Shown: piece after piece, positions 1-64,000 of the stretch | Layout: the number at the start of each line of letters is the position of its first letter | Numbering within the stretch: the stretch's first letter is position 1 | Source: Owenia fusiformis | Taxonomy: Eukaryota; Annelida; Polychaeta; Sabellida; Oweniidae | Assembly (NCBI GenBank): GCA_903813345.2 | Contig: CAIIXF020000001.1 | Coordinates: forward strand, 20,787,915 to 20,851,914 | Length of the DNA stretch: 64,000 nt | Reading direction: 5' to 3' | The notes under the pieces: model-generated | The model's input: only the letters and a program-made list of their open reading frames with translations | Told to the model about the DNA's origin: nothing | Database searches by the model: none | Program-made: the position numbers and the translations under genes

Positions 1-2425
1 CTTTTATGGTCATTACCATGTTGGTTTTCTATGTCTTGATCTTTTGTTGCAATATTCATTGCTTCTGAGCTCTTTATTTACATTTTTATGAAAACTCCTT
101 GTGCTTTTGAAATGTTTCATGTGATCTAAAATACACACTTCAAGCAAACAAAAAGATGGAGGAACAGGAAACACAGACTCACTATCTTTTCGTATTTGCT
201 TTTTTCTTTCAAAATGTGCTATATTTACTGAATTATTTCAACTGCAATAGCTGTGTTAGTATGTTACAGATAATGTCTCCCAAAACTATCATTTATTGTA
301 GGTACTGCTTAATTATTTTTACTTTACACAATTAAAATAGCATTTTATCACACATTTTGGTAATAATAGTTGCTGTTTTGGACATTCCTGGGTCAAGTTA
401 ATTTCTAGTTTCTTGAATAATGGCTTTCTGTTTAATGATTAGTTTTGAACAAGATTTAGTTTGGATCAGATCTTGAGTGGCCTCTCAAAAGGTGTACATT
501 GTGCACTGCATTTCACTTCAATTCAATTCCTTATCACGTATAATCTTTTGTATCGTCAAGTGGCACATAATTCCATATCATATAAATCCAGATCTATTTT
601 AATGAAACTTGTGTTTTAAGTCATATGAAATACCCAAGTGGGTTCCGTTATGGTATATTCACATGATATCATATGGTAAATATTCATTATCATTTTCGAG
701 AAAAAACCTATTAAGGCTGTTTTTGAATTGCTTTGTTAAGCTATTCCCATAGGGCTTGCTTTGAATTGTACCATTATATGCTCTCAAAACATAGTTAGTT
801 AGTTTTGGCTTTCTCAACTAGATACAATTTTGTAATTTCATCTATGGCCCTATAACCCACACCATGCAAATTTGTATATGTTCCTCCAAAACTAAAATGA
901 CTTGGTTATAGTTAACTTTTTTGCAACTGTATCATATTGAGTAATCATTTTTGTGTTGATGTGAGTAACAGTTGTTCTGTTGATACCTGCTTTACTCCTA
1001 AATATTTTGCTAACTATAAGGGGGAAGAGGTTGGCGGCTGCGTAAAGGTCGTAAAGGTAGAATAAGGTCCCATCTTGCCAGGCAGCAAAGCGGAAGCCTT
1101 ACCAGAAAGTACATCTCCAAGTATAAAGGTATAAGCAGACGGCTCTGCAGGCACATATCACAAGATCAGCAACCCAAGAACCACATAGATCACAGAATTT
1201 ATTTGAATATATTAGATGCATCCTCGTTGTTGTAAACCATAATTCCACCTAAATTCTACTTTGTTTAGGAATGTGTAATGTAAGAGCTAATAATTAGCTA
1301 TTATTAATCAACATATTTGATGAGATGAAGTTTGAATCAAAGAAAATCAGGAAAAAATCTCATCAATAATTTAAACAAAATATTATTCTATTTTTTTTAT
1401 CAAAACACTGTTTCACTGTCAGCCTGCATGTAGCAAGATTGTAGAGATAGTAATCTCAATGGGACCACGGACTATTGCAAGTGACACATCTTACCCCAGG
1501 GCCCAGAGTCATCACTGCATACACATTTCAATATAAAATATGTGACATGCCAAATCAAAATTTGATATATTCTCCTGGCACTTCCTTCAAATTTTCTCAT
1601 TGGCTATTTCATGTTGAACCAGTTAGCTACTAGCAATGTTACCAAATTCTATTTGAGTGGTAGTAATTCATCCACTGGGAACAGAGATGATATGAGGCAA
1701 TTTGAGTCACATGTCCTCTTGCATTCTACATGTCATAAGTAGGGAATATAGATGACATGTCTTACTTTAAACTGGAGTTTGTTATTCAAGTTGTCAATTT
1801 TTGTCACTTTATACTTTTACTGCACCATTTAACACTTCCCATTGTACTTCTTAATGTCTGTATCACCCATGTCACTGGTAGGATCACTTGACGTCCAAGC
1901 AAATAGCCTATCCCTTTCTGTGTAGCATTCAATGATACATCCTTCTACGTTAATTATAAATGGTTTGGGGAAATGGACACCATTTTCCCAATGATTTTAG
2001 ATAAACAAAACATATTGGAATCATTTCTCTGTCTGATAGAACAGAATGTGAATTTATTGTTATAAAATTGTCACACCTGGATCAGATTTGGTTTCAATAT
2101 ACCACCGGTCTGTTCATAGACACATCTTCTTTTTTGTATCAAAGTGTTTAATGCTATTTTTGCTTGTGTATGAGACTATGAGTGGGTATGTATGCCAACA
2201 CTACTGAGGATCTGGGAAGAATTGTTAATTCAAACCAGAAATGATAAATATATTTTCGATGTCATTGTATCAATGTTTGTCTTATTGTATTGATGTCATG
2301 TTGATTTTACTAATATCACTTATTTATTGATGTCATGTTTATTTTATTCTTACTAATGTCAACATGTTTTTTGACATTAAAATTATATTGATGTAACAAT
2401 GTATGATGTCATGATATGTTTACAG
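1..2425. other. Upstream part of agrin gene: intron or 5' region, no confident exon
   Basis: AT-rich sequence with no Kazal-type or other recognisable exon. The first confident agrin exon begins at 2426 and needs one carried base from an upstream exon, so the gene continues to the left of the window. The only conspicuous island is a strongly basic open frame at about 1020-1235 (see findings). The rest shows nothing I can name. Confidence 0.6.
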
Positions 2426-3188
2426 GAGATGAAGGGCCATGCAGACATCACACATGTAACCATAATGCTATCTGTGTTGTAAGCAAGGGAAAGGCCACCT
2501 GTCAATGTCCATCGTGCCCCAGAGACTTTAGACCAGTAAGTTTGGTTTGGCTTTCAATATTGTGATTTTTTCAGTCAAATGAAGATGATGGTTGTAATAT
2601 TTATAGTTTCAAGTAAAACAATTTTGTTCATGAATATATTGACATTTATGGCCATGACAATTTAGCAAAAATAAGCCAATAAATTAGCAATGTAATTGTA
2701 CGGGCCCGAAACCAGGATTTGCCAAGGGGGTTCACTTGCGACAATTTTGGTCCAAAAATGGCAAAAATCACTTAAAAAGTGCTCAGAATGGTGAAAACTG
2801 CATGTTTTTGAAAGATTTTTTGGCCAGGGGGTTCAATGAACCCATCGACCTCGCCCTGGCTACGGGCCTGTTGTATACATAATTTATACGACAGTATTAT
2901 TTCTTGTTTGAGTCACAATTTAGCAGTTTCGTACTCTGATTGGAACTCATTTACCTAATCTTGGGATTTTGGGGATTTGATTGAAAAGTGTTGTGAGGGT
3001 TTTTGATGTCTAAATTTCCCTACCTCATGGAATTTGATTAAATTTTGCTTTTAAATGCACTCATCAAATGCTCTAATTGTTGTAGGTGTGTGGCAGTGAT
3101 GGAGTGACTTATGCCAATGAATGCAGATTGAAGTCTGCAGTGTGCGAGAACAAGAAGAAAATAACAGTGCGACACAGAGGAAGATGCA
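2426..3188 (+). CDS. AGRN: Agrin Kazal/follistatin domain a (two exons)
   Basis: Exons 2426-2535 and 3086-3188. The first gives the follistatin-like half with four spaced cysteines ([12 protein letters not shown], then CQCPSC). The second gives the Kazal core [13 protein letters not shown] followed by the C-terminal RGRC. The domain is split by a phase 0 intron just before the VCG motif, and the exit phase is 1. Kazal domains are protease-inhibitor-like folds; in agrin they form the N-terminal rod. This is the first complete domain visible, and its number in the full protein cannot be told because upstream exons are missing. Confidence 0.9.
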
Positions 3189-6100
3189 GTAAGTCATTAT
3201 TATAAAATCTAACAGCAGACTTTTTAATTACAGCTTTATGATCAATGATTTAAAGTCATTGATTTTTTCTGCATTGTTTTCTCAGTTTTATTATTAATTA
3301 ATCAAGTTAAGCTCCTGTGGGGTTTTGGTAACCAATACTTTGTTAATTTTGTTCAAAATACTATGAATTATATGAGGATTTAATTCAAATGAAGATTTAA
3401 AGCGAACAATTCCTATTTCACAAATGCAATACCAGGTCTACTTACAGTGACTTTTAATCAGCGTTGCAGTCATCATAACCTCATAGTGACCTCGAAATAA
3501 AAATATTATCTCGTTGCTTGGAACATTAAAGAATTCCTCTGAGCCCCATGAACAAGACATAAAACAAGTTTTACAATATCTTAAATTGTCCATTACATGT
3601 TAATAATTTTTTCAATGTATACATGTAATAAAAAATTTAAATTTAAAAATGGCAAATATAAGGCCGATTAATCAGAAATTTTTCTTATATTTTTGGGTTT
3701 GATCTAAGCAGTTTACCAATTCATTTTTAATATGTTCATTTGTGAGGAAAATAATATGCAAATTGTATATTTTAGTACAGTAAATTATGTAAAATATATA
3801 ACAAAGTGTTTAACATAGACTTTGGTAAGCTGAGCTTGTAAAGATATGAATAATCACCATCTGGCCAATGTTGTTCACAGATGTAATAGCGCACAATAGT
3901 ACTTTGTATAAAGAAAGTACATTCATCGTTTTGAGATATGAACCACAGCACAATTGTATCACAAAACACTAGGGATGTCAAAAGAAGCTTCATAATCACT
4001 AGGGGATGTCAAAAGAAGCTTTACAATCACTAGCGATGTCAAAAGATATATTATCATCACTAGGGATGTCAAAAGAAACTTTACGATCACTAACGATGTC
4101 AAAAGATGCATCACAATCACTAGCGATGTCAAAAGATACATCACAATCACTTGGGATGTCAAAAGAAGCTTTACGATCACTAATGATGTCAAAAGATGCA
4201 TCACAATCACTAGCGATGTCAAAAGATACATCACAATCACTTGGGATGTCAAAAGAAGCTTTACGATCACTAGCGATGTCAAAAGGTCAATCACAATCAC
4301 TAAGGATATCAAAAGGTACATTACACTAATCACTAGAGATGCCAAGAGAAATTTAAATGATCATGTTGGATTTAACACAAAAGAATCACATTGGACTTAT
4401 CACAAGGGATCACATAACAGCTACACATGCTTCATTCCTACATGGCTTGGCCTATTATCCTATTGTTCTCTGTTACCATGTTCTAGTGGTTCTGCTGTGG
4501 TTTCAGATAGGACAGTAGCATTCAAATCTATTGGAAGAAGCGTAAAGATGTCCTCAATTTTGCTGATGATGTCATGCATAATACATTCTCTTGTATCAGT
4601 TGCCATGGAGATGACATCATAATGTCTGGAGTACTTTATGCACTAAGAACAAATATATTAATGTCATAAGGATAGTAGTTATTATATGGATACAAGTAAG
4701 ACTGGACTAATAACCAGATTTATATTGATAACATTCGACCAAGAACCCAAATATACTCGATTGGCTGGGATTCAAAATGCTGAACTAAGAATTTGTTTGA
4801 CAGCATAAACCAAGGACCTATTGGTTAGAATATTAGGAGACTCGCATAACACTGACTTACATATTCAATAGACCTTTCCAATAAATTCTGCCTCCCTTTT
4901 TTTAGATGAGGATAAGTTGGCTAGATTGATGATGTCATTGGTTGTTGCTAGCAGTCAGTCCAAGTAAAAATAGGATTTACTTATTTCTAATTTTTTTGAA
5001 AAGTACAACCTAAGACATCATCAATCTAGCCGATATAATTATAAGTTCTTTGATGTATTAAAAGGTGGCACAATTTACTGGAAAGGTCTATAAGCATGGA
5101 TAGTACTTGACATTACCATGGCTGTATGGCAGTTAGACAATGTGGAAATAGAACCTTACGTTAAATCTAATTGCTGCGGACTTTATGTATATACGAGATT
5201 GATTATATTAATAACTCTTTGATTAATATAATGTCATTTTTTATATGAATTAATCATTATTCTTGGACTTGAATAACCCCTTAAAGTTTTTTTTCACATT
5301 CCAATGTTGTGTCACTGTAATTTTCCAGACGTACATCAATGTAATGTTGTATTTATTAGATGAATAAAACATACAATGACTTAGAAATTGATTCCCTTTC
5401 CACTATGATGTTAATAAATTGGTGTTTTACTAACCTCCTCTGAGAATGTGTACCGTAATTTTGGCACTCTCTTAATCATTTACCCATTCACCATGAATAA
5501 TAATGATTTGTTATATCAACAAACAATGTGAAAGCCAGCTACCAAGTTTATTCTTAATATTTCTTGTTCATGAGTATGTATGTACGAGGGTTGTCCTAGA
5601 AGTTTTTGGTTGACTCTTACCGGTAATCATAATTATTAAGTTGTACAAGGGCCATCTGAGAAGTTTCTGGATGGCTCTTAATCATTATTAAATTGTACTA
5701 GATGTTTCTGGATTAATCTTCAGCATATAAGGGCTGTTCTAGAAAATCCTGGAAACTCATACTAATGAGAGTTGATCTAGAAGTTTTTAGAATCACTCTA
5801 AAAGTTTTTAGGAGTATTTTTCACATTGATTTAGTATAAACTGGAGTTGGAGTATCATCTTAATATTGTGGCACATGGTATCTTGTGTGAGATAATTGTA
5901 ACTCAAATGAAATGAAGTTTTCCTTCAGGCACGTAGCCAGGGAGCAGTTGGATGGGTTTGAGCGAATCCCCCCCCCCCCAGCCAAAAATTCTTTCAAAAT
6001 CATGCAGTTTTCCACCATTCTGAGCACTTTTTAAGTGATTTGGGCCATTTTTTTTGTTAAAAGTGAACCCCCCCTGGAACTTTTCAAAAAGTGACCCCCT

Positions 6101-9100
6101 TGGCAAATCCTGGCTACGGGCCTGTCCTTGATGGCTTGCTGTCAATTACAACTTAGGAGTTGATAGCAGTGATATCTTAAATTATTACTTGATACCCCGA
6201 GACAAATTGTCAAAGACTTGTTTCAAATCTTTTCTTGTAATTTTATTGGCACATATATCTGATAAAAATATATTGGCCTGTCTAGAATTGACATTCCTTG
6301 TCATAATTGTAATTCTTATGAGATCTTTGTCAATTTAAGAGTAATTAATTGAAATTCATTGAAATTTAACATTTGCTATTACATGTAAAATATATTATTA
6401 TTGTATTTAGATATATTTTTGTTAGTCTAATATCTTTCTGTGACTTTCAGATGAATGTAAAGATGTGAAGTGTGACTATTATGGTATATGTGAAACCAAC
6501 AGTAAAGGACACACTTGTGTCTGTCCACAAAGTTGTGTCAGTGTAAGTTCACTGTGTATCTTATATATGGCTGTGGCAATGTAATTGAGGTTGTGATTCG
6601 TATTCATCTATGTGTCAAGTGCCAGATTAAATGTCTTGATTTTGAAATGAAATTACTAATTAGCCTAATGGTAAAAATTTATTTAGTGTTAATTTTGATG
6701 TATAAAAATCTCTAAAGTTGCAGAACTGGAATAATCCCACATTTAACATGGATACATCTTTCAGAAAAATACTTTCACAATTGTAAAACATCTAACAGAT
6801 TGAATCCCTTTACTATTTGTTAGGTTGATGCAGCGGTGTGTGGAACAGATGGTAAGACATACCTGAATGAGTGTGAACTGAAGGTGGCCTCTTGCAAGAT
6901 GAAACAGCTCATCAAAGTCAGCTCTAAGGGCTCATGTGGTAAGTGTAATGATCACACAGTACTCTCTGATTAAAGCCTCAGTCACATTTCCTCTACGGCA
7001 GGCATACGGTATATTGAAAATATACATTGTACTGCGTATCCCTATATTTTATGCTGCATATTTCTCTCGATTTTGGGAAACTATAGCCACCATGTGGTTG
7101 CCATAGATGAAATGTGACTAAGATATTACATAGTGTTCATGTTCACTGGGAATGGACTGTGTTTTGATTTTCTCAATTCTTTCTGATTGGTATACAGACA
7201 GATCCCAAACCAAAGAGTGTAGGTTTTGTAGAAGGTAAATAATGCTCAATAATATGACTTAAGTTAAATGTTACAGGTAAATTTCTGCCCAGATGTATAT
7301 TTTTATGGAAGTATTCTTTAATTCAATTCAAGTAGATAAGATAATGTTATTTAAAATTTCAGATATGTGTGCCAATGTCAAATGTCGCTTTGGCTCTGAA
7401 TGTGAGAAAGGAAAGTGTGTTTGCCCACAAGGCTGTCCCACAGACTACACACCTGTATGTGGTACTGACGGACAGACCTACAACAACGAATGTGAAATGA
7501 CGAGGTCTGCTTGTGAGAGCAACTTTGAGATCACGATCGAACATGAGGGCGAGTGCAATGAAGTCTCAGGCTCAGGTAAGGACCATATTAGGATGTTTTT
7601 CAAGACCATATATGGATGTTTGTCAAGACCATATAAGGGTGTTTGTCAAGATCACAAGAGGGTATACAATAAATTTAAAATAGAGACAATTTCTATGATT
7701 AAAATACGAGAATAATTAAAATAAAGGAGGGGCCTTCCTCCTTTGAATGATGTCTATATTGCAATAAGTAACTTATGATATCTAGCTAACTTCAAATATC
7801 TTGTAACCATTTGAAATTGAAATATATTTATTTGGACTATTGTACTGAATGAGGCCATTGTTATTTTGTAACTCCAACTTGAATTAATGGTGAGTTTCAT
7901 TATAACAACAGCCAATGTCACAAAGTGAATACATATCTTAATGTCATGTCTCGTGATTAGTTGATGTAAATTTGCATGCTTCATTTTTTCTTTACTACAG
8001 TATAAAAAAGCTGCATGTTCAAATGTTTATGTCATTTGTGGGTCATTGGTTTTTTCCATATTAGTATAAGACATCCTATTTTCTAAGAACCTTTTTTCTC
8101 TTATATACTATTGTACACTGTGTCCTTGTCAAATGTATGTTTCATGTAAATATAAACTTGTGTCCTCTGCATTGTTCTATTCACATTTTTTGTAGTTCAG
8201 TATGCTATCATGTAAATGAATTTCATGTGCATTAACTAACTGCTATTGGAAAACTAGAAAATGATCATTTTAAAGTGGTTTGTCACACCTAGAAACAAAT
8301 AAAAGATAACTCATGTAAACTCTTAATCACAACATATTGATGTTCATAGCATTGTATCCATACATGTGTTGGCAATGTATTCATACATGTATACACATTG
8401 TAGGCATGCACTTGTTGACATGTTATTCATACCTGTGTTTACCATAATGTATATATACATGTTTTGAGATTGTTTCCACACATGTGTTGGCAATGTATCT
8501 ATTCAATACAGCATTGTAGCTATACATATGTGGCTGACATTGTACCCAGACATGTATTTGGTATTGTATCTGTACATGTGTTTATATTGTATCCATACAT
8601 GTGTTGGCATTATGGATACAATAGTTTCTTACATGGATACAATCTAATGTTCTTGTGTGTCTCTTTCTTCCTTTCTATCTGTGCTGTATTATAAGACTAA
8701 ACATGTAGATGCCTTACCAGGTAAACATCTATTGATCTTACTACAAATTAACTATTGAATCAACATTTACTAACTTCTACATTACATTTATCACCACGTT
8801 CTCTTTCATGTAAATGCTTCTTTAAAACACTACTGGTCATAACATTGTTAGCTTTCTTATAGCTCAAGAATTTGGGGCCTAAATGTTGCCACGACAATAA
8901 TTCACATAATACCCTTTGTTCTCATTCTACTTCATTACTAACTCTATAAAGCTTTGTAACATCTGACCCGTAGCCAGGGGGGTTCAGAGCTAACCATCTC
9001 TGGCCAAAAACCTTTTCAAAAGCATGCAATTTTCACCAGTCTTAGCGCTTTTCAAGTGATTTTGGTTTAAAATGGTCAAGTGTGAACCTCCATGGATTCC

Positions 9101-12100
9101 CTTGGCAAAAGCTGGCTATGGGTCTGTGACTAATGACTAATGTAAATAATACCATTAACATCTAACATTCTCTTATATGTTTGGTACTGTCTGGTGCCAT
9201 TTTCTGAATTAAGCATGTGATGTGATACTTATTTATATTAAGGTTCAGGAGCTGGTATGTGTGACGAGACAACGTGTCAGTTTGGTGGAGAGTGTGACAT
9301 GGATGCAGAGGACATTGTGTCAGTCTGTGTCTGTAACTTCAACTGTGAGGCCCTCAGGTAAATCATACCATATATACACTTTACATCAGTTTCAAAAGTG
9401 TATATCAGTTACTCTGGTTCAGAGCCTGATTACTGGACTCTTAAGCCTCAGTCAGATTTGCCCTACAGCGCCCGTAGCTTCACAAAATTGATATAGAAAA
9501 TCTACATTGTACTGCAATCCCTATATTTTATGCTGCATATTTCTTTCTATTTTGGGAAGCTATGTGTATGGTAGTCGTAGATCAAATGTGACTGAGGCAT
9601 TACATACAGCCTATAGGGTGTTGGGTTTTCTTACAATACAAGAGAAATTACAATAGTAATTTATATTCATAGATAATCATTTTATCATTTTTTGTCATTT
9701 TACCTAGGGAATTTACAGATGATATCCTAATATTCCACACAAACACAATTGAAAGTTTCATTAAATTACAAATACATTATGGCATAATTGAATTTATTTC
9801 TGTTGCTAGGCAACCTGTGTGTGGAAGTGATGGCCATAAATATGGAAATGAATGTCAGATGAGAGAGGAATCGTGTCGTCAGCAGAAGCGCATCACTCAA
9901 GTTGATGATGATGATTGTGACGACAGTAAGCTAAACTCTAAATACATCAGGGTTATTATCTGAGAGGTTTTGGATATAGGGTTTATCCCAAGGGAGATAT
10001 AGATGATTCCTGAGGTTATGAGATACATTTCAAATGTCTAATAAGAAATATTATAACATTAAATAGTAGAATTCCAAAATTCCTTGTACAGAGAAAATTC
10101 TATATTACTTAAATCTATTAACGCAAATGCGAGTAGGTAATTACCAGTTTCACCACCAGGTGGCTCGCTCGAGTCAGATAGCATGGTGGGTCAGATAGCA
10201 TAGCATGGTGGAGAGAAAATACTCTATGTGCTATTTAAACATGCACAGTTCTTTTGATGGTGAATATCGCTTAAATCGATTATGCAAAAAGTTTTATTAG
10301 AAGCTTAATCTTGTTGCATATATTGTAGTATTTGATGAGTTCTGCGATGGCAATGACGCAGTGGTGGATGAGACAACAGGAGAACTGTTCGACTGCAGTA
10401 CATCATCAAAATGCCCAGATGGAAGTTTCTGTCATAAAATCAAAATTAACTCAGAAGTAGTTGGCCGATGCTGCTTTGCAGGTAAACAATTCTGTTTGTC
10501 TCACAATGTAGTTAATGTAGTTAACATTAGATATTCTTGTTAGACTCACTGCTTCCCTGAAACTATAATATATCAAGGCAGATTGAAGATTTGAAATAAT
10601 CCTCTCAGTTTAGGTACCAATTTTAGTTTTACTAATAACTGGTATATATAAGTCTATTCTCCATTTTCAGCATAGATGGTCTAGCTTTTTCTTCTGTATT
10701 TCATTTTGCTAAGATCTGGAATCTTAACTCTTGATTCCCTAGAATGTTACCTCTTTAAACGTTAATACTGTACTTATTTATTGCAAACAGATTGGAAGAG
10801 TAAGTTGTATAAAATCACAACTCACAACAACTGAATATTTATACCTAGTTCCCATATTTTATTGAATCACGTATATAAGACTGTTTGTTAACCCTATCAC
10901 TGCCAAAGACACAACTTGCTTCATTTTGACACATTAACCCTTTTATCCCTAAATGAAGACAAACTTCTGCAAAGTAATGTTGCTGTACCCCCAAAACCAT
11001 ATAAGGTGATATTCATGTATAAATAAAATTCCTTGCCTGGATTATTTTGTGTGGGATTGTCATACCTCCTTTGTTTTCAAAACCATAGTCTCATTAATTC
11101 CCAATAGATATTTTCTTGGCTTCCAATTAACCTGCAGGTCAGTCACCATTGTAATTTAGTCCCTTTGGGAATACCCATTACTTTACTCCCATATATCTAG
11201 CAGTACGGGGTTAAAAGGATTAATGATCACATGAATTTTGGTTTGACGTCACATTATTTTGTAGACACTCCTATTGTAAGTTGTAAGGATACAGAATTTG
11301 GCTGTTGTCCAGATGGAAGAACTTCGGCCCCTGGAGCTAGTGGTGCAGGTTGCCCCAGTAAGTGCCCCAGTGATGCATAGTGGCTGCTGCATTAGCTAGT
11401 TATGCAGCATTCTTATCCAGGGTTAAATGATGTTGTATACTGGTATACTCAGTTCACTCTGCAATTTTGCTATTTAGCATTGGTTTATTCCACGTTAATT
11501 TGATAATACAACAGGCGCTTGGGGAAACATTTGATTGAGAAAATGAATGTGTACTTCAGATCCCTAGAGGTATTTTATAATCAAGGCACTTACATGTATT
11601 TTAATCATGACTTACATGTTGTACTATATACATGAATATTTAAATGACCATTTTCAATTAGAATGATTATTAATGGTATTATGACTCTATGTAATACTTT
11701 TTTATTGGTTGTACATTGAATTGAAGGTTTAGGTATAATGTATATAGCTGGCTAGAACGGAAAGGGTAAGGGTTTGGACCATAAAATTCATCCATGCATG
11801 TTCGACCCTTAACCTATTTTATACAGCTGGTATCAGCATACACATCAAATCAACATAATTTGAAGCTGGTGTCAGTATACATTGTTGTATACCATTCAAT
11901 CCTTACTAATAAATTCCCTTTTGGCTATGGTTGATCTTGGAATGCTCGTTTTCTTTAATAGTTTATTCCCAAATTTAGTTTGCATGAGACTCTAAGTAAG
12001 TGGTGGTAGAAACATGGTATGAACTAACATTCCAAAAAGGAGTTCAATTTCATGGAATTTTGGTTCATTAAATATTCAATAAGGCAATATTATGCAATAT

Positions 12101-15100
12101 AGGACCTCATCTACAGACTTAAAAAATTGTATCATATTATATTTTAGGTGTCTGTCAGTGTAATTTGCTAGGATCATACGGTGGAACATGTGATCCACGT
12201 ACACGGCAGTGTGTTTGTAAACCAGGAGTAGGGGGATTGAGGTGTGACCGCTGTGAGCCTGGGTTCTGGGGATTGCCAGACATTGCAAATGGCAAAAGTG
12301 GATGTACACGTAAGTTTTTTGAATTCTGTATTTTTTGTAAAACCGAACTGTGACAAATGAACCGGTTGAATCTGAGGAATTCAGTATCCATTATACAAGT
12401 GATACCAACAAGAATTTAAAGAGAAGTTATCAGCCTTAAAAAAATTTTGCAATTTTGTTTGATGTGAAGTTTTAATCCTGAGATAATTTACTAATGTACC
12501 AATAATTCTCTGATGTAGCCTTTGAATATGAATTATTAATTACTCAATGAGTAAGATTGTAATTGGAATCTAGGGTATCATGCAATAAAACCACCAATGT
12601 CTGAAATGTAACACCTTTAGTTGAATGCTATTGTGTATTATCACACCTGAAGTGAACTGAAGTTGGAAGAACAGAGAATACTCAAAATCTTTGTTCATAA
12701 TGGTGGGGAGCATCTTTACTCGGTTCCTGTCAGTTGCAGTGAAGACCGAGCATGCAAAGATGGGTTGGGAGGGGCTAATCAGCCTCTCAGCTCTGGAAAA
12801 TATTGCAAATCGCAACTCCCAGATAACATTCTTAAGTTCTTCCAAAATTGTTCATATTGTCTACACTGTGTATTGTTATTCAATCAATTTTGAGAAATGT
12901 CTTTGTTTGATCCTTTGTACCTTTATTTTATAACAGCCTGTGGATGCAACATCTTTGGCTCACAAAGGGATGACTGCGAACAGATGGATGGCAAGTGTAT
13001 GTGCAAGAAAGGAATATCAGGACCCAAATGTAACGTCTGCCCAGAAGGAAAGGTCCTTGGTCCCCAAGGATGCATGGATCGTAAGTAACGTTTAGTTTGT
13101 GTAAAATATTTCAAAAATCGACACTTAAATGTCAAACTAATGCAGAATTGAGCACTGTTAATGGTGAGCCTAAAGCTCCATGAAATGGAAATACCAACTT
13201 GACTTGAAACAATTTGAAACAAATCTACCGTATATCTGATTTACATAATTTTCCAGTGTTTTGTTTTGTGGAATGTTTTCATTGTTTATGAATTGTACTA
13301 TACATGCATTGTGTTTATTGTATTAACATTTTTCAAAGTTTAATTTTGATGTATGATTGTTCGTGTCACGATGCATTTCTTGACTGTGTATGGTTCAATA
13401 ATTCCAGCTATTGATGCCTTGAGAGGTAATAGAGTAGTTATAGAGTCAGTGAAGTAAATAAGTTGTTTGCAATGGTGCAATATAGCACCTACTTCACAGT
13501 CACTGGTGCAATATAGCACCCTCACCAAAACACTTGTGCAATATAGTACCCCATCCAATCATTGCTGAAATATATAGCACCCCACTGAATTATAGTTGCA
13601 ATTTGTCCCCCTCTCAAATTATTGGTCCAATATAGCACCCTACTCAATTATTGGTATATTGTATCACCCCATCCAATCATTGGTTCAATATGGCACCCCC
13701 ACCCAATTATTGGTGCAATATATCACCCCCATCCAATCATTGGTGCAATATGGCACCCTCACCCTATTATTGGTGCAATATATCACCCCAATCCAATCAT
13801 TGGTGCGATATGGCACCCTCACCCAATTATTGGTGCAATATATCGCCCCCATCCAATCATTGGTGCAATATGGCACCCCCACCCATTTATTGGTACAATA
13901 TATTACCTCCACCCCATAAGTGCAATACAACACCCCCCCCCCCCATCTACCACCACCCTATCATTGGTACAAAGAATCCTTACAAATTTTATTTCACAAT
14001 ATTGTCACAAAAATGTTTGAAAAGTATCACTCAGTTCGTGATCGTGATGGCATGTTTGATGGATTGAAATTATAATGGCATAGCACTGATTTGCACATTA
14101 GACTCACAAGCAAGTTTAGGATTTTGTCAGATGAGATGCCACAAAGTACTCACAAATGTATTGCCACGAAGTACTCACAAATAAGTTGTCACAGATTTGT
14201 ACTCACAAATATGTTATCGCAAATGTGTACTCACAAATGTTGCTTATGTTCACATCACTTTCTCGCTTTGTTCAACATCAATTCATTGCTCAATCTACTG
14301 TTTGCTTTAATGTTTTTTTCCCAGAGAGTATTGCAATGTAAATTTTCCCAGAGAGTATTGCAATGTAAATTTTCCCAGAGAGTATTGCAATGTAAATGAG
14401 TGCTCTGCCAATGCCAAGTGTCCACAGATTAAAAATAGACCAAAGAAAATGTCATTTATTAACCTTGATATTTTGCAAATTTGATTTGCTTTAATTTGAC
14501 AACTATGTCTATTTAACTCAATCAACCCTTCTGAATATATAATTTTATAATTCAGGGTGAAAGTCTTTGGACACTTTGAATAGAGAATGGTCTATCTTGT
14601 ATGTCAGTCTGGGAAGGGCCCATATCTTATACATAAATCTTCTATATATAAATCTTCTATATAAACCTGAGAATGGTTTATCTTGTATTTAAAATCTTAG
14701 GCAATATCTGTAGATGTAGTATAATAGAAGGTTCTGATGTAAAAGGACTTTTAATGAATTAGTTTCCCGCTGATATTAGTGCCCCACAATGGGTTATAAT
14801 GGATTGGTTGTGGTTTGGTGACTATGGGAGACCCCTAGGACTTCAAAAGTACATGCATATATATCTCCATATATACATATGTACATAAACTGTGTACATA
14901 TTCTACTACTTTTATTCTATATTTTAACATATCCTTTGCAATAATGCATTACCATGAACTGACCACTGTTAATTGTAGAAATCTGAATTATTATATTGTT
15001 GAGATTAACAAGGGCAGAATCATGATCTTAATTTTGTCTAATCAGATGAACCTTTCATTCATTATGATATCCTCTTTGTGCTACTCTATGCTAGCAGTAG

Positions 15101-18100
15101 TTAATACCTCCAAACATTGTAAAGTTACGGATCAAAACAATTACTCTTTTGTAGATATTCTCATATTATTGCAAGATTGAATTGTGGATCTATAACTTTT
15201 CAATTTTTGAGACATTAAACCACTTACATGTACTGATGTATACTTCTCAATACTAACATGTGTTTCTTGTCCTCCTTCATCTAGCTGAATATGTAAATGG
15301 GCATATGCGTGGTCGCATGCGACAAATATATCAATGGTTGCAAGGTTTGGCTTTTTAAACAACCAAGCATCATTTCTAGATTTCCTGACACTATTTAGGT
15401 CTGATAATGACCATAAAAGGAGCATTTCTGGAACATATCATAGAACCACGATTCATAAACGACTTTGGAAAAAGAATTTGAGATTGATGAATCACAGGAT
15501 CTTAATATATTCTGGAATTGGTCTGCAGAGGCAGTGATATTGTACAATAACCATGTACCAGACTCATGAACATGTACTTGCCATATCAACACGATAAAGG
15601 TTAACATTTTCACTGAGTCTGTGTTTTCAGTCACCTGCAGAAAAATAAATATTTTTTCATAAGCATTTGATTTTTCCAGATAGTCAGATTCTATTTTCTC
15701 AGACATGGCTATAACAATATAACTGTCTAAACTTATATTTTCTAATTCAACTTTTAATCTAGAATTGTGTAACCACTTAAAGGCAAAGTTTGGTCTCAAA
15801 TGATATAAACCAAAATCTGTCTCCAAATATTCTCTGGTGCTCTGATGTTCTTAACTTCTTCATCGGGTCATCAAAGATGTGTCCATTTATGTAGTGTAAT
15901 TTACTTTACTTTAATGTACTGTGGTGTCTTAGTTTTATTTTGTGCATTAATAATAATTAATAAATTATTAAATAGTATAAATTTTTATATATTTCACATT
16001 TATTTGCTAAGAATACAGTTTTTTATTCATTCTTTGAACATTTTACATATTCTTTAAATGCCTCTAGAAGCTTGAAGTATGTTTGTATAATTTGGATATT
16101 TTACAATTTAAAGTACCAAAAGATATTTGAATTTATTTGTCTATTTCTGCGTATGATTGATTTTATTTTTCATTCTTTCTACATATTAGTTTCTTTTAAC
16201 TTTTTATTTGATGAATCAACACAAATGGCAACATTTGAATCTTATCAGCATGTAAAAAGTACTTATGTCAATGTTGCAGTACTGTACGTGTGAAACCCAG
16301 TGGTTATTTTAAAACTTATTTAGACACTGTACTGTATTCTTTCTTGTTTGTGTTTTACAGCATTGTCAAAATTTTCTAGTATAGTTACATTATATTTTTC
16401 AAATAATAACATTTTTAATAAGGATTTAGAACAAAGTAGAAATCACAAACTGTCTCGTCTCTTGTTAACTGTCTCGTCTAAATTATGTTCTAACAATTCT
16501 GTATTTATAGCTTTATACTAACAATTAATGTGGTGTTCACTAAATGTGCTGTTTACTAAATGTTCTGTTCACTAAATGTGCTGTTCACTGACAGCTTCTC
16601 CTTCTGTGATTGAAACTCTTCAAATTGTGATTCTGTATTCTGTAAACGAGAAGAATATTCACAACTGTTTTATACCAAATATGGTATGTGACATACATGT
16701 GTTTATAATTTCCTTATATGGGTATACTCTATTCACATGTACTATATATGGGTATAATGAGTATGTCATACACTACAATAACAAAGTGAATATCCGTTCT
16801 TGTTGGGTATGGGAATTTTTGGGGAAAATTTGATTCCGAGATATTTTCCCCACTGTAAATCAGCAATAATATGACCACTATAGTCTTATATAATCCTTAT
16901 TTTGATATTTGTAGATAATGGTAAAATGCCCGCCAGCTCATGTAGAGACATCAGGTGTGAACATGGTGCGTCATGTCAAGTGATGAATGGAGTAGCAGAG
17001 TGTGTTTGTCTCCCAACATGCCCTGCAACGAATGCTCCCCCAACGATGGTCTGTGGCACAGATGGACAGACCTATGGGTCAGAATGCCAGCTTAGATTGT
17101 TCGCATGTAGGCTACAGAAAAATATACAATTAGCTGGGAAAGGAGCATGTGGAATGAGTAAGTTTTATTCTTCATATTGAATTACGTTTTAAATGTTTTT
17201 TAATTCAAAATGGTTGCCTAAAACAGGAATTCGCAATAATTTAAATATCTCTTCAAAGTGTGGTTACTATTCTACATTAGATCACAAATTGTATCGTCTT
17301 CATGAGTTGTTCTTTTGATACTCCTTAAATGGTTACCCAAATGCTTAAATTGGTAGAAAATCTGATTTCTCATGAGGAGAGTAGATGGTAAATATTATAT
17401 TGTAACATATACAGATTTAAAAATATTTTTTTGTTGGGATTTTCTACTCTGTAGAGTTGCCATTTTATGGTCATTAATAATTCTTTCAATTTTTTTTCCA
17501 GATGGCCCCATGCTACCGACTGCCGCCCCCGACAACCGCAGAACTCGTAAAGTTACCCGGCATGTTGCAACCACACCTGATACGCCAAAGACGAAGCATA
17601 TAGCCCTTGAAGATGAATGTTTATTCGACTCTGATTGCATGGCAAAAAACAGCAGATGTCTTTATAATCGCTGTAAATGCAAACCTGGATTTTTCCAGAC
17701 AGATAATGGAAAAATGTGTTCTCGTGAGTAAACATTTGTTACAGATATTACATTTTTACATTTTGATAGAAGGATATTGGTGGTTTTTATCTTTTCATGT
17801 TGTACTTCATTGAGGATCTTCAGTGTTTTATGCACTTTTTGAATTTGTTATTTTGTACAGAATTGTCTTTCATGATAGACTAGGATATTACCACTATACA
17901 GTACCTCTTTTTCTGGGCACCTTGTAATATTTTGATATACATGTAGTAATTTTTATTTTTGTGTTTTCTTGAATATCATGCCTCACTTTCATTTTCTACA
18001 CGTAAACCACTTTTTTCATTTGTCTTTTTTCATTTGTCACAAATATTGTCTTACATAACATCTTGGGTAAACATTGCAGGGTCATCATTTAAACGAAACA

Positions 18101-21100
18101 TACGCTGAAAAATAATGAAATGATTAAGAAATTAATAGACTAAATATCAAATCTAGCGGAATCAAGAGAAATCGAGTGAAATAAACATGACCCTACAGAT
18201 ATTTACTCTCAGATGTATTTTTAGTTGTTACTTGAATGTTTTTTGGTTTATTTCTTCTGATGGCGCTTTAGCTGAGATGATTGAAGTAGATGATAATAAT
18301 GCTGAGATAGACATTGACCTAGATGCTGGAAATCTTTTGGACAATGATGATCTGTATGAGGTTCAACCAGAAACCTCTCCTGAACCAGAACCCACACCTA
18401 AATCTGAATTAGACATGGAAAAAATAAATTTTAATAAGTTCAAAGATTTGAAGACTTTATATGAGGATCCATGCGCAAGCTCACCATGTAAAAAAGGAGG
18501 CACCTGTATACCAGATGATAAACTTTTATCAGGGTTCAAGTGCAAGTGTACTAAAGGCAGACGGGGAGATCTATGTCAGAAACGTAAGTGAGATTACATG
18601 TAAGAATATACATCATTGTGAGAGGTTACTATGGTTACAGCCCAGGTAAATTGTCTCAGAGAATACAGCAATATTTGATGTTGTCCAAAAATGTAATTAA
18701 CAATTTTTCAGATCAACTTCTTCCAAAAAATTCAGTTATTTTCAAATTCAAATCCACTTATAAAAACTGATATCTCAAGTAAAAATGATTTTACTATCTT
18801 CCCTTACAATGAATAATTACATTTTTGGATGTGTATCAAACTATTCAAACAAATGGCCTGAAGTATTAAATCTCTCTTATTTAGACATGGTATTTTGAAT
18901 CAACAACAATCAACAATTGGTCAATTAATCATTACATTAAGGTGGCTTTGTATAAAAAACCTCCTACCTCATACCCACCTACCCACCTACGTGGGACATG
19001 ATACAGTCATTGATGGGTTCAATTTTAAAGATTTTTAAATCTCAAAATAGCTATAATTATTAACATTTCTACAATTCCGGCTTTATTTTATGACTACACG
19101 GATCACAGATCCATAAATAAAGGCATATGGGTGTATTGTAATGTGTAATGACCCAAGGGCGCCCCAGGGGAATAACTATCTAACGACCGCGAGCATAGGT
19201 CCAACAAGCCAGATAAAGAAATTGAATGAAAGTGTGCTAAATTCGATGCCCCGAGTGGGAATTGAACCCAGCTGGGCTGTAGTAGCAACTTGCTATCAAG
19301 GGTCGTTACAAATGCATCCATAATTATTATAAACTAAGATATAATAAACTAAGATCTTTAAAATTGAACCCTTCAAAGACTGTATCATGTCCAACGTACG
19401 TGGGTAGGTGGGTATGAGGTAGGAGGTTTTTTATACAAAGCCCATTAAGGTTGATTTTTAAGCCACGGATGTAGGACTAATGATATGTTAATGCATGGAA
19501 TTGCATTATAATGTCACTCACCATCTGTGATATGACACTGGGCACCATATAACATTATATCGATCGTATATACACATTACTAACTCCATCTCATTTGAGC
19601 GTGTTTTAAAGCTATAGATGGCAGCACAAGTATGCAAGCCACGCTGACTGTCACATACACGGCTCAGTTATCAAGCATACAGAATGAATATGCTCATTTT
19701 ACAAGAACATCATATTCATTTAATAGATTGATGTAAAAGAAATATATTTTAACAGAAGATGTTATTGTAAGACCAGCTGTTACATACATAGTGTAGTTTG
19801 GTCTGGGAGGGAATGGCTGTCCTACTTACAATTACATTTAGCCTATGCAGAGAATCAATCTGTGATTAATACTTAAATGATCAACGAAATGGAATCTCAT
19901 GATTAACCTTCTGTTTTTTATCTTCTAATTTTAAAAAAAAGTTTCTTAGTTTCCTGTATAATGTTGTTTTTTAGATGTCATTTATGTTCTTGATGTTTCC
20001 TATAAATTATTCATTACTATTCTAATATATTCCATAATTTTTACATATAATTGAATAATAATTGTATTTTGTCCAGCATGATTTTTGATATAAAGTTCCC
20101 AGTAGATTTTATTATTTCAAATATGTTAGTAATGATATATGTTAAATATTTATATTATCGTTAATATCTTCATTCCTCCTGTACTTAATATCCCTCCCTG
20201 TTTTTGTCTTTGTAGGTAGCAAAAAACAACGTAAAAAATCTAAAAAAAATAAAAAAGATCGTATGTAGTCTCATCCTAAAAAATATCGCTTCCTCTATGT
20301 ATCATAATTTTCATTTTATTTTCCTTTATACGCTTCTAACACACACCTCCAAAACCTTTATTTCATGTTCAATTTCACATATTTTCTTTTACTGAATCTC
20401 ATTTTATTAACCTTATAAGCTGTATTATTATTTTATTTAATTGTGCCACTTTGTCAAAACTTATATCATGGAATTATTCAATTTTTTATCAGATTGATTG
20501 TTTCTGAGCTGTGAAAACTTGTAAAATATTTTGTAAATATTATGTACAAAAAAATCTTTTAATGTTGTAAGGTTTTCATGTTTATATCAGAGACATTCAT
20601 TTTCATCAAAACTTCAGAAAATCTCACAATTTTATATATTATCTCCGCCAGTAGTAAAATATGTAATAAAATGTCATCTTTTTATCATATGACATTTTAC
20701 ATTCATAGCATAATACAAATTTAAAAAAAAGTACATTTGCAGTGAAAAAGTTGCATCATTGCTTGTTTTGGCGGGGTGTTGTTATCCCAACTTATTGTAT
20801 GGACATTTACACCTTTATCATTATTAAAGGCATTAGAATGCTGATCGTATGAAGCTTATTACTGAGATACTTGAATCCTTTGTCCAAACTGCATGTTTGA
20901 AGCTATCCATTTTATCATATGGACTGGTCAGTTATGCTTGATAATCCCCGCTTTGTATTATATTTGATAACAAGTACATCAAATCAGTATTACCCATAAG
21001 AAACTACAATATTAAATAACAAAAAATGAACCGCAAAATAATCAATTTTAATCATTCTATATCTACATTATCTTCATAATTTTAGTTTTCTATTAGTTCC

Positions 21101-24100
21101 TCAACTTTTGTAGACTTAATATTCTCTTAGAAACCTCATATTTATGTACTTCCTAGTTATTTATTTTACCTTCTAGTTCTTTATCTCGTAGAATTGTATG
21201 CTTGTATAGTGCATAAGTTGTTTGTTCTTTATGTTGCTTTAATGGTTAAGTTCTGCTATTGCTTGCTATGTAGTCGCATTTGGTGATGGGAACTCCGCTT
21301 CATCAACTTCATCCCATATCATCACTGACACTGACAACCCTCCACTCGATAACGACTTCCCGGAAGACCTTGATGATGTCACAGTGGACAACGATAAAAA
21401 TGACGTCATCAAAAGTGAGCAAAGAGATGCGCCATTTGGAGGAATGCTGGGAAAAGGTTTGTCTTGGATTTATCATGTGTGAGCAGCACTGGCTTCATTT
21501 TCACTTCCTCCAATTTGCCGTCCTTTCAGCTATCAACACCGCTCTCTGTTCAAACAATAATTACTATAGATAAACAATAAAGCATAGTTAGAGAACTTAG
21601 CATATTTACTTTAAAATTTTACAACTTTATTTGTAGGACTATCTTTGGTAGATGCAGAAACTAACCTTTCGTACATTACCTATACGTTTATGTAGAAACC
21701 TCCCAGTAATAGATCGTATATTTTTAGATGTATTTTACCAGTCATGATTTATTACATGTAATTAATTAATATTTCTTTCGTCTTTATCATATGCACTCTT
21801 TGATTTTTGAATGTAATTAACACTGATTTAACATGTCATTTTATTTTAGTTTGATTTTCATATTCTAAAATACTCACAGGTTTTATATTTGATACTGTAT
21901 CTGCTAACTACACTAACAGTTTTAGCTTTGTCTTCTCAAGGGTACATGTACCTGGTTTGATATTTTTTATGTAATCAGTGTTATATGAGTTCACTTGAAT
22001 TTTTGTTCATTTCTTTCTTTGTGTTTTCTATAAAAACCACAAGCATTTTATAAAATGTTGATTGCACAAATAGTGAAAGAGTTGACATTAAACCCCTTGG
22101 ACTAAAATACAAAATGTTGCATGTGCATGCAAAGTCACCTTTTGACTGATTTCAGAACTAGATGAAATATCATTACCTGAATCTGAACCAAAAGCTCCAG
22201 AAAATCTGGAATTGGAGCCAAAAACTCCCGAATCAGAGCCCGAAACTCCATCTCCTGAACCAGAGTCTCAAACAACTCCCGAACCAAAGTCTGAAAATCT
22301 CCCAGATATTATAATTATCTCACCAGATGATGATCTGAACTTTAACAATGATACTGAGATAACTGCTGTAGTCGTAGAAGTGGTAGATGTTTGTAGTTGT
22401 AACCCCTGCATGTACGGTGGCACCTGTCAACCTGACCCTGATGTGGAGGCTGGCTTCTTATGTCTCTGTCCTTCGGGAAAGGGAGGCACAGTTTGTGAGG
22501 ATGGTGAGCTACTGAACTCTACAGAGGCCAGATTTTTGTACCATCCTAGTTGGGATTTGTCTTTAATCATTGTTCTGTCATATTGTTCAATGTGGTGCAA
22601 TAATGTGACAGGTCCTATCTTAAGATCATATGATACTCTGGTCTCTGTATCTCTAGTATCTCATACCATCTGAGGTGCATTGTTTTTTTTTATTTAATCT
22701 TTATTTTTTCATTTTTCATTTGCTGAAATAAATTTTTAGATGTTGTACATCATTTGTTTCAATGGCTTGGAGTGAAAAGACACAAAGAGCAACAACAAGT
22801 GAAAAAAATCCATATGTTCTAACTTCATTGAGTTTAATTGCCAATGATCTGCATTGCTATAAGTTGGTTTATTGTTTATGGCTTCCACAGATGAAATGGG
22901 ATTCTAGCACTGTGTTTCAAATGCGGAGAGAATATGTAAAATAACATCTATTCTAATTGTTATCTCTTAGCCTTTAAATAATCGTCAGTATTCACATTTT
23001 TACATTTGTGATAATTATTAGTATTCATTTTTCCCCAAAATTATAATCATTAATTTTTGTTGAATGTTTTAGCCAGAAAATATTTGATATATAATTTAGT
23101 AGGTTTTGTAATACATGATTATTACAAAACTAAACACAATGTTCTAGGAATGTTTTCTGGTCTAACTGTAACACGAAAAACAAAACTGCAGAAATTTTAA
23201 ACAAACATTTTTAACCTATTGAAAAACCTAGTTAAAGCTAACAATTTCTGTGTTAGAGAATGAAACCTCAGTTGGCCATTTCTGTAGTTTTGTTCGTTTT
23301 GCACGCCTTGGTATGTAGTGTAGGGTTTACTTCTTCTAGAGGTTGAGATGGTTACTATGGCCCCACTCCCCACAACAAACTCTCCTTCTGTATCAACTGC
23401 ACCTACAACCTCAATGGAAATCCCTGATAATTCAACCTTAGGTAGCAATTCTTTCATGTCTAACTTCTTATCTTGTTGTAGTAGTAACTATAGATATTTT
23501 CCTATTCACATAATAGTCTTATATGTGACTCTTTTCTGTCTTATAATGCATGCATCTCAAACCAAACACAGTTTTTTATTCGTTATTCTTTACTTTTAGT
23601 ATTGGCTTCGAAAGACCATCATATGCTTTTGTTATTTCAAAAATATGTTGTAATGCCACAGCTAGTTAATGTTCCACATAGGGCTTATGCCTGATGATTT
23701 TACCATTAGGCAGTACTCTCTATGATGGCTATATACCTGGCCAAGGACAAAATCATTACAGGCCTATCCCAACTTTCTGATCCATGAATTCAGATTTGTC
23801 ACATATACAATGACTCTTCCAGATGTGAAGTTCTCAGTACCATCATTTGCTGGCCATTCATACTTGGAGTTTAATAAACTTGAGAAATCTGTAAAAGAGG
23901 TCAAAATCACCTTAGAGTTCCGCACCCTCAACATGGATGCCCTGCTGCTTTACAATGGACAGAACGCTGATGGAAAGGGAGATTTTATATCTATCTCAGT
24001 GAAAGATGGATTTGTTGAATTTCGGTATGTGACCTTACAATTAAATATTCAGTGAACTCAATGTTTTGAATTTATCCAGGATTTTATCCAATTTTCTAAG

Positions 24101-27100
24101 TTTGAAAAAATATGTTGATACTGAATGCTTTTATGTATTGTGTGAATGGTCAATATCACTATTTGGATTCCAGGTATGACCTTGGTAGCGGACCAATTAC
24201 ACTGAAGAGCATATACAGAGTAACCCTCAATAGATGGCATCGTGTTGTTGCCAAACGATTTGGTCGCGATGGAATGTTGAAACTTGACAATAACCAGGAA
24301 ATCAAGGCTAGAGCACCAGGGCAATTGAAATCTTTGAATCTGAATGAGGCCTTGTATGTAGGATATGTGCCTGATATGAATGCAGAGTAAGTAAACGATA
24401 GTTTGTCATTGTTAATTGGAGATTCATTTGCAATTACTTACCATGTACAGTAGCTACATTTTGTCTTGTTAATGCCTTGTTTATTTTTGTTATAGGATTG
24501 AAAAGAATGTTGGTGTGTCGATGGGTCTCGTTGGGTGTGTCCAGTCACTCCATGTATCCAGTAATGATTTCACCAAGATCTACTCTCTTATGTGGCCAGC
24601 CTCTAGAGATATCATCACTGGATCTGAAATAAGTGAGATTTCCACTGAAAACCTTTATTTTGACACTTATTCTTAGCCTGATAAGGAACAAACATGAGAA
24701 ATTAGCTACTTGTAAAGATGTAAAATACAAAATAGATATTATGTAAATTTTCTGCCTAAATGATCTAAAATGTTAAGGATTAAAGCAATGTGAAGTCACA
24801 ATAAAAGCATAGATGTTTACTAAGTTAGTACAAATTAAACAATGGGTTACTATTGTTGTCCATACAATATAGTTATCCTGAGATTGTGTGTTTCAGGTGA
24901 GTGTGGTGGGGACAATCCCTGTGCCAGCATGCCCTGCATGAACATGGGCTCCTGCATGAGACTCGATAAACGCAACTTCAAGTGCGTCTGCCCCAAAGGC
25001 TTTGAAGGTAAATACTGTCTACCCTCAATGATAATAGCACCAATAGCACCAGGATTTATAAGGTTTGAAATTTCACATGAGTATGGCAATTTATAAATGC
25101 TTTTAAGTAGGTTTAGTAGATTTTTCTCACTAGTGTTACTTGTAGTTGTCCAATCTACAATATAATATGTGTGTGTTGCTTAAAACCTGTGTTTTGACCA
25201 GTATATTGTTTCAGTTTGAAAAGTAATTCTATAATTCAACTTCCCTGGAATATATTGGATGAAATGTACTTACTGTATTTTATATCGCTGTTAGGTTCTG
25301 TGTGTGAGAGAGGAGAAGACAAGTGCCAATCAATGCCATGTCATCACGGTGCTACATGTCGCAGTGTACCAAATGGAGACTTCATGTGTGAATGTCCTAA
25401 GGGCTGGAAGGGAACATTCTGTGAAACTGGTACAATTTACCATTTTTGTATCGGAGTTAGGCTCATCTTTTTTTATTTATCTAGTCACATCTCATTATGT
25501 CTACACCTCATGTCTCCTCATTGCTGCTAATGTAATATTTTTGTGCAGTTAAATGATAATTCTCTTTAATAAAACTGAAATACATGTATAGCTCTCTATG
25601 TCTGTCGTGTTGAGTATCTCAATGTTTGTTGTGTTTTGGAGGAAAGGCCTATTTCACCACATTTGTTTAAAATTTTAATTTGAATGTAGACACATACCTT
25701 GGTATAAAAATAATAAGTTATGTTGATTCCAGAGACAAAAGGCGGATTAGAGGAGGTCATGGTCCCAGAATTTAATGGTCGCTCCTACTTGGTCCAACCA
25801 CTTAAAGGAAAATTTGCCAGACACATAGACCTGGAAGTATGGTTCTTGGCCAAAACGTCAAATGGTAAGGCAACATTTTGTGATTGATATAATTTTTTAT
25901 ACTCCAAATATCTTTAACTTGATTTTGATACATGTACAATTTTTATACATTTAGCCCCAAAATCCATCTAAGTTTGAATCCTTGTATTAGGAGGAATGCA
26001 TAGGAATCATATTTTAAATTTGTTATTTTATTTAGGAATGTTGCTATATGTTGGACAGCAACCAGATGGAAAAGGTGACTTCCTCTCTCTAAATTTGGTC
26101 AATGGACACCTACAGTTCCGGTTTGACCTTGGGAGTGGACATGCAAACATCACGTAAGTCTGAGACATAAAGCAAACACATAAATCTGACATATACCTTC
26201 ATGACTCCATTGAGCATTGGATATATCTAACAATTCCAGTCCGTGATATCTTGGATTGTGAGATTTTTCTGACCATGAAGTCAGCTGTAATGTATCTTTT
26301 ACATCCATCCATTATATCTAACCAAAATATACAATAATGATTATGTTAATAGGACTCTGATAATAAAAGGGGCAATTAACCCATCATCATACTTTTTCCA
26401 TGACTTTGATTTCATATCCACCATAAAGGTAATCTTTAGTTAGGAAGGTTAGGCTTAGAAATGCTCCATGTATTATATGATATATTCAAATTATAGGACA
26501 ACAAGTGAACATGACTGTATAGTACTATGATTTTACCTATTAGTTTCATGTTAGTGATTATATCTTAAAATTGAACTGTCTTTAGGAGCTCTAGTCGTAT
26601 CCCACTAAATGTGTGGCATCGTGTACAACTGGACCGAAACAACAGGAAGGGGAGTATTTCTATCGATGGAGGTCCAAAAGCAGTTGGATCTGCTGGGGTA
26701 AGTTCACCTCTTTCACTGTTTTGCTCCTCAAATGGGCCAAGCAAAATATCAATGTTTTTGTGAGACTAGTTATTCTAGGAGAATATATAAAGCCAGATTT
26801 TTCTCCAGAAGAACATTATTGAGTGATATCCCACATCGATTCGAATTATATACGGTTTAAGGAACAGGAGGACGTAGATCTTACTGAATTGCACAAAAAA
26901 CATTGAAATTATGACCTGGCCTGATCATGTTGTATAGTAATCGCTCATCTTTGCTTTGTGCTACAACTGTGGTTTGCTTAAATGGACAGGGGTCAATAAA
27001 ATGTAACTAATTTTGATTTTATGATAAAATAACATATTTTGCTGGAACTCAGTGATTTGATCAGACACCTTCCACATACAATAACAATGTTCACCTTAAT

Positions 27101-30100
27101 GATGTTGAAGTAGAAAATACTATTATAGGAATCATCAATGAATTATGGTATCTGTATAACTTGCTTCATACTGCTTTACTGTCAACTCCTAATAAACTTG
27201 ACAAAAACCACATCATGATCTTCCAACAGAATATATGACTTAATGACATTGGTTCCGATCATGAGATTATGTGATCAACAATAAGTGGCCAAGCTTAGTA
27301 TTGTTGAATATTGTGTGATTCAAATTTTTTATACCTCATAAAATGCTGCATGTACTTCTGCAATATTAAATGTCACACTCTCAAAGTTGTTGGTAATATC
27401 ATTAATAACAAATCTTGAGACCATTGCCATTTAATGATTAAACACTCTTTTCAAAGTTTTGTCTTATAAATGAGCGCATGAAATAAATATTTCTTGTTGT
27501 CTTTAATTGGTACATATTCAGAAGGTATAGTATAGTGTAACATCAAAGTCAAAGCTTTTCCTTCTATTTCATTTCTAGGACCAAGTGGTATGTGCATTAG
27601 AATTTTATTTGGCTCAAGAAAATAACTAACTGAGCAAAAATAAGTGGAACCAAGAACAGGGGTAGTATCCAAGCGACAAGAGGCCCTCTTGCAATACTTA
27701 TATTGTGTTGTCAAATACTGGTATAATTGGGATATAGCACATGGTACTGTGATGTAAAAATAGGCCATGATTTCTTGGATACTACTTGTAAAAAATCTCC
27801 TGTGAATAATAATAAGAAGAATGTTGTTTGTACAAAATCCATGCACATATACATAATGCACAAATCAAAAGTTATTTAATGAACAGAGGCCATTTAGTTT
27901 TTTCATCAATTGCAGTAATGATCCAATCGAATTTCTTCTTTGTGCATGACATAGCCCTCCTTTGTAACAGTAAAACTTGTATATTGGAATACTTATCCTA
28001 AGTTCAGACCCCACACCTTCTTTTGGGCCTATTCTAACTCTCATATTGTCAGGACTTCATAAATAAACATCATTTTCCTAGTCTGAATTGTGACGAAACA
28101 AAAAGAATGAGCTGGCTGTTCAGGTGATTAAAATGTTTTGTTTTTTTTCTTTTCGCTGATCAATATAATCCTACATCATTTTTCCTACAGTAAAATAAAT
28201 ATCATGTCTTGCATGCTCCATCTAATACATTTCAAGTTGCTGAGTTGATCAATGGTTCTTCACTGGTGCAAGTCACCAGGGGTATTCACATTAGACAAGT
28301 TTTACTGTTTTATCGCTATGTATTACTCAAGGGTATGATCTTGTTCACCCCCCTGTGTCCGCTTGATTTATCTTATTGTACATCTTCGTAAAACATGTTA
28401 CTTTGAATGTTTAGTAATTGGTATTAGTACTGTGTACTAGAGTTGGAGATCTTCGTTCGATAAATATGCCCAAATATGGGCTTGCAAAGCTCTAAGCGTT
28501 TTGTCTGTTCTCATAAACTCGGGTGACAGCATTGTAAATGGCATTTAGCACTTCAAAGCATTTTAACATACATCTCTACAGTCTCCCTAATAAATATGGT
28601 ATAAAAATGATACATATGTATAGAAAGAATAATTATTTAAGTCACTCAGTTATATGTATTTTGTATTTCTATTTTGTATTTCTTGTACAAATTTTGTTAA
28701 TTCACTGATTTATATAAATTGCAGAAAGAGCATTGAAAACATTTAAATAAACTATCGTTCTAAAATAGTTACTTCTATGTATTTTTAAATCTCAACAAGT
28801 ACATGTAGCACTATGGTTATTATATTTTGAGTGCATGACAAATGTAGTATATAATCTATTTATATGATTAATAACATATGGCACACCCTGTATATCTTGA
28901 TACACCTTATATAATAAATGTAACTAAATCACAGATTTTACAAATATTTTGAATGCTTAGTTTGTTGCATTTTTGATATAATATTGCTAAATTCCAATTA
29001 CTGGGCCCAGTTGTTTGAATGTCAAATTAATAGTGGTTTTGATCAACTGGCCCCAGTACTGATACAATGTACAGGGTTTCATCAACAGTAGTTTTTGAGC
29101 AGAGATACACAACATTTTTGAATGATCTAATTTAATAAAGTGTTAAGGTACTTACTTTTAAATGAACTGAATCCCACACATTGCTTCAAAATTGTTAAAG
29201 TCTCAAAGTAAAACATCATATTTTACTTTACTTGTGATTACAATAATAACCAGAACAACGGCAACGCCAAAGCGTAGCGAATCCCATCGAACAGAAATGG
29301 CTGGCATTTTTACAAATAAAGCGCAAATATCATAAAACAACACACCAGAAAGGCCACCATTTTCAAAATGGTTACTCACTAGTCAAGTTGTCATCAGAAG
29401 AAATAATATGCTTTTAAGTAGCCACCTCTAAAATTTTTTGAAAAATCGCACACGTACTTGTTAAATAACACACGTAAAAATGGTGGCCATTTTTCAAAAT
29501 GGCCGACTACTCCCCAAAGTTTTATTAGACAATGTGCCATGCTTATAGTATTCACATACCAAATATGAACAAAATCGCTCTACTACTTTTCGAGTTATAG
29601 TAAAATACGTTTACATGGCGGTCATTTTTCAAAATTGTTTTCAAAATGGCCGCCTTCTACCAAAAGTGTCATAGGACAGTGTGCCATGCTTATAGTATTC
29701 ACATACCAAATATGAACAAAATCGCTCCACTACTTTTCGAGTTATAGTAAAATACATCATTAAAATGGCGGCCATTTTTCAAAATTGTTTTCAAAATGGC
29801 CGCCTTCTACCAAAAGTGTCATAGGACAGAGTGCCATGCTTATAGTATTCACATACCAAATATGAACAAAATCGCTCCACTACTTTTCGAGTTATAGTAA
29901 AATACGTTAAAATGGCGGCCATTTTTCAAAATGGCCACCTTCTACCAAAAGTGTCTTTAGACAGTGTGCAATGCTTATAGTATTCACACACCAAATATAA
30001 ACAAAATCGCTCCACTATTTTTAGAGTTACAGCAAAAATCGTAAAATGACAAGTAAAGGCCGCCATTTTTCAAGATGGCTGCCATGTGCTTTTTAATATC

Positions 30101-33100
30101 TACATTTGTAGTATTATTAATGTCCTTTATAATATTTTTTACATTTAAAACATATTGCTATTACAGTTTTACATATTGCACCTAAATTACTGTAAAATCG
30201 TCACTAAAATGGCCGCCATTTTGAAATGAGCGGCCATTTTGAAAATTGGCTTTCGAGCAGAACTTCTACCTCCATAGGGTATATGTGTACGAAATATGAA
30301 CAAAATCGGGCCAACGGTATTTGAGTTATTGCCCGGACGGACGGACGGACAGACGGACGGACGGACAGACGGACGTACGTACGGACGGACGGACGGACGG
30401 AGGCGTTCCCTATATCCCTCCGAACTTCGTTCGATGGGATAATGAATGTGAATGTGAAAGTATTGAATAGCATAACATTGTAGAGTGTTATTGTATCTGT
30501 AGGGCAATCTGAAAGACTTGAACTTGGGACCTGACCTATACATTGGAGGCTTTAAGAGCAAGAATCAACTCAGTCCAGACTCAGGGGTGACAACAGGATT
30601 CAACGGGGCCATACAGAGGGTAAGTACAGGCTCATGCATAGCCATAGTAAAACATGGTAAATGGATGATATAAATTAATGCATGTATAACCATATTTGAG
30701 GTAGCTGTGTTCATTGTGTCAGTTTGTGTATTTTCTGAAGATTTTTCAGTGTCTTATAAGTCACCTGATCTTTAAAGTCCTCGCTCTTGCTATACATCTA
30801 CTATCATTCAAAGGAGTGACTAATCTATAGCTCTGGTTTTATAACATATTGTTAGCTCATTCATGTCGTCACTGTGTTTCACATCAGCTCTACTCATCAT
30901 AAATTTTGTGTAATGGATGGGTAGGATTAAGCCTTTCTCTTGACTATAAACTGTGAAAACCATTATGAACGCCTTGCTCATTTAGAAAAATTCATTTTCA
31001 AAAAATCTGTTTCATTAACAAGAGTAGATGTGTGGTCAAATAGATTATATGCAGAATTTAGTGTGAAACATGAAAGGCCCCTCTGTTAGCTCCCTAACCA
31101 TAGCATACATGTATGTACTTGTTCACCTCTAGGTGTATGTGAATGGACGTCAGATTGATGACCTTGTGAAGGGGGCTATAGAGAAGGAGTTGATCACTCC
31201 CTATGTGGGTCCCCCTTGTATGGCCTCTCCCTGTCTCAATGGAGGCGTATGTGTCCCTATAATGAATGAAGCCAAATGTAAATGCCCAATGAAATTCACA
31301 GGGGACAGATGTGAGAAATGTAAGTTCATTCACATTTTACAAAAGACTTCAAAACATTGTACTTATTTAATGCTTATAATCTTAAATCCTGAAGCAACAG
31401 TAGGTACATTTGTCGGTCTGTTTTCTAATCATTCACAGATTGTGACATTTTGTTAAAGGAATATTCCTTGCCAGACCCTTTCTCTCTTGATATGGTAGCT
31501 ATAATCATATATATAGTTTCCATATTTAGCAAAACATGGGAAAATGTTTTAATATGGTCAATATTGATCATTTAAAAATCTTGTGCTTATTTCCAGTGAG
31601 CTGCCATCTTTTAAGATTTCTTGCAGGAAGTGATGTCATCAACTCTCAACTTCTATAACCTTGCCCATAACAGTATAGGAAAGTAGCACAAATTCACTTC
31701 TAGACAAGTGATCATTACTTTCTGTGCAAAAATAGTTCCAGGGCTTGTCAACTTAGAATAAAAGAATAGATTTTCAGAAGGATTAAATAAGATGCAAAGT
31801 TGAAAAAGAATATTTAGCTGGTTTTGTAATTCTTAATAGCTCCTCACCTAATGCAATATGCAAAGTTGAGAGTCGATGACATCACTTCCTGTGTGAAATT
31901 TTAAAAGATGGCAGCTTACTGGAATTGAGCAAAAAAGTGATCAAATTTGACCATATCAAAACATTTTTGCGTGTTTGGCTAAACATGGCAAGCATATATA
32001 TGGTTATAGCTACCATATGAGGAGAGAGATGGTTTGGCAAGGAATATTCCTTTAATACATTACTAAATCATATCTCTTGATATGGAACTGTAATATGATA
32101 TCGAAACTGCATTCTGATACTCATAGCATCTTTCTGTTTCACCTGAAACATGATCTCAGGGCTGAGAAGATTTGAGATGTCATGGTTTATCATGATGTCG
32201 AAACTGTAATATAGAGAGAAGATAGCACAGTACAATAATTGTATTTTTGGTGATTGTTATTTCAGCCACTGACTCTGTTGACACTGACCAACCTGTAGCA
32301 TTTGATGGAAAGACCCAGCTTATGTACCCAAATATGGTGACAGAGAGGTAGGCATTTCACATCATTCATATTTTTCTATTGTCAGGCAGTAATATTTTTT
32401 TTGTTTTTGTCTCCACTTTAGTTTTATGCTTCTTGGTTTAAAATCTAGACCCTGGTAGTTTCGAGCAAGCTTTGCAAATGATAAGGAAACCAATTTGAAT
32501 TTTACTTCCTCAAAATTGTGTGTTGCCAGATAAAACATTTAACGTGAAATATATAAGACATTCAAATGTTCGAAGATGCTTCTTGATGTGACTACCAGGA
32601 CATAATACATTTTTGAGTATATTGAGTGTTTACTTAATAAGGTGCAATGTCAATATCTGGGTATCCCACTGTATGCCATAGACCTGGGATGAATATACTA
32701 AACTATGCTAATCCCTCCATAGGCATCTTTCATGTGCAAAATATATATGTATATATAATTTCAGAGCACGAAGTCAGAAGGAAAATAAATTCGAAGTGGT
32801 ATTTAAGACTGAGAAGGACAATGGGCTGATCCTGATGCAGAACAAGGGTGACAATGTGAGGGGAGACTATGTAGCTATAGCCCTAGCAAGTGGTAAAGTT
32901 CAAGTCAGCTACAACCTTGGCAAGAACTCTGAGAAAGATCTACATGTTATCAAGAACCCAACTAAAGTGAATGATGAAAAATGGCACACATTGACCTTCA
33001 CAAGGTGAGGATACGTTAATGATAAATAATTGAGACAGAAAACAAGAGTGGAAAAATACTTTAGAGAATGCATTCCATTTGTTTAAGAATGACGGTGAGT

Positions 33101-34092
33101 TATTATCCCCTTTGCTTGGTGTTAGTGTCACAAGCACAGAAAGTCAGCATGATGCTCTTGTGTTATTTCTATTATCCAATAGTCAACACTGTCTACATTC
33201 CTACTATAGTAATTACCTGTCATTTTGAAAGAGAAATGTCAATAGTTTTGTTGAATACCATGCTAATGATGGATTGCAATGTTCTCCCAATGATCTTTAC
33301 TCCACTTGCTGCAAAATTTTCAGGAACATATTCTGACCAAGAAATGTTTTCTATCCAAAGTTTTCATTTCCAAATTCCCAATCCATTTTAACAGGGGTAG
33401 CACTGGGTTGGTTCAAATAGGTGATTACTTACTCTGTTGTGTTGAGATCTAAGTGCCCAGTTGAAGTATTAAAGATTGTTTTGAATGAAGAATGATTATT
33501 TGTGTCTCTAGGGAAAAGCGTAAGGGCATCCTGGTGATTGATGGTGGCACACCTGTGGAAGATGAATCCCCCAAGGGTTCAACATCTCTTGATTCAGATG
33601 GAGACCTCTGGATTGGTAAGTTGACTCATAATATAATGAAGGCCTTCATAAACAAACACATGTATTTGTTGCACAATGTCTAACTTCATTTCTTAGAATA
33701 AAGCATTAGCATGTATAGTATTGGGTGTCATTCTATGTTTGGAACCTAATAATAGACAATCATAAAGTGAAAACTTGTCAAAACTTATTGTAGTTTCATG
33801 TTATTTTATGCAAGCTATTGCGTTTTCTTGTTTTGAAACACTGTCCATTTTCTTTTCACTTTTTTTAGGAGGTAATCCCAACCTCCCCGAGGGTCTACCC
33901 AGAGCATACACACGAGGCTTCAAAGGCTGCATCAAAGAGGTTCAAATTGACGGTGTTCAATTACACCTTGTTGACCACAGGGAAAATCATACCTCATTGA
34001 AATTCTGTGAGGCAAAGGACTCCAAGAGACGGAGAAACACAGTAAACTCGAGGAGAAGAAGACCAGGATTACGAAGGCATAAGCTGTATTAG
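2426..34092 (+). CDS. AGRN: Agrin-like heparan sulfate proteoglycan (5' end outside window)
   Basis: Agrin is a secreted basement-membrane proteoglycan that binds laminin, dystroglycan and (in vertebrates) LRP4. Exons read: 2426-2535, 3086-3188, 6451-6542, 6824-6938, 7363-7575, 9243-9357, 9810-9925, 10329-10481, 11265-11357, 12148-12309, 12937-13080, 16915-17157, 17502-17723, 18272-18583, 20216-20260, 21274-21414, 22156-22503, 23340-23441, 23823-24024, 24174-24386, 24496-24632, 24897-25007, 25295-25429, 25733-25864, 26036-26153, 26586-26697, 30503-30619, 31133-31319, 32266-32347, 32765-33004, 33512-33615, 33869-34092. All junctions are GT-AG and phases close with no frame error; total 4,943 coding nt, stop TAG at 34090. 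Kazal-LamEGF-Kazal-EGF-LG1-EGF-EGF-LG2-EGF-LG3 is the agrin order. The NtA or transmembrane N-terminus is not in the window and no SEA domain is seen. Perlecan is excluded by the Kazal domains and by the lack of Ig domains. Confidence 0.93.
2701..2870. mobile_element. MITE-like element, CAGGCCCGTAGCCAG family, copy 1
   Basis: Non-coding repeat ending in CCTGGCTACGGGCCTG, with a decayed inverted version (CGGGCCCGAAACCAGG) at the left end. Inside are the family landmarks: CACTTAAAAAGTGCTCAG and a GGGGTTCA block. It lies in the intron between the two exons of Kazal domain a. Two other copies are at 5926-6124 and 8964-9126, and related ends occur at 57292-59344. Confidence 0.75.
3972..4345. repeat. 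30-bp minisatellite, about 12 copies
   Basis: Tandem array of a roughly 30-bp unit with core GATGTCAAAAGA followed by a variable dozen bases and ATCACTA. The units diverge by a few substitutions and are contiguous, without unique spacers. Because 30 is a multiple of three, the array is open in several frames on both strands, which produces spurious ORFs. It lies in the intron between 3188 and 6451. Confidence 0.9.
4868..5092. mobile_element. MITE with inverted ends TAGACCTTTCCA
   Basis: The left end TAGACCTTTCCA(A)TAAATT matches in inverse the right end AATTTACTGGAAAGGTCTA; both abut TA. The interior has a second imperfect inverted pair around GGCTAGATTGATGATGTC and GACATCATCAATCTAGCC, so the whole element can fold back. 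It is about 0.22 kb and non-coding. Confidence 0.75.
5580..5815. repeat. Degenerate tandem repeat, unit about 50 bp
   Basis: About five diverged copies of a unit with the core TTGTCCTAGAAGTTTTTGG followed by an ACTCTTA-like block. Unit length varies, so this is an old array. It is intronic and non-coding. Confidence 0.55.
5926..6124. mobile_element. MITE-like element, CAGGCCCGTAGCCAG family, copy 2
   Basis: Left end CAGGCACGTAGCCAGGG and right end CCTGGCTACGGGCCTG form terminal inverted repeats. The interior has a C run, GAGCACTTTTTAAGTGATT and CCCCCTTGGCAAATC, matching copies at 2701-2870 and 8964-9126. Confidence 0.8.
6451..6938 (+). CDS. AGRN: Agrin Kazal/follistatin domain b (two exons)
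   Basis: Exons 6451-6542 and 6824-6938. The first encodes [14 protein letters not shown] and CVCPQSC; the second encodes the Kazal core [13 protein letters not shown] and closes with KGSC. The domain is split at the same place (phase 0) as domain a, which supports tandem duplication of a two-exon unit. Entry and exit phases are both 1, so the domain as a whole is frame-neutral. Confidence 0.9.
6974..7125. mobile_element. MITE, GCCTCAGTCACATTT family, copy 1
   Basis: The left end GCCTCAGTCACATTT is mirrored by GAAATGTGACTAAGA on the right. The interior ATCCCTATATTTTATGCTGC is nearly identical to the copy at 9445-9599, about 2.5 kb downstream in the same gene. Length is about 0.15 kb; it is non-coding. 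Confidence 0.8.
7363..7575 (+). CDS. AGRN: Agrin Kazal/follistatin domain c with Ser-Gly tail (single exon)
   Basis: One exon encodes the whole domain: [28 protein letters not shown] and EGEC. Unlike domains a, b and d it has no internal intron. It ends with NEVSGSG, and the splice to 9243 continues as SGAGMCDE, giving EVSGSGSGAG. Ser-Gly pairs next to acidic residues are the usual glycosaminoglycan attachment context, so this is a candidate heparan or chondroitin sulfate site. The exon is phase 1-1. Confidence 0.9.
8345..8650. repeat. Degenerate tandem repeat, about 28-36 bp unit
   Basis: Repeats of ATACATGTGTTGGCA and TTGTATCCATACATG occur many times with variable spacing, forming a TG/CA-rich array. 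It is intronic, lies just upstream of the candidate 12-nt microexon at 8709-8720, and contains no coding signal. Confidence 0.65.
8709..8720 (+). other. Candidate 12-nt agrin microexon (DALP)
   Basis: The 12 nt ATGCCTTACCAG are bounded by a TGTAG acceptor and a GTAAAC donor. Inserted between exons ending 7575 and starting 9243 they keep phase 1 and add Asp-Ala-Leu-Pro inside the Ser-Gly run. The upstream pyrimidine tract is weak, so chance is a real alternative. Confidence 0.3.
8964..9126. mobile_element. MITE-like element, CAGGCCCGTAGCCAG family, copy 3
   Basis: Begins GACCCGTAGCCAGGGGGGTT and ends with a decayed GCTGGCTATGGGTCTG. The interior (CATGCAATTTTCACC, CTTTTCAAGTGATTTTGG) aligns with copy 2 at 5926-6124 in the same orientation. 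This is the most decayed of the three copies. Confidence 0.75.
9243..9925 (+). CDS. AGRN: Agrin Kazal/follistatin domain d (two exons)
   Basis: Exons 9243-9357 and 9810-9925. The first gives [14 protein letters not shown] and CVCNFNC; the second gives the Kazal core [13 protein letters not shown] and ends in an acidic run before the last cysteine (VDDDDCDD). The internal intron is phase 2 rather than phase 0 and sits five codons earlier than in domains a and b, so this domain has drifted from or was duplicated separately from them. Exit phase is 1. Confidence 0.88.
9445..9599. mobile_element. MITE, GCCTCAGTCACATTT family, copy 2
   Basis: Left end GCCTCAGTCAGATTTG and right end CAAATGTGACTGAGGC form near-perfect inverted repeats of about 16 bp. 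It shares the interior ATCCCTATATTTTATGCTGC with copy 1 at 6974-7125 and lies within the Kazal d intron. Confidence 0.85.
10329..11357 (+). CDS. AGRN: Agrin Cys-rich segment with FGCCPDG motif (two exons)
   Basis: Exons 10329-10481 and 11265-11357, both phase 1-1. The first encodes [12 protein letters not shown], a Cys-Pro-Asp-Gly-Ser-Phe-Cys block and GRCC. The second encodes [19 protein letters not shown] and ends GAGCP. FGCCPDG is a motif I associate with small Cys-rich modules of extracellular matrix proteins. I cannot assign either exon to a standard named domain with certainty. They sit directly before the laminin-EGF pair. A possible 9-nt cassette (10791-10799) lies between them. Confidence 0.85.
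11358..12147. other. Agrin intron, no recognisable feature
   Basis: AT-rich intron between the FGCCPDG exon and the first laminin-EGF exon. I see no repeat, exon-like block or inverted repeat in it. Confidence 0.5.
12148..13080 (+). CDS. AGRN: Agrin laminin-EGF pair (two exons)
   Basis: Exons 12148-12309 and 12937-13080, both phase 1-1. The first encodes a laminin-type [36 protein letters not shown] and the closing SGC. The second encodes [33 protein letters not shown] and QGC. The eight-cysteine spacing, with the CxxC pair after the GxxGxxC loop, defines the laminin-EGF type. A tandem pair at this place, between the main Kazal block and one last Kazal domain, is characteristic of agrin. Confidence 0.92.
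13470..13935. repeat. About 30-bp minisatellite (60-bp higher-order dimer)
   Basis: Tandem units of TTGGTGCAATAT(G/A)(G/T)CACCC followed by a C-rich stretch and CAATCAT or CAATTAT. Adjacent units alternate between two variants (ATGGCACC and ATATCACC), giving a 60-bp dimer in the better preserved centre (about 13,680-13,900). It ends in a C tract. The array is open in several frames but is not protein coding. Confidence 0.9.
14131..14245. repeat. Short degenerate tandem repeat
   Basis: Four to five diverged copies of a roughly 30-bp unit containing GTACTCACAAAT and TTGCCAC or TTGTCAC. Non-coding. Confidence 0.6.
14325..14398. repeat. 26-bp tandem triplication
   Basis: Three near-identical copies of TTCCCAGAGAGTATTGCAATGTAAAT sections (26-bp period). 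Each copy carries a T-rich run ending in CAG, resembling a splice acceptor. Near identity points to recent expansion. Confidence 0.9.
16915..17157 (+). CDS. AGRN: Agrin Kazal/follistatin domain e, after the laminin-EGF pair (single exon)
   Basis: One phase 1-1 exon encodes [21 protein letters not shown], the Kazal core [13 protein letters not shown] and the final KGACG. A lone Kazal domain after the laminin-EGF modules is the agrin signature (the last Kazal in vertebrate agrin). The domain is intact. Confidence 0.92.
17502..17723 (+). CDS. AGRN: Agrin Ser/Thr-Pro linker with EB-like Cys module
   Basis: Phase 1-1 exon. The first half is a Pro/Thr/basic linker ([25 protein letters not shown]) likely to be O-glycosylated. 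The second half has a compact six-cysteine module: [18 protein letters not shown], then [12 protein letters not shown]. Its spacing resembles EB or short EGF-like modules of invertebrate matrix proteins. In vertebrate agrin this region holds Ser/Thr stretches and a SEA domain, which I do not see here. Confidence 0.85.
18272..18583 (+). CDS. AGRN: Agrin acidic spacer plus EGF domain I
   Basis: Phase 1-1 exon. The first about 60 residues are very acidic ([16 protein letters not shown], then a Pro-Glu run [13 protein letters not shown]). The rest is one EGF domain, [25 protein letters not shown]. The layout is the same as exon 22156-22503, suggesting duplication of an acidic+EGF exon. Translation is open upstream of the acceptor to an ATG at 18187 (see findings), so the exon may also serve as a first coding exon of a short form. 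Confidence 0.88.
18584..20215. other. Agrin intron carrying a foldback element with nested SINE
   Basis: AT-rich intron. The feature at 18941-19448 fills its left part; the remainder shows no recognisable feature. Confidence 0.55.
18941..19448. mobile_element. Foldback element with long inverted ends enclosing a tRNA-derived SINE
   Basis: Arms of about 110 bp: the left arm begins with GGCTTTGTATAAAAAACCTC and the right arm ends in its inverse, GAGGTTTTTTATACAAAGCC. Each arm contains a CCCACCTACCCACCTACGT block. Between the arms (about 19,140-19,322, minus strand) lies a sequence with a polymerase III B-box match, GGGTTCAATTCCC, and a tRNA-like stem region, as in tRNA-derived SINEs. It is not a functional tRNA gene. 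Confidence 0.75.
20216..20260 (+). CDS. AGRN: Agrin polybasic 15-codon cassette exon
   Basis: A 45-nt phase 1-1 exon with a strong pyrimidine-rich acceptor (TTTTTGTCTTTGTAG) and a GTATGT donor. It encodes a lysine run, [14 protein letters not shown], flanked by long introns of 1.6 and 1.0 kb. Because it is symmetric it can be skipped without changing frame, so alternative use is likely. A lysine-rich patch between two acidic exons suggests heparin binding or charge pairing within the linker; that role is inference. Confidence 0.72.
20261..21273. other. Agrin intron, no recognisable feature
   Basis: AT-rich intron between the polybasic and the short acidic exon. No repeats or exon-like blocks seen. 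Confidence 0.5.
21274..21414 (+). CDS. AGRN: Agrin acidic Ser/Thr spacer exon
   Basis: Phase 1-1 exon of 141 nt with a TATGTAG acceptor. It encodes a Ser-rich start ([16 protein letters not shown]) and an acidic end ([13 protein letters not shown]). The donor used here is GTGAGC at 21415. The frame stays open to a weaker GTTTGT donor at 21457, also phase 1, which would add 14 residues ending GGMLGKG. No known domain; low-complexity linker. Confidence 0.75.
21415..22155. other. Agrin intron, no recognisable feature
   Basis: AT-rich; apart from the possible extension of the preceding exon to 21456 I see nothing in it. Confidence 0.5.
22156..22503 (+). CDS. AGRN: Agrin acidic Pro-Glu repeat spacer plus EGF domain II
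   Basis: Phase 1-1 exon of 348 nt. The first half is a Pro-Glu-Ser repeat ([30 protein letters not shown]) and an Asp run; the second half is an EGF domain, [25 protein letters not shown]. It parallels exon 18272-18583 in order, charge and phase, which supports exon duplication. In vertebrate agrin a single EGF lies just before LG1, and this copy is the positional match. Confidence 0.9.
22504..23339. other. Agrin intron, no recognisable feature
   Basis: AT-rich intron. Open frames run into it from the preceding exon but the GTGAGC donor and loss of coding character mark the exon end. Confidence 0.5.
23340..23441 (+). CDS. AGRN: Agrin Thr/Ser/Pro-rich linker exon before LG1
   Basis: Phase 1-1 exon of 102 nt. 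It encodes a mucin-like stretch ([19 protein letters not shown]) likely to carry O-glycans, linking EGF II to LG1. It is symmetric and may be optional. The acceptor is CTTCTAG and the donor GTAGCA is weak. Confidence 0.75.
   Translation, partial: RLRWLLWPHSPQQTLLLYQLHLQPQWKSLIIQP
23823..24632 (+). CDS. AGRN: Agrin laminin G domain LG1 (three exons)
   Basis: Exons 23823-24024, 24174-24386 and 24496-24632. The translation begins [15 protein letters not shown] and continues [49 protein letters not shown] and [16 protein letters not shown], the RYDLGSG strand and the late GC pair are standard LG landmarks. Intron phases are 2 and 2. In vertebrates LG1-LG2 bind alpha-dystroglycan; conservation of that binding here is inferred. 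Confidence 0.93.
24897..25429 (+). CDS. AGRN: Agrin tandem EGF domains between LG1 and LG2 (two exons)
   Basis: Exons 24897-25007 and 25295-25429. EGF III reads [19 protein letters not shown], then [10 protein letters not shown], and its sixth cysteine comes from the next exon (SVC). EGF IV reads [26 protein letters not shown] pair of EGFs at this place is diagnostic of agrin. If the first exon is not spliced at 25008 the frame runs on for 29 codons and also supplies a cysteine at the right distance (GKYC), so retention would still complete the domain before a stop. Confidence 0.9.
25733..30619 (+). CDS. AGRN: Agrin laminin G domain LG2, main part (four exons)
   Basis: Exons 25733-25864, 26036-26153, 26586-26697 and 30503-30619. 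The translation has [51 protein letters not shown] and [10 protein letters not shown], ending FNGAIQR. The 3.8-kb intron 26698-30502 interrupts at phase 0 between GPKAVGSAG and NLKDLNLGP. By alignment from memory this is where vertebrate agrin inserts the KSRK y exon. The last strand of LG2 is on exon 31133-31319. Confidence 0.92.
27579..27587 (+). other. Candidate 9-nt agrin y-site microexon (DQV)
   Basis: Nine bases, GACCAAGTG, are preceded by a long pyrimidine tract (CTTTTCCTTCTATTTC, then ATTTCTAG) and followed by GTATGT. Inserted between exons 26697 and 30503 they keep phase 0 and add Asp-Gln-Val. The splice signals are better than for most sites in this intron, but no expression evidence is available. 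Confidence 0.35.
29253..30445. mobile_element. Non-autonomous element with about 160-bp tandem repeats and CGGA microsatellite
   Basis: The ends are inverted: GAATCCCATCGAAC at left and GTTCGATGGGATAATG at right. Inside are about four copies of a unit with AAAATGGCCGCC, AGTGTCATAGGACAG, GCTTATAGTATTCACA and TACTTTTCGAGTTATAGT, then a CGGA/CAGA tetranucleotide array at 30334-30402. No transposase is seen. A similar architecture occurs at 42105-43145. Confidence 0.75.
31133..31319 (+). CDS. AGRN: Agrin end of LG2 plus EGF domain V
   Basis: Exon of 187 nt starting phase 0 and ending phase 1. It gives the last LG2 strand ([11 protein letters not shown]) and the [32 protein letters not shown] that separates LG2 and LG3, as in vertebrate agrin. 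Confidence 0.92.
31453..32055. mobile_element. Palindromic MITE flanked by TTAA
   Basis: The left end AAAGGAATATTCCTTGCCA and the right end TGGCAAGGAATATTCCTTT are inverted repeats, and homology between arms runs for most of the element (for example GCCATCTTTTAAGAT against ATTTTAAAAGATGGC). TTAA occurs at both boundaries (31453-31456, 32052-32055), the duplication typical of piggyBac-type insertion. About 0.6 kb, non-coding. A partial copy of the end lies near 57146. Confidence 0.85.
32266..34092 (+). CDS. AGRN: Agrin laminin G domain LG3 and basic C-terminal tail (four exons)
   Basis: Exons 32266-32347, 32765-33004, 33512-33615 and 33869-34092. The translation has [66 protein letters not shown] and LWIGGNPNLP, ending [10 protein letters not shown] and LKFC. 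The first intron (32348-32764, phase 2) falls right after NMVTER, where vertebrate agrin inserts the z exons (8 and 11 residues) needed for neural activity. I found no convincing z exon in it. After the last cysteine the protein carries a basic tail ([20 protein letters not shown]) that vertebrate agrins lack as far as I recall. Confidence 0.93.
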
Positions 34093-35070
34093 ACACACAC
34101 AAGTGATAGTATAATGAATGATCTGATAGCCTCGACAGCTTATTGGAAGGGTCAGGGTGTAGAGTTAGTCAAGGCATACAATGTATATCACCCTGCCCTG
34201 TATGACAGTGTTGCAGTATAGCTACTGTCTGTACAATACAGAGATATTTAAGTACAGATGGACTATACAGATGTCTTATCTGTTCTCTGCATTCATGTGC
34301 TGTACACTACAAATATGTAGTTATAAACTATGTGCATATGTATCCGAGTCAGATGAAGAGACTCCCAAAATGTGGATGACTTGAAGTCTTTTATTTAACA
34401 CATTCTTTATATGTTATAGATACTTTACAAATTGCCATTCTCATACTTTAATACCTACTAATATACCTAATAAGACCTACATATGCATTCGAGAAACTTT
34501 GCATTGTTGAAATACAGTGTACCATTTGTGCAAAATGTGGGCATTTAACAGGCATATTGAGCAGTAAACTTGCACCTGATAAGCATAAAAACTACATAAT
34601 AGATAGATTTTCTTCAGAATTTTCAACTATTATTTTTATTGAAATTTAACAATTGAAGTTTACAGAGCAAATTGAAAAAGTGTTTCTATAAGACTTGTAT
34701 GAAGCAATATCAAATTTGATAAAAAAAATCCTGTGCAAACATGTTCTTTTTGTGATTTTTATGAACTATCTAGGATAGGGAGAAACAGAATGCAGTGTAG
34801 TAAATTAATTATGTGTAGTTCAAGTATCATTGTTAGCTAACCCTATAAGTGGAACAGAGTTAATGAAGTCCATTTACTTGTTATTGTTTCTTTTTGTATT
34901 GTATACATTCCAGCAAGTTTATACAATTCAGTGTTAGATGTCATAGTGTAGAATTGTTTCTGGCAATACACTGTACATGTTCATCGCAGACAGTTGTGAT
35001 TTATATTGGTACCATGCCCGACATACCAGGCTTTTAGTGAATAAATAAACCAATTAAGTTATTAATTAGT
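34093..35070 (+). other. Probable agrin 3' UTR
   Basis: AT-rich, follows the TAG stop at 34090. The first canonical AATAAA on this strand that I noted is at 35040-35045, which would give a 3' UTR of roughly 0.97 kb. Longer forms are possible (another AATAAA near 37166). Confidence 0.55.
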
Positions 35071-38000
35071 ACTTGAACGTATCTAAATACGTTTTTGTGC
35101 TCATCAATTTTTTTTGTTTTTGTGATGCTATGAAGACACAATTCTTTCATAATATTAGTACTGATAACTTTTTAATATGTAATATAAATGTATTGTTAGT
35201 ACATTGTTAGAGACAGAAGCTTTATGTACATACTTAGATATATACTTGTAACTGTGGTCTGCGTGCTCAGTTTACACTTCAAGGCCCACTTGACCTTGAC
35301 CCTTATTGTACTTATTTGACCTTGACCCTTAATTAAGTTATTTAGTGCACCTACTTTTCCATGGCAGAATCTAGGTGTATTAGGGTTTCAGTCGAATCAT
35401 GAATTGTCACAATTTTATTATTTACAATGAATTTATGTTTGAAATACTACTTACAATTGAGAAACAATGAATTTTTTAGTATTTATTACACTTACATAAT
35501 TTTAGCAGAAATACTCATATTTTACATATTGACAATAACAATAACTATAAACAATACCAGTGTAATAACGAAAAGTTTAAAGGCCTAGTTAGTGTTAATT
35601 ACAGTGGATGTTTTTATAATGTTTATGTTTGCATCTTTGCACCTCGAGAAATGTTAAGAAGCAGCTTGTTAGAACTGGGAGACTTATTTGATTTATCACT
35701 TAATCATATGAATTAAGACTTGAATCATAGTATCACTTTAAGAAATTAAGACTTCAATTTAATTTTGAATTATAGTACCACTTTAAGGGCATGATGTATT
35801 GGATTCAATGTTTTCTAAAAGCATTGATGATAGGTTTTGTTAGCAACTTGCTTGTAGTTTGAAACAACGCTTTTTGCCGCTTTCTAGAATAAGACAGTGT
35901 ATGCATTTATCTTTTAATTACACTGCCTCTATCATAGAAAATATAACATTATGGCTTTCTAGTTGACGTGTAGATATTATAATATATGCATGTATAGTAT
36001 TATAGTATTTTATTTAAACAACCATGTTGTATATTGTATTATAAATGAATCCACCAATGGAAAGTTGGTAGGATTAGTTTTACAACTGATTTGTGATGCT
36101 CACTTTTCAATCATGTAATGCATTCAAGTACAAGTGGACTGTATATATGCAAGGTGTGATCGCAGTATATTCTATATGATGCTTATAAACTGACAAAACA
36201 TTAAAATATAGTCATCTCGCACATAAGGACTATTTATATAGGTCAAGTCCCTGTGGAGCTCCTTTAAGTTTTCTGCCTCTCGTTTCCAGACTTAACTGTT
36301 TGAAAATGTCTCAGAACCGAAAGGGCTTGTAACATGGTCACAATATGATGTAACTTGGAAAATGCATTAAATGATTGAAAATATGAGTTCTTTGTCTGTT
36401 AAACAAGCACTCCCTTCTCTTCTTTCTATTTTGTTTTGAGGAGAAGGGAGGGGTGTACAAGGACATGATGCAGTACTATAGTACATGTACTTCTATACTT
36501 TAACTAAAAGTACTCAAGTACGTGCTCTAGTATTGCGCTGTCCTGGTTTATATTGTATTAACCCAGTTGATACCAATGTATATAGATTTGGTCTCATTTT
36601 ACATGTTAAGATGTTTAATGTTAATAACCATCAATGCAATAATCATTATTATTAGAATATGTAGACTTTTTCATACAATTGTTCAATGATAACCCATTGT
36701 GAAATAACAGATGAAGATATATACATGATCATGAAAAATGATGTAAAACTCATTTCAATTGGAATGTATATAACCAGATGTATGTATACATTTCCGTAAA
36801 GCATTGCCACAGGAGTTGGGATATAAATATGAAAGGTTGGGGTTAACCTGGGGTGTGAATACTAATGGGTAGGGTTAAGTTGGGGTACAAATATTAAAGG
36901 GTAGGGCTAGAGAAGGCTGTACATATAGAGAAACTTAGAATATTTATGTTGATATAGCTGACAGTGTTTACAGTACAATGGAATAACAAATAACCAATGA
37001 TGCAGTTTAAAAATTAAGTAACAATGAACATAATATATTTATCATTACCAGACATTATGTACCATTGGAAAGGTGATATACTGTTAGAAAGCAAGACATA
37101 TTAGGGTACAGTACAATATGAAGTGGAATTACAATTGTACATTACAACATTCAATTTGTCTTCAAAATAAACTCATGTACATTATTTACTATTTCTGTTC
37201 ACTTTTTCCACATATATCAACAGAGGAAATGTTTTGTGGATTTCAGTGCCAGTCAGGCTGAGATCATATCATCCTTAAAGATGAACCCTATATACAATAG
37301 TGACTTGAAATCTGTGACTATGAAGTGAGTATGATCGCTATAATATTCGGTATAATAATATGAGAAGAAAATGAATAGAAATCAAATTTATTCTTTCACT
37401 TAGAAACCTGAAACCGTCCAGTTATATTACAATTATCTCAAGGATGGATTAAGCGTATGGACAATGGAATCATTCCTAATAAGGTTATTCTTTTGTAGAA
37501 CCATGAAACAATAGTTTGGTAAATTAATGCATTAGCACAGTATTTATATTTCCCTGTGAAAAGAAGACTTCTGAGAGATAAACGGTCTTTAGACTTAGAT
37601 TATGTCAAATGGTAGTTAACGTATGTTTTGCCTCGTCCTTTAATTTAAAATAGACCGTATGAAATACCCTTTCACACTTTCGACATTTATAATCGAATGT
37701 GTATCCTAAACCGGTGTAAAAGAGTAGGAGGTCCTATCAATTTATTGTCCTACTCTCCACTGATTTATATGGCGACCTCTTTCCATTATTAGCTTATACA
37801 CAATCAGGGCCAATAAGGGCCGTTAAGAAGGGGGACCATAATCCCCGGGGGGCATAATTTCTTTCACACCGTGATCCTAAATTAGTCCGAGCCATTGGAC
37901 TTCAGAAAATGAATACTGAGGTAAGCTCCCCCGGTAGTTCCCCGATTCCTACCAAAGGAACCGGCAGAACACAGATTTAATGCAAACTCGAGCTCAAAAT

Positions 38001-38777
38001 GTGAGGAAATTATACATATCACAAACATTGGAAAACTTGTTACCGTTGGACTGACTGCGTCTGGATTTCATATTGAGCTAAAACTTAATTGAACAACTCG
38101 TTTCCATGGTAACTGTTTAACTTTTTTAGTTTAAGTTTTATTTATTTCATTATACTATTCAACAAATAAATACAGGGCCTATGCCGAAGGATTATTGCTC
38201 TTGTTGGTTACAACTATTACTCGACTGGTGTTGTCATTAGCATTTAAAAAGTAAGTGAAAATTATTATATTCGTTATGAAGTCATAACTGAATTTTGAAA
38301 TATATACTTCTTACAAATGATAATGATGAACATACCATGGAAGTTCAATTTAAAATGTTTTCAAGTTTGAAATATGCCAAATTCAACGCTCTTCGCCTCA
38401 ATTCCATGGTTACTGTTTCGCCCATAAGAAAAATAAACTAATTTTGGCCTGTCAACTTACCCCTTTACGGAATTTTAAGTTAGATTTTGTTGTCATATTT
38501 ACAAGATGCATTTTATATGTCCTTTTTACCAAAATGAAATTGGTCGTCAAAAACTGAGAAATCAAATCTTACGTATATAGACATACTTTACGACCATGAA
38601 TGTCGTAGTCTTGGGCTGAGATAAAAATGAGTTTATTCAACATCAATTTAATTGTCATCCAGGTTTATATAATGTTTTGTTCTCGACTTCTCGTACACGT
38701 TTTAATGTCGCTTTAGTTCAGTAGTTGATACACATTGAAGAATTGGATAAGCTATACGTCAAAACTTGTTGACGTAT
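35071..38777. other. Intergenic region between agrin and the PH-domain gene
   Basis: Mostly AT-rich. It contains a direct repeat of TTGACCTTGACCCTTA at about 35290 and 35320. A more GC-rich patch at about 37,640-37,990 has no recognisable gene. I see no ORF with coding character. Confidence 0.5.
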
Positions 38778-39332
38778 TTATTGGGGGTAGGGCATGTGTC
38801 CTGGGGGCGGTGGGTACGGTGCCCCAGTCGGTGCGTCATACGAAGCTGCAGCAGCCACCCCCTCGAAGCCTATGCCTATAGGAGGCCCGGGTATGGCAGC
38901 CGCTCCATCGAAACCGACAGATGGCCCTGCTCCAAACTGTGGAGCCGAAGGGCCTGCTCCCAGTTGCTGATCCGGTGGGAGTGTGCTGGCTATGGCTTCC
39001 ATCCATGCATTCAAGTCATTGATGTGTTCACATAGGATCCAGTGAATTTTCTTCTTTTTCAACGCCTGCGGTATAGAAATGAGATTGTATACTGAAGCCT
39101 CGGGTGGTAACATCGGTCGATCTGGAAGCGATGTTTTATCACCTACCGCAATGTAATATGCTATGTTTTTCAAAAGAACAGTTCCCTTGTCTTTTGTATC
39201 ACCCGGATTCTTATACCATGTGAGTGTACTGTCCGAGTAAAGTACAAAATAATTTTTCTTCCATTTATCCTCTTTATCTAGGATACTACCCTTTCCATAT
39301 CTAAGAAGATATCCAGTTTTTACCGTTGTCAT
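38778..39332 (-). CDS. PH-domain protein, PLEKHB/evectin-like, with Gly/Pro/Ala-rich tail
   Basis: Single coding exon, 184 residues. Start chosen at 39332 (MTTVKTGYLLRYG); an in-frame ATG 33 nt upstream lies before a likely acceptor (CTTGTAG at 39349-39355), so a 5' UTR intron is likely. Residues about 4-105 form a PH domain: VKTGYLLRYG, WKKNYFVLYSDSTLTWYKN and, at the end, W in NDLNAWMEAI. The start VKxGxLLR and strand WYKN recall evectins (PLEKHB1/2), which bind phosphatidylserine or phosphoinositides at recycling or Golgi membranes. The last 70 residues are Gly/Pro/Ala-rich (GAGPSAPQFGAGPS, YPPPPGHMPYPQ). Evectins usually end in a hydrophobic anchor, which is absent here, so the family assignment below PH is tentative. 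The stop TAA overlaps an AATAAA; a second AATAAA lies at 38632-38637. Confidence 0.82.
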   Translation of the reverse strand: MTTVKTGYLLRYGKGSILDKEDKWKKNYFVLYSDSTLTWYKNPGDTKDKGTVLLKNIAYYIAVGDKTSLPDRPMLPPEASVYNLISIPQALKKKKIHWILCEHINDLNAWMEAIASTLPPDQQLGAGPSAPQFGAGPSVGFDGAAAIPGPPIGIGFEGVAAAASYDAPTGAPYPPPPGHMPYPQ

Positions 39333-42100
39333 TATTGCTTTGTGACCTACAAGATGTGGCAACAAGATGATCCAAGTAATCTAAAACTGGATGAAGTGAT
39401 ATCAAAAGATTGTCATGGAGTCAAACTTATGACGTCAGATTTATCCTATTATCTCTTATTTTCTGGGAATGAGTAGGCCTACCAAACTCAAGTCCACTCG
39501 AGACCAACCAAAGGTATGGCAAGGGCGTTGCAAATCCCAGTTATCTAGTAAAACACCAGGTAAGAACTGTTACATCTTACAATAAAAAAACAAGGCATTA
39601 AGATGAAAAATGTCAGAACCTACCATTTGTTACAGACGCCGAACACCAATAGCCGTCCAAAAAAGTTGGAGACACCACTTGTGGTGGTGGAGTAAAAATA
39701 CTGTTTCTCTTGCAATGCCTCTCACACACTACCCTACCTCGATAGCGCATGCGCGAATTTTTTGGCTTTCAACCACGTCGCTTTTGAGTATTTCGACTGC
39801 TTAGTCAAAAGGTTAATACGTTTGGTGCTCGGAGTGAGTCAATATTGCTATTCGCTGAACTTCAGTGGTGCGATAGTGAAGTCCATGTTCCAAGTTATAT
39901 GATAGTTGAAGAAAGAATGTAAATAATATCGTTTTAAATTTTAAAATATTTGATATGTCATAGTACACGGTACACAGTTGCAAAAGTTGATCAATACAGG
40001 GTACAAGGAATGTAAATTGCTCAATAAGACAGGGAGCGAGGAAGTAAGCTGATTATACAGACATACTATGTCCCGATCTCATGTACATTTACGTTGCCAA
40101 CAGCGAAAATAATGCTAAAAAGGCCGCCTGTTGATGCTTTGAGGTGTCATCAATTGTTATTTAATCCAAATAAAGTAAACATTATTTTGTAGATTTATAT
40201 AACCCCTTGAATGGTCTAATTCACTACCCTTCTCAAAAACCGATCATTTAAAATATTTTGTTCAAAATACCATCATGCCACGACTTGAGAGCATTTTGTT
40301 CTTCACGATTTGCTGTAGCGCTGATTTGACATCGTATTTCTCTATTATTGTAAAATAAACTAATACCAGATCGATGTAGTCTTAGATGACGTGTTGGATG
40401 TCAGATGTTTTTGGATGGTATCTGCTCCAGTGATTTTGCATTTAATCATGAAACGCTCATCACAAGACACCTCGAAACAAACATTATCCTGTTTGTGACA
40501 AGAGGAAAAATGTTTCACAATATGTTATGCCTTACGGCAAAGTAAAGATACATTTCTGGGACGACGTTTTTTGCATCTTAAGATTTTAGAAAAACAATTA
40601 ATTCACAAAAATACAGTTGAATAACATACTGGAAAACGTATCCACATATAACATGATGACACGTAGTTTAAATAACAGTTAACTGGGTTTTTTGTTACAT
40701 ATCAATGTAACATTTTTGAAGGGAAACTTACATGCTCCCTGTACGTTGATAGATTTACTGAAATGTATCGTGTATTGCATTGGGTTTTGCTTCACTGCGC
40801 CCACTATTATCTATCTTTGCCTATAGTGGTTTTTTGCCAACAATATTTTACAAACTGCTCGATGAATCAATTCTATGTCTGGTAGAATACTAGAAATAAA
40901 TGTAAAATGTATTTTACGTTCAGAAATATGGAATTAAACCCACGTCCTCCATTTGCAACTTAGCTGTACCCTGTTTCCCTTTTAAACGTGGTCACGTGGT
41001 AGGGTAGTGTGTCTCATGAGCATTAATTTTATACAATTTGCATCAAATCTCTCACAAATTGTATTTTATCTAATAAGTGATGTATATAGCCTTATCCCAT
41101 GATACCACTACTTCCCGGTGAATAAAACCGATATTGAATCACTCCCGGTAAATAACCTCTATGAAGCATTTTTCTTTTGGGAATCACTTTTAAAGTGATA
41201 ATTTACATCTGAATTCATAGATAGCCGAAAGAATAACTGGTTCTATATCATTATTTCATCGAGAGTTATTATGCGCATCATGTATTGAATAGCTCATTTG
41301 ATTGTGGGATAAACATTGTTTTATTCTGGTAATACTATGAACCGCTGGCATTCAACATCATAGGTCCCTCAGCATAAAACCTTAACATTCAAATCCTCCA
41401 AATAAAGATCACGGTGAGATCGTTTTGCAAATGTGTTTATAGTTTTATCCAGACAATATACAAATATTTCATACGAGGTGAATACCCGTTCATCTTTCTT
41501 CAAGGATTCCAGTAAGGTGTATTCCCAAAAGCCTGAAGGACCAGAGGAATACACATTGCAGAATCATTGAAAGTGCAACAGGTATTCATCGCAAATAGAA
41601 TGAACTATTTGTTTTAATATTTACCAATACATTATTCGGAATATCTTACAAGATCAAGGACTAGAACGCATTAGTACTGTTAGGGTATGTCCCAGTAAAC
41701 CTTCGGTCCTTTGTATCTGTAATTGTTCTTTCTGTGTAAACTAGACAGTATTGTATGTATTTTGCTAATTGGGATTATCCTTAAAGCTTTTTTCTGATAT
41801 TTTTCGTAGTTTTCCGTCTCATTTGGGTACATTTCTGGGACACCCTGTATTTTACATGATTTTCATTTTAGATTTACAAAATACCAGTCTATGTCTGATA
41901 TCCAACTGATTGGTTTTCTCACAGTGATTTTTCAAAGTGCTACTTCTGAATTCATAAAGCCAGAAGAACTATTATGGTCATAACTAATTCAACTTTACTT
42001 TCTAACAAGGCACAGGACGTGAACGAGATCACACCATCAAATAGGCAGACACTATGAACCAGGAAAACTGTTCTCCTATTATGTTTACAAATTTCAAGAA
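39333..42100. other. Upstream of PH-domain gene: repeat-derived and unassigned sequence
   Basis: Contains a repeat-related block at 39619-39690, a palindromic GCGCATGCGC at 39745-39754 (NRF-1 type site) and an exact 15-bp inverted pair at 39724-39738 and 40998-41012. The rest (41,020-42,100) shows nothing I can name. Confidence 0.5.
39724..41012. mobile_element. Possible 1.3-kb element with 15-bp inverted ends
   Basis: ACACACTACCCTACC at 39724-39738 and its exact reverse complement at 40998-41012. No transposase and no clear target-site duplication; it could be two separate insertions of one family. Confidence 0.4.
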
Positions 42101-42104
42101 CAAG

Positions 42105-43145
42105 AAAACAAGATGGCGGCCCAAAAGTTAATCAGCTCTAGTACTTGATATCCTCTATCATTTGTGTAAATTTGAAGGAAATCCGATGAGCGGTTTTCCT
42201 GAAATGGCGATGACAAGATTTTTCGAAAAACCTTCAAAATGGCCACCCAAAAGTTAATCAGCTCTAGGTATGAGGTTCCATATCTAGTCCCTATATAGTC
42301 CATTTAAAAACTCGTGGTATTGTCCTAAATAACGCCAAAGTTGGCTTCTAGGGTACCTAGTATGCCACTATTTGGTATCAAAATAAAGAGGAGGAGTTCA
42401 ACTTTCATGTGAATTACGAAAATAGCGATGTAGGTCAAAAATAGTTCCGACGTGAGGTTGTTTACTACGCGTTTGCCTGTCATATCAGAATTGAGGAAGT
42501 GGTAGCAAACGCGAGTCACAATAAATGGACGCTGATATCTCAAAAAGTAACCGGACTCCCTATAATTTGATGTAGATCAATCGAACCCCTATATGAACAG
42601 GTACATTTTGATATATAACACTATGGGGGGTAAGCGTTTTATAGTTGGTCACGAACGCCATATGTGCAAAGTATTGTTATGAATTTTCGAATTTGGTGTT
42701 GGATTACGGTACTCATACCTCTAGTACTTGATATCCTCTATCATGTGTGTAAATTTGAAGGAAATCCGATGAGCGGATTTTCTGAAATGGCGATGACAAG
42801 ATTTTTCGAAAAATCTTCAAAATGGCTGCCAGAAAACAAGATGGCCGCCCAAAAGTTAATCAGCTCTAGTACTTGATATCCTCTATCGTTTGTGTAAATT
42901 TGAAGAAAATCCAATCAGCGGTTTTCCTGAAATGGCGATGACAAGATTTTTCGAAAAACCTTCAAAATGGACGCCAGAAAAGAAGATGGCCACCCAAAAG
43001 TTAATCAGCCCTAGTACTTCATATGCTCTATCAACTCTGCGAATTTGGAGAAAATCTGATGAGCAGTTTTCCTTAAACGGCGATGACAATAAGCGGGACG
43101 ATCACGATCACGACCAGTATGACGACTATATCCCACCGATGGTGT
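42105..43145. mobile_element. Non-autonomous element with about 130-bp tandem repeats, interrupted by a nested insertion
   Basis: Four to five copies of a unit containing AAAAGTTAATCAGCTCTAG, GATATCCTCTATCATTTG, GAAATGGCGATGACAAG and TTTTTCGAAAAACC. The right end has CCCACCGATGGTGTG. One copy is split by the element at 42268-42718. Short ORFs on both strands are by-products of the repeat. Confidence 0.75.
42268..42718. mobile_element. Nested 451-bp insertion with CTCTAG target-site duplication
   Basis: Begins GTATGAGG and ends CTCATAC, a 7-bp inverted repeat, and is flanked by CTCTAG on both sides (42262-42267 and 42719-42724). The uninterrupted neighbouring copies of the host repeat read CTCTAGTACTTG, so they show the empty site. 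Non-coding. Confidence 0.8.
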
Positions 43146-43216
43146 GATAAAAAGTCAAGTCACTTCAAATTTCATGCTAGATTTGACATACAAAAAATAT
43201 TTTTTTCTAGAAAATC

Positions 43217-43222
43217 TTTATT
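43217..43222 (-). terminator. Candidate PPM1G polyadenylation signal
   Basis: AATAAA on the minus strand, about 0.72 kb downstream of the PPM1G stop and just short of the repeat element at 42105-43145. I noted no closer AATAAA on this strand. Confidence 0.5.
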
Positions 43223-43937
43223 GCCTACTTAAACTAGTATAGACAGTAGTCTAATGATACAGTAGACATATTCTATATGATCATACCATAACATACATAA
43301 AGTAATGGACTTACAGAGGATATACATAACACACACATCCAATAGTGTACTTCATAGGAGCAATAATTGCTGACAGTTTGAACTTTTCGAGGCATTTTAC
43401 CCTGATAGACAAACATATGTCAATATGTAGATATAAAATTCTAAGGTGGATAGGAGAAAAATAATTGACAAAATGGATACACAGAAATGTGTATGTAATA
43501 ACTTATAACTAGGAAATTTATGAACGATAAAAAACTAAAATAGATATACAAAAATAATTTAACATATTAGGCAAATATTTGACTGCTATGACTGATAGTG
43601 ATTATTATGGATCCTCAAACTACATTCTAATAAATCATGCTCTATATTGGACAGGATGTCATAGTCCATGCTTCATGAATACAAATAGATAATTTTAAAA
43701 GTTTCATAGAACTCGTTTGAAAATTATAATGGCATTCATGAGTACAGCGAATCAATCATGCCTGAACTCTCCTTATATGGCCAAAAATGGTCACTTCCAC
43801 AGTGTGGTTAAGATACACTGACATGTCTCATTTCGCACTCAACAGTTTTGTCTTGGCACTTTGCAGACTGGGCTTGCAATAAAACCTTATAGTATAGTAA
43901 GTAATACACGTTATAATTCCACTATGCATAGCTAGCT

Positions 43938-46315
43938 TCATTTCTCATCGGAAACCTCCTCATCGGGTTTAAGTTTTTTAGGACAATTCTCATCTTCAAG
44001 TTCACGAGTACAAGATGGACGTTTGACAGTGGGTGCAGAGAGTTTGTTAAAAACAACGATGATACATGTCATGTTGTCACAGCCTGTTCCATCTCCCATT
44101 GTGTCTGGCGCAAGGCACCTATCAAATATCTGTAACCAAAGCAAACGAATTATTAATCACTTAAAATTTCACTATCAAAATCACATTTCAAAATAATGCT
44201 GTCTGTGATACAATACCTGGAAACCTGTATAAAACTTTGCCATAGCAAATGGGCTGATTTGATTTTACACCAAAGGGTATTTCACCCAATACAATATAAA
44301 CCTGAATGTTCAAAAATATTACACCAACAATTAAGGGGCTGATCTCCTCCCCCCATGATCTCGGAAATGAATAATCATACAAGGGTGTATTAGGTATCAT
44401 TGGAAAGGATAATCAATTCCCAGTATTTTGAGCCTACTTCTAAGTATATTGAGCCATAATTGATGAAGAAATTCACATTCTAAGAACATATCGGTTTATC
44501 ATTGCAAGTCAAAATGTTTAAGGATTAAATGATTCATCAATACATTTGTTCTTACCTCTTCACATATAATGGAGGGAGTTTTGCGTTTCTTCTCATCTTG
44601 CAGTCGTTGTTTGACAAAATCAACAACTTCTTGACTAGTTAGACAGTTCCTGGAATATAATAACACTTAAATAATATTTGTATATATTTAATCACTGACA
44701 TGTAGAAAACACTCATTTCAGTGGAGTTCTGAAAAGCAAAATACATGTAAACATATTACTGTATTCTAAAGCAAGTAAGTAGTCTAGTTTGAGATCATGA
44801 TGGGACAATGGCAAGATATAGTAGAAGTCTGTATTATATGATCATAGTACATCTCATAATAACAATGTTCAACTTTTGAATGAATTTTTAATTTTCAAAG
44901 GATGAGAAATGAATTCCAACATTTCAATTCATTTCAATGGATATGGTAAATATATCATAATTTCATTTGTAGTACAATGTACATGTAATATGGTGTGCAT
45001 GAAAGTACTTTATTTATAAGAAACTACTCAATATTGTTCTTATACTTAGTTTGTATATCATTTGACCGATGAAATACACCCTGGTAAAATGGATCAGTTT
45101 CTTGAGCCATTAAGTAGATGAGTATACATGTATTATAGATTACCCTACGAGCTTGAGCATGTTTTGAAAGGTGACTTCACTTTTGAAGATGTTTTTGAAG
45201 GTAGGGCACAACAAAGTTGTCTTATAATTGGCATCTGTTGTCTTCAATAATGATTTGCACATTTTAATAAGTTGGGATACAATAATTGTGTCCCAAATTA
45301 ATAAAATATCAAATATATGGATATAGTGTCTAAAAAGAAATATATGATCATAGTATAACTATTACATGTATATCAAACAACAGCCTACCATATTCCATCA
45401 CATGCCAGCACCAAGAATTCATCTCCTTCCTCTAGTTTGGTGGATTTCACATCAGGAAGTGCAGTGATCATTTGATCCTTTAGAGCTATGTCTTTGGTAG
45501 TCTTGTAAGCATGGTCACCTGAAGTATTATAAGTAGAATACACTTAGAGTGAAACCAATGCATCTATCATTTCTATGGTAGATCTCAGAATAAAGTTACA
45601 ATTCATTTTAAATCAACAGGAAGTACTGCATATCAATGTAACTACAGTGATCTCCCCAGGATTTTTACTCAAGTGGGTGCAAAATTCTCATTTTCACAAT
45701 TCAGACCAAAATTGGTCAAAATATTGGTCAAATATTTCATGATTTTCTTATATTTAAGTAGGTGCAAATGGATTTTCAGGTGGATGCAAGGCTGTTTTCA
45801 AAATCTCAGGAGGGTGCTGCGCCCACTTGCTTTAATGCTGGGGAGACCACTGAACTAGATAGCAGAAACTAAAATGTTATACATTCCAACAAACAACACT
45901 ATTTTCTCTATTTTCAAGCACTGATGGACTTAATTTATATGTTTTATGATATACTCGTATTATTTAATAGATTTATTCTAATAAAAAAAGAAACCTTTAA
46001 CGATGAATGGACCCCTTGGACTTGGTGAGGTTTTCACTAAAAGAGGGTTTTCTGTACATGGGCAATTTATACATACATACCTATAGCTCTTGAGAGGTTC
46101 AGATTTCCATTGACCCTCCCATCAGGAGTCACTTCTCCCCCTGCCGCGTGAATTCGTTTCAACTCAATCTCATCTTCGGGTTTATGATCAAATGACATCT
46201 CCATGGCAACACCATTGCGACTCAGGACACACCGAGAATCACCAGCATTTGCAACATAAAGCTCATTGTCTTTGATGAGAGCTAACACTGCTGTACAACC
46301 ACTGTCACTGCCAGG
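43938..46315 (-). CDS. PPM1G: PPM1G C-terminal catalytic half (four exons)
   Basis: Exons 46081-46315, 45389-45518, 44556-44649 and 43938-44129. In order: [98 protein letters not shown] and [16 protein letters not shown]. Aspartates in GDSR, ACDG and CDN are the expected metal ligands. The C-terminus is short and charged, ending [15 protein letters not shown], with a Lys cluster that could serve as a nuclear localisation signal as in vertebrate PPM1G. Confidence 0.95.
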
Positions 46316-49300
46316 CTGAAATTCAGCAGATGAACAATCATGAGTCAGATATCATTGCCATCTGGGGTCCTCGGAGTCAAAATATGCTTCTCCCTTTGTT
46401 AAACCAATTGACTCCATCTAATTCGTTTATAACATGGCAATATTTCTGTTGGTACAAGGAAATACTGTTTCATAATGGAACACTTAGATCTTATTTAAAA
46501 TTGGCTTCAGATATGAGTCATAAAAGATAGATCTGTTCACCTCTTCACTTGCACATTCTGTTTCTTCTAGCTCATCATCATCATCCTCATCTTCGTCCTC
46601 CTTGTCTTCAGCCCCATCTTCTTCCTCATCCTCTTCATCACTGTTAAGTTCAACAATTCATTCTTGATGTAACATTTATTTATTTTTATATAGCTAAGCA
46701 AGCATTGCTACCATTGACCAATCAAAAGCAGTATAACTATGTATGGCTTGAATATTAACACCTAATTTTGTAATTCGCTTGCAAATGTGACGAGGCAAAA
46801 TATTACCAATTTTTTAAATAAAAAATGCTCTAATTGACATTTTTGCAATAGATAGACATCATTTACAGTTGGTTCAGAATTGATCAACAATATTGAACAT
46901 ATCAGCCTATTTATTAGCTTCTTAAAGCAATTCCATGATCCAAAAGTGAAGGTCAGACCGTGACCTGTCGCATTGAAAGGTGAATGGTCAAACTTCATGA
47001 TCCTCTCTTATAAAGGTTTAACATATATGTGTTCTTCGAAGGAAGCTCATAGATTGTGACTATGATATTTTCAAAGACCTATTAATTATAATTTACCTTT
47101 CTTCCTCCTCTTGCCCTTCTACATATTCATCATCACTGTCTTCTTCAGAATCTTCATCTGCTATATCATCTATTGACTTGAAGGTTGTCCCTGCCAATGC
47201 AATATTGGATCCAGATCCACCACTCTGAAACATTTACAGATACATCCATTTTATGTCTTCGTCTATTTTCATCTTGTGGATAAGTCGATCTTATTGATGA
47301 AAACTAATCTATGAAGGCTCAGACCACCTCCCCTATGTTTGTTAAATCTCGTCAATTAATGTTTCAAGTTATCTATAACGATATGGTATTCTACCAATAC
47401 ATAATAAATAGTTTCTAAATGCTGCGTTTATTGCTATGCTATGTTCAAGAGGAGGAAATACCCCCATGTTAAGTTCATCTATGATTTCTGGGCTATTCTC
47501 CCTCTTTTCAGTATCTGTACTTACTGAACTTCCACTTGAGGTACTGCTTGGTTTTGTTTCATTCTTTTCAGATGGTTTTTCACCTGCCTTAGATTCTGCT
47601 ACGGTATCTGGTGTTACATCTTCTGTCTTTTCTGATGATGTGTTTACAGTGTCTGTTTCACTATTTATAGTTTCAGATTTTTCTATAGTGTCTTTCTTAT
47701 CTGAAGTGTCCATATTATTTTTCAAAATATCCATTTGTTTAAATCTTTCTGCTTTAATTTCTGCCTCAGTTTTTGTTTCTTCTTCAGCTGTGCCATCAGC
47801 ACATTCTTTTTCTTTATTATCTGAAGTGTCCATATTTTTTTCTTCACCGTCTTTGACATTCAATGTAGTGTCATTACTTGCACCTTTTTTCAAATCCTCT
47901 TTCATTTGTTTAATCATTTGTTCAGCACTTTCTCTTTTAATTTCAGCCTCAGTTTTTGTTTCCTCTTTAACTGTGCCATCAGCACGTTCTTTTTCAATAT
48001 TTTGGTTGTTTTCATTATCAGCGTGTCCATTTGCCAACTGGGCATCAAGGTTGATTTTGATTTCATCACCATTTCCATTTACTGAATTTCCATTTACTGA
48101 ATTCCCATTAGAAGTACATTTCTTTGATTTTTTGCCTACACCTTTCTTGCCTTTCAACATGGGAGATAACACATCTGGTTTTTCTTTGATAGCATCAACC
48201 TTTGACGGAGGGCCATCGGTCCCATATTTGGCAAGTAAATCTTCTATAGGCATTGTTGCTTCCTCAACCAGCTCAGCAGCTTCTTCTCGTTCCTCTGAAA
48301 CAGTAAAACAATGTAAAAATCCATTTCCAAACATGTGAGCTAATAACAACATATAAAAAATATATTTCCATTTTAAGATGTGTAAGCTTTGAAGAAACTT
48401 TGCACTGCACTCGATTAAAATAACAAAATGAAAAAGTGGGAAATGAACTGAAAGAACAATGCATCAAGTTAAAAAACTGGTAAATCATAATTGCTATTTA
48501 TACAGACATGGTAATCATATAATAAAGTTAAGATATTTTGGGGGACACATATAAAGTTAAGTTGCTCTTATATGCATCAAGTATTGAAGAACATCGAAAG
48601 GATTGTCCTATTAAGTAATTATTAATACATGTAGTTTATTGACCTCAGGGTAATATTTTACAATTATTTCCTATAAACTTACCATCTGCATCACCATCAT
48701 CATCTAACTGTGCAATCTGTTTAAGTTCATGCACAACCTCCTCCCGTGTTAGTGTCTCGTCAAACTTCAGGAAAGCATCCTCCAAGGCTTGTGAGATATT
48801 GCCTTCTTTATATGATTGGAGTTCCTTGAGGAAGTCTGGCAAATGTGATGAACAGTACTGCGCAACTTCACTTCCTAAAAATATAAGTCATTAGTGCTTA
48901 GCACATAAGGTCACTAAGAGACAAAACTGAAACTTTTGTAACCAAAATAAAATAGATGATTTGACACACAGATTTATAATATGCAACTTTGTACATCCAT
49001 TATGGGATTTCATAGGGAACAATTTTGATATACATGTATGTTTAGAGATAAAAATTAATTTAAAAGTCATGATTTTGGAACATACATTATGTGGCTATTT
49101 AGTATTTAGTCTTGAACAGGTTGTTGCATTTAGGCTTGTCACTTTTGTAAATGTGTTGTGTATAATTTTTTTTTTCAAATGTAGATAATGTATGTTATTT
49201 TTGGGGGAAGGGGTGCAGGTACATGCCCCCTTGGAAATTATTTCGAAGATGCTGTTTGATTCAATCTGAGGGGTTCCAGTTAGACATTACTTTTGAACTT

Positions 49301-52300
49301 TGAGAGTAACTCCCATTGTAGATCTACAGTTTCTACTGTTACTTAAGAATGTATCTTCTCATTCTCACCTTTTAAATGTTTTATGTTAACACAAATGATC
49401 AGAAGAAGAGAGTAGCTCCCATTATACTATCATATTCTTTCGTATTCGTAACCATCCCATATGGTCATACAAACCGTATATGGATCTAGCACATGGGTAC
49501 CACGTGATCGACTACGAAGGCTGAACTTTGGGAAATCTCCTCCTGACAAATGATTATACAGTTCACACTATTCTCTTTTCTTACTATTTTCTAATTTAAA
49601 TTCTTATACCAAAAAAATTATTATCATACCAAAGTTGAATTGTTTTTGAGGGAATATTTTATTTTCTCTTTGTAGTCACACTCATTAGGGTTTATCTACT
49701 TATCACACCGGAATAGCCTGACAGCAGTAAAGTCAGATACCGTTGTCACAAATGGTGGACATAACCGTCGCTTCAATTAGATTTTTCATGAACTGTATGT
49801 TTAGTAGAGCATCTAGACTAAATTCCTTTGGAACGACAATCACTCAAAGTGTCTTTTAAACTCATTGTACACTTAATACTCCTATTCGCGATAAGAGTTC
49901 AGGTGCTAATTTACATAAATATCTCCCATGATGCATCGCTTTGGAAGGGACAAATTTTCATTGGCCCGCCGAACGAGTCGATTACTCTGAACGTTTCTCA
50001 GCTTCTGATCTTCCATCAGCCCTCAAGCATAGTTATATAATCCAATCTATTCAATAATCAGAAAGATAATCGGAGATTCAAAGTGACATTATTTATATTT
50101 TTTCTATCTTCGATGGCGTCTGAGCAATTTCTTGGATATCAGTGACGTCACTTGAATTGGACGGCATTTTCAACTACAGATTTCTTCGGATTTGGGGATA
50201 ATAGTTCAAAAAGCTTTGTCATATATCTTAATTGCATACATACCTATCGTTTGTGCAAATGAAACTCTACATAAATGTTTAATAGAGTCGCAGTGCGGCA
50301 TCGAAAATAGCACCCCTGTGTAATCCAATGGGAAAGAACCCGGATGTAGACGAAGTTGTACCATACATGAGAGCTCTTCAAACGGGAAGTAGCTAAACTG
50401 AACGAAATTAAACGTTATCGCGTATTGGTATATTATATTACCATGCTACCATCGAAATAAAGTCTATAACAACCGTTAAAAGGAGATTCTGAAAAATCAG
50501 AATGATTAACTCCATGTACAACCAAAACAAGCATCACTGTACCTCCATGTCCATCGTAAACAGCAAACAGAGATGTCTTTCTTTCAGGGTCAAAGGTCAT
50601 GCAAGCATTGTGGGCATCCTGAAAATAAACAGAAAACTAATTTTGGCCATGTACATGTACTTGTCAAATTCTTGGGTTTATACTGTAGTCTTGCTTCAAG
50701 ACCCTGGACACCCCACTTATCTACTTTACAACAGGGTCTTGAAATGACAGAGGTTCTCTCACTGATGTTAATTATTTATGCAAGATGCATCATTGAATTC
50801 AAGGTATTATAACATACCTTGGATTCAAAAACTTATTTTTGTCTCCTGTTGGTATGTGTTGTGTTATGCCACTGATAATCACCATGGAACCAATCAAGTG
50901 TCTACATATTTGTTTGCCAGCAATCACAGTTTATAAATTCTCATTTTATGGTCCTTAATGGGCTCACCTGTTTTCAATCACACTGGTATCAGTGGACCTT
51001 TATCTTTCAACAAACAAACCATCTGACTGGTGGTTGCATGGTTTGTGTACAATCAGATAATTTGTTTGTTTTATCTATGATCTCATTGGTTCCATTCTAT
51101 TTAGATTCATTTTGAACCATAGTTATTGGATTTTAAAGGCCTACTAATGAGGTTGACAGTTCAGCCTCTATTTACCTAACACATAAGAATTAGCATAATG
51201 TAGGGTTAAAAAGATGACTTCATCTAAATACTCTTCTTGCAGCAAGAATGTCTCTGACAAAATAATAGGATTTATGGCAGGGATTTCAGCCACAGATTCC
51301 AGAGGTATGAATACTCTATACCTTGATGATCCAAGATGGGGTGTCTATTGAAAGATCCTTTGAATTGATGTTTATCTTAAATATCATTACAAGGTTTTGT
51401 GACATATATCTTTGCTTTGAATTTTTGCAACATAGCTTGCCACCTGTTGAAGATGTAGAATTGTACGCTTCAAACTCAGCTATTTACTCGCCTATTCTCA
51501 AAAAATGATGGACAAACAGCAGTATTCTCTGCTTGTTTTGAACAGATACAAACAAAGTAAAACCATGCCCATTTCAGCATTTTTGTCTTAATTATTAGGC
51601 GATCAGATTTGAAGGGGAATCCATTTCATTGTACGATAAGATACCATGATGAAAACATCATCAGAGAGGGCCATTCTCTCATTGGCTTTTAATTATGCAG
51701 GCTACCTATTTTAAAGTCTACCTGAATAACCTGATCTGTAAGATAGTATAGGTCGCTTATAGTCAGAGCAATAAATAAATGGATAGTCGATTTCCATCAC
51801 CACTTCCAAACCATGGTGATCTGAAAGCTATATACAATTGTCATTCATGTACAACATGTACAATATGAATATACTTTTCTTTACATTATTGCACAATGGT
51901 CTCCTATATCTTGGGGTTTTACTGACGCAATAAAACAGTGAAATGGGCTGTATCTAGTTTTTAACATGGGCTAACATGGGAAATGTTCACTTCAGCAATT
52001 CCACTACTCATTTTAATATTTATGGCTCTAAGACTGTGGATAATCGAAACAGCTGAAACTGAATTACTGAATTCAGCTGCTTACTTTCAGCTTCATATCT
52101 GCAAATGTTTCCTACATCTCCATATACCGTTTGTCTGAAAGTTATCAGCTGCTTCTGTGTGGATCATGACTTGTTTTTTCCCTGAACAATGTACATTTTC
52201 TTCGAGAAATCATATAGCGGTTTTGACATAAAATTTATAAAGTAGCATCTGGAAATCAGAGATTTCAAACGCAACTTCGTAAGTGACAGTTTCACCTATT

Positions 52301-52686
52301 ACTATTCTCTAGCGGCCCACAGGGTACGAGCAATGGCTATGGTACATGTAAAGGTCGATTATGAAAATGTCTGACAAAAACTCATACAGATAAAGGTTTC
52401 ATCATGTACAGGATGCAAACTGCAGAGAATCACAGTGAGCTACTTACATTGTTCATATGGTTTATCTCAGAGAGAAAAACAAACTACACCTGAGGCTAAA
52501 CCATATGAAGTAAAAATAGCTCAGTGCACAGAATTCTCAGAGGAAAGAAACAATGAAGAATGAATGAAAAATTACCTCTTGAGCTATTCGCCATCCCTGC
52601 ATCGAGGAAGCGCCATAGGACATAGTCTCGCCCTCGTAGTCGTCAGACACCTTCTCAACATTTGGAACAGACAGGTAGGCACCCAT
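43938..52686 (-). CDS. PPM1G: Protein phosphatase 1G (PP2C gamma)
   Basis: Metal-dependent Ser/Thr phosphatase of the PP2C family; PPM1G is nuclear and acts on splicing factors, histone H2A-H2B and chromatin regulators. Ten coding exons, in transcript order: 52576-52686, 50543-50618, 48683-48874, 47462-48294, 47097-47224, 46541-46640, 46081-46315, 45389-45518, 44556-44649, 43938-44129. They sum to 2,091 nt (696 residues) with all phases closing; the human protein is 546. The start MGAYLSVPN has Gly2 as for N-myristoylation, and the N-terminus matches human MGAYLSQPN. Metal-site motifs are present: QEDAHN, VYDGHGG, ANAGDSR, FDHKP, ACDGIWN and [10 protein letters not shown] long charged insert splits the catalytic domain, which is the hallmark of PPM1G. 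The gene is head to head with the unit starting at 53748. Confidence 0.95.
45645..45852. mobile_element. MITE with CAGTGATCTCCCCAG ends and AACTA target-site duplication
   Basis: The left end CAGTGATCTCCCCAG and right end CTGGGGAGACCACTG are inverted (one mismatch). AACTA flanks both sides (45640-45644 and 45853-45857). It is 208 bp, non-coding, inside a PPM1G intron. Confidence 0.88.
46541..48294 (-). CDS. PPM1G: PPM1G acidic/Lys-rich insert (three exons)
   Basis: Exons 47462-48294, 47097-47224 and 46541-46640. The insert opens with [20 protein letters not shown] and [10 protein letters not shown], which match human PPM1G, then continues with a Lys/Glu/Ser/Thr-rich region and ends in acidic runs ([23 protein letters not shown]). 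The 833-nt exon has an internal duplication: [16 protein letters not shown] and [16 protein letters not shown], each followed by a Met/Lys stretch, and [16 protein letters not shown]. It also has a [12 protein letters not shown] tandem. This insert accounts for the extra length over the human protein. The donor is GTATTT at 47461 on the minus strand, chosen because it is the only phase 0 site that fits the next exon. Confidence 0.88.
48683..52686 (-). CDS. PPM1G: PPM1G N-terminal catalytic half (three exons)
   Basis: Exons 52576-52686, 50543-50618 and 48683-48874. The translation gives [77 protein letters not shown] and [12 protein letters not shown]. The human equivalent of QEDAHN is MEDAHN. 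DGHGG binds the metal pair. Exon phases (0, 1, 1) close with the next exon. Confidence 0.94.
48875..50542. other. PPM1G intron with a promoter-like patch
   Basis: The left part is AT-rich without features. About 49,700-50,420 is richer in CpG and holds a perfect TGACGTCA palindrome at 50143-50150 (see findings). No coding signal seen. Confidence 0.5.
50619..52575. other. PPM1G first intron, no recognisable feature
   Basis: AT-rich; I see no repeat family or exon-like block. Confidence 0.5.
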
Positions 52687-53747
52687 CTTTCAAAATCTCA
52701 TGCAATGAAATCAGTAAAGTGTGATGAAAACAGAGGAAAATCAAACACGTGTGACTTTGGCGGTATAAATTTTTTATCACGTGACCAAATATAAAAATCA
52801 TTGATTGATAGAAGAGCGACAAACAATTCTAAATTTATAATAAAATCTAGAGTTTCTATTGATGCAATTTAAATTGAAAAACTTATAAAATTATTAAGTA
52901 TTCAACGAATAGGTATATGCCCATGTTTGTTACTTCGTCATTGCGCAAAACAATTATTTGATATTAAGAGATCTCCAAGGGAGTGAAAATAACAGCAATA
53001 TGTTGAAAATGTAAAGACATACGAAATCACTATATTATTCACTGACAATGGGTTTTCAGCATATACCAAAAAATTTATTTTCGTCTTTTATTTGTTTTAT
53101 AGTTTAATTAAATCAATAAAATATATTCATTTGTCAAACTTTAGATTTTATAGATTTATTTCGATTAGCAGAAAGTTTGTCATTTCAACACTATTTTTAT
53201 TTCTCTTCATATTTTCATAATTTTCTAAAGTTTTATCATTTATATGCGATAATGAACAAGCTTAATACAAGTTATGGATACCGGAACAACAAAAGGTACA
53301 TCTGTTACTCGAGTCTCTAGCCAATACTTGGCTAGAGGGGATTTCATCTGAATACTGTGAACTCTATTTGAAAAAAGTATGCCGGGGTGTCATAAATTTA
53401 TTGAATATTTTAAAAATCGCCAGATAAATAAATCATTAATCAAACCGGACCCAGCTCAAATCCTTGATGAGATATGACATGATTTCATCAGGATTTCGTC
53501 TAAAATTAAAACAAAATGGCTCCAAGAAAAATGGCGATGTTCGAAAACTGGACGAAATGTCGTTAACGTCTGACATTAGTAACCGGCTGTAAATTCTAAG
53601 TTAGCGATTCAGAAGATGTGAACTAATACACTGATCACTTTATGTGTGTTTTGGGATTTTTGGTGAGGTAATAAGACCAAAACTCGCAATTCAAATTGTG
53701 ATGTGGAAAAATGGCGGACATATGATTTCAAATTTTATGATTACGAC
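52687..53747. promoter_or_regulatory. Divergent promoter region between PPM1G and the dicistronic unit
   Basis: About 1.06 kb between the two start codons. Two CACGTG E-boxes (52746-52751 and 52778-52783) lie 60-97 nt upstream of the PPM1G ATG; the second reads TCACGTGACC, close to the palindromic USF/MITF-type site. On the other side AAAATGGCGG at 53708-53717 matches a YY1-type initiator element 31-40 nt upstream of the ATG at 53748. No TATA box is obvious. Confidence 0.5.
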
Positions 53748-55810
53748 ATGACCAGTTGTACATGCAGGAATATACCTGTACTGGAAGGCCACGATACAGT
53801 GGCCTTAGAAGAAGGTAATACATCTGAAGTTTATTGTTCACTTGAAATTTATTCCTATGACTTTTAGTAAATTATTCATCCTGTAAATTATTTTAAAGTA
53901 ATAACTCAATTATCGCCCACTAAAAATGTAATGGGGGCCAAAAAATATAGATTGAATTCTAAGATCTAATTTTTTATTTCCGAAACTAGTTCATATGGTT
54001 AAAATAAGGAAATTTTGTGATGTAACCACGTGTCTACTTACCAGTATGTTCTACGTCATCTATCAGACTATGTTATATTGTGAAACTCAGCTAAACACGA
54101 CACTGAATGCAACAACATATCGATATTGATCTTAGCAGAAATTGTTGAAATTCAGATCGTCCATTTTGCCAGTCACTTGTCTGATCATGTGTCTAGTTAC
54201 TAGTTGATATAATGTGACTTGTGATGTGTCACTCAACCATGTCTTCAAAGAAAGATATTAATTTATTAGATTTAGAAAATGGTTTTCGGACATCTAGGGG
54301 AAGTGGTCCTAATTATCGCTCGGTCCTAATTATCGCACGATTGTCCTAAATAGCTAAAATATACACCCACCATCTTTTAAACCAGTGTTACGAAAAACAG
54401 TTCAACACCATTACTCCCAATCTTCATGATTTATTCATATATTTAGAAATATCTCTTCATTTTTTGAGAATTGTTTACTTCCACTATTATCATGTATGCT
54501 ATTGCGCAAAAAGTGAAATTCGTCTGACAAAGTTTGACCCTCCTCCAAATAAAGACAGAAAAGTTATTGTATAATGGATATTTTGTTGATATTTTACACT
54601 AAAACTGATTGAAAAATGATTATAGCATATGTATGTATCTGTTATAAACAGAGAAATGTATACAGTATCGTGAAATGATATCTGAAACACAACTATGCGA
54701 TAATTAGGACGACTGCGCGATAATTAGGACCACCACACATGCGAGTCCAAGGGGTCTTAAAGTGTTAGCGTTCGGAGATTGAGAAATGTCAAACACTACT
54801 TAAATTTTAGAAGAAAGGTTGATCTTTCATCTCATATTCTCAAAGTAAGTTGAAGTTATCATATTTGAAATCGTCAGTAGTTTTCCAGAGTACCCGTGCG
54901 GTGATAAGACCATTTCCCCTACTGCTGAATACAGAAGAAAATATTCCAAGATAGCGATGTCAAATATTATAAGAAGGGCTGCTGAAGCTACTGACTATTT
55001 AAAATCAACTTTATTCAAGATATTACGTTCGCTACTTTGTTCAATTCCGGAAATCTCCAAGGTGCTACAAATAGGAAATTATTTCGATTTATATTTTATA
55101 ACCTCAGAATACTGCCTTCAGTGTCGTGTTTAACTGAGTTTTACAATGTAACATAGTCCGATAGATGACATAGAACATACTGGTAAGTATATACATGGTT
55201 ACATCACAACATTTCTTTATTCCAACCATATGAACTGGTTTCCGAAATAAAAATTAGACCGTTATGCCAGCCATTACCACCATAGGCCAAGGGAAAGTAG
55301 TATTAATGAAGATCTTCCATGTTGAGGTTGTACTACTTTCCTTTAGCCTATGGCCATTACAGGCCCATCTTTGGATAATGTTGATATTGCAATTCCATGA
55401 TGTAGGCATCCAAATGTCCCAAAATTTATGTATTTGTCATGCATTTGCTGTTGATATTGAATGATAAAAAATGAACACTGAAAATGAGTGCCGAAAAAAA
55501 TGAACGCAGTTCTTTTCGGAATTTTCATGTGAATTGCGCATTATATCATGCATTTGCTTTGAATATTCTTGTTACCCCCTTTATATACCTCCTATAATTT
55601 ATCTTATTTCCAGATGTAGGACCTGGTAAACGGAAAGCTGATGATGTTGAAGTTGAAAAGTCAGTACCAACCACAGAGACAAAAGCTAACAAACGTGTTG
55701 TACAGGATGGTTACTCGTGGTGGACATGTATGATGTATGATATGCCCATGGAGAAAACAAAACCACACAGTGTACCTAAGACTAATCAACAGAACGGAAA
55801 TAAAGACTAG
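53748..55810 (+). CDS. 87-residue ORF of unknown function, first cistron of a probable dicistronic unit
   Basis: Exons 53748-53814 and 55614-55810 (phase 1 junction, GTAATA donor, TTTCCAG acceptor). The protein starts MTSCTCRNIPVLEGHD and ends in a charged, Asn/Lys-rich tail. A basic patch (GPGKRKADDVEVEK) could be a nuclear localisation signal, and the most distinctive segment is GYSWWTCMMYDMP, an aromatic/Met cluster. No signal peptide, transmembrane segment or known domain. I do not recognise it. The stop TAG lies 14 nt before the ATG of the CYB5RL ORF in the same exon. Splicing in phase, open frame across the intron and compositional coherence favour a real protein over a chance ORF. Confidence 0.62.
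53964..55260. mobile_element. 1.3-kb foldback element with about 150-bp arms
   Basis: The left arm (about 53,964-54,113) and right arm (about 55,111-55,260) are reverse complements with scattered mismatches: TTTCCGAAACTAGTTCATAT against ATATGAACTGGTTTCCGAAA, and ACTTACCAGTATGTTCTA against AGAACATACTGGTAAGT. The centre holds the MITE at 54297-54919. No ORF of note. Confidence 0.8.
54297..54919. mobile_element. TA-flanked MITE nested in the foldback element
   Basis: The left end GGGGAAGTGGTCCTAATTAT and right end GATAAGACCATTTCCCC are inverted, TA abuts both (54295-54296 and 54920-54921), and subterminal GTCCTAATTATCGC blocks recur in both orientations (54,305-54,345; 54,697-54,735). TA target and repeated subterminal motifs fit a Tc1/mariner-type non-autonomous element. 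Confidence 0.8.
55268..55362. mobile_element. Short hairpin element
   Basis: CCATAGGCCAAGGGAAAGTAGTA is matched in inverse by TACTACTTTCCTTTAGCCTATGG about 45 bp later, written here only as position and core: both cores contain GGGAAAGTAGTA or its inverse. A compact foldback of about 95 bp, immediately beyond the right arm of the larger inverted repeat. Confidence 0.7.
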
Positions 55811-55824
55811 ATATACAAAGTTAT

Positions 55825-56157
55825 ATGGAGTTTGAAAGTAAAATAAGTGTCAAAGAAGAGGAATTAGGTTCCCAAAATGTCCTGTGGGTACCATCTTCAG
55901 TTATTACTAGTATTGCAGCACAATCATCAAATGTTGATACATCTGATGATTTAAAGTGTGAAACTACAAATCAAAATATTGTGAATAATGTTGTGGATTA
56001 TGACTTACCAGATCCCCCTGAAGAGCCTCTACAGTCAGACTGCTGTGGAACTGGTTGTTCCCCTTGTGTTTTTGACATTTATGATCAGGACATGAAACTC
56101 TGGGAAAAACAGTGCCAAAGGATTAAATCAGGAGAAAAAACTGCTTGCTTCAAAAAT
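55825..56157 (+). CDS. CYB5RL: CYB5RL exon 1 with oxidoreductase-like N-terminal domain
   Basis: 111 codons, phase 0 end. About 60 residues of Ser/Val/Asn-rich lead precede LPDPPEEPLQSDCCGTGC and VFDIYDQDMKLWEK, the small Cys-rich domain found at the N-terminus of CYB5RL and in OXLD1. No signal peptide or membrane anchor is apparent, unlike classical CYB5R3 or CYB5R1. Confidence 0.9.
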
Positions 56158-57410
56158 GTAAGTTCAATTTAAATACTGTGCAAACATGAAATCAGTTATT
56201 TTTTCCATCATTGTAAGTGCACCCACCTGAAACCCATTTGGTCTCCTTCCTCATTGAAAAGTGTGAAAAATATACAAGTAACAAGAAACAGAATTGTGAA
56301 GAGAATTTAGCACATAAATTCTGAGAAGACGTAAATTATACCTTTTCATTGCAACAATCTCTCTGCACAGTGTTTACAAGTAGTTGTGGTGGAACTCACC
56401 AAACTATTTACAAAAATGGCACCATTTCAATAACAAAATGGGCCAAAGGTACGACCATCAAGTTTTCATTAAAATCATCAATATAATTCCTCACTTTTGT
56501 TATGTAAACAGAACATTAAAAACAGGAAACATCTGCACTTTTAATTGTTCAGTTAACAAAACAATATTGAGGATCTGTTTTGGTTATTCTAAGATTGTGA
56601 AGATTCTACCTGCAACTCTTGAAATCATGGAATCTGAGAATGCTCCATTTTGTTAATAAAACTGATTCGTTTTCACAACCAGAATTCCATCACATCACGG
56701 TGCTTTAGAATTTGAACATTGTTAAGCACCTGTTGAAAATTCATTTGCACATACATGTACCTAATAGTATTGGGTTGTGATATTTTGACATTTTTTGATA
56801 TTTTCTATTTGGTTCACTAATGCACATGATTGAGGTAACAACTATTGGATTATACTGCCATGTATGCTACACATGTCTTCACATACACAATAGATTTAGG
56901 ATTCTATTTCCAGACTCATCCAGTTATTTCTACCTCAACGTATACTCCATTTACAATAGAAAGTATCCACCGAGAAAGTCATGATTCATTCATATACAGA
57001 TTCCCACTTCCTCAGAATACATCTCTTGGACTTACTGTTGGACAGCACATTATACTCAGGTAAGGAGAGTCATCCTTTTTCAGCAAATTGAAATTAGAAA
57101 ATGATCAAATCAAAATTGTATATGGGTTATGGGATGCTTTTTAAAGGAATATTCCTTTCAAGGTACTATCGCTTGTCACTCATCTGTTCAATCACATATG
57201 ATAATGACATTTCATAAAAAGTTGACTGCTTTTTTCAATGAATGAATGAAATTCTTTGTTTCTAGCAAAACTGTACCACACTCCTTGGGGTCAGGCCCGT
57301 AAGACACTTTTTTCCAAGGGGGGTGCGGTTTTAACTAAAGAGAAAATAAAGTTGTCAATTTTTTGCCCCGTAAATCAAATTGCGGAAGTCAAAGGGGGGG
57401 GGGGGGTCAG

Positions 57411-57445
<35 letters not shown>

Positions 57446-60400
57446 GAGTTACTCCCTATATTGGGGCCACTCAGCTTATTTTGTAGTATCTTACAGTATT
57501 GTTTTCATATTGTTTTTAGACTAAATATTGTATGAGCAATTTGGAGAAACGCTGTAATATGGGGAGGGTGTACTCCAAGGGCATAAATCCCGAGAACTTT
57601 TACCAGTTCAAGATCACATTCAGTGATTTCTGGACCCTTTCAAGGTATTTTAATTGAAATAGAATCTATTTATAAGAAATTCAGATTTTTCAATCATTTT
57701 CTTCTTAGGGGAGCGAGGGGGCAGCAAGGAATTCAAGATGCTCTCTGGTTAATTCTGAGCACTTTTAATGTGTTTGAGTAAAAAAAAATACTTTAGTTTT
57801 TGGGGTGCGCTGCCAGAAATTTTTATGATTTCATAATGTCACTTGTTGACTTCTAGGCACTTTTAATGTGTTTAAAATTAACAAATGCAACTTCCAAACT
57901 TGTGAGGAGTGACCCACTCCCCCTAGAAAATTTTACACTTTTGAGATCTTATTTGGTGCTTTCTGGGCAATTTTAACGTGAATGAGTCGATAAAAAAATG
58001 TGAATTTTTCTTCAAACTCTTTTTGGGGGTATCAAAGAGAATGAGAGGGTGAAGTGGGATGGAGTGCCAGAGGGGGAGCAAAGGTTTGTCCCCAAGAAAC
58101 ATTGACCATATCAAGGTGCCATTTGATGATGTCTGGGCACTTTAAAAATGTCTGAGATAATACATGAAATTCAGAATTTTCTCTATTGTTTGGTAGGAGA
58201 TGTGAGGGGTGGCCAACTCTTCTAGGAAATTTTACAATTTTAAGATGATATTTGGTGCTTTTGGGCACCCTTTAAGTGTATGACTCAATCAATAAAAAAC
58301 AATTACATTTTTTCAATTTTGGGGGGTTGTTAAAGGGGGGAGCCAGAGGGGGAGGTGGGATTAGGGTGCTAGAGGGGGAGCAAGTGTTTGTCCCCCATAT
58401 CTGCCCCCCAGAAACATTGACCATATCAAGGTGCCATTTGATGATGTCTGGGCACTTTAAAAGTGTCTGAGACAATGCATGAAATAAATTCAGAATTTTT
58501 GTCAATTGTTTTGTGGGGGATGTGAGGGGTGGCCTACTTCCCTGGAAAATTTTACAATTTTAAGATGTTATTTGATGCTTTCTGGGCACTTTCGAAGTGA
58601 ATGACTCAATAAAAAATATGAAAAAATCACAATATTTTGGGGGATGTTAAGGGGGAAGGGGGAGGTGGGGTGGGGATGCAAGAGGGCGAGTTAGTGTTAG
58701 TCTCCCAGAATCATTGACTATATCAAGGAGCTATTTGATGATGTCTGGGCACTTTACATGTGTCTGAGATGATACATAAAATAAATTCTAAACTTTTCAA
58801 TTGTTTTGTTTTGGGTGTGAGGGATGGCCCACTCCCCCTAGAAAATTTTACAATTTTAAAACGCTATTTAGTGCTCTCTTGGCGCTTTCAAAGTGTATGA
58901 GTCAATCACAATTTTTTTCAATTTTTTTGGAGGGGTGTCAAGGGGGGCGGGGTGCCAGAGGGGGAGGTGGGGAGGGGTGGGGATCCCGAGGGGGAGCAAG
59001 TGTTAGTCCCCCAGAACCGTTTACTATATCAAGGAGCTATGTGATGATGTCTTGGCACTTGGGCACTTTAAAAGTGTCTGAGACAATACATAAAATAAAT
59101 TCAGAACTTTTCCATTGCATTGAGGGGGTTGTGAGGGATGGCCTACTCCCTCTAGGAAATTTTACAATTTTAAGATGCTATTTGGTGCTTTCTGGGCACT
59201 TTAAAAGTGTATGAGACGATGAAAAAAAATTACCCAAAAAAATATTTTTCAAAAAAAAAATTAAAAATTTTTTTAAAAATTTTTTGGGGGGTGTCAAAGG
59301 GGGGTGCGGTCGCACCCATCGCACCCCCCCATCTGACGGCCCTGGGGTGTATTTCACTCCCTTCAGTTTGGAGAAAAGTAATTCATTCATATGTATGTAC
59401 TGTGTTTATCTCAGCAGTAAATATGAACCATTTGCTTCATCCATGTCTTCAATGTTGTCTTGTCTTCAGGGGCCAGGTGAATGGCAGATATATCACAAGA
59501 CAGTACACACCTATAAGTGACCTCAAGGCCTTAGGCTACTTTGATATTCTAATCAAGGTACAACATAAAATTGTGTTTCAAGAGTATATATTAAACTTCA
59601 CAAATGCCTCAAATAAAGATACATTTAAAAGATGTCACTAGGGTAAATTATTCAATGGACTCTGTACTGCACCCTTGGTCCAAGGGTATAGCGTGTCAGC
59701 CATTTGAAATAACTAAATGGATCAAGATGATAATTGAACATATTGCTCTCCAATTGTTTTGTTGATGGCGTTCAATATTCGGTATCTGTAACAAATGGCA
59801 GGTGGTGACATTTTGCAGTTTCAGTTATAGCTGTTCAAATATGATACTGTCTTTTACATTCTTAGCTAGGTTACATTTTCCAATTCTTATTTTTTAGGTT
59901 TATCCTAAGGGTGAGATGTCCCAATATGTTAAAACCTGGAGAGTGGGGGACATATTGGAATGGAGGGGTCCATATGGGACATTTACATACAAGTCTAATA
60001 CAGTAAGTGGATGTACTAAACAAGTAGTTTTTGGCCTTACACAGTGAGCCTATGGGATTGACCAGGTGTCCGTTCGTTGGTCCCTCTGTTGGCCTGTCCG
60101 TCCATCCGTCCATCCGTCCGTCACATATTTATTTCATCTGTCTATCTGTATTGTATTGTATTTTATGTATATGTATTTGTTTTATTTACTGCCGCACTGG
60201 AGTTTTCCATTGTGCCACTGATTAAAAGGTGTTTGGCAAATAAATAAATAAAATAAAAATTGGCCGCACAAATTAAAACTGCTATTCCGATTGAGTCATA
60301 TCCACATTCATTTTATGCATATCCATTATGCCTATTTGACCTATCATCGCCATTTCCCAAGTTCGCCCGGTTTCCGAGAAATTGCTGATTTTGACGTAAA

Positions 60401-62969
60401 AAAAAGTAAAAATAAGTTATTTTTCAACTTGCTTCAATTTGACCAAATCGTCTACAAGTTGCCAGGAGTTCAAGTCTGACCTTAGTTTTGAGATTTGACC
60501 TTCAGTCACCTTCTAAAGGTCAAAAAAGTTGATTTTTCTAATTGATTATTTGGATGTAAATTTTGGTCACCTTAATCACAAAAGACCTACTGAGCTCTGA
60601 ATAAGTAAAATGTTCAAGGTCAAAGGTCCTCAAACTAGGTCACAAACTGTGCTATCTAAGTTTCTCAAAGTTCGAGACTACAAATCAAAATCAATAATTT
60701 TGTTTGAAAATCAGAATATACATTCCTCTGAAGGTTCTACACTGTGTGAGCAAAGGACCGTGGGTCCTTCATTGTTATGTCACCACAGTCTCCAACCTTT
60801 TTCTGGACGGTGGTTGGTGTTTGGAGTTTGGTGGTCGGTGTTCAAATTTCTGTGTTTGCCATCTGTAACAAATGGCAGGTGGTGAAATTTTGCATGTTCA
60901 TGCCTTGTTACTGCTTGGAGTATTTACCATTACATTAGATCTCAGAGAAAAGTCCTTTTTAGAATGTTTTTTTATGGCGTAATATATGACCAAAAGTTTT
61001 ATTCTGTTCATTGTTAAAAGACAGAAATCGTGTACTGATTGAGGTCTTTGGCAATAGCCCGAATAAAATTTGAAGGCATATATTTGACATAAATCATTAA
61101 ATCGAGGTGTTTGTTTTACGATTCTAATATGATAAACAGACGAGATACACAACGATTTGCATTTATGAATTTTAGCGGTCATACATACTCCATATATACT
61201 CCAATATAGACCAGTAAATCAAATTCATAAATGCAAATAGTTGTGTTACATGTCTGTTTATCATATAATATAATATTATAATATTAGAATCATAACAAAG
61301 ACCACAATTTTATGACTTATGTCAAATATATGACCTCAAATTTTATTCTGGCCATTGCCAAAGACCTCAATCGCTACGCCATTATTCTGTGCAAATTTCA
61401 TGAGGATTGGGTAAAATCTGAAGAAATGCCAGATACTTTTACCTTATTTATTGATCACCCTGTATTACGCCATAAATCATAAAACCTTGGTCTTTATTCC
61501 TTAAATAACTCAACACATTGTACAACCAAAAGTGTGTGACACATTCTTGGTGAATATTGGTGGTAGTATTCAAATATTCTTGAAAGCAGATCAATTTGTA
61601 GACTTGTTTGTTAATGATAAACTTTAAACCTTCCCTGGGGCCTTGTTTATCACACACAAAAAGGTGTTATGCATGATTAACATTTAACATCCTCTTTCAC
61701 TACTGTTGTACTGGGTTATAGGTGGATGTTTGCTCTGGCGGGATAAAAACATTGTGACCATGTTTCAAACAGTTAAGAGACTCATTTTAATTCTCAGGGC
61801 TGCCTCATGTTGTGCCAAACCTTGACCAAATTATTTTTATTACAGTATCGCCATCTATTGTTAGTAGCTGCAGGCACAGGCATTGCTCCAATGGTACAAG
61901 TTATACAAGACATACTTGAGAATGAAGAAGATGAAACATTTATTCGACTGGTTTTCTCTGTAAAGACCTACCAAGATATTATATTGAAGGATCTACTAAA
62001 GAAATGGCAGTGTTACTGGAATTTCACTGTTACTTATGTTATAAGCCAGGTAATCGATAAAACAAATAGCAGAATTGACTGAAAAGGGAATCAACCCCCT
62101 TATTCTATGCGTACCATAGTGGAGGGTGGACTTTCTTTTCAGCACAGTTTTATTATCTGTTCCTGTGGCTTTGGTCAAGAGGTAAACCAAAACACTATGT
62201 CAGTGAAAACATGATCAAAGTATGCAATGAGGGAGGGGATTAGAGTCTGGAACATTTGGTGAAGCCTATCAGATTTATTATTATGCCTGTATGTCTAGCG
62301 ATGATTCCTTCATTCATTTGCAAAACACCTTAGATTGTTTGTTATTTTACACATTTTGAGGAATTTAATTGAACCAATAATTTCATAAAGTGCTCCCTTT
62401 TAGCTTTATAATGTTCCTTGGTTGATTTGCCTGGCATAGAAGGTTGTTTTTTACATTAAACTTAAAACAAACAGTTTCATTTAATTAGATCCAAATTAAG
62501 TTAGTTAAGTTATTTAAGATACTAACTTGCTGTATGTCAATAACAGGACAAAAATAACAATGGTTTCACAATTTATAGTCTTGCTTCAAGCTCCCCCCCC
62601 CCCTCCTGCACACCCCACTATGCAAGTCTAGCGATGAGGTAGATAAAGAGGGGGAGGGCTAAGAGACTTGGGGCAAGGCTAAATTTGAGACATTGTATTA
62701 ATCAACTAAAACATTTATGATATGCAATAACAATTACATTCTTATTTTAATTTTTCTTAATTTTCTCCATTTAGGATCCTACATGTATTGGGAAATATGG
62801 AGAAGATATCCACATTGGCAGAATTACTGAGGACTTTCTCGTGGCAGAGTTAGATAAATGTGTGGGATCAAAACTCATATTGATATGTGGTACCAAGTCA
62901 TTTGATAAAGATATTGTGAATTATGTCCGTAGATATGGTATACAAAAAGACAATTATTTTAGATTTTAA
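55825..62969 (+). CDS. CYB5RL: NADH-cytochrome b5 reductase-like protein (CYB5RL type), second cistron
   Basis: Flavoprotein of the ferredoxin-NADP reductase superfamily that would pass electrons from NADH through FAD to a one-electron acceptor. Exons 55825-56157, 56914-57059, 59470-59557, 59898-60002, 61846-62049 and 62775-62969; 1,071 nt, 356 residues, phases close; human CYB5RL is about 315. N-terminal oxidoreductase-like motif DLPDPPEEP, DCCGTGCSPCVFDIYDQD; FAD motif RQYTPIS; GEMSQY (the GxMS motif that contacts FAD); GPYG; NAD motif AAGTGIAPM; C-terminal YFRF. The CGP motif usual near the C-terminus reads ICGT. An in-frame stop (TAA at 55801) precedes the ATG, so translation must start at or after 55825, in the same exon as the first cistron's stop. 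Confidence 0.9.
56158..56913. other. CYB5RL intron 1, no recognisable feature
   Basis: AT-rich; a 90-codon open frame at 56384-56656 has no coding character that I recognise. Confidence 0.5.
56914..60002 (+). CDS. CYB5RL: CYB5RL FAD-binding half (three exons)
   Basis: Exons 56914-57059, 59470-59557 and 59898-60002. The translation gives YTPFTIESIHRESHDSFIYR, LGLTVGQHIILR, GRYITRQYTPIS, YFDILIK, VYPKGEMSQYVKTWRVGD and EWRGPYGTFTY. These are the beta-barrel landmarks of cytochrome b5 reductases in correct order. The 2.4-kb intron between the first two exons is filled by a repeat element. Confidence 0.92.
57292..59344. mobile_element. 2-kb element with five about 300-bp G-rich tandem repeats
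   Basis: The left end CAGGCCCGTAAGACAC and right end GACGGCCCTG are inverted and resemble the CAGGCCCGTAGCCAG family seen in agrin. Five internal units begin near 57899, 58198, 58518, 58816 and 59130 (each at TGTGAGG(A/G)(A/G)TGGCC or close) and share AAATTTTACAATTTTAAGA, TTTCTGGGCACTTT and AGGGGGAGCAAGTGTT. No transposase. The right end contains GGGGTGCGGTCGCACCC, a short palindrome. Confidence 0.75.
57394..57444. repeat. Long G tract (13 G, short gap, 33 G)
   Basis: Runs of 13 G (57394-57406) and 33 G (57412-57444), separated by TCAGC, near the left end of the element. A homopolymer this long is prone to slippage and can fold as a G-quadruplex; its exact length in the assembly is uncertain. 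Confidence 0.85.
60044..60258 (+). mobile_element. SINE- or LINE-end-like repeat with A-rich tail
   Basis: Contains a GTCCGTCCATCCGTCC microsatellite-like section, a unique middle, and a 3' tail of AAATAAATAAATAAAATAAA, the structure of a retroposed element. No promoter boxes identified with confidence. Confidence 0.5.
61025..61375. repeat. Inverted repeat (foldback), arms about 140 bp
   Basis: The left arm contains GATTGAGGTCTTTGGCAAT and TGCATTTATGAATTT; the right arm contains their inverses (ATTGCCAAAGACCTCAATC, AATTCATAAATGCA). The loop is about 40 bp with an ATATACTCCA repeat. Non-coding. Confidence 0.8.
61846..62969 (+). CDS. CYB5RL: CYB5RL NAD-binding half (two exons)
   Basis: Exons 61846-62049 and 62775-62969. 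The translation gives YRHLLLVAAGTGIAPM, the nucleotide-binding GTGIAP loop, FIRLVFSVKTYQDIILKD, then IHIGRITEDFL, LILICGTKSFDKDI and the C-terminal YFRF. In most cytochrome b5 reductases the C-terminal motif is CGP; here Pro is Thr. Stop TAA at 62967. No clear AATAAA follows within the window; ATTAAA variants occur near 63127 and 63451. Confidence 0.92.
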
Positions 62970-64000
62970 CATGCTGACTCTGCTTTACCCTGAGTGTCAC
63001 ACTTTTGCATATAAGATGAAGCACTCATCACCTTTGAACTACCCAGAGTGACAAGATTTCTCGTCACCTTAGAAATGACAAAGAAGGAAAATCAAACTTT
63101 TTAATAGAGTACAAGCTTGTTTATTATGTTTTATGCTGTGATTAAATTGAATATGGAGTTCATGTCATTGAATCCCTATGTCATCTTGATCCATAAGGTA
63201 TCAACTGTTCCTACCTCTTTGATAGAACCAGCAGAAAGTGACAATAACTCTGTTAGAAACAATGCCACAACCCGAAGTTTATTTGTAATATATGAATTAA
63301 TTGGATATTTTAGACAAAATCCATGTGTTAATGTGGCAAGGAAACTCAGTCAGTCTGCAGCTTTAGATATTGATACAGATTGAATTAAGCAGTAGTGATG
63401 CTCTTACATGTAATTATCAAAACAATGACTTTTCCTTTATAGTTAAACCATTAAAATAACATTTGAATTAACTTGAGCAATTACCATGTAAAAGTCTGTG
63501 AGTTTGAAAAAATAATGGGAGTAGGTTTAATCTTATCTAGTACCAAGACCATCTCTATGTTTTGAAAACGAGATGGTATTGACACAAGAGAAGTCTTATC
63601 CTTTGTCAAATTCATTATGTGAAATTGATTTCTGACCTGCTCCCCTGTATGATTAGTGTATATGTTGATCATGCCATGCTCACTTACTTATATATGATAA
63701 TAGCCAATGATAATTATCAACCCTTTGATGTACTGCTTTTGTTTCATTGATATATTAGATATATCATGCAATACAATTTATTAAGACATTTTGATTACAT
63801 CTGTGTTCACTTATTTGTTAATTCTGTTTACACTGATTGACCATAGACCCATAGGTGGAGACGCTCTGATCAGTTAGACTATTTGGAGTTTTGACTTACA
63901 TCAGAGTTAGTGACCAGTGCTTTTGCGACATTATTTGAGGTTTATTTCATGTGTTTATAAATTTTCTGGACAATTTGAAATGAATAATTGGCAGAATGAA
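62970..64000. other. Downstream of CYB5RL
   Basis: Likely 3' UTR and intergenic sequence. An 88-codon plus-strand open frame (63117-63383) with no recognisable domain lies here; I cannot support it as a gene. Confidence 0.45.

Follow-up and report, generated by a model that had tools for sequence, protein, structure and literature searches.

A putative two-protein locus in Owenia fusiformis with a small open reading frame 14 nt upstream of CYB5RL

Several reports describe genes that encode two proteins one behind the other. In Drosophila, the small first ORF of sloth1/sloth2 lies 5 nt ahead of the second ORF on one transcript, the first start is weak and the second strong, and reporters support leaky scanning (PMC9681215). 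Bicistronic genes of green algae have short inter-ORF gaps, one of them of 14 nt, and in these pairs, as in stoned and Snapin, the first ORF is AUG-poor and leaky scanning is the route to the second (PMC11892635). GDF1/CERS1, SNRPN/SNURF and RPP14/HsHTD2 are further bicistronic mRNAs (PMC4705651), and at TP53BP1/SEP53BP1 the choice of promoter sets which ORF is translated (PMC10193022). The determinants of reinitiation include uORF length and intercistronic distance, and the DENR-MCT-1 form declines with longer uORFs and is independent of distance (PMC5972666). Annelids are said to lack operons and trans-splicing (PMC7854359), and a 2022 review describes CYB5RL as less studied than any other member of its family (PMC9706631). 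Among the listed literature matches naming CYB5RL, no dicistronic CYB5RL was found in titles or abstract openings, a wider search had nothing on such a CYB5RL pair among the matches listed, and a search for bicistronic genes in Owenia returned no match.

The locus described here lies in a 64,000-nt stretch of the annelid Owenia fusiformis (contig CAIIXF020000001.1), referred to as the window. The original prediction placed the end of an 87-residue ORF and the start of a reductase ORF in one exon, and re-reading the sequence and splicing both frames bore out all of its exon and frame coordinates. The small ORF (ORF1, forward strand) begins in exon 1 at 53748-53814 (ATG at 53748, 22 codons plus 1 nt) and is interrupted by a phase-1 GT-AG intron of 1799 nt at 53815-55613. 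It continues at 55614-55810, where the first two bases complete the split codon and the TAG at 55808-55810 ends the frame; the phase-1 junction of exon 1 with exon 2 (55614-56157) gives the 87 residues. The intron has the donor AAG/GTAATA at 53815 and the acceptor TTATTTCCAG/ATG at 55613/55614, which score 5.84 and 0.24 on splice-site matrices, and both values lie inside the ranges of the five reductase introns (donors 3.6-12.4, acceptors -0.36-5.28). A gap of 14 nt (55811-55824, ATATACAAAGTTAT) separates the ORF1 stop from the reductase ATG at 55825, which is in the same exon and in a different frame. The reductase frame is closed upstream by an in-frame TAA at 55801-55803. This TAA is contained in an AATAAA (55799-55804, forward strand) that runs over the last ORF1 codons and could be an early polyadenylation site, though it may be a chance occurrence because 14 AATAAA are found in 55500-63500.

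The reductase itself is a genuine CYB5RL, as had been proposed. Its six coding exons on the forward strand, at 55825-56157, 56914-57059, 59470-59557, 59898-60002, 61846-62049 and 62775-62969 (the last with the stop codon), join in silico into one open frame of 356 residues. The predicted spliced chain carries the three domains expected of CYB5RL/CYB5R5, in the same order as in that family: Oxidored-like (PF09791, residues 61-101, in the first coding exon), FAD_binding_6 and NAD_binding_1, with scores of 44.2, 95.5 and 57.2 bits that each exceed the curated cut-off. In PDB an NADH-cytochrome b5 reductase matches best (E 2.2e-40), and coding exon 3 contains RQYTPIS, an FAD-binding motif. One further Oxidored-like match lies elsewhere in the genome (C9). 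About 60 residues precede the Oxidored-like domain here, whereas human CYB5RL has only a short stretch N-terminal to that domain. By eye, the second reductase intron has a G-rich stretch at 57390-59320 that looks repeated, and about 33 consecutive G near 57412.

Other genes with this layout are already known, and the present locus adds another. The gap is short as in sloth1/sloth2 (5 nt there, 14 nt here), but the strengths of the starts are reversed, the second being the weak one in O. fusiformis. The green-algal pairs also have short gaps, including one of 14 nt, yet AUGs upstream of ORF2 are depleted in those pairs and undepleted here. SNRPN/SNURF and RPP14/HsHTD2 share the arrangement of two proteins per transcript, though they are reported mRNAs of known genes whereas the present case is known from genome sequence. 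The promoter switch at TP53BP1/SEP53BP1 is like the one proposed below; there, however, the small ORF overlaps the main ORF and a 5-codon uORF drives reinitiation.

Codon statistics suggest that ORF1 is very probably a real coding sequence. The codon model drew on 30 kinase loci in the same genome; four with frames under 200 codons were left out, and the longest open frames of the other 26 supplied 12,731 training codons, some of which may be flanking noncoding sequence. Measured against yardsticks that are the model's own training data rather than held-out sequence, and whose noncoding segments were picked by hand and may contain unrecognised exons, the part of ORF1 in exon 2 reaches 0.22 bits per codon. 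None of 115 noncoding open runs with 45 or more codons scores as high, and among 183 coding pieces the value falls at the 90th percentile. Relative to a null matched for dinucleotide composition the z value is 3.0 (8 of 5000 equally high), on a scale where the 115 noncoding runs peak at 2.4 and 98 coding pieces have a median of 1.7. The coding-versus-intron LLR, with an intron model built from 7,946 bases, is +4.1 bits for ORF1 exon 1, +13.1 bits for early exon 2 and +8.3 bits for the last 27 ORF1 codons (55727-55807), while the first 25 codons of the reductase give just +1.4 bits and the remainder of that exon +7.1 bits. On the same measure 27-codon coding pieces have a median of 6.3 bits (n=236), and stop-free intron pieces have a median of -1.9 and a 90th percentile of 1.1 (n=34).

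The reading we tentatively prefer, at somewhat less than an even chance, is that of two coding sequences in one transcription unit with separate start sites, where the reductase is made mostly from a shorter mRNA. A long mRNA, with ORF1 as its first main ORF, would arise from a promoter located between 53748 and the divergent PP2C gene. ORF1 would function on it as a coding uORF of considerable length, and little reductase would be produced. The main source of CYB5RL protein would be another class of mRNA, with its 5' end either inside intron 1 or inside exon 2 ahead of 55825. This reading is preferred because of the coding signal of ORF1, the frames that stay open up to the gap, the bounding of exon 1 by the PP2C gene, and the load of AUGs ahead of the reductase start.

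A true functional dicistron, in which one mature mRNA yields both proteins and the reductase start is reached by internal entry, reinitiation or residual leaky scanning, is unlikely though it has precedents in sloth1/sloth2, GDF1/CERS1, SNRPN/SNURF, RPP14/HsHTD2 and the green-algal pair with the 14-nt gap. The dicistronic mRNA of the original prediction holds to the extent that two coding-like frames lie 14 nt apart within one exon and that a transcript joining exon 1 to exon 2 would carry both. Co-expression of both proteins from that mRNA gained no support, given the AUG content of ORF1, the context of the second start, the 87-codon first ORF and the short gap. There are 11 AUGs in the 278 nt between the two starts, 6 of them with a purine at -3, and they are not depleted, since synonymous recoding of ORF1 gives a mean of 9.7. 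The seven that are out of frame are likewise undepleted (P(<=7)=0.88 against recoded ORF1). For comparison, coding pieces of this genome have a mean of 6.8 AUGs per 276 nt, and at least 11 occur in 7.6% of 236. The ORF1 AUG has G at -3 and A at +4, and the reductase AUG has T at -3 and G at +4. Up to four more AUGs (53701, 53711, 53722 and 53737) precede the ORF1 start, depending on where transcription begins. Leaky scanning is disfavoured because of the 11 undepleted AUGs and the T at -3 of the reductase AUG. The locus differs from leaky-scanning dicistrons of the AUG-poor type in this AUG content, and from those of the sloth1/2 type in that the -3 base is better at the first start than at the second.

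The AUG load is compatible with reinitiation or internal entry. For reinitiation, an 87-codon ORF followed by a 14-nt gap is unfavourable without being prohibitive. TGGGA is a viral termination-reinitiation motif, and it is absent from 55650-55830. A spliced-leader operon is also unlikely: no acceptor follows ORF1, and the AGs in its stop codon and the gap score no better than -7.7. Altogether, transcription common to both frames is likely, translation of both from a common mRNA is doubtful, and a functional link between the products is unsupported.

The possibility that a cryptic intron within 55614-56157 fuses the two frames, so that a longer reductase begins with ORF1, is distinctly improbable; under it the 87-aa frame would be an intron-retained form at most. 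It had been stated that no splice signal separates the two ORFs. This is accurate for the AGs that lie in the stop codon of ORF1 and in the gap, which are poor and fall outside the best six of 55640-55830, but not for ORF1 itself, where the acceptor-like AG at 55705 (-0.1) matches two real acceptors. That AG is the best in 55640-55830 and lies 120 nt upstream of the reductase ATG, with 7 AUGs following it. The exon also contains GT-AG pairs able to connect the ORF1 frame to the reductase frame. The in-frame pair 55728-55900 (forward strand, 173 nt; donor 4.1, acceptor 2.1) scores 6.2 bits and the pair 55626-55900 scores 7.9 bits, equal to or better than the 6.1 bits of the ORF1 intron. Such an intron would account for the many AUGs in ORF1, the poor start context at 55825 and the low coding score of the 25 codons with which the reductase frame opens, and ordinary genes are far commoner than dicistrons. 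However, among 426 other coding stretches of the same geometry, 28% contain an equally good pair at a threshold of 7.92 and 46% do at 6.08, in a null that has no stop-free-join requirement whereas the candidate pairs had to be stop-free. The supposed intron sequence is itself coding-like (9.7 bits for 55728-55900 and 20.3 bits for 55626-55900). In addition, 55728-55900 is T-poor, with 23% compared to 33% in introns, and is shorter than all five reductase introns (340-2410 nt).

It is rather more improbable that ORF1 arose by chance as an open frame within the CYB5RL 5' leader. The absence of a homologue in the searched libraries would agree with this, and the codon signal has two features in its favour. 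The raw codon score in 75-nt windows is 0.41 at 55613 and 0.36 at 55638 and falls to between 0.09 and -0.01 in windows starting at 55663-55713, and this uneven signal, concentrated in the first hundred bases of exon 2, counts against a coding ORF1. The synonymous-only signal is also weak, at 0.015 bits per codon, where the training mean is 0.037 and the reductase exon gives -0.040. Against chance stand the score beyond every noncoding run, the fitting splice phase, and the rarity of such a frame, a 65-codon open frame at the composition of ORF1 arising in 0.56% of 20,000 simulations. Finally, it is very improbable that a single frame was broken near 55804-55810, whether by an assembly error of one base or by a recent genuine indel: the open frames overlap by a few bases at about 55804-55810 and one indel could fuse them, which would account for the AUG load and the weak second start, but the overlap is about 2 codons, overlaps of at most 2 codons arise in 2.9% of indel-model simulations (stop frequency 0.0725 per codon, a composition estimate) whereas two independent frames give overlaps of 0-2 codons in 13% of simulations, and homopolymers at the site never exceed 3.

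The proposal that the small protein is functionally tied to the reductase or to its acceptor found no backing, as ORF1 has no homologue or domain in the libraries searched. No match to ORF1 was found in Pfam or NCBIfam at E<=10. The lone PDB match, to the PWWP domain of MSH6, covers 19 residues at E 0.23, which was taken as chance and had no Pfam counterpart at E<=10. Within its own genome the 65-residue exon-2 part matched itself alone at E<=0.001, and a 33-residue piece matched itself alone at E<=10. Pattern searches for ORF1 gave 12 matches in viral contigs and 41 in prokaryote genomes, and those for the reductase exon gave 5 and 43; none of either set was confirmed by tblastn, and since these collections are non-animal the ORF1 result is silent on conservation. 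AlphaFold, run on the single sequence of the exon-2 part, gave a mean pLDDT of 63 and a pTM of 0.23, with one predicted helix of low confidence at residues 24-43 of the 65. The basic clusters (KRK...KR) could be a nuclear signal. A stronger reading would make ORF1 a conserved nuclear-type small protein (KRK...KR and the helix around GYSWWTCMMYD) that is obligatorily co-encoded with CYB5RL. The reductase would be translated past 11 AUGs of the same mRNA, either by internal entry or because ribosomes reinitiate efficiently once the 87 codons have been read, and the two proteins would thereby be coupled. We regard that reading as highly doubtful.

The surroundings of exon 1 bear on the separate-start reading. 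A divergent PP2C-type phosphatase, presumably PPM1G, begins its first coding exon on the reverse strand (52590-52686) and bounds the promoter region. Its first 37 predicted residues align with the N-terminus of PP2C structures (best E 5.3e-7 in PDB), and a downstream exon at 46070-46351 matches PP2C in Pfam with 114 bits, while the two short 5' exons alone had no Pfam match. The start codons of this gene and of ORF1 are 1062 bases apart, giving a promoter 5' of exon 1 a space of about 1 kb, and ORF1 exon 1 is a natural first exon because the divergent gene starts at 52686. Just 5' of the ORF1 ATG, at 53708-53717 on the forward strand, lies AAAATGGCGG, a YY1-like motif that also contains the start of a 4-codon uORF (ATG at 53711). 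Five other AANATGGCGG sites in the window (29762, 29909, 30069, 30222 and 42110) make it weak evidence. For 55825 to be the first AUG, transcription must start after 55748, a stretch of about 75 nt before the reductase ATG in which no initiator was recognised by eye. A scan with a bacterial-type promoter model found 3 sites with 2.6 expected and is uninformative for this locus.

Several other features were observed in the window. Most of the ORF1 intron is a transposable element (53971-55253) with 141-nt terminal inverted repeats (89%). Its end has 40 scored genome matches (of 410 candidates), two of which are its own ends. Inner inverted repeats with a GTGGTCCTAATTATCGC core at 54302-54733 suggest a nested element, and a small inverted repeat with 23-nt arms (91% complementary) and a 28-nt spacer lies upstream of exon 2 at 55280-55353. 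The motif AA[AG]ATGGC clusters at 29493-30240 (both strands) and 42110-42983, apparently in repeats. The PP2C-type gene spans 46067-52686 on the reverse strand and includes a long open frame at 47369-48463 that is acidic and repetitive by eye. Exons with EGF and laminin-G domains are found at 31133-34092 (forward strand), and an exon for a PH-domain protein (PF00169, 42.8 bits) at 38781-39380 (reverse strand). A tRNA scan of the window detected none.

Under the separate-start reading this would be a two-protein locus with a putative internal promoter. Should both proteins be made, CYB5RL would gain a candidate partner or regulator in the small one. Should a single mRNA not give rise to both, the locus would still serve as a natural test of promoter switching versus reinitiation, because its layout breaks the rule of AUG depletion seen in known leaky-scanning dicistrons.
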